Position numbers and translations under genes: made by a program. A stretch of 64,000 nucleotides of DNA, taken from Jaapia argillacea MUCL 33604 (Eukaryota > Basidiomycota > Agaricomycetes > Jaapiales > Jaapiaceae). The stretch is taken from the NCBI GenBank assembly GCA_000697665.1, contig KL197716.1:53682-117681 (forward strand). The letters run 5' to 3'. Positions 1 through 64,000 of this stretch are shown here, piece by piece. Each line of letters starts with the position of its first letter. Position 1 is the first letter of the stretch. The notes beneath the pieces are model-generated. The model was not told the origin of the DNA. It worked only from the letters and a program-made list of their open reading frames with translations, and did not search any database.

Positions 1-352
1 AACTCGAGATATGTATGAGCAGTGGAATGATAATTGAATAAAATACTGTATATTCGTAAAGCTCTGTGTTACCACTATGTGTTGTTTCGCCAAGGTTGAA
101 TTAACTGTCTACCAGAGGTAGCAAGAAATGTCTCATTGGGGTCTGAGTGTCAAACGTCGCACGGACATTTGAGATCAGCCGATGCTCAATTGATTTGCGC
201 TAGGGACGTCAAAACGACCTCAATCAGTGACAAGCTGACCTCGAGTGCAAGACCGTTGTCGTGCCTCTGAATCGACCTCTGGAAAACATCCCCCCGGTAT
301 GGTGGTGTAGAGATATGACTTCCATGCCTGTGACAGGCGGAATCCAACTGGT

Positions 353-550
353 CTATCGTTCTGAATTCTGCTGTATCACTTTACACACGCATAAAAGTCC
401 TGAGGCGACGACAGGTTGTATGATCTTGGACCAGGGGAAGGCAGGATGATGAGGCGGTTTTGCAACGTCATCGAGCGCGAAGATAATTGCCGCGAGAGTC
501 AGCAGGACCGCTGGTATGTCTTCTATTGATCGATGGTGACCAATTATCAA
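353..550 (-). pseudogene. Decayed exon of an unidentified membrane-protein gene
   Basis: A minus-strand open segment codes for a hydrophobic stretch (AVLLTLAAIIFALDDVAKP) that could be one membrane span, followed by a short cysteine-containing tail and a stop. A homologous stretch lies at about 15213-15426, where the frame slips after the same motif, and a truncated trace is visible near 19565-19600. Both clear copies sit just upstream of a DUF6533 gene and point away from it. I do not recognise the family. It may be the 3' end of a lost gene that was duplicated together with the DUF6533 units. Confidence 0.3.
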
Positions 551-596
551 TGACCCGTCGTAGAAACTTGAAGACTAGGCGAACGGTTTTTAAGTG

Positions 597-730
597 GGCG
601 CAGGCAGGGGCGCTTACAGCACCGGACATGGCGGGAGGATTCAATAGAACCCCGGGCCAGACAGAGTCCGATAGGGTGCGCCAAGTCTCGACGTTCGTTG
701 AAAAGGTCTGCGAAAGGAGACTCCATTGAA
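597..730. repeat. Upstream block of the DUF6533 units, inverted in this copy
   Basis: This stretch is the reverse complement of + strand sequence at about 15470-15600 and 19665-19775. Those copies lie in direct orientation upstream of two other DUF6533 genes. The similarity is high and unbroken over roughly 130 bp, so a small local inversion happened in this unit or its ancestor. Confidence 0.7.
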
Positions 731-920
731 GGGCCCAAAACATCAATCTAACTTTCGCCTATCAGTTAACCTCACCTATTACCGCCGTTGTCAAGGGGGT
801 TACAACCTCATGATCCGCCGTTCTACTTATATGTGTCGCGGGATTGGCCACAGAGTCCAAGTCATCCACTTGGCCTCCTCGTTCTAGCTGGCCCATTCCC
901 CACCTCGGTATTTCTTCTAC

Positions 921-2749
921 ATGCAAGACTTGGATCCCGTTGCCTTCGTTCAGAACTTGCAGTTTCTCCGCTTATTCCAACGTGAGTTCGGAGCGCAAAC
1001 TTTGGAAAGTCACACTGGCGCCTCACGAGCTTTTTTGTGTTCCCCAGTTTCGGGAACGATTGTTACCATTTACGATCATTGTGAGCGTTCACCACCCCTG
1101 TGCCTCTGCGAACTACTGGAAGCCTAACATCTCCTGGCCAGCGATTCTCTTTGACCGAGAGGTCGGCAATAACGTCTTCTTTCCTTTCGAGTTCAACTGA
1201 GAATTATTGAATTCTAACGCGTTAGGTCGAGCTTATCTGGGTATGTTGTTGGTTTCCTTTTAGTTATCGATTGCTGAACCCTAACATGGGCAGGAGCGAC
1301 CGGGAATTATTGCAAAGACATTCTTTTTCCTGGTACAAGAAATTTCCTCCCACCGTGTACTACCGTTGACCGAAGTGCAGATTCGATACTGCGGCGATTG
1401 CATCATCATGTAAGTCTCTCATCTGTGTCAGATGATTGATATCTTGCCCATGCCCCCTCCGCGCAGCACTATCTTGATCCGTATGTTTGTCTACATATCC
1501 ATATAGTCGACCCCATTGATTTTCAGTCGCCTAGCGTTCCTCACTAAGGCCACCTCGGATAGCGTGAGTTTTTCATCTTATCCATCATTCTTCTACTCAT
1601 CTTTGGCGTTCCCATTGTTGTCAGTCGTGAGTCAAGAATCGTTTGTCTTACGCCGAGTCATCCCTTTACATATATTGGTCACGCAGGTGTTAGTACCACG
1701 TCCTCGTCCTTGAAAAACCGCTAAACTCTCATGCTTCAGGCCACAGTCGTTTTCTGCTGCAAACATGGGGTACCGTAATACCAGTCTGGATTGTGCAAGG
1801 TATGCATGAAGTCGCCTCGCCCTTTGAGTGTCATTCCAACGTCTATGGTCCCATCTCACCTCTGCCTCCAAAGTTATCATGCAGTTTCGAGTTTATGCAC
1901 TATACAACCGTGCAAAATGGGTTCTAGCTCTCACTTTCACGTGTTTTGTCACCCAACTTGCGATGGTAATAGTTTTTCTTGCCTCGTATCGAGACGTCCA
2001 ACGTATGAGTTACCTCGCCCGCTCTCTTGTCAATTGTTTGATTCGCTGAATTCATCCTACCCGTTAGTCATCGTCATCAAACTTGATCCCTGGACGGCCT
2101 GTGTACCGACCCGTATGTCACCCGATGCAGTCGGACCGTGGATCTCAGCTATGGCTTTTGAAGGAATCTTATTTTTTCTCGTGCTCTACAAGACGGTGAT
2201 ACATTTGTTACGGCTGAACCATCCTTTGACGAGGAATAGTGTCACCGAGGTTCTATTGAGAGATAATATCTTCTATTTCTTCGTGTTCGTCTCTCCCTTT
2301 TCTCTATCGTTGAACCATATCGCTCACCACGCGCTTTTCAGTGTGTTCTCGATTTATTGTTTGACGGTCCTGGCTTGGTACACTTTTCCCGTGCGTTCCC
2401 AACATACTCCCCATCCCCATCACCCCTTCGCATTCTCGGGCATCGGGCACCTAACTTTCTCGCTCCGCGCTAACAGATAATCTGGATCGAGATATTCAGC
2501 AACTTGAACGTCGCAGCAACCTGCGTACTTGGGTCTCGGCTTATTCTCAATATTAGAGAAGCATCATATCGATACGAGGAGTGTGTCAACACGCAGGAGA
2601 TCGAATTCCAGTTGAGGCAGTTGGTGGATGGAATTGAACATGGAGCCTTGGCTTCGGGCGATGAGCCTATGGACGGCTTGGCTCGTGGCAGCCGCGATGA
2701 GAACGGGGTCGAGCCGAACGATGGTGAACCACACCAGGTGGTTGTATAG
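921..2749 (+). CDS. DUF6533-domain multi-pass membrane protein, copy A (alpha subfamily)
   Basis: Predicted seven-span membrane protein of the large basidiomycete DUF6533 family, of unknown function. The gene is split by many short introns. Recognisable exon products in order are the N-terminus MQDLDPVAFVQNLQFLRLFQ, then SGTIVTIYDH, ILFDRE, VELIW (a 15-nt exon at 1226-1240), ERPGIIAKTFFFL, a 14-nt exon at 1467-1480, the span running into IMQFRVYALYNRAKWVLAL, the spans around VGPWISAMAFEGILFFLVL and LLRDNIFYFF, and the family hallmark GSRLILNIREA. A hydrophilic acidic tail follows. The start is chosen because the same ATG and first donor site are conserved in all five copies. It groups with copies D and E. 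No disabling change was noticed, but the exon joins around 1600-1790 are uncertain. Confidence 0.72.
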
Positions 2750-3141
2750 TCATTCTACCTTTTGCACAGCCCAGAATGCGCTTGTACGACTCGGATGGAC
2801 GAAGGATCTCGCGGAGTTTGAATGCTGGATCTGCATATGGCACTGCCCTTCAGCTGGTTCACCGCTGTCCATGAGAGGTTTATTTCGTATTCTACGTGGG
2901 CTATTAGGCTCACGGGCAGGGAGAGATTATAGGATGTATAGTCGGAGGCTGAAGCTTGTAGACCGGCGCAAATTCAAGGAGCTTCGGATAGACAAGAGAG
3001 GTGGCTCGATGGCCACGGTCTACACTTGTTCTTCGGAAGATCAACTCTTTTCCAAAGGCAAGCTATGATGAGTTTTCGTACAGGCAGCTCCCACATGCCT
3101 TTCGCTGACATTCACTGGCGAACGTCATAACATCTTAGGAA

Positions 3142-5325
3142 CTAGCCCACAGCTCGATACGTTGAACGAGCGACGCGCATCGCTCTCATATCAGCTGGAC
3201 TCTCGAGCCAATACTCGGAATGACTCACTTCGCCTGTCCACTCCTTGTTGACGTTGAATATCCACTTCACCTTGTGTCGTCCCTCGCCCCATCGTTCCCG
3301 GAGAATTTGAATCAGTTGGTAAGCATCCAACTACAGTGAACCCTAGGTCCCTAGCTCGTTATCATCTCGTATGCGCTCAAGCTCATTAGCTTACCTCTTT
3401 GGCCATCCTTTGTGAGGTCGTCGGAGCACTCTCCGGCTTAAGGCTGGGGTTCAGGTACGAGTGGCTGGGAACCGAGGTTGGTGCGCTTGGGATTGTCGGG
3501 TGTCCACGCACGATGAGGAGACGACGGCTCGGATTTGAGAATGACGATGTAGGAATGGATGAGATGTCTGTAGGTAGTACCGCCTGAAACGCGACGCAGT
3601 AGTTCAGACGCCTTAATTCAGGCAGACGGTCCTCGGGTTCATATCGAGCGGGATGTATGGCGGGGATATGAGGGGTAAGCGGGGTGTGGGTAATCTTTGG
3701 GATGGGTTTGCGAAGTGCACTAGATATCGTTGGGTGGAATGATAATGGGTTCGATCACGATAGAGCTAGTACCCGAATTACCTGAACCTCGAGACCATTC
3801 TCGTCTGCAACACAGGGCTAGCTCGATCAACATGTTAATCGCCCCACTAGTTCACGATACACTGCAAAGCCGGGACCCAATGACAGGGAACGCATAAACT
3901 CGATCTAGGGCGGGAATGATGGGGAGATGGCATATCCATGATGGCTCCCCATGAGCAACTCTCGGCTTCTTCCAGAATGACTTTGGTTAGGGGAGTTCTA
4001 AGCGGAGCGAAAGCCGCAGGTCTGTTAGGCGGTGTAGGGATAACTTCTATAACAACTTAGCTAGGAAACTTACCAGTCTACATCACTATATCTGTTCAAC
4101 CCGTACTTCCCAGGAGGTCAAACCCGACAACTACCCAAAGACTTCACTACTCGCTATCGGTCAACTAGTCATCGAATCGCCGCCAGGAGTGCTTGAAAAG
4201 AAGGTGGAGATGAAGCGGGTAGGAGGGTTCCTTGAATAAAGCGCCAACAAGCGAATGGAGTATAGATAATGATGGTGGGGGGATGGTCGCAAAGCGCACT
4301 GGAAATGATTAGGTGATGAGAAGATATTCGATAAAAATAGAGCTAGTAGCAAACTGACCAAGTTCTGTTACGATATCCTGTACTTGGTAGAACACCTAAC
4401 CCAATACCCGGCCGAATGCTTGCCTTCCCCACAGGCGATCGTTCAGTCGAAATCCAACTGCATCGATTCGCCGCCAGAGGTAGGACTTGACGAAAAGAGG
4501 GGGAGGAGGAGGGAGGAGGGAGGAATGGTTGGCGAAGCGCACTAGAAATGGGAGGTGGGTAAGAATAGGGTCGACGACGACAGAGCTACGAGTAGTACCA
4601 ACGACTTCCTCACAAGAGACAATTGGGCCACTGATCGAAGCGTCACCGGAAGTAGGGCTTGATGGGAAGAGGATGAGATGAGATGGATAGGTGGACTTTG
4701 GCAAACAATCGACGGGAGAATGGCGTGAGCACACCGGACTGTTCGATCCAAATGGACAATCTTCGGGTTCATATCGAGGGGGACATGTGATAGTACGGAG
4801 GCCCATATCAGGAGAATGAGGAACATGTGGGGATGACTTTGTGAAGTGGGCTAAAAACGGTTAAGCTGGCTGAGAATCGTTTGAGAACGATAGAAGTGGT
4901 AACTAACGTACCCACCTGCATCAGTATCCGAACAACTTGCCATCCAACTTGACCTCTCGCCATTGCCCAGCTCCTCGTCAACTTGAGTGGAGAAGGGAGT
5001 GAGGCAGCGACGATATTGAGGATGACGATGGAGGGCTGGTTGCGAAGCGAGATAGCGATGACAGTGGGAAGTAGTTTCCGGAGAATGGGGTTAGTGAGGA
5101 GCTTGAGAAGGTCGATGGATGATTCACAAAGGAGGCTAGAGACGGTTGGATGGAGTGCTGGGATAGCGCTAGTGCCCAAGTTATAATAGCTGAACCGTGA
5201 CCACAAGACGAGCCGAGACGGGGTTGGCCAACGAAACCAGGACGATGAGAGAGAGATATAACTACGTTACCAACGTACAGTCCAGTGCGAAGAGGTCGAA
5301 ATGAATCGGCCATGAGTGCCATCAG
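3142..5325 (-). pseudogene. Mosaic of decayed minus-strand gene copies (unit 1)
   Basis: The gap between DUF6533 copies A and B holds broken minus-strand coding remnants that recur after copies B and C and near 26.8-27.7 kb. At 3142-3330 a segment with RERWGEGRHKVKWIFNVNKE is open. Around 3580-3660 and 4740-4780 is a block reading roughly as RYEPEDRLPEL in better copies. Around 4980-5200 is SIDLLKLLTNPILRKLLPTV followed by SIVILNIVAA and SWAMARGQVGW. The recurring motifs and GT/AG-like junctions suggest degenerate intron-containing genes. Frames are broken and I recognise no known family. Confidence 0.4.
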
Positions 5326-5569
5326 GCGCTTGTCAGGCTCTCGCTAAGACCGTCGGCAATTTGACGGCCAAACAGTAAAAGGCCCCGTTCGATTGAATTC
5401 CTCCGGCGCCCAAAACCATTCTCTCAATCAATTAACCTCACGTTATTACCGCCGCCGTTGTTAAAGTGGTCATGCTGGAGGTCACTGTGCTAGTCGCAGG
5501 CTTGGTGACACCCATCCACCTGCCCTCATCGCCCCAGCCGGACCATTCCCAACCTCGGTATTTCTTCAT

Positions 5570-7354
5570 ATGCAAGGCTTTGAACCTGCTGGCTTCGTTC
5601 AGAACTTGCAGCTTCTCCGCCTATTCCAGTGTGAGTGCATGTCGGAAATGTTGTATAATCACACGGGCGCCTCTAACTCTCTTTGCGTCCGCCAGTTTCG
5701 GGAACCATTCTCACCATTTACGACCACTGTAAGCATTCGCCATGCTTGTACCCCTCCGAGCTACTGGAAGCCTAACATCTCCCGACCAGCGATTCTCTTT
5801 GATCATGAGGTCTGCACCGACGTCTTCTTCTCTTTTGAGTTCAACTGATCGACGTCTAACGGTTTAGGTCGAGCTTATCTGGGTATGCTATTCGTTCCCT
5901 CTAAACTATCAACTCCTGAACCCTAAAATCGGCAGAAGCGTCCGGGGATCATCGCGAAGATATTCTTCTTCCTGGTACGAGTAATTTCCTCCCCACCGTG
6001 AATCAACGTTAACCCTCGCGCAGACTCGATACTGTGGCGACGCCATCGTCGTGTGAGTCTCCCATTTGCACCAGATGATTGAAATCTGAGGATGTAACCC
6101 TCCGCGTAGTGCTATTTTGATCCGTATGTTTGTCTTCATATCCATCCGGACCATCCTATTGATTTTCAACCGCCTAGCTTTCCTCACTGAGGCCACCTCG
6201 GATAGTGTGAGTGTCTCCAGTTATCCTTCATCCATCTGCTCATCTTTTGGTGTGCTCCCACCGCTGTCAGTCGTGAGTCAATAGTCATTTGTTTTACACT
6301 ACGTCATTGCTTCACATGCATCATTCACGCAGATGTTCGTACACCTCCTCTTTATCGAAACGATGGCTCAACCCTCAGGTTTCAGGCCATTTCCGTTTTC
6401 TACTGCAAATATGGGTTACCATCATACCTGCCTGGGTTGTGCAAGGTATCCATCAATTCACCCTTTGACGACTATGCTTGTATCTCATCTCCGCCTCCAC
6501 AGTTATCATGCAATTTCGAGTCTACGCTTTATACAACCGCGCGAAATGGGTTCTCGTTCTCACCTTCACATGTTTTATAATCGAACTAGCAACTGTGATC
6601 GTCTTTCTCGCCTCGTATCAAAACGTCCAAGGTATGACTTCCTCGCACGATCCTTGATTTGCTGAATTCACCCTTTCCGTTTAGTCACCCTCATACAGCT
6701 CGGTGCCTGGTCCAACTGTGTGGTGACCGAGATGCCAGCGGATGCAGTCGGACCGTGGCTCTCTGCGATGGCTTTTGAAGGAATCTTATTTTTTCTCGCT
6801 CTCTACAAGACGGTGGTACATTTGCTACGGCTGCACTATCCTTGGACAAGGAATAGTGTCACCCAGGTTCTACTGAGAGATCACATCTTCTATTTCTTCG
6901 TGTTTGTCTCTCCCATTTCCTTTATCGCTGATCTCGCTCACACCACAGTTTTCAGCGTATTCTCGATTTATTGCCTGACGGTCCTCGCCTGGTACACCTT
7001 TCCCGTGCGTTCCCAGATTACCTTTCCATCTTGATTCCTTTCGGGTTCACTTCGGGTACCGGGCACTTAACTCTCCCCCTGCGTTAACAGATCATCTGGA
7101 TCGAGATCTTCAGCAACTTGAATGTCGCAGCAATCTGCATACTCGGATCTCGGCTCCTTCTCAATATCCGAGAAGCATCATATCGTCACGAGGAGTGTGT
7201 GAACACGCAGGAGATTGAGTTTCAGTTGAGAGCGTTGGTGGATGCTGTCGAACGGGGAGCTTTGGCTTCGGAAGATGATCCTGCTGACGGCTTGGCTGGT
7301 GGTAGTCACGATGATAACGGGGGTGAGGGTGAATCTCGTCAGATGGTCGTCTAG
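5570..7354 (+). CDS. DUF6533-domain multi-pass membrane protein, copy B (beta subfamily)
   Basis: Second unit of the tandem array, with the same exon pattern as copy A. The N-terminus is MQGFEPAGFVQNLQLLRLFQ. The VELIW microexon follows GGTTTAG at about 5868-5882, and later exons give IMQFRVYALYNRAKWVLVL, PADAVGPWLSAMAFEGILFF and LLRDHIFYFF. The last exon carries GSRLLLNIREASYRHEECVN and an acidic tail. Signature differences shared with copy C (PADAVGPWLS, SNCVVT, YRHEE) define a beta subfamily distinct from A, D and E. The exon boundary near 6380-6400 does not follow the pattern seen in copies A, D and E, so the middle of this model is less certain. Function unknown; location should be a cellular membrane. 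Confidence 0.68.
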
Positions 7355-7359
7355 TCGAC

Positions 7360-8690
7360 CTACCTTGCACAACCCCGCAATGCACTTGTACGATTTGGAT
7401 GTACGAACTATAGCATGAAGTTTGTACGCTATCTGAGGCTGATCTCTTGCTAATCTGTGCTCGATTTACGAGACTGACTTTCACTGCCACCACATGGTCC
7501 AGGGTGGCCCCGGTTTGACCGAAGTTCTGTCTCTGCTGAATATTGAAGGCTTCTAGAATGTCTACTCGGAGAGCTGAGACTTGGAATCGAGCTCAAATTC
7601 AAGGAGCTGCAATTGTACGTCAGCGGGCATCAAGTGGGCCACCGTGACTCGACACGCCTTTCGCTAAGCCTTCGAGATTAACATCGCATCTTCTTTCTTC
7701 GTCAGATATGAGAATCAGCCCGCTACTCGATGTTGGAATATGAAATGGTTTGCGAGCGTTCGGGAGCTCGAGGCTACGGAACGCTGTTGTCGGGAGTGAG
7801 TCGGAACCGGGATAGTGGTATATAAGGACTGTAAGTACTTGTTGTACTGTACGCATTTGCACTTGGGCCCTACGCCAAATGCGATGCTTCTATGGATTAT
7901 TTTAACACTCGACATGTTCAAATGAGTGACACATCTTGCTCTCTTAGAATTAGCCGCACACTCGTTCAATTGACAGTGGACCATCATATGGAATGGACCG
8001 CACACGACGACAGCTGTGGAATCGCAGACGATGGAGGAGCATGTGATAGCCACTGCAAAAAGGTATTGTTGCTGATTCATGCATTGTCCGACAACTGAAG
8101 TACCTTTCTCAGGAAGCGCTCGTCGTCGTTCTTTGAGAGGATCAGAACGACTGAGATTTTGCCTGAATCTCGCCTTTCCTGGCTCCTCGAAGAGCCGCCC
8201 TGTGGGCCACTTGTTCGGAATATCGAAGATATTCCGAAGGACTAGACCATACGGTGAAGGGATAGACATTGGCTTCTTTGTGTCACAATGCTGGAGACTG
8301 CTCAGCGATGTCAGTCTTGACATGGCGGGGTGAATGGGCGTAGAGACCAGTGGGACTGAGTGAAAGTTTTGTGAGGACATTGACATCTACAGGGAGGATT
8401 GAAATAAGAGCGGTACCAGGCATTTCCGTCGCAGATGTTTCACAAGCCCCACCAAAAGAAATCCTCCCGCTTGGGGATTGATGGGGAGACGATAACTCCC
8501 CAAGAGCAACTCTCAGCTTCTTTCCAGAATGACTTTAGTAACGGCTTCCAAGCGGAGGGAAAGCTACAGGTCTGTTAGGCGGAGTGGAGATGAATTTGAT
8601 GACAATATAGCTAGTAACCTTACCCGTTTGCATTGCTATGTCTGTTCAAGCCATACTTCGCAAGGGGCCAAACCAGACAGCTGTTACCCA
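7360..8690. other. No recognised gene between DUF6533 copy B and decayed unit 2
   Basis: The first 150 bases continue the conserved 3' flank seen after every DUF6533 copy. A 223-codon minus-strand open frame spans 7715-8386. Its composition is low in hydrophobic blocks, it has no motif I recognise, and it has no counterpart in the other array units, so I treat it as probably fortuitous. Confidence 0.3.
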
Positions 8691-9830
8691 ACGACTTCAC
8701 CACTCGTTGTCGGCCAACCTGTCATCGAGTCGCCTCCAGGAGTACTTGGGAAGAAGAGGAAGACGGACTGGGTAAATATGTTACTTGGGTAAAGCGCCGA
8801 CAAACGAATGGGGTATGGAGAATGACAATGGGGGAATCGTCGCAAAGCGCTCTGGAAATGGTTAGGTGATGGGAATATATTCGATAAAAATAGATTAGTA
8901 ACAAACTGGCCAGGTTCTCTCCGTACTTGACAGAACACCTAACCCAACACCCAGCCGACTACTTGACTTTCGCAAAGGCAATTGCTCAGTCACAAGCCAA
9001 CTCACCGCCAGAGGTAGGAATTTTCCAGAAGAGGGGAAGAGGAGAACGGGACGGCGAGAGACTTGAGAAGGACGATGGAAGAATGGCTCGCGAAGCCTGC
9101 TGGAAATGGTACGGTAGGTAAGAATAGGTTCGACGACGATAGAGCTACCAGTATTACCAATGACTGCTTCACAAGAGACAACAGGGCCATTCGTCGAAGA
9201 GCCACCAAAAGGAGGGCTTGAGGAGAGGATGGGAGACTTTGGCGAACAGTCGATGGGAGAACGGGGCGAGCACACCGGACTGTTCGATCCAAGTGGACAA
9301 TCCTCGGGTTCATATCAAGGGGGGGAATGTGATAGGGTACACAGAAGCCCATACCAGGATAATGGGGAACATGTGGGGATGAATTTGTGTGGTGGGCTGG
9401 AAACGGTCAAGCTGACTGGGGGTAGGTATGAGAACAACAGAACTGGTAATTAACTTACCGGCTTGCATCGGTATCCCAACGACTTCACCCCCAACTTGAC
9501 CTCTTGCAATTGCCCAGCTACTAGTACTCACCGAATCTCCATCAGAAATGATTGAGGAGAAGGAAATGGGTCGGCGAGAGTATTAGGATGCCGACAGAGG
9601 GATCGTTGCGAAGCGAGACAACGATGGCTACTGGTACGTGGACTACTTGGGAAGTAGTTTCCGGAGTGAGGAGCTTGAGAGCCTCGATGGAACGATTCAC
9701 AAAGCATGGAGTGAGAAGAGGTTGAAAATGATAGTGCCCAGCTGATGAACCATGCATTCCAGACGGGTTGGCCAACGAGTGCAGGACGATGAGATACTCA
9801 AAATGAATCGCCCATGACGCAGTCGCCAAG
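8690..9830 (-). pseudogene. Decayed minus-strand gene copy (unit 2)
   Basis: Homologous to about 4150-5200. It has the same order of remnants on the minus strand: NRSIEALKLLTP and AIVVSLRNDPSVGILIL near 9540-9720, then GEVVGIPMQAGKLITSS near 9440-9500, then the DRTVRCA block near 9270-9300, then GPVVSCEAVIGNTGSS near 9150-9200. Several frame changes separate these pieces. The family is not recognised. Its position after copy B, as unit 1 lies after copy A, shows that gene plus remnant were duplicated together. Confidence 0.42.
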
Positions 9831-10093
9831 ACCGCTCAAGACCATCGGCAAATTTGGCAAATCATAAAAGGTCCCGGTTTGATCAACGTTTGATTGAACT
9901 CTTCTTTGCCGTCATGTCCTGGCGGCCGCTGACGCCCAAACCGTTTTCTCAACCTTGTTTATTACCTCCGTTGCCAAAGCACTGGTCATGCTCGTGGGCC
10001 GTGGCCGCTGTACCAGTCGCAAGGTTGGTGACACCCATCTGCATGCCTCCCTCCTTCTAGCTGGTCAATTCCCAACCTTGACATTTCTTCCAC

Positions 10094-11910
10094 ATGCAAG
10101 ACTTTGAACCTGCTGGCCTCGTTCAGAACCTGCATTTTATCCGCCTATTCCGATGTGAGTGCATGCCAGATGTGTTGTAGAATCACACGGCCGCCTCCGA
10201 CTACTTAGCTTTTCCATCTGCCAGTATCGGGAACCATCCTCACCATTTACGATCACTGTAAGCATCCACAATGCTTGTCCACCTCCGAACCACTGGAATA
10301 CTAACATCTCCATGCAGTGATTCTCTTTGATCATGAGGTCCGCACCGTCGCTTTCTTTCTTTTGAGTTCACCTGATTGATGTCTAACGAGTTAGGTCGAG
10401 TTCATCTGGGTATGCTATTGGTTCCCTATAAGCTGTCAACTCCTGAACTGTAATATCGGCAGAAACGTCCGGGAATCATTGCGAAGATATTCTTCTTCCT
10501 GGTACCAGTGATTTCCTCCCCGCCGTGAATTACCGTTGATCCTCGTGCAGACTCGATACTGTGGCGATGCCATCGTCGTGTGAGTCTCCCTTTGCGACAG
10601 ATGATTGATACCATACCGATGTCCCCCTCCTCCGCGTAGCGCTATTTTGATCCGTATGTTTGTCTTCATATCCATCTAGCCCACCTATTGATGTCCAACT
10701 GCCTAGCTTTCCTCACTGAGCCCAACTCAGATAGCGTGAGTTTCTCCTCTTGTCCTTCATTTATCTGCTGATTTTTGGTTTGCTCCCGCCGTTGTCAGTC
10801 GTGAGTCAATAATCATTTGTTTTACACCACATCATTGCTTCACATACATTGTTCACGTAGATGTTGGTACACCTCATCTTTATCGAACAAATCACTCAAC
10901 TCTCAGGTTTCAGGCTATTTCCTTTTTCGAATGCAAATATGGGTTACCAACATACCTGTCTGGGTTGTGCAAGGTTCGACCTTTGACGGCTATACCGCGA
11001 TGCTAGTTATATCTTATCTCCGCCTCCAAAGTTATCATGCAGTTCCGAGTTTATGCATTATACAACCGCGCCAAATGGGTTCTCGTTCTCACCTTCACGT
11101 GCTTTATAATTGAACTGGCAACCGTGGTCGCCTTTCTTGTCTCGTGTCAGAACATCCAAAGTACGACTTCCTCACACACGCTCCTGTGCAATTCTTGATT
11201 TGCTGAATTTCACCCTTTCCGTTTAGTGACCCTCATCCAGCTCGGTATCTGGTCGAACTGTGTGGTGACCCAGATGCCAGCGGATGCAGTCGGACCGTGG
11301 CTCTCAGCAATGGCTTTTGAAGGAATCTTATTTTTTCTCGTCCTCTACAAAACAGTGGTAAATTTGCTACGGCTGAATTATCCTTGGACAAGGAATGGTG
11401 TAACCGAGGTTCTACTGAGAGACAATATCTTCTATTTCTTTGTGTTCGTCTCTCCGATTTCACTCATCGTTGATCTCGCTCACCCCGCAGTTTCAGAGTA
11501 TTCTCGTTATATTGCCTGACGGTTATCGCCTGGTACACTTTTCCCGTGCGTTCCTATATACAACCGATTTCCTTCACCACCTTTCACCTTCCCCTTGGGT
11601 ACCACGACATCTAACCATCTTTCCGTGTTGACAGCTAATCTGGATCGAGATCTTCAGCAACTTGAATGTCGCAGCAATCTGCATACTCGGATCTCGACTC
11701 ATTCTCAATATCCGAGAAGCATCATATCGTCATGAGGAGTGTGTAAATACGCAGGAGATTGAGTTACAGTTGAGGGAGTTGGTGGGTGCGGTCGAACGAG
11801 GAGATTTGGCTTCGAGCGATGAACCTGCTGACGGCTTGGCTCGTGGTAGTAGTCGCGATGATAATGGGGCTGAGGAGGGTGAGGGTGAATCTCGTCAGAC
11901 GGTTGTATAG
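10094..11910 (+). CDS. DUF6533-domain multi-pass membrane protein, copy C (beta subfamily)
   Basis: Third unit of the array, closest to copy B. The N-terminus is MQDFEPAGLVQNLHFIRLFR, the microexon reads VEFIW, and later exons give IMQFRVYALYNRAKWVLVL, PADAVGPWLSAMAFEGILFF and LLRDNIFYFF, with GSRLILNIREASYRHEECVN in the last exon. A one-base difference near 11490 looks at first like a frameshift. It falls inside the short intron that ends TTTCAG, so splicing restores VFSLYCLTVIAWYTFP. The gene may therefore be intact, although the joins near 10860-10930 are uncertain. The product is a predicted membrane protein of unknown function. Confidence 0.68.
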
Positions 11911-12199
11911 TCGATCTACCTTCCACACCTCCCGCGCAATGCGCTTGTACGATTTGGATGAATGGACTATTTCATGGAGTTTGGACGCTATTCGAGGCTA
12001 ATCTCTTGCTAACTTCTGCTCGATCCACTAGACCGACTTCTAGTTTTTCATTGCCTACCGTGCGGCCGCGAAGGTGGAGACAACGAGGAGTAACAGTTGT
12101 AAAGGCTTTTAGGAATGTTCCACGTGTTGAGGAACGAGGGCGATTCGACGATGACAACCCAAGAGCTTCAAAATTGAAATGAAGGAGTGTGGCAGAGCT

Positions 12200-15060
12200 G
12201 AAAAGTTCATGTCCGTCTCAACATTCGGAACTCGGGGCGAAAACAGGAATCTGTACTTGAGAGACTCGCCTATATCCGACCACTTTCCGTGGTTTGAACA
12301 ACTCGATTCCAACCGGACTTCCTCTCCTGAACGCACGCACCCTATCCACGCCATGTGAACTCAAACTTCACTGAACCTTCGGCCACTCCAAGTTCGCCAC
12401 CATCGAGGGGTATTCTTACGATGATACCGTTAATCAGGTTGTTCGTGACGTTAGCGAACGTGCAGACGAACGCTCGGGATTAGGTATGGGAGGATGGTTT
12501 GTTGGAAGACGTTGGGCGAGGGGGGGGAATGCAACGGTATAGTTCGGCTGGGGGAGGTCATATCCCCCTGGCCAGTTCACAAATCGATCTCGAGTCAACA
12601 CAAGCGGCTTGCGGAACCGTACGTCCCAACCCGCTCTCCGACCTGCATAACCAAAGTCACTTCACGACCTTCATGTAGCCAGCGTTCATAACTTGATGAT
12701 CAGGCTTACCACAATACGATTCGGTCCACTACCACCGAACTTCCTCAATGACTAAACGACGATTCACAGCTCAATCATTTATCGAATCCAGCAAAAAGTG
12801 GGGCTTGAGGAGCAGAGAGGCCCATTTTTCAACCGTTATAACCAAATAATCTTGGTGCCGTCGGTTCCAGGTGATGACGGAGCTGGCGAATGAGTAGGAG
12901 GAGCCGGGATTGATGACGAGTCGTATAGAGATTAAATCTGACCGATGGAACAGTTTGGCGATAGTATCAAGGGAGGAGCAGGTCTGAAGTAGGTGGTGAG
13001 TTGAAGTTGCAGTTGGGCCTGGGGGGGTGTTGGTCCGTAGACGCAGTGCCAAAAGCCCAGCAGGTACGACTGTCTACCGAAGTGTCCTAGGGGAGCCGGC
13101 GAAGGAGCCCACCGTCGCTGGGATTATCGTGAGCGGAATGCAGATGGAGTTTGCTTCTCCACCACTCACTTCAAGTTGAAGCCTGAAAGCAGAGCATGCC
13201 GTAGACTTTGAAAGGCAAATGACTGCTCGGCGCTTCCTACAGTATGGAAGGTTTTGGATAACCCAACAGACCCTCTTCCGCCTGCTCTCTCCACGATGAA
13301 CCCGTCCCATCCACCCCAGATACCCTCATTCTGTCCGCCATTATCGCGTCTCACAACCCGAATCGACGCCGATTCGAGCCCCTCATCCAACCCTCCCCCA
13401 ACCAGCCTTTCATAACCGACTCGTCACCTCGAGCGTTGAACTAATGACCAAGAATCCGTAATTAGGATGTAGCGATGGTGTTCAGCATCGATACTACATC
13501 TACTTCGATAGGTCAGATGAATTATGCGAATAAGTCGTCGGAACTCACACAAGCGAGTCAGGGAACATCCACCTCTTAGTCAACGAATCCTTCGATCACG
13601 AGGGATCATCGTCGCTCTGTTGAAGACCGAGTGGTCCCAGCGATACGGAGGGCCAGGGGGAGCGAGGGATTGATGGATCGATGACAATAAGATTTGACAG
13701 GATCCAACCATTCGGTGAGACGTATCGCGTACATAGTAACCATTAAAGAGCACGCTCCAGCGGAGGTGGGAATATTTCGACCGTCGTCGAACTCTTGGTG
13801 GGGGAGCGTATTGAGATGGGCGACAGAGGAGTGCTTTGAGGCTTAGAGACGGTTGACTAGGGTGAGAAGTGGTTCGATAACAATACTAACGTAAAAAATT
13901 TACCAGCTTGTACGAATGTCGAGAGCCCTCAACCAGTGACGTCGACGAGGATCTGACCTAGCAGCTAACCCCAACCATTGCCCCGCAGACGGTAGCCACA
14001 GCTCAACACTCCGCCAAAAGTACTTGACGAGAAAGGGAGAGATGCAGTGGGTAAGTGAGTTACTTTGGTAACGAGGAATGGGAGAATGGGGCGGTGAAGA
14101 TAATGAGCATGCCGAGGAGGAATCCTTCGAGATTGTTAGTCCAAACGAGAATAAGTTCGGTAACCATGGTCAGGGTGTTCATCGACCTCACTACTAGAAG
14201 GAGGGCTTTGGGAGGGCTTCGAGAAGAGGGAAGCTAAAAATAGGGCACCGAGGATATTGAGAATGACGACGGAATGGTTTCGATGGTGAGAGCACTAATA
14301 CACAACTTACATGCTGTGTCTGTGGTTTTAAGCCAGACTTCACACAAGACATAGCCCACAGATACCACTCGCCATCGCCCATTCACTCGTCGAATTACTT
14401 ACCGCGGTGGGAATGAACTGAGAAGGGGGCGTAGAGTTGGTTACTTCGGTAATGAGTTGACCAGAGAACGGGCGGTAAGGATTTGACCATGACGACGGAG
14501 GGACTCTGCGAAGAATTAAGATGGGTTGAGAATCGGTTCGATGACAAGAGACGTAATACCAACTCACAAGTTTGTATTACTATATCGTTGGTCTTTGATC
14601 CTCATGTTGCTCAAACAAAGCGCAACATCCGACCCGAATCTTCCACTTTTCTGATGACCATCCTTCTGGTACACATCAACCACTCATCGAGCCGTCTGAA
14701 AGGAGAAGAGGCGGTCAGACGATTGTGTGGGTAAGGGGTCGAGGCGAGAATGGCGATGCAGGGTAGTGCCGCCAAAAACGCGATGCAGTCCTCCGGATTG
14801 ATCAATTCAGGTAGACGGTCCTCGGGTCGTGGCATGTGGGGATCCAGGCATGGATGATGTTTGGGATGGGTTTACAAAGCGCACTATAGCCAGAGATGGT
14901 TAGATGGAATGAGAATACCACTTACGTGGGTCCTCATCGCAGTACTACCAGACTATACCAGATGGACATACCTTCGTCGATAGACTCATCATCTCCCGTA
15001 CGTCCAAGTGTCATAGACTGTCGGCGGTTGGCTAGTGAATCGAGCGGGGTAACCTGTCTC
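12200..15060 (-). pseudogene. Mosaic of decayed sequences (unit 3)
   Basis: This stretch has no intact gene. It holds remnants of the same minus-strand family: VVILNILGALFLASLFSKPS near 14200-14280, SWAMASG-like residues near 14350-14390, and PEDRLPEL near 14790-14830. It also holds a segment at about 12890-13050 that is homologous to 44265-44390. Frames are interrupted repeatedly. Between the remnants (12.35-12.75 and 13.4-13.75 kb) I see no convincing coding pattern. Confidence 0.35.
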
Positions 15061-15212
15061 TGGGTGTCGGTCCAATCGGCTTTGCTTCGTCGGCACTGCA
15101 GGCAAAGGACATCGCGGAGTTTGAAACGCAGAGCACTCGAGCGTAGCCCGCGGATGTCGTCTTGACTTCCGTGCCTGCGAGAGGCGGAATCTAACTGGTC
15201 TATCATTCTGAA

Positions 15213-15426
15213 TTGGGCCGTACCACTCTACACACGCAGATAAGTCCTGAGGTAGCGACAGGGTGCAAGACCTCGGACCGAAGACAGGATAATGAAACGG
15301 TTTTGCAACGTCATGGAGTGCGAAGATTATTACCGCGAGAGTCAGCAGGATTGCTAGTATGTCTTCTATTGATTGACAGTGACCAATCAGTCGTAGAAGC
15401 TTGAAGACTAGGCGAACAATTGTCAA
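15213..15426 (-). pseudogene. Second copy of the decayed membrane-protein exon
   Basis: Homologous to 353-550, with EDILAILLTLAVIIFALHDVAKP on the minus strand. Downstream of that motif the reading frame changes relative to the first copy, so at least one copy is damaged. It again lies directly upstream of, and divergent from, a DUF6533 gene. Confidence 0.3.
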
Positions 15427-15788
15427 TTAGGCGGAGGCAGGATGAGATCAAAAACAGTTGAACTGCGAGGCCCGGGGTGACCCTTGAATGGAGTCGCCTT
15501 TCACAGACCTTTTCAATGAACGTCGAGGCTTGGCGCACCCTGTCGGACCCACTCTGGCCCGGCGTTTCATTGAATTCTCCCGCAGCGTCCTGTGCTGTAA
15601 GCGCTCAACACATCGATCTAACTTTCGCCCATCAGTTAACCTCACCTATTACTTCCGTTGTCAAAGCGGAACCCAACCTTATGCTGGGCCGAGGTATATG
15701 TGTCGCAGGCCTTAGCCAGAGAGTGCAAGTCATCTACTTGGCCTCCTCGTTCTAGCTGGTCCATTCCCCACCTTGGTATTTCTTCCAC

Positions 15789-17626
15789 ATGCAAGGCTTT
15801 GATCCCGTTGCCTTCATTCAGAATGTGCAGTTTCTCCGCTTATTCCAACGTGAGTTCGGAGCGGAAATTTGGAAAGTCACCCAGGCGCCTGATTACTATT
15901 TTTGCGCCAGTTTCAGGAACCGTTGTCACCATTTACGATCACTGTGAGCGACGTTCACCCACCCCTGTGCGTCCCCGAACTACTAAAAGCCTAAGATCTC
16001 CTGGCCAGCGATTCTCTTTGACCGAGAGGTTGGCTATGACGTCTTCCTTCCTTTCGATTTTCACTGACGATCATTGATGTTTAACGCGTTAGGTGGAGCT
16101 TATCTGGGTATGTCATTGGTTTCCTCCCAGTTATCGACCGCTGATCCGTTATATTTGCAGGAGCGTCCGGGAATTATTGCCAAGACATTCTTTTTCCTGG
16201 TACTAGTAATTCCCTCCCCACCGTATACCACCGTTGACCCTAGTTCAGATTCGATACTGTGGCGATTGTATCATCATGTAAGTCTACCATCTGCGCAAGA
16301 TGATTGATATCATGCCGATGCCTCCCTCCTCCGCGCAGCGCCATCTTAATCCGTACGTTTATCTCCATATCCATCTGGCTGGCACCCTACTGATTTTCAG
16401 CCGCCTAGCTTTCCTCACCGAGGTCACCTCGGATAGCGTAAGTTTCTCATCTTATCCGTCATTCGTCTGTTCATCGTTGACGGTCCCACTGTTGTCAGTC
16501 GTGAGTCAAGGTTCATTTGTTTCAAGTGCGCCAAGTCATCCCTTTCACTTTACATACGTATGGATCACGCAGATGTTCGTGCACGTCCTCTTCATTGAGA
16601 AATTTGCTAAACTCTAATGTTTCAGGCCACAGCCGTTTTCTGCTGCAAATATGGGCTACCGTAATACCCGTCTGGACTGTGCAAGGTATGCATGAAGTCG
16701 CCCGTCGAGGGCCGGCTATCCCCTCGGGCTCGACTATGGTCATATCTCATCTCTGCATCCAAAGTTATCATGCAGTTCCGAGTCTACGCATTATACAACC
16801 GCGCGAAATGGGTTCTAGCTCTCACTATGACGTGTTTCATAACCCAACTTGCGATGGTAATGGCTTTTCTTGCCTCGTATCGAGATGTCCAACGTATGAC
16901 TTACCTCGCCCACCCTCTTGTCAAATTTGTTGATTCACTGATTTCACCCTTCCCGTTAGTCATCATCATCAAACTCGATCCCTGGACGAGCTGTATTGTA
17001 ACCCATATGCCACCCGATGCAGTTGGACCGTGGATCTCAGCCATGGCTTTTGAAGGAATCTTGTTTTTTCTCGTGCTCTACAAGACGGTGGTGCATTTGT
17101 TACGGCTGAACTATCCTTTGACGAGGAATAGTGTTACCCAGGTTCTAGTGAGAGATAATATCTTCTATTTCTTCGTGTTCGTCTCTCCCTTTTCTCTACC
17201 CGAGTCGTTTAACGATCTTGCTCACCTCGCGCTTTTCAGTGTATTCTCGCTTTATTGTCTGACGGTCCTCGCTTGGTACACTTTCCCCGTACGTTCCCAT
17301 ACACACCCCATTGTCTTCACCCCTTTCGCATTCTCAGCCACTTAACCGTCTCTCCTCGTCACCAGATAATCTGGATCCAGATATTCAGCAACTTGAACGT
17401 CACAGCAACCTGCATCCTCGGATCTCGCCTCATTCTCAACATCAGAGAAGCATCGTATCGATACGAGGAGTGTGTAAACACGCAGGAGATCGAATTTCAG
17501 TTGAGGGAGTTGGCGCATGGAGTTGACCGAGGAGCGTTGGTTTCGGGCGATGATAACTTGGTTCGTGGTAGTCACGATGAGAACGGGGTCGAGGGCGAGG
17601 GTGAATCTCGCCAGGTGATTGTATAG
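15789..17626 (+). CDS. DUF6533-domain multi-pass membrane protein, copy D (alpha subfamily)
   Basis: Fourth unit of the array, highly similar to copies A and E including about 200 bp of upstream sequence. The start MQGFDPVAFIQNVQFLRLFQ is followed by SGTVVTIYDH, ILFDRE, VELIW, ERPGIIAKTFFFL, IMQFRVYALYNRAKWVLAL, ITQLAMVMAFLASYRDVQ, PPDAVGPWISAMAFEGILFF, LVRDNIFYFF and GSRLILNIREA. The apparent extra base near 16380 lies in an intron running from GTACGT to GCCTAG, whose ends are conserved in all five copies. I see no damage to the coding exons. Predicted membrane protein, function unknown. Confidence 0.72.
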
Positions 17627-17639
17627 TCCATCTACTTTG

Positions 17640-19600
17640 CACGCCCCGCAACGAGCTTGTACGATTTGGATGGATGGACTATTTCGTGCAGTTTGAATAT
17701 TATTCGAGGCTAATCTCTTGCCAACAGGCTCTACTCGATTTCACTTGACAGACTTCCGGTTTTTCACTGCCTGGGGGCCTAGGTGCCCCCGAAGTTCTAT
17801 TTCTGCTGAATTTTGAAAAGCTCAACCCGACAAATCCATTCGCTTCGACCAACCAGATGTCCTATCACCACATCGGCTTCTCGTCAATAGACTCTGCAGT
17901 TCAATCTCTTCTGGTTTCGTTGCACCTGTGGGACTGGATAAGATGCTGCGCTTCGGCCGGTTCACTGCTGTCCGCGAGACGGTTGGTTGGGGTGTTAAGT
18001 GGGATATTGAAATTAGGGAAAGATTTTGGAATGTCTAATCGAACTATTGAGGCTCCGTGTTATGCATGTTACGTTCCACACCCGTTCTTCGTTAGTTCCA
18101 CTGGTTTCAAAAGGCAACCCATGAGAGTCTCTGTAAGCCAACAAGCAACTCCCGCGTGCCTTTCGCTAACACCCAAGGCGAACATCACATCTTCCTTCCT
18201 CGTTAAACAGGAGAATCAGCTCACTGTTCGATAGTTCAAACGAGCGACGTATCTTGCTTCTCAGATCAGCCGCACTCTTAAAGCGGTAATAGGAACGACT
18301 CTATTCACGTATCCACCTGGACCTGTTGATGGCGAATATCTTCTCTAGCCACTCGACTCATCGGCGCTGATTAAGAGCCAGGACTTGGGTGACGAACGAG
18401 TGGTCGATGGAGAACGGTATAGGCGGAGGTCATGGGGTCGATCAATACAGAACACCAACCCCGGCGGAGAGCGGTCGATGGCTGGGGTGGTAAGAGAGGG
18501 TCGGTGAGAAGGGACAGAGGTTGGATTACGAGGAATTGGGTGAAGCAGTTTTGAGGGTCGACCCGTGGATGACAAAAACTCAGCGCTAACCAAATCATAT
18601 TTAGGGCCAGGGAATCAGGTTGAACGGTCGAATCAACGAGGTCTCACCTTCGACAAGAATCTATTTGATTGGGATACAAGGGTATCGTCGAGGGGATGAG
18701 ACAGAGAGATCGAGATGGCAAGGATAGTGAAAGTTGTCGTTGCAGGGTTCGGCATAGCCTCTGTCGAAGCAACTTGGCCTGGCATTGATTTGGCGCCGAA
18801 GACAAGCGCCCGTCAGAGATAGGCGACTCTCAGAGAAGAGTTGAAACGAATCTATTTCTGGGTCAGAAAATCTTGAAACTCCCAATTCCTTCACAGAATG
18901 TATCATATCATTCTCATCCCTGAACCCAACATCCCATTTACCTTCTATCGGCTCCTAGATTCGCTTGAAGATGGTTTAGCTAGGGAGGCTATTCGCTAGG
19001 CCGATGATACGGTATAACGAGCCAATAATCAGCACGTCCCGTAGTATCTCAGATCACACCAGTACCGAGCTGCCACCTGTCCTATTCGATAGAAGCAGAC
19101 GAGTGATAGACAAAAGCAGAGTAATACGAGTGTGTTGATAATAAAGACTGAGGAGTGAAGACTACTGTCTCTCGCAAAGTCCGTACGAAACCAAACAGCT
19201 ACAAACTAACGCCACAGCTTCGCTTTCCTTACATATTGTGACTGACCAGCAAACTATCAGTGACTTCCATAGCCGTTTGTTCCTATCATCCGGCAGGACG
19301 GCGGCTCGAGACATCCCCCAACTAGCGAAACTTCGTTCCGGGTCCTCCAATACATCGATGCATCACCCAAAAAACGCGAATAGCCTCAAGCGACGTGCCG
19401 ACGGCACGCGAGTCAAAAGCTTGTATCTCTCGTTCCCGACGCTAACCCCATTCCTTCGGCCTCGCTTATGGTCTCACCCGACTGTTTCCCCTTCCACTCC
19501 ACCCCTTCTTATCCAACAATTGAGGAGCCGCAGCGAACGGGTCCGACAAGAGGAGATGTGAAATGAACTATAGCATCGTACGATTGTCAATTGGGCGAAG
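17640..19600. other. No recognised gene; degenerate duplicated segments
   Basis: The first part is the conserved 3' flank of the DUF6533 unit. About 18180-18240 resembles sequence at 22070-22140. About 18549-18725 is homologous to 51651-51830, upstream of the NACHT gene. The rest, including several open frames shorter than 130 codons, shows no family I recognise. Confidence 0.4.
18549..18725. repeat. Dispersed duplicated segment, copy 1
   Basis: Shares an ordered run of words with 51651-51830, including CTCAGCGCTAA, CAGGGAATCAGGTTGAA, AAGGTCTCACCTTC-like and GAGATCGAGATGG-like. The two copies are about 33 kb apart in the same orientation. On the minus strand both can be read as HLDLSV-containing fragments, but no gene is evident. 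Confidence 0.6.
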
Positions 19601-19956
19601 ACAGGATGAGGTCAGAAAGAGTTGAATTGCGACGGGTGTCGAAACGGACCCGTCAAGGGAGTCTCCTTTCACGAACCTTTTCAATGAACGTCCAGGCTTG
19701 GTGCACCTTGTCGGATCCACTGGCCCGGTGTTCCATTGAATTCTCCCGCCATGTCCTGTGTTGTAAGCACCCGAAACATCGATGTGACTTTCGCCCATCA
19801 GTTAACCTCACCTATTACCGCCGTTGTCAAAGCGGTCGCAAACTCATGCTGGTGCTATTGTATATGTGTCGCAAGCTTGGCCACAGAGTCCAAGTCGACC
19901 ACTCAGTGGCCTCCTCGATCTGGCTGGTCCATTCCCCACCTTGATATTTCTCCCAT

Positions 19957-21749
19957 ATGCAAGACTTTGATCCAGTTGCCTTCGTTCAGAACTTGCAGTT
20001 CCTCCGCTTATTCCAACGTGAGTTCGGAACGGAAACTCTGGAAAGTCACAGAGGTGCCTCACGACTACTGCGCCAGTTTCAGGAACCGTTGTCACCATTT
20101 ACGATCACTGTGAGCGTTCACCACCCCCGTGGCTCTCCGAAAGACTGGAAGCCTAACATCTCCCGGCCAGCGATTCTCTTTGACCGAGAGGTTGGCAATG
20201 ACGTCTCCTTTCCTTTCAAGTTCAACTGAGAATTATTGATGTCTGACGCGTTAGGTCGAGCTTATCTGGGTACGTTATTGGTTTCCTTTGAGTTGTCGAC
20301 TGCTGAACAGGAACATTGGCAGGAGCGTCCGGGAATTATTGCGAAGATATTCTTTTTCCTGGTACAAGTGATTTCCTCCCCACCGTGAACCACCATTGAC
20401 TCTAGTGCAGATTCGATATTGCGGCGATTGTATCATCATGTAAGTCTCTCATCTGTGTCAGATGGTTGATATCATGCCGATGCCTCCCTCCTCCTCGCAG
20501 CACTATCTTGATCCGTATCCTTGTCTCCATATCCGTCTGGCCCACCCTATTGATTTTCAGCCGCCTAGCTTTCCTCACTGAGGTCACCTCAGATAGCGTG
20601 AGTTCCTCACCCTATCGGTCATTCATCTACTCATCTTCGGCGCTCTAACTGTTATCAGTCGTGAGTCAAGATTCATTTGTTTTACGCCAAGTCATCCCTT
20701 TACATATATTCCTCACGCAGATGTTGGTACGACGCCCTCGTCATTGACAAACCGCTAAACTCTCGTGTTTCAGGCCATAGCCGATTTCTGCTGCAAATAT
20801 GGGCTACCGTCATCCCTGTCTGGACTGTGCAAGGTATGCATGAAGTCGCCCGTCGAAGGCCGGCTATCCCCTCAGGCTGGGCCATGGTCATATCTCATCT
20901 CTGCATCCAAAGTTATCATGCAGTTCCGAGTCTACGCATTGTACAACCGCGCAAAATGGGTTCTAGCTCTCAACCTTGACGTGTTTCATAACCCAACTTG
21001 CGATGGTAATGGCTTTTCTTGCCTCGTATCGAGACATCCAACGTATGAGTTACCTCGCCCACCCCTTTTCATTGTGTTGATTTGCTTTCGTTAGTCATCA
21101 TCATCACACTCGATCCCTGGACAAGCTGTATAGTGACCCATATGCCACCTGATGCAGTCGGACCGTGGATCTCAGCTATGGCTTTTGAAGGGATCTTGTT
21201 TCTTCTCGTGCTCTACAAGACGGTGGTACATTTGTTACAGCTGAACTATCCTTTGACGAGGAATAGTGTCACCCAGGTTCTACTGAGAGATAACATTTTC
21301 TATTTCGTCGTGTTCGTCTCTCCCATTTCCTTTATCGTTGATCTCGCTCACCTTGCAGTTTTCAGCGTATTCTCAATTTATTGCTTGACGGTCCTCGCCT
21401 GGTACACTTTCCCCGTGCGTTCCCATCTACACCCCTTTTTCTTCACCCCTTTCGCATTCTCGGGCACTTAACCGTCTCTCTGCGTTACCAGATAATCTGG
21501 ATCGAGATATTCAGCAACTTGAATGTCGCAGTAACCTGCATACTTGGGTCTCGGCTCATACTTAATATCAGAAAAGCATCGTATCGATATGAGGAGTGTG
21601 TAAACACGCAGGAGATTGAATTCCAGTTGAGGGAGTTGGTGTATGGAGTTGAACGAGGGGCGTGGGTTTCGGGCGATGACAGCTTGGCTCGTGGTAGTCA
21701 CGACAATAATGGGACCGAGGGTGAGGGTGAATCTCGCCAGGTTGTATAG
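19957..21749 (+). pseudogene. DUF6533-domain gene, copy E (alpha subfamily), probably broken
   Basis: Fifth unit of the array, with the exon pattern of copies A and D: MQDFDPVAFVQNLQFLRLFQ, SGTVVTIYDH, VELIW at 20255-20269, IMQFRVYALYNRAKWVLAL, PPDAVGPWISAMAFEGILFL, LLRDNIFYF and GSRLILNIRKA, ending with the acidic tail. In the exon after the RVYALYNR hallmark it carries one extra base near 20971-20980 compared with all other copies. This throws the next membrane span (ITQLAMVMAFLASYRD in copy D) out of frame. No nearby GT/AG pair would remove it. Either the copy is a recent pseudogene or the base is a sequencing error. All other exons look conserved. Confidence 0.65.
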
Positions 21750-22339
21750 TTGATCTACCTTGCACACCGCGGAATGCGCTTGTACGACTTGGATGAACGG
21801 ACTATTTCGCCGAGTTTGAATGCGCTAACTCCCTTGCTGTCTGCTAGATTCCACTGGACCGACTTCCGGTTTTTCACTGCCTGGGGTTGGACTTGGGTGC
21901 CCACTGTTTGTCGAAGTTCTATCGCTGTTGAATTATGAAAGCTTTTGGGATGTCTACTCGGAGGCTTGGAGACCAGCTCATTGAAATTCGAGGTGCGCGA
22001 GACAATCCATGGCCCGGGAGAGTTTTTGAACGGGCAACTCCCATACGCCTCAGTTTCGCTGACATCCGAGGCAAATGTCACATTTTTTCCTCCTTCCAGC
22101 TTCTTCGTCAAACATGAGAATCAGCCCCCTGCTCGACATGTTCAAACCAGCGACACATCGTAGCGTCTTGCTCTCGTTCAATCGACTGTGGCGGATGTCG
22201 CGGAGTTCTAAAGGCAAATCACAGTTCGAACTTCGCACTGGCACCAACCACTTTGCCCGCTTGCACCTCAGGCCTCCGACGTTCTTATTCTGCCCGTCGC
22301 ACAACCCCAACCCACTCCCAACCTACTTCTGAGATTGGT

Positions 22340-22530
22340 TTCTGACTCACTTCAGTCTAGATTTTCACAGTTTGAGGGACGTACTGTATCGAGACGAGAG
22401 GACGTGTTTTCTTGGGTCCAGTCATGGTTCAAATCTCATGGAGGCGCACCTTTTTCCCTCCCTTCCTTTCTCCCGAACACTTCTTTATACCAATACACCC
22501 ATTCGCAGCCTCTCGACTGCAGAATGCTTC
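22340..22530 (+). pseudogene. Fragment of a 3-dehydroshikimate-dehydratase-like gene
   Basis: Homologous to exon 2 and the start of exon 3 of the intact gene at 44806-46493, including the intron between them. The exon-2 region (TTTTCACAGTTTGAGGG onward) and the polypyrimidine-rich intron are clearly alignable. Upstream and downstream exons are missing. Because the intron is retained, the fragment arose by DNA duplication, not by retroposition. Confidence 0.6.
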
Positions 22531-22539
22531 AAACCGACC

Positions 22540-24200
22540 CTTCCGCCAATAGGGCTGTGAGGTGTGGGTTGTCGATGGATGGGTGTGGTGGAACCTAGCT
22601 GGGTAGATGGGATGGGTCGAAAGTTGCCGAGCGAATGGAGTGGAGTATGCTGTCTCTGGGGTTGGCCTCTGTTGTTTCAGTTCCATGGGTTCGTCGACAC
22701 TAACTTGTAGCCTGGGCTTATGTTCCTACCGTACGAAAAGCTCGACCCTCTGACCCATTCCCACTCTGTCCATCATGCTCCCGTTGAGGGTCGGAGACCA
22801 GCTCTATTTCAAGGAACTTCGGATTGACGAGGGCAGTGACTATGCGGTTAAGTTCCAAACTCGTTCTTCGTAAGTTCAACTCTTTTCCAAACGCAATCCA
22901 TCCTTGATTTTTTGTGCAGGCAACTCCCACGTCTCGTCTTCCGTTAACGTCCAATACGAACGTCGTATATTCTTCCTCCCTCCCGTCATACTTGAGCGGC
23001 AATCTCGCTGCTCGGCGTGTTTCAACGAGGGAAGCATGTCGCTCTCACATCAGCCGCGCTCTAGATCCAGTACCCGGAATAATTATATTCGCCTGTTCAC
23101 CCAGACTTGTTGATCCTGAATGTCCCCTCTAACCTTGTATGGTCCTTCGCCTCATCGTTCGCGGGTCGTTTCATTTAGTCGGACAGCATCCAACTACAGT
23201 GGACCCTAGCCCCCGAGTTCGTTGTCATCTCGGGTCGTATTCGCTCACGCTCATCAGCTTACCTCTCCTTGTCACCCTTCGTGAATTCGCCTGAGCACTC
23301 TCTGGCTTGAAGCAGGTGTTCAGATGCGAACGGCTGAGAACTGAGGTTCATACGCTTGGGGTTGTCGGGTCTTCTCGCGTGGCGAGGAAATAACGGGTTG
23401 CTCATTCTCACATCTCGCGATTTTTCTCAGACACATTGCCACAAGGCTCCTTTGGCCAACCACTCCTTTCTGATACCCCCTCTCCTTCTGGTGTTCTGAG
23501 ATTCAGGCTCGTTGCTATGGAGAGATTTGAAACGATGGTGTTTTGGGGTTCGGCGGCCATGGAGAGGGGTTACAGAATATCGGTGCGAGTTTACGGGGAT
23601 GGATTCCAGACTTCCGGAGGTTATCACCACGAACTCTCGGAGTGGTCTGTTATACATGACCCTAGCTCGCAGAGATCCTTCCGGATCCTTCATTACGCCT
23701 TTTCCGTTTGCACATGTGAGACCATCCCTGCTCCGTCATCGTTGGGCTGCTCATTGTAATGCTAGGTCTGACTCTCCTGGATGCAGGCAATCGGATATTC
23801 ACCTGGCTTCCAACCTCGTCATGCCACCACCTTTGCTAACCGGCTGTACCTCAGAATATCTCGTGATTTCTACCTTGCTACTTACTTAGCAACTCCGACG
23901 AACGACCCGCTACCGCCGGCATACTCCTTCCTGGGAGCTTCAGTGGCTTTGGCATCGACTGTCACTGCCGCTTCCGATTCACTCACTGGCACTCGTGTAC
24001 CTGAGCCCTTACCTGAGTTAATTTGTATCACAGGACGATTCAACCGAGGTGTCGCCAATCGTAGATCACCCGAGTATCAAGCAAGAAATGTGACATGTAC
24101 AAAACTCGGTATTGATGATGAGGTGTCCATGTAAATACAATGAAATGGTTGCACTGCAACGATACAGAGTACGTGAATACAAGGGCCTGGAAAGCAGCCA
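22540..24200. other. No recognised gene; duplicated degenerate segments
   Basis: About 22750-23460 aligns in pieces with 3060-3500 and with 37870-38280, for example the words around ACGCTTGGGGTTGTCGGGT and GGCTCCTTTGGCCAAC. On the minus strand near 23120-23190 a degenerate version of the RERWGEG segment of 3142-3330 can be read. No open gene can be supported. Confidence 0.4.
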
Positions 24201-24214
24201 GCGAAGGTGGACAC

Positions 24215-25611
24215 CTAGACATGGGGTATGAACTTGGTCCAATCAACCGCTTCATATGCTCCAGGAGGGAGAGAGCGAAGAGACGTGACAGACAGGTAGA
24301 GCAGATAGACGCGAAGTACCAAGTACGTCCCCGTTGCACTTGCACTTATTATTCCTGTAGCCGCAGACAGTAATACCCTCCAAAGGTACATCCCCTTGAT
24401 ATCCTGAAGTGCCTGAAGCGCAATGGCACAGGTAATTTCGCAGCATGGTGTGGCTGTGATGATGACAGCTGAATATCGCCAAACCCGCTGCTGCGAGAGG
24501 GATGGAAATTGGAGAGACCAAGCGAGAAAATGGATGGCTCCGAACCCGGTGGCGACGAGAGCAAATACGCAGGGAATGATGACTTTCTCTTGATCGCTAA
24601 AAGCACCTGCATAAAATGTCGGCACCCGAGTTTGCCTTCCGTTGCCCTTTTTCGGGCGAAAGAAGGGCATCAGAAACTGACGGATGGCAAAGAAAAGGAA
24701 TGTGGTAGACAAGAGTAGGGGAATTTCATCCTCCCCGAAATCTGAATCCGTCCACTGCCACATTTGCGAGGACCAACTGACAAATCCGCTGTTGTCTCTA
24801 GGATCACGTCCTGCCACGTTTCCCATTTCTTCATCGTGTTCGGCGTTGTCGTTTCCCATTTCTTCGTCGCTTTCGGAGTCGTCGTTTCCCATTTCTTCAT
24901 CGCCTTCGGAGTCGTCGTCGGTCGTATCGACGATAGATCGGATGGGGTGTGGATAACAGACGTCGGCCGGCTTGCTCCACCACAAGAAATAGGTCAAGAA
25001 ATTCACCACGGTGAACGCGAGGGTGATGATCTCGAGTTCAGTGACTGCGAGATGCTGGTACCATCGAGCCAAACATTGCAGGACAAACCACGATGTTTGC
25101 AGAATGATGAGGAGATTTGAGATGGTCCCAGCTTTGCTCTTGTCTTGAATCTCCCCCTCAGTGATTTGAGGAAACTCGATTGGCATGTCGTCGTCGGGCT
25201 GGAGGTCGGTTGGTAAGACAACCCGCACTGGCTTCCTTTCTCGATCGACAAGCATGAAGCCGCCCATAAGGGCAAAGAATCCATGCGTTGTCGTCCAGTC
25301 GCGATCTGATAATCATGGTTTAGTCACGGCTGAAAGCACACATCAGGATGAGCAGCCACACCTTTATGCTCCTTTGCCACTCGGCGAGCAACAACCCATT
25401 GCTTCAAGGCACAGAGAAACAATAGCTCCGGAGCAAAGATCGCCATGATCATGATCCCTAAACGGCGAAAGTAAATCTGAAATGTCGATTCGTCTGGACC
25501 GGGCAGGTTCGGGTGGATTGCAACCCAAGTGCAAGTGAAGACAGTAGCGAGGCAACCATGGACAATGCTCCATAATGTCCTGCAGTTATTGATATCGATG
25601 CAGGTGGACAT
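24215..25611 (-). CDS. Agaricomycete-type multi-pass membrane protein
   Basis: Intact two-exon gene, complement(24215..25305, 25362..25611), 446 residues, with one 56-nt intron. It belongs to a large agaricomycete family of unknown function without an assigned reaction. Hallmarks seen: NCRTLWSIVHGCLATVFTCTW and VAIHPN near the N-terminus, then RRLGIMIMAIFAPELLFLCA, DWTTTHGFFALMGGFML, the core LQTSWFVLQCLAR, TELEIITLAFTVVNFLTYFLWW and SKPADV. Hydrophobic spans follow in the C-terminal half. Between the core and the last spans are three near-identical 11-residue acidic repeats ending DEEMGN, which is unusual for the family and looks like a coding minisatellite. The start is the first ATG of the conserved N-terminal block. 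No damage seen. Confidence 0.85.
24818..24926 (-). repeat. 33-bp coding minisatellite (three units)
   Basis: Three tandem 33-bp units inside exon 2 of the membrane-protein gene, each containing TTTCCCATTTCTTC on the + strand. They encode the acidic repeats ending DEEMGN. The unit length keeps the frame. Confidence 0.75.
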
Positions 25612-25619
25612 CGCGAGCT

Positions 25620-26790
25620 CGATGATGGGGTGGAGGGAGAACGGGAGTCAAGTGGTCGTGAGTGGGTAAGATTAGCGGCCAAGTACGCCTCGGGTGAGGA
25701 GTGAGTGGTCGGTAAGAAAGGATGAGGATGGTAACAATGAGGGTGATTGGTAAGGAGCGCCGACTCAGGTCAGGAGTGAATGGACGGTGCGAAAAGATAG
25801 GGGAAGTGTTACGAGGTCGATCTTTACAGAGAAAGGGCTTGGGTGAGAAATGCCCGTGTGTGGTCGTTGGGAAAAGTCGGAGCAATTTACGAGGTTGATC
25901 TATACAGAACACCCCGGGTGGGGAGCGAGCTGTCAATGGGCAAAAGGGATGTTGGGATTACGAGGTCAATCAATGCTACGAGTTCGACCTATACAGAACA
26001 CAGACCCGGTGAGAAAAGATGGAGGTGGGAATTACTATTATGGGGTAGATTGATCTATATATGAATGACATGAACACATGTAAGGGTTCCTTTTAATAGC
26101 AGGAACAGACATCCGATTAGCGCCTGCTGAGGGTGTAACCAGATACAATACATCCATACCTGAAACCACTGACGCTATTTACAATGGGGTTGACTCCGCT
26201 TCACGGGTCGGGACGCCTTTAACCTACTTTGTGTAAACCTGGCTGCTGCGTGGGGTGGACCGATAGAAACCAATTGGAAGTGCAATGAGTCGGAATGCAC
26301 AACCAGATAGATGAATGGATGGACGGATACCAGCATGGTCCCTGACTCAAAGCGACACATGAGGAGTGAGATTTGGTGAGTCGCCGAGCTTGTACCAAGG
26401 TTGATGCACTTGGAGTTTGAGGCTCGGATGGGTTTGTTTCATCAACACCAGTCACCGGTTGTCTTGGGATTTTGAAGGAACGAAGGACGTGGTGGGAAAA
26501 GTTAAATTGTTGTCGACCGGGGTGCTACCGATGCTACTGCCAGTGACCCAAACGCTCTGCGCAACCCTAATTGTCGCTCTCCACTTCAGACCTCTCTGGG
26601 GTTATTGACCATGGTGATGCGCGTGGAACGAGGGGGTCAGAGGGTTTGTTCATCAACATTTGAATGCAAAGTGAACGAAGGCCAGCGAAGGATGTCGTGG
26701 AGTTTGAAGGCAAATCACTCCAGCCGATGTAACTCCCGTGCCTGTATGAAACGCTCGACGTCGCTAGGTGCTTATCGACTCGGCACCAGA
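25620..26790. other. No recognised gene upstream of the membrane-protein gene
   Basis: Contains three diverged tandem copies of a motif around GATCTATACAGAACACC (about 25815-26050). They are similar to a stretch at 18440-18460, where GATCAATACAGAACACC occurs. A block near 26690-26720 (GGAGTTTGAAGGCAAATCAC) is one of the dispersed copies of the site into which the LTR element at 27959 inserted. No coding pattern is convincing. Confidence 0.35.
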
Positions 26791-27958
26791 AGGAGGGCTT
26801 GAGAAGAGCGGGAGAATGGGGTGTTGAGGATATTGAGAATTACGATGGAGGACTAGTATGTCGGAGGGAGGGGTGGGGTCAGAATGGCTTCGATAGCAGC
26901 AGAGCTAGTAAAGAACTTACCGAATTGACGCTGCTATTGATGTATCGGCGGTCTCCAACCCACACTTCACGCAAGATATAACCCGCAGGTAACCCAACGA
27001 CTATACCACTCGCCATCGCCCATCCACTTATCGGATGGCCGTCGGAAGGAGGAATTGAGGAGAAGAGGAGGTAGGGTTAGTTGCTTCGGTAATGGATTGA
27101 CCGGCGATGGGGTGGTGAGATTTCGAGGATGACGATGGAGGCCTCCTTTTCGAAGTGGTTAGACGGGGTGAGCATCGGTTTGGTAACAGGGGGTGTAATA
27201 CCAAACCTACCGTTCCGACAACTGTATCGGTGGTCTTCGACAACATGTCGTCCAAGACATAACGCAACATCTAACCCCGATCTTTGACTTTCCCAATGAC
27301 CATCCTTCAATTACACGTCAACTACTCATCGAACAGTCTTAAAGGGGAAGACGCGGTAGGACGATTACTTGGGCAAGGATTCGACACGAGGATGTCGAGA
27401 ATGGCGACACATGAATGGATGATGGGTCTATAGGTACTGCCGCCGAAAACGCGACGCAGTAATCCGGATCCCTCAATTCAGGCAGACGGTCCTCGAGTTC
27501 ATACCGAGCAGGAGGGATACGTATGTGGATGATACTTGGGATGGGTTTGCAAAGCGCACTAGAGGTGGTTAGGTGGAATGAGAATAGGTTCAATAACGAT
27601 AGAACTGGAATCCGACTTACCTGAACTCCGGGACCATCCTCCGAGTGTAAACATGTGAATCACCTCACCACTTCACATCCACTGAAAAGCTAGGACTAAG
27701 GATAGGGAATGCATGAGCTGGATCAAGGGCGGAGGAGGAACTGTCGGTATCGAGAGGAAAGGAAGCTAGAAGCCGTGGTGAGTCGGAGCTAGAGAGCAAA
27801 TCAAGTGCACGTGGAGTTAATTCGCCGAACCGTGGATTGCTCCAGGAGCAACGGCAGTAGATGGATGGATAAAATAAGCAAGTAGAGACGATTCGTCCTC
27901 TGACGTTGCAGCAACAGCAGAGCGGGCGAAGGAAGTCACGGAGTTTGAAGGCCAAATC
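26790..27958 (-). pseudogene. Decayed minus-strand gene copy (unit 4)
   Basis: The best preserved copy of the unidentified family. On the minus strand it reads ARYELEDRLPELRDPDYCVA near 27440-27510, then YVLDDMLSKTTDTVVGT near 27210-27260, then SGWAMASGIVVGLPAGYILR and EVWVGDRRYINSS near 26930-27040. A GT donor and an AG acceptor lead to SSIVILNILN near 26830-26860. Exon-like pieces are separated by short intron-like gaps but no single continuous model works. Function unknown. Confidence 0.42.
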
Positions 27959-28286
27959 TGTCGTGGCAAGGGAATAACCCGGGCACGTGACACTATCCAG
28001 AATAGGTAGTCTTCACACGAATGAAAGAACCGGTGTAAGCTCTCTCTGTTCACGGTAGACTAAGGAACTCGAGTGTACAACACAGTATGTACTTTATACA
28101 CATAGCATAGGGTTGTGGGCATAGATAAAGGAGCCCCGCATGGTCCGTAAGGCATAAGGAGCGACTGAATAGAGATATCGAGTAAAACGGCGTTTCAGCC
28201 ACTTGAGACGGATTAGGAAGGTGCAGAGTTGGTAAGGAATGTGGGGTCAGGACGGTTTCTGGTAGGGACCAGACACGTTCGCGACA
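27959..28286 (-). repeat. 3' LTR of the Ty3-type element
   Basis: 328 bp, starts TGTCG and ends CGACA. It pairs with 36715-37042 with about ten substitutions and no length change. A purine-rich tract (GGGAGGG on the minus strand, about 28290-28298) sits just inside it, where a polypurine tract is expected. The left flank ends with AAATC. Confidence 0.93.
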
Positions 28287-28446
28287 TACGCCCTCCCATG
28301 CATAATGAATGAGTGATGAGGAATGCATGGACCAAGTCGAATACGAGTGAAAAAATATTTTTGGATTTTTCGGAGTATGGGTATCGGATATGGGTATTGA
28401 GTATGGTCAGATGTGATGATGCACCGAAAATTAAGCGGGTGGGAGT

Positions 28447-29424
28447 TCAAACGGATGGAGGAGTGGATGATGATGATGATGATGCTTGGGTAGACGATCC
28501 CGAAGTGGAAGGGGGAGTGGTGGGAGGTCGTGCACCTGATTTTCCGGTTGCCCTCTTCGCCCTCTGTCTCTCCGCTCTCCTCTTCCTCTTGCATGCTATG
28601 GAGTCCTTGTCGATTAGGTTCTCCTGACTGTCCTCGTCGACCGAGATAGCATCACTTGCATCCGGATCGCCCATTTCTATGTCCTCCTTGTCCACTTCCT
28701 TCCCCTTTCCTTTTCTGGTAATCGTGTCATCACCAATTGAATTAACCTTCACCTTCTTATTCTTATTCTTCTTCTTTTTCCTTTTCTGTCCAACTTCCTG
28801 CACAGCCACCCCCACATCATCCTCCTCAACCTTCCTCTTCTTTGACAAGCCAGCCGCCTTCCTCTCCTCTTTCTCCTCCTGCCACTTCGCCTCTCTATCC
28901 TGCTTCTTGATAAAATGCTTCAATAACTGTCCTTTGTAATCCCTCAAGAGTGCCATCTTGGGTGAAACACATGGAGCTGGAGTAGTAGGAGTGGGTGTCA
29001 TAGTAGGAGGGGGTCAGCGATTGAGTGCAGGGACTCGAGAGACGTCGATGATGTCAGAGAGGATGGGGGCAGGGCCATGGATGTGTACTTTAGCAGTAGC
29101 CACATCGAGAGTAGAGAATTTGCTGGGGAAATCGAGTCGATTGTAAATTTCCGCCCAGTTCAGATAAGATGCCAGAAGGGCAAGACCATCTGAGGTGACT
29201 TTCCCTGATCTGAGCATGCCGTCAAACTTGACAAAGCCCTTGATCAATACGGGGTGGAAGATAATTGAGAAGTTGTCCCGAGCATGTACAGTGATGAACT
29301 GAGACCCGGAAACAAAGTACTCCTCCTTGGTAGGAGGGGCCATAATTAGCCAGAGAGCAAGGGTATCGGAATTAGGGAGGGGGAAACAATTATCCCCTTC
29401 CCCCGAACTTATTAACACCTCCAA
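28447..29424 (-). other. Extra 3' region of the LTR element
   Basis: Between the integrase part and the 3' LTR are two minus-strand open segments. One is about 136 codons with no recognised motif. The other is a 184-codon lysine- and glutamate-rich segment with basic runs (KKRKVEE, KRKKKKNKNKK) resembling nuclear-localisation signals and a serine-rich end. Ty3 elements often end after integrase, so this is additional material of unknown role. It is part of the fossil element. Confidence 0.55.
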
Positions 29425-29556
29425 ATTGATTTCAACCGACCCTAGAAATATCTGGGGGTTGTTGCTCGGGGGAGTACCCTTCCCAATGGGTAAATCCTGA
29501 ATTTTGTCGATCCCTAAGACCTCAAAATAAATGTCTAAGGCCTTCAGACTGTCGAC

Positions 29557-30982
29557 TCAGGAGTATGGCATCCAGGAGACATCCCCGGACTTCCATAGAA
29601 CCTCAAAAATAGCTTCAGACCTCGATCTGGAGTGTGATAGAATCTTATCAGCTGCCCATTCAATAGATTGAGCCTCAGGATTAATTATCTGAGCATCTAA
29701 TCGCCCAGGGAACAGTCGATCATCATTGGGATGAAAAAATTGGAGGAGGGACGCATGGAAAACGTTGTGAACTCCCTGTTGCTTCAGATCCGTGGACAAA
29801 TCGACCTTGTAGGAGTTATTACCAAAATCCCAGGTGATTCTGTAGGGACCAATCCACTTAGGTACTAATTTCCTAGCTAGCCCCTTCAGGTAGGAAATAT
29901 TCTTAGTGGATAAATAAACGAAGTCCTGCTCCTGGAATGGAGAGGGACGACATTTTCTATTAGCCCCCCAAGTCTGTTTGACCTGGGCAGAGATAATACT
30001 ATCATGGGCACTCATTATGGCCAGCTTCATTCGCTGGGCAAAGGTGCGGATACCGGGATATTCAGCAGGACTGGGATCTTGCCAGTCAATTGCCTGAGGC
30101 ATTCAACCCGTATTAAGAAAGAACGGGGCGAAGAAGATCAAGCCAAATTAATGGTGAACTTGATTGAGGGGAGCCAAGTGACCCAATCAGTCTACTTGGG
30201 ACCAATGATCTGCCGACACATCTGTCCCACGACCTTATTAGTTCGCTCGGTCGACCTATCCATCTCGGGGTGATGAGCACTGGACATCCTTAAATCGACA
30301 CCAGTTAATTGATTGAGTCTCTCCCAGAAAGTGCTAGTAAATAGCACATCTCTGTCGCTGATTATAGTGGTGGGGAGACCATGATGTCTGAATATTTCCA
30401 AGTAGAATAATTCTGCCACCTCCTGGGCCTTATAGTTATCACGGCTGGGAATAAGGTGCACCATTGCAGTGAATAAATCTATTACCACCGTGATTGTATC
30501 GAAAGTTCCATCCCTGTTAGAGGACTCAGGGAACAGTCCGATGAAATCTATTCCAATAACTTCCCAAGGTCTAGTAGGAACCTTGGGTGAGTTAAGCAGG
30601 CCATATGGCCGTTGATGGCTAGGCTTACTCATGGCACAAGTTGCGCACAAGTTGCGCACAAGTTGCAATAAGCCTTCACATAAGGGACCATTCCCTTCCA
30701 CCACACATGATCCCTTAAAAATTCTAGGGTCTTGATCACTCCCAAATGAGCTAACAAAGTATGGGCTTGTTGTACGACAATTTCCCTCGCCTTACACCCG
30801 TTTACCATAAGATCAGGAACACATAAAAGAGTCTGATCAGGTAACTGCATGTGTACTAGTCCTTCAGTCACACTGAAGTTCTTGTAATGGGAGGGATCCG
30901 CTAGTATAATCTTGAAGAATGGGTCCTTGCTGTAGCGGCCCTTTATCTCAGAGATTAGATCAATGCCAGTGATTGACGTCAC
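29557..30982 (-). other. Integrase and chromodomain-like part of the LTR element
   Basis: Recognised by the HHCC-like region and CATCAMSKPSH, the integrase core (VIGIDFIGLFPES, IISDRD, SSAHHPEMD), the GPYRITWDFGNNSYKVDLS segment typical of Ty3 integrase C-termini, and a final stretch (EAIFEVLWKSGDVSWMPYS) that resembles a chromodomain. This places the element among chromovirus-like Ty3 elements. Fossil, broken. Confidence 0.8.
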
Positions 30983-31098
30983 TGGACTAACAAGTCCCGA
31001 GTCTGCATCGGATATCTTATCAGCCTTTGGCGCGGCTTCTAAATTCCTGCGATTTCATTTTGGACTTTGGTGATATGATCGGCTAATTGATCTGCATC

Positions 31099-31839
31099 TC
31101 ACGTGTCTTTAACCTTCATCGGCTTTGACTTCGCAGCTTCAGACTTTGTGCTTTTGGGTTGTACCCTCGCGCCCTCCTGTGCATCCTTTGGGGTAACCCG
31201 CAGATGCACACGCTTTATACGCTTGGCAAACTCCTTGGCAGTCTCCAGGCAACCTGATTCAGGGGGCAATACTGGTGCAACCGCCATAGCCTCCACCCCT
31301 ACCACGAGAGGGATCGAAATCCTCACGCCCTCCAGACCTGAGTTAAGGTCCTCATCATGGTAAGTATATTCACTCCTTGACCTAATGGTGCCTGGGGCAT
31401 CGTTTGTATAGATCCTCGACAGAGCGTCCGCCAGGACATTCTCGGTCCCAGGGACATACTCCACGGTAAGATCGAACTCAGTGATCTTCTCAAGCCAATG
31501 AACCTGCCGTCCTGAGAGCTTCGGCTGGGTCATCAGGTGAGTAAGCCCCTTGTGATCTGTCAACCAGGTGAATGATGCTCCCTGGAGTATGTCACGATGC
31601 CACAGCATCGCTTCCACTCCAGCGAGCATTTCAATCTCATGTACTGGATAATTAAACTGAGTGGTATTCAGTTTAGCAGAGTAAAAAGCCGCCACCCAAG
31701 CGGTTTTAAAATCATTCCCCTGGCTCACCACCCTGGACAACCCCCCATGCGACCTGTCAGTGATGAGCCAAATAGGATTGGCCTCAGGTGAGTAATCCAA
31801 GGGTTTCCAGCAGTGTTCCTGATGTGCATGGACTAACAA
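31099..31839 (-). other. RNase H part of the LTR element
   Basis: Shows ITDRSHGGLSRVVSQG, FYSAKLNTTQFNYPVHEIEM and TWLTDHKGLTHL followed by EYVPGTENVLADALSRIY, the usual Ty3 RNase H run. A basic linker follows. Fossil. Confidence 0.85.
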
Positions 31840-32070
31840 TTTAACTTCCTCGAAAGCCCTCTGCTCAGTAGGTCCCCATCAGAACAACGAAGCATCCCCC
31901 ATTAGAGCCGACAGGGTACCCATAGGAATCTGCACGGAAGGTAAGTCCTCCGCCAAATACCCTACCGATCCAAGGAAACCTTGCAAGAGGTCCCGGTTCG
32001 TCGGGGTTTTCCATGCTAACACATTGTCGACCTTATTAGGGTCCATACGGATCCCCTCATCGTCAACAAT

Positions 32071-33861
32071 TCAGCCCAAGATTTTTAGTTCCTTGCAGAG
32101 GAAGTGGATCTTCGAGGAACTGAGGTATAGCTTCTCTTTCTTAAGTATGTCTATAATAATATGTATTGCCCAGACATGCTCCTTGAGAGTGTCTGTGTAG
32201 ACAATAATATCATCTAAATAAACATCCATAAATACAGCCAGATGGGGTGCAAATATATGGTTCATTAAGGATTGGAAGGTAGCAGGGGCATTGCAATCCC
32301 CTTGCTGCACAACCAAGGAAACCATATTTCCATCTGGTGTTGTCATAGCCGTCCGATCAACGTGTTCGGGGACAATACGAACCTGCTCGTAAGTGTCTTT
32401 TTGATCGAGGATTGATCGGTACTTCTTCTGCGCGATGCGCCAAAGTATACCTTCTATATCGGGAAGCGGGGTAGTGAGCTTCTCGGTATTGGCATTCCTC
32501 TCCCTCAAATCGACTGCTATACATAGCTGGGGTGGTACACCCTTCACTCCAGTCCCTGGCTTCATTAATAGAAGCATAGGACTTGCATTCCGGGCATTTG
32601 ACACCTCCCATCGACCACTACAAAGGTAAGAGTCCTGCTTCTGAATCCAATTAGCCCTATGGGCATCCAGACATTTGGCAGGTCTCCAATAGTAAGTAGC
32701 GTTCTCATTTTTCAACGGAATCTCATGGTTAATATCCCTGAATGGTGGGAGGGGGGCCTCCTTACCATCCAGACACACCGGAAGAGCATACTGCATCAAG
32801 TCCTTACAGACCTGATCCAGTGATTCATGGTAAATATCCACTGCTCTCAATTCCAGGATCCTGATGGACGTCCCCTTCAGAGGTAAAGGTGAGTTACTAC
32901 CCACTATCACACTTGGGGGATTTAATCCTATCAAGACTTTAAACTGAAACAGGAATGGTGTCCCCAGAATTAAATCATAATTCTGGATGTTCACCACATC
33001 GAAGTATCGTTCACAGTTAATTCCCTGATAGCTGAAATTGGCTGTAGCACCCCAGTTGACTTTCGTCCTGGAGCCTTGAACGGCCAATTGAACAGGTAAG
33101 GGTTTCTCCAACTCATTTTTGCGAATCTTTAACTGATCCACTAAATGGATAGCCATAAAATCCGTCAGCGATCCCAAATCCAGCAAGGCACATGCTGGGG
33201 ACCCCTCAATCCACACTACGATGATGAGGGGACTCAGAATCGCCCTACGAAAATCCTGAGTCGATGAGGAGTTTCGTTCCAGAGCTTTGTAGGAGGTAGG
33301 TTCGATATTAACCGAATTTAACTTGACTACTGACTCAACTGGTCGATTCCCTCGAATGTTAGGTCTCTTCCGCTTTCTGGAGGGGCGAGTGGATTCCTCA
33401 ACCAGAGGTAAATCCTCCTTGGGGTAGAATAGTGCATCAATATGCATAGGACCTTCCCAATTTGCAGGAAGTCTCTGGGTTTCTGAATAGTAAGTGTTTA
33501 ACCACCCTACTATGTCATATTTCAGGCAACGGGTTATTTCCAGGGGAAGGGGAATAACCCCATCCCGGAATCTGTCCTGTATCACAAACTGACCATTTTC
33601 TATATGGCAGCGAAACCGATCGTACTCCTGGTGACCCCACCAAGAGTATGGATCCCCGACATAAGGTGCATGCTTTTGTAGCAGCATCTCCACCTGGTCT
33701 TGGGCAGGGGTCCCCATAATGCTGTCCCTAGGGAAGCGATTATTGGAGGGACCAATCCATCTACCTGTCCTCCTGTACTCCCCTGTCCTACGCTCCCCAT
33801 ACCAGGTAGCGAGGGGGAAGTTTGGATTAAGTAGTAAATCTTCCTTAATTATTGTATCCAT
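32071..33861 (-). other. Protease and reverse-transcriptase part of the LTR element
   Basis: The protease-like region has ALLDLGSLTDFMA followed by YDLILGTPFLFQ. The reverse transcriptase part has CIAVDLRERNANTEK, LPDIEGILWRIAQKK, QQGDCNAPATFQSLMNHIF and VYLDDIIVYT. Order and motifs are Ty3-type. Fossil. Confidence 0.88.
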
Positions 33862-33921
33862 ATGGTTGGTAGTATCAATAATGCAGAAAGCGTCCCCTGG
33901 AAAGACCCTATAGACTAAGAA

Positions 33922-36609
33922 TCAATCTGGGGACTCCATTTCACCAGGAAACCTAACCCCATTCCCCTCATCTCCTGGGTAGGGAGATTCGCGAGAGAGA
34001 ATATGGGCAGCTCTGACAGCTAATGGTTCGCCTATGGGCACCGGAGTCGATTTCCGATCCTTCCAAGACTCTCTAGGTGCCAAATGCGAGTAGGCATATC
34101 TAGAATTCCTAACCCATTCGTCCTCGAGGACATGTACAGCATTTAATTCAACCTCGTTGATAGTTGCAGTAGAATCTGCAAGAACCTGAAGGTCCTCCAC
34201 AATTTCCACATTGTAGCTGGACAGCCCAGGAGGCTTATTAGGCCTGTCAGACTTCACATAATTATCTTGAGTATAGTTGCGAGCCAAATGGCCCTCGCAT
34301 CTGCACTTGAAGCATTTCCTGGAGGCCATTAATTCCTTCTTCTCTTTGTCCAAGAGCGAAGGTTTACTAGCTGACGCACGAGAACCAGATTGATGGAATG
34401 AATTGCCTCCGTTAGCAGTCCTGTTACCGCTCCCCTGGTTCTGATGATGCACATTACTGGAATTGGCAGAATAGTTGCCTTTTCTGGAATGCTCATTACT
34501 GGGCTTTGGTCTGAATGAACTCTGCCCATTTCTGCTCCCCCCTGGCCCTCTATGCTTGGGGTTCGATGGCCCAATATTATTGTTATGACTTCTTCTGCCG
34601 TGCTCAATGGATTCGGCCTTTTCAATAATTTCAGCTACCTCAACTACCTTTTCCCAAGACGCCGTTTCAGGATTGAGGTAGGCTTTCCATAATTGAGACT
34701 GGATATCACAACGCAAGCCATTCCACAATTTGTCGACTTGCTCACTTTTTCCAATTGTACCAATTATTTTGAAGTAGACTAGTAGTTTGTGAGCGTATTC
34801 ATGGACCAACGAAGATCCTTGAGTACACCTCCTCAACTCAGTCCTTTGCATCTGCCTAAAATTCTTAGGGAAGCAATAATCGAATAATCCCTTGAAAAAC
34901 TTTGAGAGGGACCATTCACTGCTCGATCTCAACACCACAACAGTGTAATATTTGAGCGCAGTGCCAGACAGGAAGTGAGATACATATCTCACTTGCTTAG
35001 ATTTCTCAATTTCCCCATCCGAGCAGTAGTCCCAGGAGTTGTGAACGAATTTCACATAGATCGTAGCATCGGCCACACTGTTATAGACCGTGGGCTCACA
35101 AGGCTTAATCTGACTATGGGTCTTTTTCTTAGATTTGCACTTTTTACTGCACTTCCGGGGTTTAGGATCTGAATAATCAGATCCATTGCTTGAATCACTG
35201 GAGTCCGACCCCAAAACCAACGGATTGGTGGAGGAGGAGGAGTCCGAAGGCAAATTGCCCCGGTTTCGAGGGAATAACGATCTCAATACAGATCATTTGT
35301 GAGGAGGTTCTGGATTCTTACTTCCGGAAGGTCGCCCTCTGCTTGCTTTCCCCGAACGCTCCTTCCACTTCTTAGGGTGGATAGGTTCACTCTCAGATTG
35401 ATTAATAAAATTATCCTCCTCCTCACTATTGCTAGGAGGGGGGACGGATTTAGCTGGAGCTCGAGGACGCTTGGATTTTGGCTTCGAATGCTGAGGAACC
35501 GACGCAACAGATACAGCAACTGCGTAATCGGCAGATGAGTTACCATTTATGGAAGGTTTCTTATCAAAGTCAGATTTCCCGCCTGATGCATGATGGTTCC
35601 TCAGTAATTGGGCCAATCTAGCACTACAAGTGTTTGCCTCGTCCAGTTCTTTCTGGAGTTCAATAGATACTGGGTCAAACCAAAATCCCTGAGTGTTTCG
35701 TTGCACGGAAGACGAGCGATCTGCAGCAGATCCTCGCTCTGGTTCGTCCTCCGAAGTAAATTCAAATTTCCGATTAGCCTCTCCTCTGAGAGACTTAATC
35801 AGTTTCCAATTGGCCATGGCAACTTTCTGCGCCTCGATGTCCAAATCGCTTTCACTGAGATCGGCATTTCCCCAGTTACGGGGGTCTGGACCTTTATTCT
35901 TTCCAGAAGGTCCTTCTCCTCTAGAGGAGGCTGTCTCAGCCCCATTATCAGGCAATTGTATTTTCTGGGCCTTACACCGTTTCATGTGACTCAATTCCTC
36001 CTTGCTCAAACGAGTGTTAGCTTCAGCCATCGCTTGTTTTTGGTAATTGATGGGAGGAGCGGGAGGCTTCTCGACCTTTTTCCCTTTTTGGGTAAGGTCA
36101 TTATTCATTTCATTTCCCGAGGAAGACTTCCTGGCTCTCATCAAAGAGTTGAGTGATTTGGCCTTCTGGGCCTTTCGTTTGATGGGTGTCCATCCATGAT
36201 CGTCATCACAGGCCCTCTCAAAATCACTTATGGGCTTGGTGCCCATTGATCCCTCAGCAATAATAGATAAATCATTATTTTTATTATTACTATTGAGAAT
36301 TACAATAGCGCTATCATCCCGAGTAGGGACGACAGTGGCTACTCTATCCAACCCGCGGGAAGCAGGAGGATTCACGCCCTCCGTTACTACCTCAGCAAAT
36401 GAACGCCGAGGGCTCACGGTAGGCTCAGAGCGTAAGCTCTCGTGGTCGGAATGACCACCTTCAGGGGTAGGTGCCTGGACACCGTGCGTATCTACAGCGG
36501 AAGTGAGGGACTTACTTCTGACCCATGTTACACAGGAACGTGTATTGAGTGCGACGGGGGCAGTAGTACGAGCAGTGGTGCGAGCTGGGGGGCGGTTGCT
36601 CTTAGACAT
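33922..36609 (-). other. Gag-like region of the LTR element
   Basis: Two consecutive minus-strand parts. The 5' one is about 440 codons, hydrophilic and serine/lysine rich. The second has a Ty3 gag-like core (FLSGTALKYYTVV, FPKNFRQMQRTELRRCTQGS) and a CFKCRCEGHLARNY zinc knuckle near its end. Fossil; counted within the breaks of the whole element. Confidence 0.8.
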
Positions 36610-36714
36610 CGCAGTTGCTGAGGTTAATCAGACCGAAGACAATTCCAGAGATGTGTGAGAGCGAATAAGCAGAGATTAAATCAAAAGCAGAGAATTCAGA
36701 TAGGGTTCAAAATA

Positions 36715-37042
36715 TGTCGTGGCAAGGGAATAACCCGGGCACGCGACACTAGCCAGAATAGGTAGTCTTCACATGAATGAAAGAACCAGTGTAAGCTCTC
36801 TCTGTTCACGGTAGACTAAGGAACTCGAGTGTACAACACAGTATGTACTTTATACACATAGCATAGGGCTGTGGGCATAGATAAAGGAGCCCCGCATGGT
36901 CCGTAAGGCATAAGGAGCCACTGAATAGAGATATCGAGTAAAACGGCGTTTCAGCCACTTGAGACGGATTAGGAAGGTGCAGAGTCGGTAAGGAATGTGG
37001 GGTCGGGACGGTTTCTGGTGGGGACCGGACACGTTCGCGACA
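36715..37042 (-). repeat. 5' LTR of the Ty3-type element
   Basis: 328 bp, same ends as the other LTR. The right flank begins with the target duplication AAATC. The bases just inside it do not show an obvious TGG-starting tRNA primer site. Confidence 0.93.
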
Positions 37043-37196
37043 AAATCACACCTGGCTGAAGTTGCTCCGACTGCATCAAACACTCATTGCCCGCTTACAC
37101 TGCCTGTTCATCATAGTCCGTCCCAATCCTCTTCGCGACCCCCTCACTCATCGACGCACGACGACATCACTAACCGTCCCAAGCCCTCTCCGTCAC

Positions 37197-37600
37197 CCTA
37201 GCGCGTTTGCGATCGGTGTGGACTTGGAGTTGGGTTTGGAAGTGTTCGCGGTACATCTGTGCGTGGAAATATGAGTCTTACTATCTGAGATTACTTCTGA
37301 CGCGATTCATTGCAGACTTTCACAGTTTGAGGGTTATGAAGACAATCAAAACCAGAGGAAGTGTTTCCCTGGGTCCACTAATCGTTCAAACTTCATGGAG
37401 GTGCGCATTTCCCCCTCCCTTCCTTTCTCCCAAACAGTTCCTTACACCAATACCCTCTTCGGATTCCATTTGTGGCCTCTCAGCTGCAAAAGGCTTCCAA
37501 CAACCCTTCCATCAATTCCGACCATGATAACACTGCACGAGACGTGAGGGACTAGCAGACGAAGCTGCCTCCCAAGACCCTGCTGTCCGCCTGCGAGTAC
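37197..37600 (+). pseudogene. Fragment of a 3-dehydroshikimate-dehydratase-like gene
   Basis: Aligns with the end of exon 1, intron 1, exon 2, intron 2 and exon 3 of the gene at 44806-46493. Examples are GGACTTGGAGTTGGGTTTGG..., CACAGTTTGAGGGTTATGAAG and GCAGACGAAGCTGC. Upstream, 37080-37195 also resembles 42890-43010. The 5' half of exon 1 and all later exons are absent and the frame is disturbed. Introns are retained, so this is a DNA-level duplicate. Confidence 0.62.
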
Positions 37601-38630
37601 GCCCTCCTTTCTCTGTACTCCAAGCTCCGAACTGATTCAACCAGTCGAGATGCAGCAAATACAGCCCATCCCTTATGCCCCCACCTAGATTGCGTCACTC
37701 TCTTCACCATGCGAGCGTCCACGGCGTAACCTTCTCATCATGGACGCGAGGTCGCTATGAGTATGCGTTGATCTCTCTTTGTGGGAGGTGGAGGTTCCGT
37801 GAAGATCTGCTTTCCCCTTCAGTTTCTTACCACCACTAATTCGCTGTATGAAACCCTCTCTGCCGGAATAGCAACCCAAGGAACCCCCTCCGACTTGTTG
37901 ATGTCGAATATTCTCTCCGACCTTTTATCGTCCCTCACCTCGTCACCGTTCTTGGACATATTCGTCTCATTGGCCAGAACCCAACTACAGTAACCCTTAG
38001 CTCTCCAGCCCGTACGCTTTCGCGTTCTATGATCATGCTCAACAATTGCCTCTCTTGCACTATTGGTTCGCCTAAGGACTCTCCGGCTTGTGAGTCAAGG
38101 TGCGAGTAGATGGAACCAAGGTTCGTACGCTTGGGATTGTCGTGTGTCCATGCGATCAGGAAAGAACAGCTCGCTCGACCAACTTCCTTAGACAAGTCGT
38201 CACCCAGGCTCCTTTGACCAACAAGTCTTTGCCGACGCCCTTTTGTTCTGGTGTTCGGAAGGTCTGGCTCGTGACTGTGGGGGGTTTGATACGATGGAAG
38301 CTTGGGAGTTCGGTGTCTTGGATTCCAGAGGTGTGGAGCACCAAAGCACGGTATCGAGGCGCATACGAAAGGGAACAGGGTGATGGGGGAGGTCTCGCAG
38401 AATGTCGAACGTAATGGTGGATCTTCTGGCCCTCAATTCTGAAGTTGATTTAAGGGCATGTGAGAGGAAACAGGTGGGTATAAAGGCTCCCATAAGTTAG
38501 CGTCCAGAACAGTGTAGAAAAGAAAACAGCAGGCCCGACAGGGGTAGGCAGTCGTTGCGATACGATGTAAAGAGTACCGGGCCGCGGCCCGCCCAAAGAC
38601 CACGCTATGTTCCTCCGGACCTCCACGCGG
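37600..38630. other. No recognised gene; degenerate duplicated segment
   Basis: About 37870-38280 aligns with parts of 3060-3500 and 23100-23560 (words around GTACGCTTGGGATTGTCG and CTCCTTTGACCAAC). On the minus strand near 37900-37960 a degenerate relative of the 3142-3330 segment can be read. The last 200 bases are the 3' flank of the kinase gene. Confidence 0.4.
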
Positions 38631-38632
38631 CC

Positions 38633-39733
38633 TCACGCTTCACCGATAGAAAGAACTTCAAAGATTTCGGACATCTTGATCCGCATGGAAGGCTCTCGTA
38701 TAAAGCAACGCATCACTAAGGCCCATAGTCGGTCATCTAGGCCAGCTCGCACCACAGCCGGCGAACTAGGGCGGTGAGGCAGTTCACCGGCTGCAACTGC
38801 GTAGAGAACTTGAATATCCATTTCCAGATGATCATATGGTAGATGACCGGTGAAAATCTTGATAGTAAACTCATCAGTGCTAACAAAGTCGAGTAGTATA
38901 TTTTGGACGGACCTGAATCACCAAGCAACCGAAAGCAAAGACGTCACTATGGGTTGTTGGTCGGCCACTGGTGAAAAGCTCGGGTGCGGAAAAGCGAATG
39001 TGACCGAGGGTTGAGAGTCCGGAGGGCGTCGCAGTCATGGAAGCCACCTTCTCGACATGCCTGGTAAGCCCAAAATCGCACAATAGCGCATTTCCTTCAT
39101 CAGAGATGAGGACGTTGTCCTTCGTATGGTAAGACAGTGCAGATCCGTTTGGCTAGGAAGTGGTGTCGCTTACCCCTTTGAGATCGCCGTGAACGTAGGA
39201 AGTGCCCGATCCACCTGAATGAAGGTAATTCAACGCATCGGCGATTTGAGAGGTCTGACACACATGTGGTTCAGCGCGATTACCACCTTATACATTGGGG
39301 TTTGACAAACCAGTCTTGTGCGGTCGTGCTCCGGATTTTCCTCCAGGTATTGCATGGCATTTCCTTTGCCGACCCAAGGAGATATCAAGAAAAACCGGTT
39401 GCCATCGAGCATAGCGAAGCCAAGGAATTCTAAGATGAATCGGTGCTTGAACCGGGACCAGATCTGCGCTTCTCTCCGAAACAACTGAGATTGGTCAATT
39501 TTAGCCCCCGATGATAGAAGATGACCACACAGACATTCTTCCCTTTGTTTCGATGCGAATCTGACATATTCATGAACATTCTCAACTGCTTCATCGCAAC
39601 CTGTTCTGTGCGCGATTCGGAACGTAACACACCCATGTAGAGCTCGCAGGTCGCACCCCCCGCGGAGTGGCCCTCTCGTGATAGACACGGAGGTACTTAG
39701 GTCAATAGGCGCCATTCGGCTTCTGTGTTCCAT
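38633..39733 (-). CDS. Tyrosine-kinase-like protein kinase, possibly frameshifted
   Basis: Compact kinase domain in about six exons, of the agaricomycete tyrosine-kinase-like type. Seen in order: glycine-rich loop GGATCELYMG with VAMK for the ATP lysine, LFRREAQIWSRFKH (helix C region), FFLISPWVGKGNAMQYLEEN, the catalytic loop HGDLKG, LLCDFGL, the activation segment ending FSAPELF, then DVFAFGCLVIQ and a C-lobe with DRLWALVMRCFIREPSMRIKM. The three catalytic signatures (K, HGD, DFG) are present, so the domain would be active. Oddity: the reading frame from the first ATG (MEHRSRMAP) meets the glycine-loop frame only if a run of six C (39656-39661, + strand) had five. This is a break or a homopolymer sequencing error. 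No N- or C-terminal extra domain is seen. Confidence 0.72.
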
Positions 39734-39820
39734 CTTCTGCTCTCCCAGAGTGTGAACATTGTTGGTCTCACTGATGGCAGTATCGGTATTGAAATCTAAA
39801 GAAGGAATGTGGCGCTGGCA

Positions 39821-41923
39821 TTAGAAATCTTCCCCGGGCCCAGGAAAAGATGGCGACCACGAAGACGTACCATCACCATTAGTCGGATTATTACCGGCCG
39901 GCCCTGAAGTCCACGTATCAATATTGGTGCAAGGAATGAAGAGCCGCTCCATTGAAATTGCTCCAGGGGCGGAAACCTCCTTCACATCCTTCAATAATAC
40001 GCCATCGGTATCCCCCTCTCCAGTTGTCGAAGCAACGGTACCTTCGTAATGTTGTCCAGTCTTGGTCAAAAGGGTTACTGTGGTCCCCTGTGTGTCAAGA
40101 ATCCAAGGAACTCAACAAATGCGGTCAAGATTTGAGGAAATAAAGACGCACAGAAAGGCCAGACAAGTCTTGCAAAACTCGATTATAAAGTTCAGGGTCA
40201 GGCGCCGAATTTCCATTCGCTTGAGTGAAGGTGTCCGAAGGAGGATTCTTCGCTTTGAAGGGGTGAATGGCTTGTAGAAACGTGGATATGTGGGCCGGAG
40301 GAGCAACAGGAGCGGAGAGCTCTGTACCGGTGAGGATCGTCACATTTGAAGCGACTAGAATTGAACGAGCGTCAGTGGAAGCAGCGTCCTGTTCCGATTT
40401 CTTGAGGATTTGTTTCTGCTTCTCTTCATCTTTGGCCAAGATAGGAATTAAGTCTTCGGGAATAGGTTTGTTGAGCTAACATCGGGCAGTGTTCGTCAGA
40501 GCCGATAATGATGTTATTGTGACGATCCACCTTGAAAGTCTGACTAAACTTGAGTAGATCTACCATTCTCTTGTCCATCTCCCTCTTGACAAGCGCAGCC
40601 CGTGTTTGCACCACCCTCGGTCTCTCGTTGAGAACAAAGTCCCGGAGACGAGGAAGAGGGTTATCAAGAGTCCGCTGCAACGTCTCAGATTCACCATCGG
40701 GATGCGTCGGGACAAGGGCTGGGTGCTGTGTGGCCCGCGCCTCGTTAACCGGCGCTACGGTATTATTCACAGCAGTCGAGACGGCTGTGGCTGTGGCAGG
40801 AGGTGTTTCCGGCTTCGAAGCGAAAGGTGGAGTAGCTGAAGAAGAAATGCAGTACCAGCATCAAAATTGTTTCATTATGAGATGAAGACACCGAGGGCGT
40901 ACATTCAGCAATAATTGTTTTGTTATCCGCCGAATCTGAAGTCCACGTATCGATATCGGTGCGCGCGATGAAGAGTACCTCCTGTGCGGTTGCCCCGGGA
41001 GTCGACACGTCCTTCACGTTCAGCAATAATACGCCCGGAGTAGTATCATGCCATGGGTATACTATACTAACAGTACCTTCGTAGCACTGTCCAGTCTTGG
41101 TCCTCAGAGTAACTGTGAATCTCTGCACCAAGGCGTCGGGGAGTTCAACGACTTTGGTTAAGATCTGAACACATAAACACGCACAATAAGTCTAGACAGG
41201 GCGTCCAGAACTCGGTCGTGGGAGTCGAGTGGATAAGGAGGCCATAGAGGTCGGCTGTGGCATTAACCTCAATAAACAAAAGGATTGAACTAGTGAGAAG
41301 TGATGGACAGACCTTCGAACTGCCGGAGCTTCGCCCTGATTGGCATTGGACGTACCATCAACAATAATGGTTTTGGTATCCGCCGGTTTAGGAGTCAACG
41401 TGTCGATACTGTCGTACGGCATGAAGACCGGAGACTGAAGCACCTGTAATCCATAAAAAGTGGACACCACCGTCACGTCGTTCAATATTACGCCCGTCGT
41501 ACCCCACATTCCGGATGTCGAACCAACAGTACCTTCGTACCACTCTCCAATCTGGGTCTGTATAGTAACTATCAGTCCCTGAACCAAGGCGTCGGGGAGT
41601 TCAACGACTTCGGTTAAAATCTGAACACATAAACACACACAGTAAGGCCAGACAGGGCTTGCAGAACTCGGTCGTGGGCGTCAGGTGTACGAGTTCCTTG
41701 GATTTGACCCACAGAGACAAAAGATAATAGATCGGTATTGGAAGCGGGGGAAAAACTGTTGTTGAGCCTTTCGAGCATAAGACTTGTACCAACTCCCCAT
41801 GCAGGTGGCCTGTGGCAATAACCTCGGTAAACAAAAGGATTAAACTAGTGAGAAGTGATGGACAGACCTTGGAACTGCCGAAGCTTCGCCCTTTTTTGTC
41901 GGCTCTCCTCTGGGCTCCGCCAT
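39821..41923 (-). CDS. Ataxin-2/Pbp1-related protein with three SM-ATX modules
   Basis: Eight exons on the minus strand: 41923-41868, 41809-41641, 41578-41313, 41254-41185, 41122-40903, 40835-40531, 40475-40152, 40087-39821. All introns are GT...AG, 54-67 nt, and the frame is open throughout (558 residues). Ataxin-2/Pbp1 proteins bind RNA and poly(A)-binding protein and act in stress granules. Three related SM-ATX-like modules are visible: about residues 62-150 (YEGTVGSTSG...YDSIDTLTP), 173-258 (YEGTVSIVYP...RTDIDTWTS) and 455-545 (YEGTVASTTGEGDT...TNIDTWTSGPA). Each has an intron at the same place and phase. Between modules two and three lies a Pbp1-like stretch, LLKFSQTFK then LNKPIPEDLIPILAKDEEKQ. 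I see no complete LsmAD domain. Module three is closest to the family consensus. The modular order is unlike normal Pbp1, so it is probably a rearranged paralogue. Confidence 0.75.
41185..41868. repeat. Internal tandem duplication in the ataxin-2-like gene
   Basis: A block containing the end of exon 1, intron 1 and the start of exon 2 (41860-41640) recurs 555 bp downstream around 41313-41185. Shared features include a nearly identical intron beginning GTCTGTCCATCACTTCTCAC and the coding words HDRVL and LSGL/LSRL. This is direct evidence that modules one and two arose by tandem duplication. Confidence 0.75.
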
Positions 41924-42221
41924 GTAGAAAACGCGGCTGCAGAGATTCAAATGAAAATCAAGGGGTCCGGGGAGGCAAAAACAACGAAAGCAAGGGAGAG
42001 CGCGAAGTCAGAGAGATGACTTGAACCGAAAGTAGCGTCGGAATGACAAGTTGATGACATTCGATTGGCGACTGTCGTGACGAGCGCAACGGGGGAAAGC
42101 AAGCTGCGTTTAAGCGCCCTGCAGGACGCAGGTGCTAGTGGTTTGTGTGCAGTCGATATTGCTGCCGTGGGTTAATCTTATCTGATCCTTCTGGCCTGTT
42201 CGGTTGTGTCCAATCAATAGT

Positions 42222-42616
42222 CACTGCAGACCGAGGAACATAGAGCCCTCATGCATAGTCGTCGCCAAGGCTTTGGTGTGTGAATACAATCGGCGTAGCT
42301 ATGTACCTTACACTTATCCTTTGAGATTGTTAAAATAGATTAATGGACATGCACCTTTGGCATAATCCAATGACTTAGTTAATATATGTGGCGGAGCATA
42401 TGTGCCAAAACTACTATATTAGGCAGTTCTCAAGCCTATTTCGCTCCGCCATATTTTAACTCGGCCTAATAAGTTAATGAGAGAGGCAAATGCAATGATA
42501 TATTTTAAAAATCTCAAAGGATAAGTTCAAGGTACATAACTACGCCGATTGTATTCACACGCCAAAGCCTTGGCAACGAATATGCCAGAGGGCTTTATTC
42601 TCCTCGGTCTGCAGTG
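42222..42616. mobile_element. Palindromic MITE with CACTG ends
   Basis: 395-bp non-coding element that is almost entirely two inverted arms. The outer ~110 bp of the left arm (CACTGCAGACCGAGGA...) matches the reverse complement of the right end at roughly 85-90%. Inner parts also pair (GTGGCGGAGC with GCTCCGCCAT), leaving a loop of only a few dozen bases. The element is flanked by AGT on both sides. CACTG termini with a 3-bp duplication are the signature of CACTA (EnSpm) DNA transposons, so this is probably a non-autonomous foldback derivative. No coding capacity. Confidence 0.8.
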
Positions 42617-42619
42617 AGT

Positions 42620-44800
42620 GGCACCGTCTTCGCGAGATTTACCGCCGGAGGTAAATCAAGCTAAATAACCTCCGTCTCATACTCCTCGTATACCAGATAT
42701 AACCATTCATAATGGACCTCGTCACCTCCAGTATATACGCCTCCGAGTCCTGATCCAACGCGACGGGAATCTATGTCGCTATGAGAGCTTGGAGGTAGGG
42801 TGAAGTATGGAAAGATGAAGTTATCGGCAGTAAGAGAGGTGTCAAATGATGTCGTGAAGTTTGGCAAATCACACCTCTCCGACTTCTGCACTGGCATCAA
42901 ACCCTCATTGCCCTCTTACACCCCGTCGCCCAACCCAATCCCAAACCTCTTCGCGATCCCCTGACGTATCATCACCAACCGTCCCAAGTCCTCTCCATCG
43001 TTTGGGTTGGGTTTGGAAGTCTTGGACGCACACTTTTCCCGACATCTCTTGACCAGCTTCCCTGATGGCTTTTTCGCTCACTATCTCCCAGCTACTCAAG
43101 GACTCTAGACCAATTATGCTGGATGGGAGGCGAGAGATGGAGTGGGTGGATCGGTTACGATGATCGGTCGACGGGTGAATGGGCGGTTGTAAGTCTGAGA
43201 AAACGATGGGGGGTAGTTCTACGAACTATGTTGGAGGGTTAAGTGACGTCAGAATATGTTCGATAATAACGGAACTAACACCCCCACCCACATGAACGCT
43301 AGGCTCTTCTCGTGCTCCTCATCCACCAAACACAACCATTCTTCACCTCCAGTATATACACCTCCGAGTCCTGACCAAACCGACGGGAATATCGATGTCG
43401 GTGCTAGAGCTTGGGGGTAGGGTGAAGTATGGGGAGATGAAGCTGTCGGAATTAAGAGAGGTGCGGAAGGGTGGTGAGCATCCGCTTGGAGGTGAGACCT
43501 GAGGGGTTGAGCAATGAACGCTAGGAGGTATGGATGAGGTATTGGGGCATGTATGTCGACAGTTGTTGAACTCTTCGCGGTGAGGATATTGAGAATGGCG
43601 ATGGAGAAATGATTGCGTGGTATAGACTATGAGGTGTGACTGGCGAGGAAAGATTCGATAGCAATAGGGACAGCACAGGACTTACATGTTTGTACGGTGC
43701 CATTGGCCTCGCCTCACACAAGACCTGACCTGCAACAATTCGAGGACCTGACTTGTCGAGAACTTGACCGCTAGGTATATCTATCTGCTGATCGGATCGC
43801 ACGCAGAAATGTGACTTGAGGAGAAGAGAGGGAGATGGGATGAGTAAGGGGATTGTTTAGGTGACGAGCGGGACTGGAGAATCGGGGTGGGATTACTGGC
43901 AATGGTGATGGACCGGAATGAGTGCTGGAGACGGTTAGATGGGGATGAGAATAGGTCCGAGAACGACGGAGTTGGTACCTCAGGCTGACATGGGCCGAAA
44001 CCCGAGATAACCTCATCCCATACCAACTCGACCAACCCTCGTCAATCGACTCATCATCTCGCGTACACTGAAAATACTGAACCAACGACACGGAGCATGC
44101 AAGTGATCAGATGATCAGAGTCTGATGTAGGTAGGATAGATATGGAAAAATGAACGTGACGTGAGTCTTCCAACATTCCACGGGTTTATGAGACAGTGTT
44201 GTAGCGTACCATGGAGTGGCAAGACGTTGTATTAGGCATGTCTTTCACAGAACAAAGAGGAGCGGAATTGACGACGAGTCGTATAAAGATAAAATCTGAC
44301 TGGTGGAACAGTTTGGCGACAGGGATCGAGAGGAGGTCCGAAGGGGGTGGTTAGTTTGATTTGAAGTGGGTGAGGCCTAGGGACGGCACGAACGCTGACG
44401 AGTGACTGGTGTAGGGGGGAGGACTCGGAGTGGGTGGGATCGGCCGATAACCTGGGTGAGAGATGCCTAGCGAATCGAGTGGGGTTACCAGTCTCTGGGG
44501 ATGGACTCTCTAGGGTGTCAGTCCAATGGGCTGCTTCGTCGACACTCAATTCAAGCAATGGACATCGCGGAGTTTGAAACGCAGACCACTCGAGCCTGAG
44601 CGTGAGCGAAGATATCTTGCCACCGTACGAACGACTCTGCACCCAATCGACCCTCTCAGCCATTCCCACTTTCCCTCATGGCCCCGTCGCATAACCCTAA
44701 ACCCTTCCATATCCACTGAACGCACGATGACATCACCATCCACCCCTCGACATCACCCCGAGTCCTAGCACTCAAGTACTCAAGTCACCTCCCACCATCA
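42620..44800. other. No intact gene; degenerate duplicated segments
   Basis: About 42840-43060 resembles 37040-37260, including the unoccupied equivalent of the LTR-element insertion site (GTTTGGCAAATCACACC). About 43310-43450 repeats 42680-42820 (CTCCAGTATATACACCTCCGAGTCCTGA). About 44265-44390 is homologous to 12890-13050, and 44490-44600 to 15040-15150. Open frames here are short and inconsistent between copies. Confidence 0.45.
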
Positions 44801-44805
44801 GCACC

Positions 44806-46493
44806 ATGTCCTCGCTACAATCTATCCAAACAGCCTACTGTACCGACTCGGCAGGCATGCACCCCTCCCACACTCTTCCCATCAAACTACGCGCCATCGC
44901 TGCAGCAGGCTTCTCTAGCGTCGAGATTGCTTTTCCTAATTTGGAGGCGTACGCAAAACAGCAACATCAAGAGTATCAGAAGATTGATAATTCTGGGAGG
45001 GGCGATGTGGAGGTTTTATGCAAGGTTGCGAGGAAGGTTAGGGGGATGTGTGAGGAGTTGGGGTTGGAGGTCTTGGCTTTACATCCGTACGTCCAGCTCT
45101 CCTCGCATTTCAGATTCGTTTCGACGCGTTTCGCTACAGGTTTTCACAGTTTGAAGGTTACGAAGACGTTTCAAAACGAGAAGAAGGCTTCGCTAGAGCT
45201 CAGACCTGGTTCAAAGTCATGAACGTACGCCTTCCCCTCCCTCCAAACACCCTTCATACCCATCTTCCACCCACAGGCACTCAATTGCCAAATGCTCCAA
45301 GTAGGCTCGTCAAACGACCCTTCCATAAGCTCCGACTACGAAATCATCGCTCGAGACTTGAGACAACTAGCAGACGAAGCTGCTGCTCAAGAGCCTCCCA
45401 TCCGAATGTGCGTACCTCCTTTCCTGGATTGTGTGCTCGAAGGGTAATGGTTTGGAAAGTGCGTATGAGATGTGGGCTTGGGGCGTTCACGTGTATGTCC
45501 TTCTTTTCTTATTGGATGGACGAGGAGTCTGAAGGGAGCTTAGGAACACTTGGGAGGATACCTGGGATATATGTCAACGCGTCGATAGACCAAATTTCGG
45601 TCTATGCCTCGACACTTTCCAGATATGCGGTAGGTCGTCGTTCCTCGTTCCCTCCCCTCCCCTTCTTCTCATAACCCCGTTCTACTTTCTTCTTCCCATC
45701 CCTCTTCGTCCCACCACCTGCCCTCCTTCCGCTCCTTCTCTCCTCCCTTCCCTCCCTCCAACCCTGCGCTCCTCACCATAACCCATCCTGACCTCCCTCC
45801 ACAGCCCGAGCCTACGCAGACCCAACATCCCCTTCCGGCCTCCTAACAAACCCCCCAGCATCCCTCCGACTAACCCACTCCCTAACGCACCTAACCTCCT
45901 CACTCGCACCACACAAAGACAAGATCTTCTACCTCCAAATCTCCGATGCTACTCGATCTTCTCCTTCCCATATTGCTTCACCTCACGTCGCTGCGTCTTT
46001 TGGTGTGGAGGAATTGAAGGAAGAAGCGAAGAACGGAGGGAGAGATGTCTTATATGTGTGGAGTGATAAATGGCGTCCGTTGCCATTTATGGAGGAGGGG
46101 TATGGAGGGTATTTACCTGTTGGGGATGTTGTTAGAGCTGTGCTGGAGACTGGGTGGAGGGGCCCGTGGTCTTACGAGGTGAGTCACCCTTCTCGCTTTC
46201 GCCCTTTACTCTTCAATCTGTTGTCGCCATTTACTTTTCGCTCCCCTTTCGACCGTCACTTTTCACCCCGTTTCACCTTCTCCCCTTCGTCCTCTCATTC
46301 GTGCCTTGCTTCCTCCCCTTCATCCATATCGTACCACTCAAAGTAGACTCGAAGCTGATTGTACCATTCTTAGGTATTCTACGAGAAAGAGATGGGTAAA
46401 GATGACCCCTCTGTTCCTAACAGGTGGACGAGAGCTGCGAGGAAGAGTCATGAGAGGTTGGTGGAGGAGCTTGGGAAGAAGGTGTTGGATTGA
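44806..46493 (+). CDS. 3-dehydroshikimate-dehydratase-like TIM-barrel enzyme
   Basis: Seven exons: 44806-45086, 45140-45224, 45277-45407, 45460-45492, 45544-45629, 45805-46178, 46374-46493. The protein has 369 residues and an open frame. It belongs to the sugar phosphate isomerase/epimerase superfamily and resembles fungal 3-dehydroshikimate dehydratase (Neurospora QA-4), which makes protocatechuate in quinate and shikimate catabolism, in the cytosol. Supporting motifs: HPSHTLPIKLRAIAAAGFSS near the start, LALHPFSQFEGYED, IARDLRQLADEAA, AYEMWAWGVHV, TWEDTWDICQRV, RPNFGLCLDTFQIC followed by RAYADPTS, KIFYLQISDA, and YGGYLPVGDVVRAVLETGW. The family's metal-binding positions (E/D/H in these segments) look plausible but cannot be confirmed by eye. 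Closest alternative: another xylose-isomerase-like enzyme. Decayed partial copies lie at 22.3, 37.2 and 58.8 kb. Confidence 0.82.
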
Positions 46494-47214
46494 TTTGGAC
46501 GTGTGAGCGGTGAGGCTGGAGTGAACAGGACTTGGTGTGGGTGAGGACGGGGCGGGAATGAGGGCAAGGCGGGAGTGAGCGACAGGAGTTGGCTCGAGCC
46601 AGAGGGTGGCTTTTTTTGTGACTGGATCGATCCTCGCCGACGATTGTGGACTTCCGTATTGCTCGAACGAGGCGGGTTCTTGTAAGTAAATGCGCTCTAG
46701 ATGTTTAGACCTTTCGAGTTGTATGGATGATTATTGAAAGCGTTGGTGCCAGTTGTAGAGCTCGACAGTTCTAACGGTGCTTTCCCCATCCAAGGCTTTC
46801 GTGGAGCCGGAGGAACAAGGGTTTGGCAGTCGCTGGATAGTTGGAAGAAGCTTTGGGATGTTTTAGGGAGATAGTCGTGCTGTTTGAAGAGCGATTGTAA
46901 TGGATTGTAATGGTGATCTCTCGCGCTCGGTAGGGTGAGTTAGTTTTCATTCATCATTGTCCCTTGGATTTCACGCATAACTTCTTCGTCGCTGAGGTCC
47001 TCTGCAAATCCACGATAAATATGTTCCGTATATTGCCAGTAACGAGTAAACACGAGAACCGAAGCTAGTCCGACATCAATGCATTGGCGCCAGATAGGAT
47101 TTGTACATTACGAACAGTCAACAAAGACTTATGTAGATGCTGGCTCCACCTCGAATTGGTGCCCGATGGTGGGATTCTGGATAACATTCTACTGACCATC
47201 AGTTTCTGAATAAA
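46494..47214. other. Intergenic region
   Basis: Convergent 3' flanks of the TIM-barrel gene (+) and the pseudokinase gene (-). No coding or RNA feature recognised. Confidence 0.5.
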
Positions 47215-48679
47215 TCAACCTTGTGATAAACGCACCTGGTCCTGTTGGCTCGATCGCTCAAGTAATTTCACATGTAAGTTACCCATCCCCTCGGCAATTT
47301 CCCTCATTGTCGGGTGGTTCTCCCCCTCCCATCGTTCAGACCAGCCCAGCATAATCAGATTCCAGAGCTCATTGGGCATTAAACGACCATTGGATTTCTG
47401 GTATAAAGGATAACTTGGCACATTGTACACCTTGGGTTCACCAAACAAGGGCATCTTCTCCACAATGTGGCCACCACTCCATAACTGGCAAATAGGTTGG
47501 GAACTGCCATAGCTATGATGCAAAGTGAAACCAAGACTTACACAAAGGCAGACATATCCATATACAGCAATATTGTTCTTGATGGTTTCACCTTGATAAT
47601 GGTCACTGAAATCTACCGAGTTTGAAAGTAGAAGAGGCCCTGCAAATCCACTTATGTGTGGTCTGGGACCCTGGACATCATTGTCGACATTGCCCATAAA
47701 TATACATTCCTAGAAGACAAAAGTCAGTATGGTAGTGATCAGCACAGTAATGCTTACCACTCCAAGGTTATAATGAAGTATATGTTTTTTATGAAGGTAA
47801 CTTAAACCCTCTGCTATCTGTTGTAGCTAATCACAGTTTAGCAATGGCTAATTCTTATAGATATCAAACCTTTACCAGGTGCACCATGCCTGCTATGTCA
47901 AGAGGGTTTTTCACTGTCCATTCCAAGACATTGCTGTGGGTTGTCTGGGGTACTATGGTACAAATGGAACCAAAGAGAGAAAATTCTCCATCAAGGCCCA
48001 GAAAAGGTAAAACATTTGGATGTGATAGGCATTTCAGTGTGGACACCATGTCATACAAGTCCTGCAATCCAGTCCATTAGTTCCAGCTGCTTCAAAAGCA
48101 CACAGTGGGGGTGTACTACCTTGCTAAAATATGGAAGCTTTTCCCAGGGATATAATATTCTTAGATCTTGAGAGATAACCACACTTTGGTCATTCCAAAT
48201 GAGCTTAGTCATAGGATCCACACCTATAAAATTGGTGAGGAAGACATCTACTGGGAGATCCCCAGATTTTTCTGATAGCATAACTAAGAGGTGATGAAGG
48301 AGGTGATGAAATGGGAGTTCAAGATCAGATAGGAGTTGAAAACAAGGTTGTCCCTGATCCAAGTTAGATCAGTGATAGAAGTCACTCCTTTCAAAGTACA
48401 CCAGTATCTATAAATGTACAGATATATCAACAATAATCTATCACTAAAGAAAGAGAGGTATACCTCACTAAGTCTGCAACGAATTTCACTTGCTGCATTA
48501 CTTGAGAGGTTGACAATGGCATGATGGACATCAACCAAACCCAGATATTTCTGTAATGCTGTTGAAATCTGTGTTTTATAGGTATCAACCTGGTCTAAAG
48601 TGAGATCCACATGTGCATTGATGGCCTTGATACTTGAGATTAACTGAGGGGAAGAAGTCAGCATATTGAACAAGGACAT
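47215..48679 (-). CDS. Predicted pseudokinase with N-terminal helical region
   Basis: Multi-exon minus-strand gene. The first exon (48679 to about 48467) gives a helical N-terminus with INAHVDLTLDQVDTYKTQIS and YLGLVDVHHAIVNLSS, as in agaricomycete kinase genes of this type. Kinase-fold pieces follow: LKCLSHPNVLPFLGLDGEF, LLQQIAEGLSYLHKKHILHY, RPHISGFAG, NNIAVYGYVCLC and a C-lobe (GRLMPNELWNLIML, HPTMREIAEGM). The catalytic loop reads HYNLGV where active relatives have HGDLKG, and GFA replaces DFG, so both catalytic aspartates are absent. No clear glycine-rich loop is seen. The lobe architecture is otherwise retained, which favours a pseudokinase over random decay. Exon 2 (about 48430-48100) is uncertain. 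Its start lies against the tail of the NACHT gene, so the two may once have been fused or co-transcribed. Confidence 0.6.
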
Positions 48680-51597
48680 AGGATGGATAAGATACTGGCC
48701 TCAGAGCCTTCAAAGTCTGATTCCCCACCTGCTGAGGTGCTGTGAACCAGGGTGACAAGGCAAACAAGACACTGCTCTATGCAAGCAAGGTATTGGCAGG
48801 CAAGCCATAGATTTGTCTTTTGGATGCAGACATAAAATGGGGATTTCCACTCTGAATCTTGGGATCCAAGTTGTGGATCTGTAAGGTATGGATAGAAAGA
48901 TGGATGGATGATGCAGACTGTTTTGTCATTACTGCCTTTCGTAGCTGAGTTCAGTGGGGAATGAAGTACGGCATGCAAGGACCATGTTAAAGTCGTTACT
49001 TCAATGAAGTACCGAAGTCAAGACAGTGTACTTCTCTGATAGTACTTAGGTTGCAACACAGAGTGAGGCGGTATGAGGATGAGAAAGAGAGGAAACCAGA
49101 TAGAGACCAAGTCAGACTTTGTAGGAATGCAAGTAAAGACTTGTATTGACAAAGTGAACAAGATGGAGAGTATTAGCAAATACAGGCAGGTATATATACT
49201 GGATAGAAGCACAGTCCGTAGTAAGCGTAGTCCGATGAGTAAGTCTGTAGTAAAGATGAGTAAGTGGATAAGAGTCAAGGCGAGTCAAAGAGAAATAGGA
49301 GTCCGTAGTCTGCAGTCAGAAGTCAAAGTGAGTCGAGAGAATAGGAGTCTATAGTCCATAGAGTCGTGGTTCGTAACAGACCAAATAATTTCCTCTACCA
49401 CACTCTCCTTCACCCCTATAACTTCAGCCAGACACGAAAGACTGAGGGGTTTATCAACAACTAAAATTGTCTTAACAAGAGGGATGAAGGTAGCCTTGAG
49501 TGAAGTGCGACAAGCCCCAAGGTTCTTGTATGCCCAGCAAAGAAGGATGTCATAGAGTGTCCAGAGGTCTCCTTCAGGATTATCCGAGGTTGTTGTGGAC
49601 GGATGGTGAAGGGATTCCAAATCTGTTTCAAGATCGATGGAATTATCAAGAAAGTTACAGACAGTCGATGCCCAGATGAACAGTCCACTAGCTTTGCAGC
49701 TGAGCTGGAACACCTCTGTATCCCTATAGGGCAGCAACCTGGGCAGCCGATTCTCAAAATAAGTCCTAATATCTGTGTTATTGGAGGCATCATGGAGGGG
49801 GACTTGGATGGGGTGGAGTTTTTGACATTTCAAAATGTCGTCAATTTTGCGTTCTGGTCGACTTGTAAAGAATATTTTGATGTGGCCACGAATGCTGTCA
49901 GTGACCTCAAGTAAGAGTTTCAGAAGGGAATGACCCTCGGAACATTCATCCAATGCATCCATGACAATGAGGAGAGGGCTGGGTGGTTTCTTGGACACCT
50001 TCAACGGACCTAGAAGAAGTTCTTGAAACTGGCACTCATAGTGTGAGGAGACTGGTTGACTGAGAGCACGACATAGTTGTGATTGATAGGATGGATGGAA
50101 ATGTGTGAGATTATATGCAATTGTGGCAAAAACATTCTTTGCACTACTTCAATCCCCAACATCATGAGAAAAGAAGAAACTAGCGCCAAGGCAGTTGTGA
50201 CTGGAGATACGGTGAGCCACGGAGTGAGCCACGGTGGTCTTGCCAAGCCCTGCAACACCAAGAAAGTGGGCAACAGGTGGTCTCGAATCAGTTGCGTTCA
50301 AAAGGGCCCAAGCTTCAATCTCGTCAAGAATGTGTTCACAGGTATTGGGGGAGCATTCGAGCTTCTGTCGCCATTCAGTGCCATCAACTATGAATGTACA
50401 AAGCTTTTCGAGGAGGGTGCTTTCATCTTTCGTTTTCAAGGACAGTTAGATAGGGATGCTTGAAACAAGGCATTGACATACTGTGATCAGGGTTCCCCTC
50501 CTTAGCAGCGGCGTGAACATCTGCAAGCTGGGCTGGGATTGTTGCAATATTCCGTTCCATGGCAACCACTTTCTGGTTTGTCCCCAAAGCTATCTCCAAC
50601 TAGGTCATATGTTTGTCAGGCCACGTTCTAATGGTGTGTGCTGATGATCATACCTGGAATGTACCCCACAGTTCATGGAGATATTTCTCATAGTCCCTCT
50701 GGAGGTCTTGATCAAGCTGATGGTGGAGTATTCGCTGGCCCATGGACTCCTTCGGCTTTGATCTTGTATGGTCCAGTAGACTTTGAAGATTTCTACTTGT
50801 CTGTCAGTGAGAACTGAGGGCTCAGAGGAATACATGACAATCTAACCTGGCAAACCATTTACATGATCCTTCCATACCCAAGTCAACACCTAAAGGATCA
50901 CTTGAAAGTCTCATCTCGAGCAAATGGAAAGTCCGAGCGGTGTTGTCAGCCAACCGCTCCCATTCTCTGGGGTTGCCTCTCATGTCCTACAATATCATTA
51001 GAATAGATCCACCTGAGGACGGAAGGGGTTGAGACAAACCTCAACAATCTTGAAAAACTGCCCTGTAAGCCCACCAATTGTTTTCACAAATGGAAAATGA
51101 CCAAGAAGTTCTCCAACATCTTTCAATGCAGCTGCCAGATCTTTTCCTATCAATGTCGCAAAATCTGGGATACCAGGGTCTTCTGGAAGCGCAACAGGCT
51201 CAGGTGACAGTTGTGAGATCATTGGACTGGATGTATGTGTTTGAGTGGGTGGAGGAGGTAGATGGGAGGGAGGTGTTTGGATCTCAGATGGAGGCGCTGG
51301 ACTGGACGGAAGGTTTTCAGATAGAGGCACAGGATTGGGAAGAGGGCATGGGTTAGATGAATATGTGATATTGGATGGAGGTATCAGATTGGTAGCAGGT
51401 ACGTGATTGGAAATATGCTGTGAGGGAGATGGAGATGCGGTATTGGATGGAGTGGTCGGATTCACAGGAGGCAGGGGTGTGGACAAAGATGTCGAAGCAG
51501 ATAGTGGTGTTGAAGGAGGCAAACCAGGAGAGGGAGATTGTGACGATCTGAACGGTCTTCGTATTATGCAGAGGAGTGAATTGTCCTTCCCCATCAC
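48680..51597 (-). pseudogene. NACHT-domain protein gene, inactivated
   Basis: Fungal NLR-like gene, minus strand. Exon 1 (51597 to about 51036) encodes a proline/serine-rich leader and a helical segment (AAALKDVGELLGHFPFVKTI). Short exons follow (MRGNPREWERLADNTARTFH; HHQLDQDLQRDYEKYLHELW; GTNQKVVAMERNIATIPAQL). The NACHT domain has Walker A GVAGLGKTTVAH, LGASFFFSHD, Walker B LLIVMDALDEC, FFTSRPE and the GLFIWAST motif. NACHT proteins are nucleotide-binding switches used in fungal non-self recognition. Two lesions: an in-frame TGA at 50149-50151, where relatives usually have arginine (consistent with CGA to TGA), and a 394-bp solo LTR at 48985-49378. The reading frame continues beyond the LTR with HPSFYPYLTD, a typical post-NACHT segment. 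No C-terminal repeat domain is found. Confidence 0.8.
48985..49378. mobile_element. Solo LTR inside the NACHT gene
   Basis: 394-bp element with TGTTA...TAACA ends, flanked on both sides by the 5-bp target duplication GACCA. It contains a TATATATAC box and no coding content. It is not similar to the LTRs of the element at 27959-37042, so it comes from a different LTR family. The perfect target duplication and the conserved coding sequence on either side suggest a fairly recent insertion followed by LTR-LTR recombination. Confidence 0.82.
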
Positions 51598-51650
51598 AAA
51601 GTTAATGAATCAAAGGTGCGATCCAAGACAATCAAGTCGGGCAAGTTTGA

Positions 51651-51830
51651 GGGTCGACATCGGGACGTCAAGAACTCAGCGCTAATGAATCGAATTCAGG
51701 GACAGGGAATCAGGTTGAATGGTCAAATAATAAGGTCTCACCTTCTATAAAAATCTGTTCGATTGGAAGTTGGGTCTCGAGGATAATATTGAAGAGGTTG
51801 CCAGACAGAGAGGTCGAGATGGTGAGGATG
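51651..51830. repeat. Dispersed duplicated segment, copy 2
   Basis: Homologous to 18549-18725 in the same orientation (see the shared words listed there). It lies immediately upstream of the NACHT gene start, so part of that gene's 5' region is shared with unrelated DNA 33 kb away. Confidence 0.6.
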
Positions 51831-52640
51831 AGAGAGACGTATGATCAGAGGGTTCGAAACCCCGCACTGCAACATGTTGACAGCATGGATTCTATGATGT
51901 TCCCTTTGTACATTTATTATTTCGCGCCACGCACTAGGTTTTATTAGCACACACATCGTGCACATATTGGGATCTGCTTATGATTGATGGATTCCGGATG
52001 GCTCAGAGGAGAGCTGAAGCCCTCCTCAAGTCTCTCTCCGATACAAGGTGGTCCTCGAAGTCGAGCTCACATTTATAGGTTGCTTGTTTCGGTTCAGAGG
52101 GAACACCCCAAGCCCTCTAAGCTCTTATCGACATCCCCTGCCAGACAGGCTGTCTCCATGATGGTCCCTTTCCTATTGCTCCCAATCCCCCTTGTCCTCT
52201 TCCCTCATATTGTATGGCTATTTTCATACATTATCTGCCCTTTCCATCTCAATCCCTCTCATGCCCGTCTTGCACCCCATTTTTGGCTCTGCTAACTGAG
52301 GCAACGCAACAATTTCATGTATCGTGGTCTTCGTGTTTCTCTTTCTTGCGTCTGAGAAAATGGTAAATGATTTTATTAGACGGGATCAGCTCAAGTTTGC
52401 AGTTCTAATATGTACTGAGGCACGAGGGAAGGGATAGAACTTAGTCTTTGAGCGAGCGGCAGGCGCGGCACGGCTCTCTTGTCTTCGTACCGTGATGACA
52501 CCTGCCTGCAGCATACCAATCTGGCTCTGCTGCTTTCTTTTCCACCTATCTAATACATGCAATATACCATTCATATTCTGCCATCACCAAAAGAATCTAT
52601 TCATTTAGTCAACCTCACCTCAACTGAAACATCGCAACTC
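51830..52640. other. Intergenic region before the DIRS-like element
   Basis: No recognised gene. A 103-codon + strand open frame at 51984-52295 with one hydrophobic stretch has no recognised relatives. I found no terminal repeat here that clearly pairs with sequence downstream of 57.5 kb. Confidence 0.35.
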
Positions 52641-52641
52641 G

Positions 52642-55600
52642 ATGCCTGCCCACATGCTCCAGGACCCAAACCTGGAAGTCCAATCTGACTTCACTGATGT
52701 TGCATACGATGTCCTTCGTGACCTCCTCATCAGTGCTGGGAACACCAAAGAAGAAGCAGTCCAACACCTCATCGACACATGGACCAGAGGCAATGATACT
52801 CAGAAAGCTGCCTGGGCACAGCAGGAGATTGAAGACAGGGATGCCTGAGAAGTGGAGGAACGAGCAGAGAAGGAACAGGCTGAACAGCGCAAGTTAGAGC
52901 TAGAATGGGACACCGAAGTGAAGAGGTGGGAGGCAGAGAAGAAGAAGCCGAAGCTGAATGACTTTGACAAGGGCAAAATTGTAGGAGATGTCATTACCCC
53001 CCACCCCTCGCCCTACGCCTTGAACAAGCTTCAGAACTTCAAGCTTGTCAAACTTTTTTACTTCACCCACGAAGGCTGCTTGGACGCGACGCAGCATGCC
53101 CACACCACTGCAGATGACGCATTTGGGCTTACCAAGGCAGATGGTTTTGTCACACTGCGGCCTGTAGCAGCGTTCAAGGCTTTGCGAAACATTGTGCAAG
53201 ACGAAGACTTGACATGGGATCAGATGATCTTGGCGAAGGACAACATGCTCAACCACATGGAACAAATGGGCTGGAGTGTGAAGCACGTCACAGCCCTCGT
53301 GACATTCTTCTTCAACATCGAGTGCCACCCCCTCTGATGGCAAGAACAGGGAGACTATGCCCTGATTGTCTATCAAGCTTGAGTCTGAAGAGATTGGCAT
53401 GATTGCCTCAAGCAGAACAAGGGCTTCAACATTGGTCGAATGAATGAGGCATTGCTACGATCCATCTATGAAGAGAACTGGACAGCCATTAGGGTCGACA
53501 CCATGAAAAGGTCAGTCCTATTACCCATACTTATTTTGAGCCATTCTCACCAATTGCTCCTCCGCCTCATCAAAAACCTCTCGGTGATGCCCACCCTGCT
53601 ACACCTGCAACCTTTGGCAAAATTCACTACCGCACAACCGCCATTATCAGTTGTGCTGCTACAATTGCTACGTGCTACATGCTACATGCTACATATGCTA
53701 CTGCTACATGCTACAAACCTGATCGCTACTGCCACAGCTACTGCCATTGTTGCTACGACCGACTGCTCATGGTACATACGGATATGCACATCGTAATACT
53801 ACCAGGTTAGAGGATGCCATTGCATTGGCCTTGCTCTCCCCTCACCATTCACCAGCTCAAGGGTGATCCTCCCACACCTGAACCTCTTTGCATTCACACA
53901 CACAGAGATCTTGCTCCCCATCTCCAGCACTGAAGAACTCATCACTACATCATCCGCAACCCTCACCGAAGAAGAAATTTCAATACACAACACCTCCAGT
54001 AGACACCTCATCCTGGTCACATACTCGTCGTGGATCTCAGTCTTTTCAGAATGGCGCAAGCAACCGTGTCCTTGCCGCTTGTGCCATCTGCCTTGGCCGC
54101 CATCAACACAATGTTACAAAGTGCAACTCGGAAACATTCTGCGATGGAGCCGCAGCAAGATGTCATCGCAACAAAGCAGGAAAGCTTGTCAACCCAAATG
54201 GCGGCCCGCTATGCTTCAACTGGCAACTACCATCAGGTTGCACCAGCACTGCTCACGACTCCAGACATGAATGCTCGGGATGTGGAAAGAAGGATCATGG
54301 AGCTCAGACTTGTCCTTAAACACAGGAAGAATAATGCTCTTACCCCACTGGACACGAATAACTGGGAACAAATGCTACAATCGAGAAACCTTTTTTATAA
54401 ATACCTGTTACTTCCATATCACATACACTTTGGATTCAACGCCAGAATCCAACCTATTATGACTACATTCTGCCCCCCTAATAACCCAGCCATTTCCCTT
54501 CATGCTTTGGCCTTCGACGCAATTGTGGATAACGAGTTTCGCAAAGGCTGCTACATTGGCCCTCTCTCCAGGCATGAAGTTGAAAAATTGCTGGGCCCTT
54601 TTCAGTCTTCACCACTTTCACTGGTTCCTAAACCAGGGAAGCCAGGGAAGTTTCGACTTGTACAAAACTTCTCGTTTCCATACTCCCCAACAGAATCTGT
54701 GTCTTCTATTAATCATTTCATTGACGCGAACCTGTATCTGTGCACCTGGGGCACGTTCGCCGTCATCTCTCTCACAATTTACCACTTGCCACCTGGCTCC
54801 CAAGCTGCAATCTGTGATGTTGCAGAGGCCTACCAGACAATCCCCATTGTGTCATCACAATGGCCAGGCCTGGTAGTCCAACTTTGAAGATCAGAAACCT
54901 TTGCGATCGATACCAGTAACTGCTTTGGGCTTAGGCTCAGCAGGGGCATTTACAGAGAGGTGGCTGATGTTGGTGTGGATATCTATTGTTCTCATGGGAT
55001 TCTTCCCTTATCAAAGTGGGTTGATGATCATATCTTCTTCCGGATTCTCCAAGAGTATCTCATGTCGTATAATGATCGATGCAAACATTGTGCAAATAGC
55101 ATCTGAGCAAATGGTGGAAGGTTACACACCAGTAGTAGGGTCCACTATTGAGGGGACCTTATGCCAAATGGACTCCATGAAGAGTATGATGAGGACATGT
55201 CCTGCGACGCAATTGACCTTTCCACATCTTCAAACCACTCCGTGGAAGATGCCAAGTTCACATATTGTATGGATGATATTGACCATATATCAACCCCATT
55301 GGGAATACCCTGGGAAACCACGAAGGACATCCCTTTTGGATACATTGTTCCCTTCATCAGATTCTCTTGGAATCTTCAGATGAAGACAGTATCGGTCCTG
55401 AGTGCCAAGAAGCAGAAATACCTCCATGCAATCAAAGAATGGGAGAGCGCCTCATCGCATACACTTGAAGAAGTCCAGAAGCTATATGGGAAGCTCCTCC
55501 ACACTTGCTTGGTGGTTCCAAGAGGACAAGCATACCTTACAAACCTTGAAGCCATGCTCAGCATCTTCAGTGATCGTCCTTTCATGCCACATACCCCTCC

Positions 55601-57497
55601 ACGAGACACACCCAACAACCTCATATGGTGGAAATACCTCCTCTCCCATGAGTCTCTCGAAAGGCCAATTCCTGGTCCAGTCAAACTCATCGACATCAGT
55701 GCCTATTCAGATGCAAGCTCTGGATTTGGTATTGCAATCACGATCAGGAAGAGATGGCGCGCATGGAGACTTATCCCAGGCTGGGAAGCAGACAACTGAG
55801 ACATTGGCTGGGCCGAAGCCATTGGGTTCGAGTTCCTCATCTGATCAATCCTTGCATCCCACCCTACGAATTGCCACCCCAAAGCTTATGGAGACAACCT
55901 CGGCGCTGTCGAAGGTTGGTGGAATGGATGAAGCTGAAACAAGCTGACGAACATTATCCCCAGGCAAATCCACAAACTCATCCAAGACACCCAATGCACA
56001 ATCCATACCCGATACATTGCAAGTGCCCAAAACCCAGCGGATGCACCTTTACAAGGTCTATACTCATCGAGTTCCTTGCTTCTCCCACCTATCCCCATCC
56101 CTGTCCCCATCCAACGATTTGTCGTTGACTTCGATGCGCCATTCCAACCTAATGAGATCACTATACATCAATGCCACCCCACACCACAACCCTTACCCAA
56201 GCCCCCTTGCGATGAAGAATATCACAGACGAGCCATGTGTCAACGACAAGCAAATGATGCACTCGAGGAAACCATCCACTTGTCAAGTGGCTGGTGAGCA
56301 TTGAGCCAGATGGAATACCAGAACCACAAATGGCCCACTCTCTCACAATCCCCCACCAGCCCCATATCATCCAGATCTCACTCTGACACCATTGCATCTC
56401 CGACCTCACTGCCGTGCATGCGACCGTCTCCGGTTATGGAAACCACTCCATCCTCGCACAACTCTCAATCAGCAAGGACGACCAATGAACCTATCGACTG
56501 CAAATCTGCAACGGATTGAAGAGGTTCTCGCTCATGCCTGGGCTAAGAGTACTTGCAAATCCTACAGTTCTGGCTTGCTCGTCTTTCACGTCTTCTGTGA
56601 CAAGAAGTCAATTCCAGAGCCTCAGCATGCACCTGCAAGTAGTCTTCTCATGTCATCATTCGTCTCCACCATTGCTGGTGCTTATGCTGGCCAAATGATC
56701 ACCAATTACCTCTATGGAGTGCGAGCTTGGCAGATCCTTCACAGTGTGGCTTGGTGCTTAAATGAACCTGAGATGGAGGCTCTCCTGAAAGCAGCTACAA
56801 ACCTTGCTCTGGCATCATCAAAACGGAAAAAGCGCCAGCCATACACAATCAATTTCATCACAGTGCTGCAAGAAAATCTCAACCTGGATGACCCTCTGGA
56901 TGCATCTGTCTTTGCATGCCTCACCACAACATTCTACGCTGCAGCCAGGGTTGGCAAATTCACAGTCCGTCGCTTAGATATCTTTGACCCCCATATTCAT
57001 GTGAAGCCCTCAGACAAGTGCCACGAAGAAGACCGAAATGGTCTTGCCGTAACGACCTTCCACATCCCTCGCACGAAGGCCTCTGTGAATGGAGAAGACA
57101 TATACTGGGCAAGACAAGATGGGCCCACAGACCCAGAAGCTGCTTGGGACAACCACGAATCTGTGAACCAACCCCCCGCGAATGGTCACCTCTTTGCATA
57201 CCACTTCAAGGGCGGCTATAGGCCCCTTACGAAAACAAAGTTTTTGGAGCGTCTCAGGAGTGCAGCGCATGATGCAGGTCTAGACCTGTACAAGGTCACG
57301 GCATACGCATAGGCTCCACGCTAGAGTATTTACTCCGTGGGTTGCCATTCGATGTGGTTAAAGCCAAAGGGCGCTGGGCCAGCAATGTGTTCACACTCTA
57401 CCTATGGAAGCATGCCCAGATCATGGCCCCCTACATGCAAGCCACACCTCAGCTACATGAGTCCTTCGCACGGTACACGATGCCTCCAATCCGCTGA
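52642..57497 (+). mobile_element. DIRS-like tyrosine-recombinase retroelement, broken
   Basis: Fossil. Part order on the + strand: a gag-like region (about 52640-53340, charged, with ALNKLQNFKLVKLFYFTHEG), a cysteine-rich region (about 54090-54320, with CSGCGKKDHGAQTCP), reverse transcriptase (about 54350-54890, with SLVPKPGKPGKFRLVQNFSF), RNase H-like (about 55160-55800, with KLIDISAYSDASSGFGIAI), and a tyrosine-recombinase part (about 56470-57497, with GSTLEYLLRGLPFDVVKAKG and RWASNVFTLYLWKHAQ). Reverse transcriptase followed by a tyrosine recombinase instead of a DDE integrase, with no LTRs, marks a DIRS-like element. It carries several breaks, at least about six. The ends were not delimited because no inverted or split direct repeats were found by eye. 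Confidence 0.82.
53655..53765. repeat. Degenerate TGCTACA-type tandem repeat
   Basis: Irregular tandem array of TGCTACA/GCTACATGCTACT-like words inside the DIRS-like element, between its gag-like and cysteine-rich parts. Confidence 0.6.
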
Positions 57498-58750
57498 GCC
57501 CCCTGCATGAGTACTTTGTCCGACTCCTAGTTTTAGGGTATCCGAGGCTCGCTCGATGCGTCGTCAGACTCCTACGTCACTGGGAATCGCAGCTCACCTC
57601 GTCTTCTCTCTAGGTGCAGAGTCCAGTGTCCACACAGTGGGACCAGAAAGCACAAGCGCTTTCACCCACATCGCTTCGCATCATACTATCTACTACTCTG
57701 CTGTTCGTGCTTGCTCCTGTACTCTACCACATTAGCGCCATAGCGTTACACTCAAAGATTAGCTTTCAACAGCCGACGACCCATTGAGACAAAGAGGTCC
57801 AGACTCCGATGCCAAAATCGCGTGGCTTACGTGTCTCGGAAATTTCCACTTTCCTTTTCGAGGAATTTATAAGGTTATAACTTCTCCTAGAATGGCAATA
57901 AGGCCTTGATAAGACCTTGCATGCGCCGCGCGCACCAAAACCCATCGCGCAAAATAATAAATGTACAAACGGAACATCATACTATGATGCGCCTAAAACA
58001 AGCGCCAAAGATACACTTGAGCGCCCGCATCAGGGATTGACGTGAGTCAGACAACGGTTGAAGTGAATATGTCGCTGGTGATCTGCAACTCACAAATCGG
58101 AGCAGCATCCTGATTCTTCCCCATCATCTACTTACCATCGGCCCATATCTTCTCTAATACTTGCTCTCAATTTTCCGGGGCATGAAATGGCTCCACAAGT
58201 TATCCTCGCTCAATTCCAAAACTTCCATTGACCCCAACGAGGAAAATCAATATAATCTCTCAACCTAACACCCCAATCATCCAGCCTTTCAATGACAACC
58301 CTACCCTAAAAACCACAACCACAAAGGTGATCCACTCCCCATGTATTGGTATTCAGCCTTGCTACAAGGCCAGGTCTGCGCAGTAGTTGGTCGAGGTAGT
58401 GGTACATGATCTCAAAACGTGAGGAATTGGAATAACTGACACTCGATGAATGAGAGTATATTGCGACCATAAAGCAGGGGAAGCCGTGTCGCTTGACAAT
58501 TAGTGATTGCGATTGTGATTTGAAGGCAGGATTCGAGGGGAGATGAAATTTAGGGCAGGGTATGACCCTGAAGGGGTTGATATGTCTGACCTGAGGCACT
58601 GTACATGATGGAGCTTTGAGCATATAGTGGAAGCACCACATACACGAATGACGAGCATACCTGAGTAGTCCAAGCCTTACCCTGAACGTTATGAACATTC
58701 TGCACGACCCACTCGACCCACTTCCACCTCGCCCATTCTCACGTATCCAT
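57498..58750. other. Intergenic region after the DIRS-like element
   Basis: Contains a 130-codon minus-strand open frame (58306-58698) without a recognised domain. The remainder shows no coding pattern, RNA gene or repeat I can identify. Confidence 0.35.
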
Positions 58751-58752
58751 TA

Positions 58753-59765
58753 GGAACATCAAGAGTATGAGAAGATCGATGATATCGGGAGGGGTGATAT
58801 GAGCATTGTATGCGAGGTCGCGAGGAGGTTAGTGAGATGTTGCATTCGTACTAGATGAAGCTGCCATTGAGGACCCTCCAGTACGAATGTCAGTACCTCC
58901 TTCTTTCCCTAGACTAGACGTGAAGAATTGATGGTTTTGGTGAAGTGCGTACGAGGGGTGGGTTTGAGGCGTTCACGGCACTCGTTGGTCTGGTTTGGCT
59001 GGAGGAGTCTGGTGAGAGCATAGGAATACTTCAGATATACGTCAGCGCGTCGATAGGCCTAACTTTGGGTACTATCTTGATACTTACAAGATATGCCCTA
59101 AGTTGTTGTTTCTCCTTCCCTTACTCCCTTTCTTCCGATACCTCCATTCCACTTTCTTCACCCCATCCTCCCCCTCCATCCCACATTTCTCCTCCCTCCC
59201 CAGCCCTCCCTTCTACTCCCTTCCTTCTCACATCCTAACCCACCTCCAACACCAGGCTGAACCTGGGCAGGCCCCAGAGCCTTAACCAACCCCACCGACC
59301 TCTGAATCACCTACTCCCTCTCGAACTATCCTCTTCACTCTCACCGGCGCATAGAGACAAGGTTTTCTATCTCCAAATCTCTGATTCCAATCCACCTTCC
59401 ACCAGCTCTTTTCGAGTTGATGCTCTCAAGGAAGGAAGAAAGGATTGACATGTTGTACGTGTGGAGTAACAAATGGCGTCCATTGCCATTCATGGAGGAG
59501 GGGTACGGAGGTTATTGACCTATTGTGGATGCTATAAGGGTCGTGTTGGGGGCTGGATGGAGGGGTGTTTGGTCTTACCAAGTAAGGTTCTTCCTTCTGT
59601 TCGCTTTTCTTCTCTAGCTGGGCTGCAGGACGGAGGTTGGTCGTAACCCTTTGCGTAGGTGTGTTATGAGAGGGAGATGGGTAGGGGTGATCGCTTCGTT
59701 CCAGGGAGGTGGACAAGAACGGCGAGGAAGAGTCATCAGGATGGTTGAGATTGTTGGGGAGCGGC
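58753..59765 (+). pseudogene. Near full-span decayed copy of the 3-dehydroshikimate-dehydratase-like gene
   Basis: Aligns in order with the gene at 44806-46493: the exon-1 end (CATCAAGAGTATGAGAAGAT), the exon 3/4 region (GACCCTCCAGTACGAATG), the exon-5 region near 59040-59095, the exon-6 region from about 59255 (ACAAGGTTTTCTATCTCCAA; TGTGGAGTAACAAATGGCGTCC; GGAGGGGTACGGAGG) and exon 7 near 59665-59760. Large parts of exons 1, 2, 3 and 6 are missing, and stops and frame changes are present. Introns are still recognisable, so it is a duplicated pseudogene and not a retrocopy. Confidence 0.75.
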
Positions 59766-59910
59766 TGAGAGGTGGGAGCGGGTTTGTGGGAGCGGGGTCG
59801 GTGTTAGAGTTAGGGGAATAACTCTCCCCAGGGTTAGTCACATGTTATTAACTGGAGGTGGTATCGAAGACCTGGTTATAACCAGGTATTTAACTAGTTA
59901 TTAACCAAAT

Positions 59911-60131
59911 ATTGTGTAGGCGAAAATCTTTTGTATGCACAAGCAAATCAACTCTACATATACTCTACGATCCAATCAGCTTCTGCGGGAGCGTGTTTGG
60001 GAGCAGAAACTTTATTGACAGCCCGAGAGGTCAAGAGACTGAAGCGGCGGCACTGATGCGCGGGGTGTCCGAACAAAAGATCAAGAATGGTCAGCGATTG
60101 GATGTTCAAAGATGACTCCAGCGGGGCCAAA
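59911..60131 (+). repeat. Gap-flanking direct repeat, left copy
   Basis: 221 bp, identical to 60417-60636 except for one base (GTCCGAAC against GTCCAAC). It ends exactly where the run of N begins. Confidence 0.95.
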
Positions 60132-60416
60132 NNNNNNNNNNNNNNNNNNNNNNNNNNNNNNNNNNNNNNNNNNNNNNNNNNNNNNNNNNNNNNNNNNNNN
60201 NNNNNNNNNNNNNNNNNNNNNNNNNNNNNNNNNNNNNNNNNNNNNNNNNNNNNNNNNNNNNNNNNNNNNNNNNNNNNNNNNNNNNNNNNNNNNNNNNNNN
60301 NNNNNNNNNNNNNNNNNNNNNNNNNNNNNNNNNNNNNNNNNNNNNNNNNNNNNNNNNNNNNNNNNNNNNNNNNNNNNNNNNNNNNNNNNNNNNNNNNNNN
60401 NNNNNNNNNNNNNNNN
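60132..60416. other. Assembly gap (285 N)
   Basis: Run of N. Any open frame drawn through it is an artefact. Confidence 0.99.
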
Positions 60417-60636
60417 ATTGTGTAGGCGAAAATCTTTTGTATGCACAAGCAAATCAACTCTACATATACTCTACGATCCAATCAGCTTCTGCGGGAGCGT
60501 GTTTGGGAGCAGAAACTTTATTGACAGCCCGAGAGGTCAAGAGACTGAAGCGGCGGCACTGATGCGCGGGGTGTCCAACAAAAGATCAAGAATGGTCAGC
60601 GATTGGATGTTCAAAGATGACTCCAGCGGGGCCAAA
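60417..60636 (+). repeat. Gap-flanking direct repeat, right copy
   Basis: 220 bp starting exactly after the run of N, the same sequence as the left copy. Either a real tandem repeat or a false duplication from two overlapping contigs that were not merged. Confidence 0.95.
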
Positions 60637-61580
60637 TCTCCCAGTGGAGGCGAATCGTTCTACAGGACGACACGGACTTGTGCTTGCCCATGACTGGCAG
60701 TTGTCGAGATTTCACGAAACTTGAGGGTTGGATACATCTTCGAGTGGGTAACCTGAGTCAGGACACCAGAGTGAGGGAGTGGAAAGACAATAATTGAATA
60801 TTCATGCCTTACGTTCCTTCACATAGATAGATCGAACTTAAGCTTGCACCATTGACATGAGGGCGCTCACGAATTGACATGCTCGCAAGTGACTGTTGAG
60901 CTACGGATTTTCTGAAAGTGTCGAGGAATGGCCAAGAGTGATTACAAAACCAGAAGCTGGGATACAATGGTCATGTAGTGCAGAGATAATAACCTCTAGC
61001 TGCTCAGGTATTGCCATGGTATAGAGGGAAATGAACACAATGGGACGTGACTCTTGAAGGTTCGACACCGTCGCTGGGAGGCGGGCAGCCAGGAGTGGCT
61101 ACGTGATCAATTTCTTCGCCCACTTCATGTGGCCATGGTCCACAAAGATTTGTTGTGTTTGAGAGCTTTGCTGAAACCGGCAAAGACATTGGCGAAACTG
61201 AGGTGGCTGCGTTTGTTGTAGGAGCTTGGTCGTAGAACGAACAAAATATGGTCCAGCTCTCACCTCCCAGATAAGTTAATCCTATTGGAGTTATTAACTG
61301 CCCATCCCCAGACCTCGAGTAAATAACAGGTTATATACATGTTTAAAACCGTTGGGATAGCCAGAACTGACCCTAGAACGAGAGTCGCCCAAGAAGATGA
61401 TGATGATCCTATGCGAATACACTGGTGTCCTGTCCTATCCTGACTGCTGACTAAGCCTCCCCAAAGGGGGAAATGACCCCCATATCCTATCCTTCTCCCT
61501 CGCATTCTCAGTCTAGGGTGCAGGTTCCACTACTGCATGTGCCCCCTTCGAATTAAGCGGCATCCTCGTCACTGAGATGA
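60637..61580. other. No recognised gene
   Basis: Short open frames only (for example 61004-61189 and 61260-61505, both minus). None shows a recognised motif. It may include the decayed remainder of the element whose integrase lies at 61.6-63.3 kb. Confidence 0.35.
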
Positions 61581-61582
61581 TC

Positions 61583-63250
61583 TCACTGCAAAGAACCTTT
61601 CCTTCCTCTTCCAGAAACTCGCTCACTTCCAACACCACTGCTCTCGATCCCGTTCTGTTCCTCGTCTGCCACTGCCGTCTCCTCCTCCTCCTCCTCCTCC
61701 TCCTCCTCCTCCTGCCTCTGCCTCCTCTGGCTTTCCTCATCCCCCATGTCCTCCTCCTCTTCCCTCTGCTCTCCTTGCATCTTCTGCTCCAGATCCCTCT
61801 GCACCTCTGCAAGCTTTGTCCCCTCCCTGGGTATGAATTCCCTGAGCCACCGCACATTGAATTCCCCATTAAGTGGAACTCCTTCGAGAGTCTCAAGTTG
61901 ATACGAATTTGTTAGTCGCTCCATGACCCTTCTCGGCACGGACCACTTCGGGAGGAGTTTGTGCTCAGTCTTGAAGGTGTAATCCAGATTGCTACAGTAG
62001 ACTTGAACTAGCTGGCCTTTGGTGAAGATGACTTCCCCTTTGCTCGAATTTAGTACCTTCCTATCGAACCTCGCTTTGCGTTTGACAGCATGTATGACAG
62101 CAGCCTCATACCTGTCAAGCCTTTGTTGAGCCACATACGCCATCTGCATGCTGACATCAGCTGGCTTCAGGACCGAAGTACTATCCTCGATGGGAGTTGG
62201 TGGCGTGTTGATTACTAGACCCAGTAGCAGCTCCTTTGGTGAGAACTTTAGTGCTGGAAGTATGCGAGAGTTAAGGATGCAGACTGCATCGTCCAGATGA
62301 TCAGGCCAGTTCTTTGGGAGACTCTGCCAACCTTGTTCGGTGTCCAAGTCTTCACCGATGTCTGGTGCGCAAAGTCGTTTCAGGACATGCAACAAAAGTT
62401 TGTTAGTGCCTTTGCAGAGACCATTGATCCACGGTGAATAGGCTGCAATGACGTGGTGTGTTGTGTTCCACTGCTTACAGAAAGCACGAACTTCCTCATT
62501 ATTGAAATGCTTGCCACCATCTGTCATAAAGGTTTCTGAGGCGATGAATGGGTGGAATATCTGAGAGAGACCGTTGATTGTTGTCTTGCCACTTCCTGCG
62601 GTCTTGTATTTGAAGGCCCATACATTTTGGGAGTAACAGTCAAGGTAGACACCAAGCGTATGGTACCCTCCCTTGCCAACCAGGAGCGAGAGGTAATCAC
62701 CAACAAGCAGCTCAAATGTGTAGCGCCGTGTGATTGGGTTAAGCAATGCATGGAGGTGAGTTCCACCGAAGCTCTTACATTTTGGACAGTCTTTGATACC
62801 CACTATGATCAATTCATCAAGACGGGGGCTGTGAATCCTATCGATGAGCACCATTTTGATTGTGTCCCGGTGCCAGTGCCCTCCCTCCAAGTGCTGCTTC
62901 CTCACCAGTTCTACCGCCTCTGCCTTTGTAATGCACTCTGTCCGCGAGCGTGCTCTTGTACCTGTACCCCCGTTCACCCTCCATAACCTTCCTTCCTCGA
63001 TCATATACTGGGAGGCCCTGTGTCGTGCACAACGTCGCTCTCGTGCATCCTTCCCTTGGTCAAGTTGCGCCAATGCCTTAATGACCTCAACAAAAAGTGG
63101 CTCCTTCTCAAACCTCACCTGTAGTGCACTCACCTCTGATGATGCATCAATGGAAAATACATCATGCACCAGTCCGGACTCTGCCTCCCAGTCTTCACAA
63201 ATGTCCCACTTGCTACCATCACCTGTGATCCTTGGTATCCCCTCCCACAT
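61583..63250 (-). mobile_element. Ty3-type integrase region of a fossil LTR element
   Basis: A 555-codon minus-strand frame. It starts with a linker, then has an HHCC-type zinc-binding segment (ELVRKQHLEGGHWHRDTIK ... DCPKCK), an integrase core (VGDYLSLLVGKGGYHTLGVY, FMTDGGKHFNNEEVRAFC, HHVIAAYSPWINGLCKGTNK) and a GPYRV-like C-terminal segment (LLPKWSVPRRVMERLTNSYQ), ending in an acidic run. This is the integrase of a Ty3-type element common in Agaricomycetes and differs from the one at 28-37 kb. No reverse transcriptase or LTRs are found nearby, so only part of the element remains. Treated as broken. Confidence 0.8.
61679..61713. repeat. CTC/GAG trinucleotide microsatellite
   Basis: About eleven CTC units, encoding a glutamate run on the minus strand near the end of the integrase frame. 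Confidence 0.9.
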
Positions 63251-63299
63251 TCGACTATCAACAGCTCAAATGATGTCACATAGAGGTCCTTCTATTTTG

Positions 63300-63840
63300 G
63301 AATACCCCTTGATGAGGTCGCGGAAATGCCCTGTGATCATCTGAGAAAAATCGGGTCGCTATGGGTGCCTGTGTAGCCTCCATAGTGCTGGTAGCACCAT
63401 AGGGAGGGTCCTATTTATGGTCTTCCCATAGCGGCCACCACCGCTATTGTAGACCACCATAGCAGGGGTGATCTTCCATAGTATTCCATAGCACCATATC
63501 AAGGCCACGCGTAATTCATAGCGACTTGCCCAGTTCAACAACGATCGATAGTCACGTCTGGCATACAATAGGTGGACCGAGTTGTCATAGGGGTACCAAG
63601 CAGCGAGGGTGGACCAGTAGCGTTTTGTAGGTCTTGACTTGGTGTGGTAGTCATTGGTGTCGTGGGTAGGGGTACCGAGTCCCAAGCGTCGCCGATAGAA
63701 ACAGTTCTTGTACAGACCAACTGTAGACCCACCCCAAATGTCCCAAGCTATTGTTGCATTGTCGATTTAGCCATGGGCTCATACAGGGCCATCCGCACAG
63801 ATAGAAATGATAGGGTAAAAATTGATAGTTTTGAGGCATG
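63300..63840. other. Hairpin-rich non-coding stretch
   Basis: Between 63365 and 63500 the word CCATAG recurs many times. Small palindromes occur, such as GTGCTGGTAGCAC and AGCGGCCACCACCGCT. No gene is recognised. It could be a decayed terminal repeat or MITE-like sequence. Confidence 0.35.
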
Positions 63841-63864
63841 AAATACAGTACAATTCAATACAAT

Positions 63865-63961
63865 TCAACTTCCTACGTTCGCCTCCAACGCCGCCCAATC
63901 TACATCATCATAATCGTCGCCGTCATTGGTGTCCTTGATCTCCTCGTTTCCCGCATGGGTC
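63865..63961 (-). CDS. Probable last exon of a gene running off the right edge
   Basis: Minus-strand 97-nt exon preceded by a good acceptor (CTAATC branch-like word, then TTTACCAG). It reads NEEIKDTNDGDDYDDVDWAA and a few more residues to a stop at 63865-63867. An acidic C-terminus directly after a well-formed acceptor looks genuine, but the upstream part lies beyond the window and the family cannot be named. Confidence 0.35.
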
Positions 63962-64000
63962 CTGGTAAATATAAGATTAGTCCGAGCAGGAGCACTGACA

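Follow-up and report, generated by a model that had tools for sequence, protein, structure and literature searches.

Three SM-ATX-like modules ahead of a TKL-like kinase in a candidate chimeric gene of the fungus Jaapia argillacea

The sequence described here lies on the minus strand of a 64,000-nucleotide stretch of Jaapia argillacea DNA (contig KL197716.1), which we call the window. Our best explanation, held with about even confidence, is that it is one chimeric gene in which a Pbp1/Ataxin-2-like sequence, partly duplicated in tandem and without LsmAD, has been joined ahead of a TKL-like protein kinase. The predicted order of parts is SM-ATX1, SM-ATX2, a Pbp1-like linker, SM-ATX3 and the kinase. 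A typical Ataxin-2 protein has one SM-ATX domain, one LsmAD domain and one PAM2 motif.

All-frame translation and intron threading of the minus strand from 41923 to 39821 join eight exons into 558 codons and a stop. The initial annotation of this DNA had claimed eight exons and an open frame of 558 residues; both totals were reproduced, and the exon borders given below are new, the annotation having listed none. Introns 1 to 7 are all of the GT-AG type, measure 55-67 nt and have consistent phases. The exons, and the two introns that are needed for the argument below, are as follows.

41868-41923, minus strand: exon 1, with the start codon at 41923; its 3' end is repeated at the end of exon 3
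41810-41867, minus strand: intron 1 (58 nt), of which intron 3 (41312-41255) is a duplicate with 93.1% identity
41641-41809, minus strand: exon 2, a proline-rich start and then helix 1 of SM-ATX module 1
41579-41640, minus strand: intron 2 (62 nt), with 93.5% identity to intron 4 (41184-41123)
41313-41578, minus strand: exon 3, the core of SM-ATX module 1 (Sm-like in its predicted model), whose last part repeats the end of exon 1
41185-41254, minus strand: exon 4, helix 1 of SM-ATX module 2, from splice threading and Pfam
40903-41122, minus strand: exon 5, the core of SM-ATX module 2, from splice threading and Pfam
40531-40835, minus strand: exon 6, part one of the putative Pbp1-like linker, ending FSQTFK
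40152-40475, minus strand: exon 7, part two of the linker (LNKPIPEDL...) and then helix 1 of SM-ATX module 3
39871-40087, minus strand: exon 8, the core of SM-ATX module 3 (predicted Sm fold); 40087-39821 belongs to the 558-residue frame

The openness of the 558-residue frame is more than chance. As a control, the stretch and its dinucleotide shuffles were threaded end to end with at most seven GT-AG introns of 48-80 nt. Such threading succeeds over the whole of the actual stretch, whose best path of 1764 nt starts at an early ATG. With an ATG start, a path of at least 1674 nt was found in 0 of 1000 shuffles, and the end was reached at all in 1 of 1000; with any start allowed, none of 1000 gave a path of that length. 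A separate shuffle run on a nearly identical stretch reached the end in 1 of 40 cases, at 1614 nt. Of 120 actual stretches of 2.1 kb drawn from both strands of the window (any start, overlap allowed and the locus itself perhaps included), 14 gave such a path.

Three segments of the spliced protein resemble the SM-ATX domain, as the initial annotation had noticed, and Pfam bears them out jointly: the whole N-terminal protein matches SM-ATX with an E value of 1.1e-10 (41.9 bits, cut-off 29.8), with three stretches at E up to 1. Taken singly, each module falls under the cut-off of 29.8 bits, module 1 at 23.1 bits (E 8.9e-5) and modules 2 and 3, both weak matches, at 15.9 bits (E 0.015) and 14.7 bits (E 0.036). 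A phase-0 intron stands at the equivalent site in each module of the spliced model, after ...QALSGLT, ...DALSRLI and ...QDLSGLS in modules 1, 2 and 3, and the common intron position and phase remarked on earlier thus holds for all three. Structure prediction, suggested in the same annotation, was carried out for the core exons of modules 3 and 1, and both are predicted to take the five-stranded Sm barrel fold (five strands in each model; mean pLDDT of 79.0 and 78.9, respectively); the input to both was an alignment of the three modules only, so the two models are not independent. Foldseek comparison with the PDB gave a best E value of 5.6e-4 for module 3, with two matches below 0.001 among the best 50 of 747, and of 6.3e-3 for module 1, with none below 0.001 among the best 50 of 723 (E up to 10 in both searches); judged by entry title, the best 50 matches of each model are Sm/LSm proteins or complexes containing them. 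A sequence search of the PDB with module 3 returned nothing credible, the best E value being 0.23.

Between modules 2 and 3, at residues 357-371, lies the stretch FSQTFK/LNKPIPEDL, which we take to be a Pbp1-type linker; used as a query, it had no match in Pfam and none in the PDB. The initial annotation had placed this stretch ahead of the third module, which is confirmed, and had explained its place by displacement in a rearrangement resembling circular permutation, which is not needed because the place of the linker, behind module 2, is that expected of a tandem copy minus LsmAD. SM-ATX and then the linker is the ordinary order in a Pbp1-like protein, where the conserved linker presumably stands after LsmAD. 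Circular permutation was accordingly rejected, the order being that of one Pbp1-like copy without LsmAD and then a second, partial copy, module 3. The profile search proposed earlier for SM-ATX and LsmAD succeeded for the first, at the whole-protein score given above, and did not find the second, LsmAD being absent from the Pfam matches of the spliced protein up to an E value of 1. PAM2 was sought with a single PAM2-like pattern, which degenerate forms could escape, and the protein had no match to it. The text of one survey counts 12 of 216 Ataxin-2 orthologues without a PAM2 logo (PMC4105795).

The stop codon that closes the 558-residue frame probably lies inside a further intron, with the gene running on toward a protein kinase. 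The features in question are listed here.

39796-39870, minus strand: candidate intron 8 (75 nt; GTACGT ... CTAATG ... CTTTAG), containing the stop at 39821
39655-39795, minus strand: first part of exon 9, from DFNTDTAIS... to RGPLRGG, in frame with module 3
39656-39661, minus strand: six consecutive Gs in the part coding for the kinase glycine loop, the site of the frame change
38633-39654, minus strand: TKL-like protein kinase in five pieces, 39654-39535, 39484-39311, 39254-39174, 39119-38913 and 38857-38633 (stop included)

Splicing of intron 8, entry into the kinase frame, the making of a product and its mode of action are all inferred. Past the spliced intron 8, the frame reads NGD-DFNTDTAISETNN...IDLSTSVSITRGPLRGG, and its DFNTDTAIS stretch resembles the Pbp1 stretch that follows SM-ATX. 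The kinase pieces are all in phase 0, are separated by GT-AG introns and end in the stop at 38633. The 268-residue kinase piece matches the Pfam profile PK_Tyr_Ser-Thr (PF07714) with an E value of 8.4e-35 and 120.8 bits. Among the best 60 of 2093 solved sequences, its closest match is TNNI3K, followed by BAK1 and IRAK4, with CTR1, StkP, PDK1 and CSK ranking lower; this top set presumably points to the TKL group, and we call the kinase TKL-like on the strength of these best solved matches rather than of a tree. Its motifs include VAMK and HGDLK (Gly where Arg is usual), which would supply the lysine and the catalytic aspartate, as well as DFG and APE.

A stand-alone protein of 558 residues with three SM-ATX modules, ending in what we call intron 8 and adjoined by a separate kinase gene, would fit an open frame that finishes in a stop. 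We think it unlikely, in view of the strong signals of intron 8 and of the recurrence of GTACG: in the module alignment, this sequence stands at the equivalent position after modules 1 and 2 as well, and after module 2 it is the donor of intron 5 in our model, whereas the intron after module 1 uses a donor farther downstream. The stop codon (39823-39821) sits 25 nt ahead of exon 9 and therefore leaves little room for a gene boundary. The kinase's own frame is open from 39696 onward and reaches the glycine loop without an ATG, the first Met being that in ELYMGV, so a separate kinase gene is disfavored.

The chimeric reading has one conspicuous difficulty. Between RGPLRGG and ATCELYMG the reading frame shifts, and the shift falls within the run of six Gs. 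The cause may be a misreading of the G run or a real break in the gene; alternatively, splicing bypasses the run. Because of this change of frame, an in-frame fusion of modules and kinase requires an alternative splice or a misread run. Seven joins reach the kinase frame without a stop and with no base altered; the most credible are a single intron, 39870-39696, and an extra intron, 39771-39696, while one other would require an intron of 22 nt. The product with the extra intron scores 122.4 bits against the kinase profile, compared with 120.8 for the kinase piece alone, figures that do not separate the splice alternatives.

The frame change at the glycine loop speaks for the main rival of the chimeric-kinase reading, in which a rearrangement driven by repeats fused parts of a Pbp1 copy with a kinase copy, giving a chimera that is now functionless and decaying. 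This is a possibility that we take seriously, though short of favoring it. The same reading draws on the LsmAD and PAM2 that were not found in the spliced protein, and on the retroelement open reading frames and palindromic repeat near the locus. Set against it are the long open exon chain, matched in 0 of 1000 shuffles, and the state of the kinase piece, which is otherwise open, with GT-AG introns and catalytic motifs.

The history of the modules bears on this choice as well. Introns 1 and 3 are 93.1% identical and introns 2 and 4 are 93.5% identical (8 differences in 120 nt together), and for this reason modules 1 and 2 look like recent copies. The introns of module 3 have 64.5 and 66.1% identity to their counterparts; by this measure, module 3 is older than the duplication that gave modules 1 and 2. 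The 3' end of exon 1 recurs at the end of exon 3 with 90% identity over 96 nt. Module 2 apparently arose as a copy of the segment that runs from the end of exon 1 through intron 1, exon 2 and intron 2 and includes the core exon. The tandem duplication of SM-ATX modules within one frame, proposed in the initial annotation, is thus backed by shared intron sites, Pfam and intron identity. Exon 4, the equivalent of exon 2 in module 2, is the shorter of the two by 99 nt, which counts on the side of decay.

The core exons of the modules differ from each other by 30-35%, so they are unlikely to be collapsed assembly copies. More generally, the assembly might have falsely joined a kinase to copies of an ordinary Pbp1 gene, and we regard this as very improbable. 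It is true that the draft window holds an N gap between near-identical 221-nt copies and that the junction of module 3 with the kinase, unlike the other two junctions, does not keep the frame. However, the window's sole run of Ns, at 60132-60416, is far from the locus, and the module 1/2 and linker/module 3 junctions fall inside exons 3 and 7 with the frame kept.

Between modules 1 and 2, amino-acid changes are in excess. Over 84 codons, dN is 0.48 and dS is 0.29; the comparisons of modules 2 and 3 and of modules 1 and 3 give dN/dS of 0.52 and 0.60, so that over longer spans amino-acid change has been restrained. In codons 1-36, a span picked after the alignment had been seen, differences fall on 24.8 of 79.8 nonsynonymous sites and on 3.2 of 28.2 synonymous ones; the Fisher p value is 5e-6 when introns and synonymous sites together are the reference and 0.025 when synonymous sites alone are. 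For codons 1-31 the corresponding p values are 0.0011 and 0.095, and for codons 1-12 they are 0.11 and 0.24. Three estimators applied to the first 35 codons gave dN and dS of 0.38 and 0.12 (NG86), 0.35 and 0.22 (LWL85) and 0.43 and 0.05 (maximum likelihood). Beyond column 36, dS is 0.45 against a dN of 0.54, and the two halves tell different stories. These figures are suggestive of diversifying selection, in a span chosen after looking, and gene conversion could mimic part of the excess. The earlier proposal that the gene may be under selection gains some support from modules 1 and 2, while over the whole module of 84 codons the contrast of nonsynonymous with synonymous change has a p value of 0.058. 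The amino-acid changes do exceed the neutral yardstick, which decay alone would not yield.

If the gene is a chimeric kinase with an SM-ATX array, its history would have begun with a tandem pair of Pbp1-like copies, the first of which lost LsmAD, a kinase then joining behind the SM-ATX of the second. Most likely the array would bind RNA, an RNP partner or itself and, once bound, would gather and position the kinase domain at its target, much as oligomerizing partners do in kinase fusions; by analogy with published cases, the kinase would be clustered or recruited to RNA granules. The multivalent RNA-binding or condensate-forming protein proposed in the initial annotation would be a candidate role. 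The changes in modules 1 and 2 would then alter what the array recognizes. Such bare SM-ATX modules may bind poorly, since LsmAD and PAM2 were not found and LSmAD is reported to assist LSm; under its section heading, the paper concerned has LSmAD assisting both the folding and the RNA binding of LSm (PMC11898529). The same text describes Atx2 LSm without LsmAD as binding U-rich RNA, which LsmAD alone does not.

Integrated decoys occur in plant immune receptors, and on this model the gene could encode a fungal recognition kinase in which the Pbp1-like SM-ATX triplicate serves as bait, diversifying as a virus or rival strain targets Pbp1, and in which disturbance of the array would activate the kinase. 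We think this a long shot. The text of a review of fungal immunity, in which the word decoy is absent, names kinases as one kind of enzymatic domain predicted at the N-terminus of fungal NLRs (PMC10197012).

A Pbp1-like SM-ATX module tripled on a kinase, with the remainder of the Ataxin-2 protein dropped, would, if real, show that the module can serve as a portable targeting unit, and the gene would link the biology of RNA granules with the kinase expansions of mushroom-type fungi, which are poorly understood. Diversifying selection on an Sm fold would be unusual, and the amino-acid excess, if real, would be such a case.

With Ataxin-2/Pbp1 proteins (SM-ATX, PF14438; LsmAD, PF06741; PAM2), the gene has in common its SM-ATX modules and a linker that would resemble that of Pbp1; it differs in having three modules instead of one, in that LsmAD and PAM2 were not found, and probably in a C-terminal kinase. 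Fungi yielded a single Ataxin-2 gene in the survey text, and the fungal orthologues carry LsmAD (PMC4105795). Yeast Pbp1 is described as binding the kinase Psk1, being phosphorylated by it and being able to hold TORC1 in stress granules (PMC5485521).

Kinases of the TKL group are numerous in Laccaria bicolor according to the text of PMC2838846, and the FslK kinase lineage is expanded in Agaricomycetes according to that of PMC3937382. The Laccaria kinases and the present one share a TKL-like catalytic domain, as judged here by best solved matches; the N-terminal SM-ATX array sets ours apart, and the word ataxin is absent from the text of PMC2838846.

Joins of Ataxin-2-like proteins with kinases have been described. 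An ATXN2L-JAK2 fusion was found in one human lymphoma, in a report whose text also names oligomerization in ETV6-JAK2 (PMC5732765). Both this fusion and the gene considered here place an Ataxin-2-like protein ahead of a kinase catalytic domain; unlike our gene, ATXN2L-JAK2 is somatic, retains all ATXN2L domains including LsmAD and involves an animal tyrosine kinase. A further paper, in its text sections, finds Ataxin-2 chimeras in about 5% of lower species, among them fish chimeras with RIO2 and MAPKAPK5 domains, an Aspergillus felis chimera with an SCYL1-like region (a catalytically inactive kinase) and fusions with LRR in Rhizoctonia solani and Ceratobasidium, and it warns that some of those listed may be artefacts (PMC12898128). 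What these share with the present gene is Ataxin-2 joined to other domains, some of them kinase derived; the text sections include no chimera with several SM-ATX copies or a TKL kinase. Neither three SM-ATX modules nor a TKL fusion is described in the text of PMC4105795 or PMC12898128. The combination reported here may be a variant of the known Ataxin-2 chimeras, whether functional or decaying. In the open-access literature, we found no paper that pairs SM-ATX with Pkinase, nor SM-ATX with tandem and fungi. Among viral contigs and prokaryote genomes, no relatives were confirmed, a result that has no bearing on fungi.

The surroundings of the gene contain several repeats and mobile elements. 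About 300 bp upstream of the start codon is the palindromic repeat already mentioned, possibly a small transposon.

42221-42617, no strand assigned: palindromic repeat with 132-nt arms, 86% complementary

Searches of the window by tblastn revealed no convincing further copies of the kinase or of SM-ATX, the remaining matches having E values of at least 0.044 and most being short, and tRNA and Rfam scans of the whole window gave no matches. Downstream of the kinase is a probable retroelement (27954-37042), inferred to be of the Ty3 type and flanked by 333-nt repeats that are 96.7% identical (27954-28286 and 36710-37042); one of its open reading frames, 32074-33921, encodes a reverse transcriptase and an aspartyl protease, and another, 33925-35292, is weakly gag-like. 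Five gene-sized copies of about 2 kb occur at 729-2825, 5485-7480, 10008-12056, 15413-17776 and 19577-21886, with 76-85% identity over the ten pairs; an open reading frame from one of them (16665-17342) had no Pfam match at E up to 0.01. On the other side of the gene, the open reading frame 49288-50148 matches NPHP3_N with an E value of 3.2e-14, and we take it to be a NACHT-like NTPase region such as occurs in fungal NLR receptors. The N gap falls within 59911-60636, where the flanking 221-nt copies are 99.5% identical, and is likely a scaffolding artefact. The open reading frame 61586-63265 encodes an integrase core (rve) and marks another mobile element.
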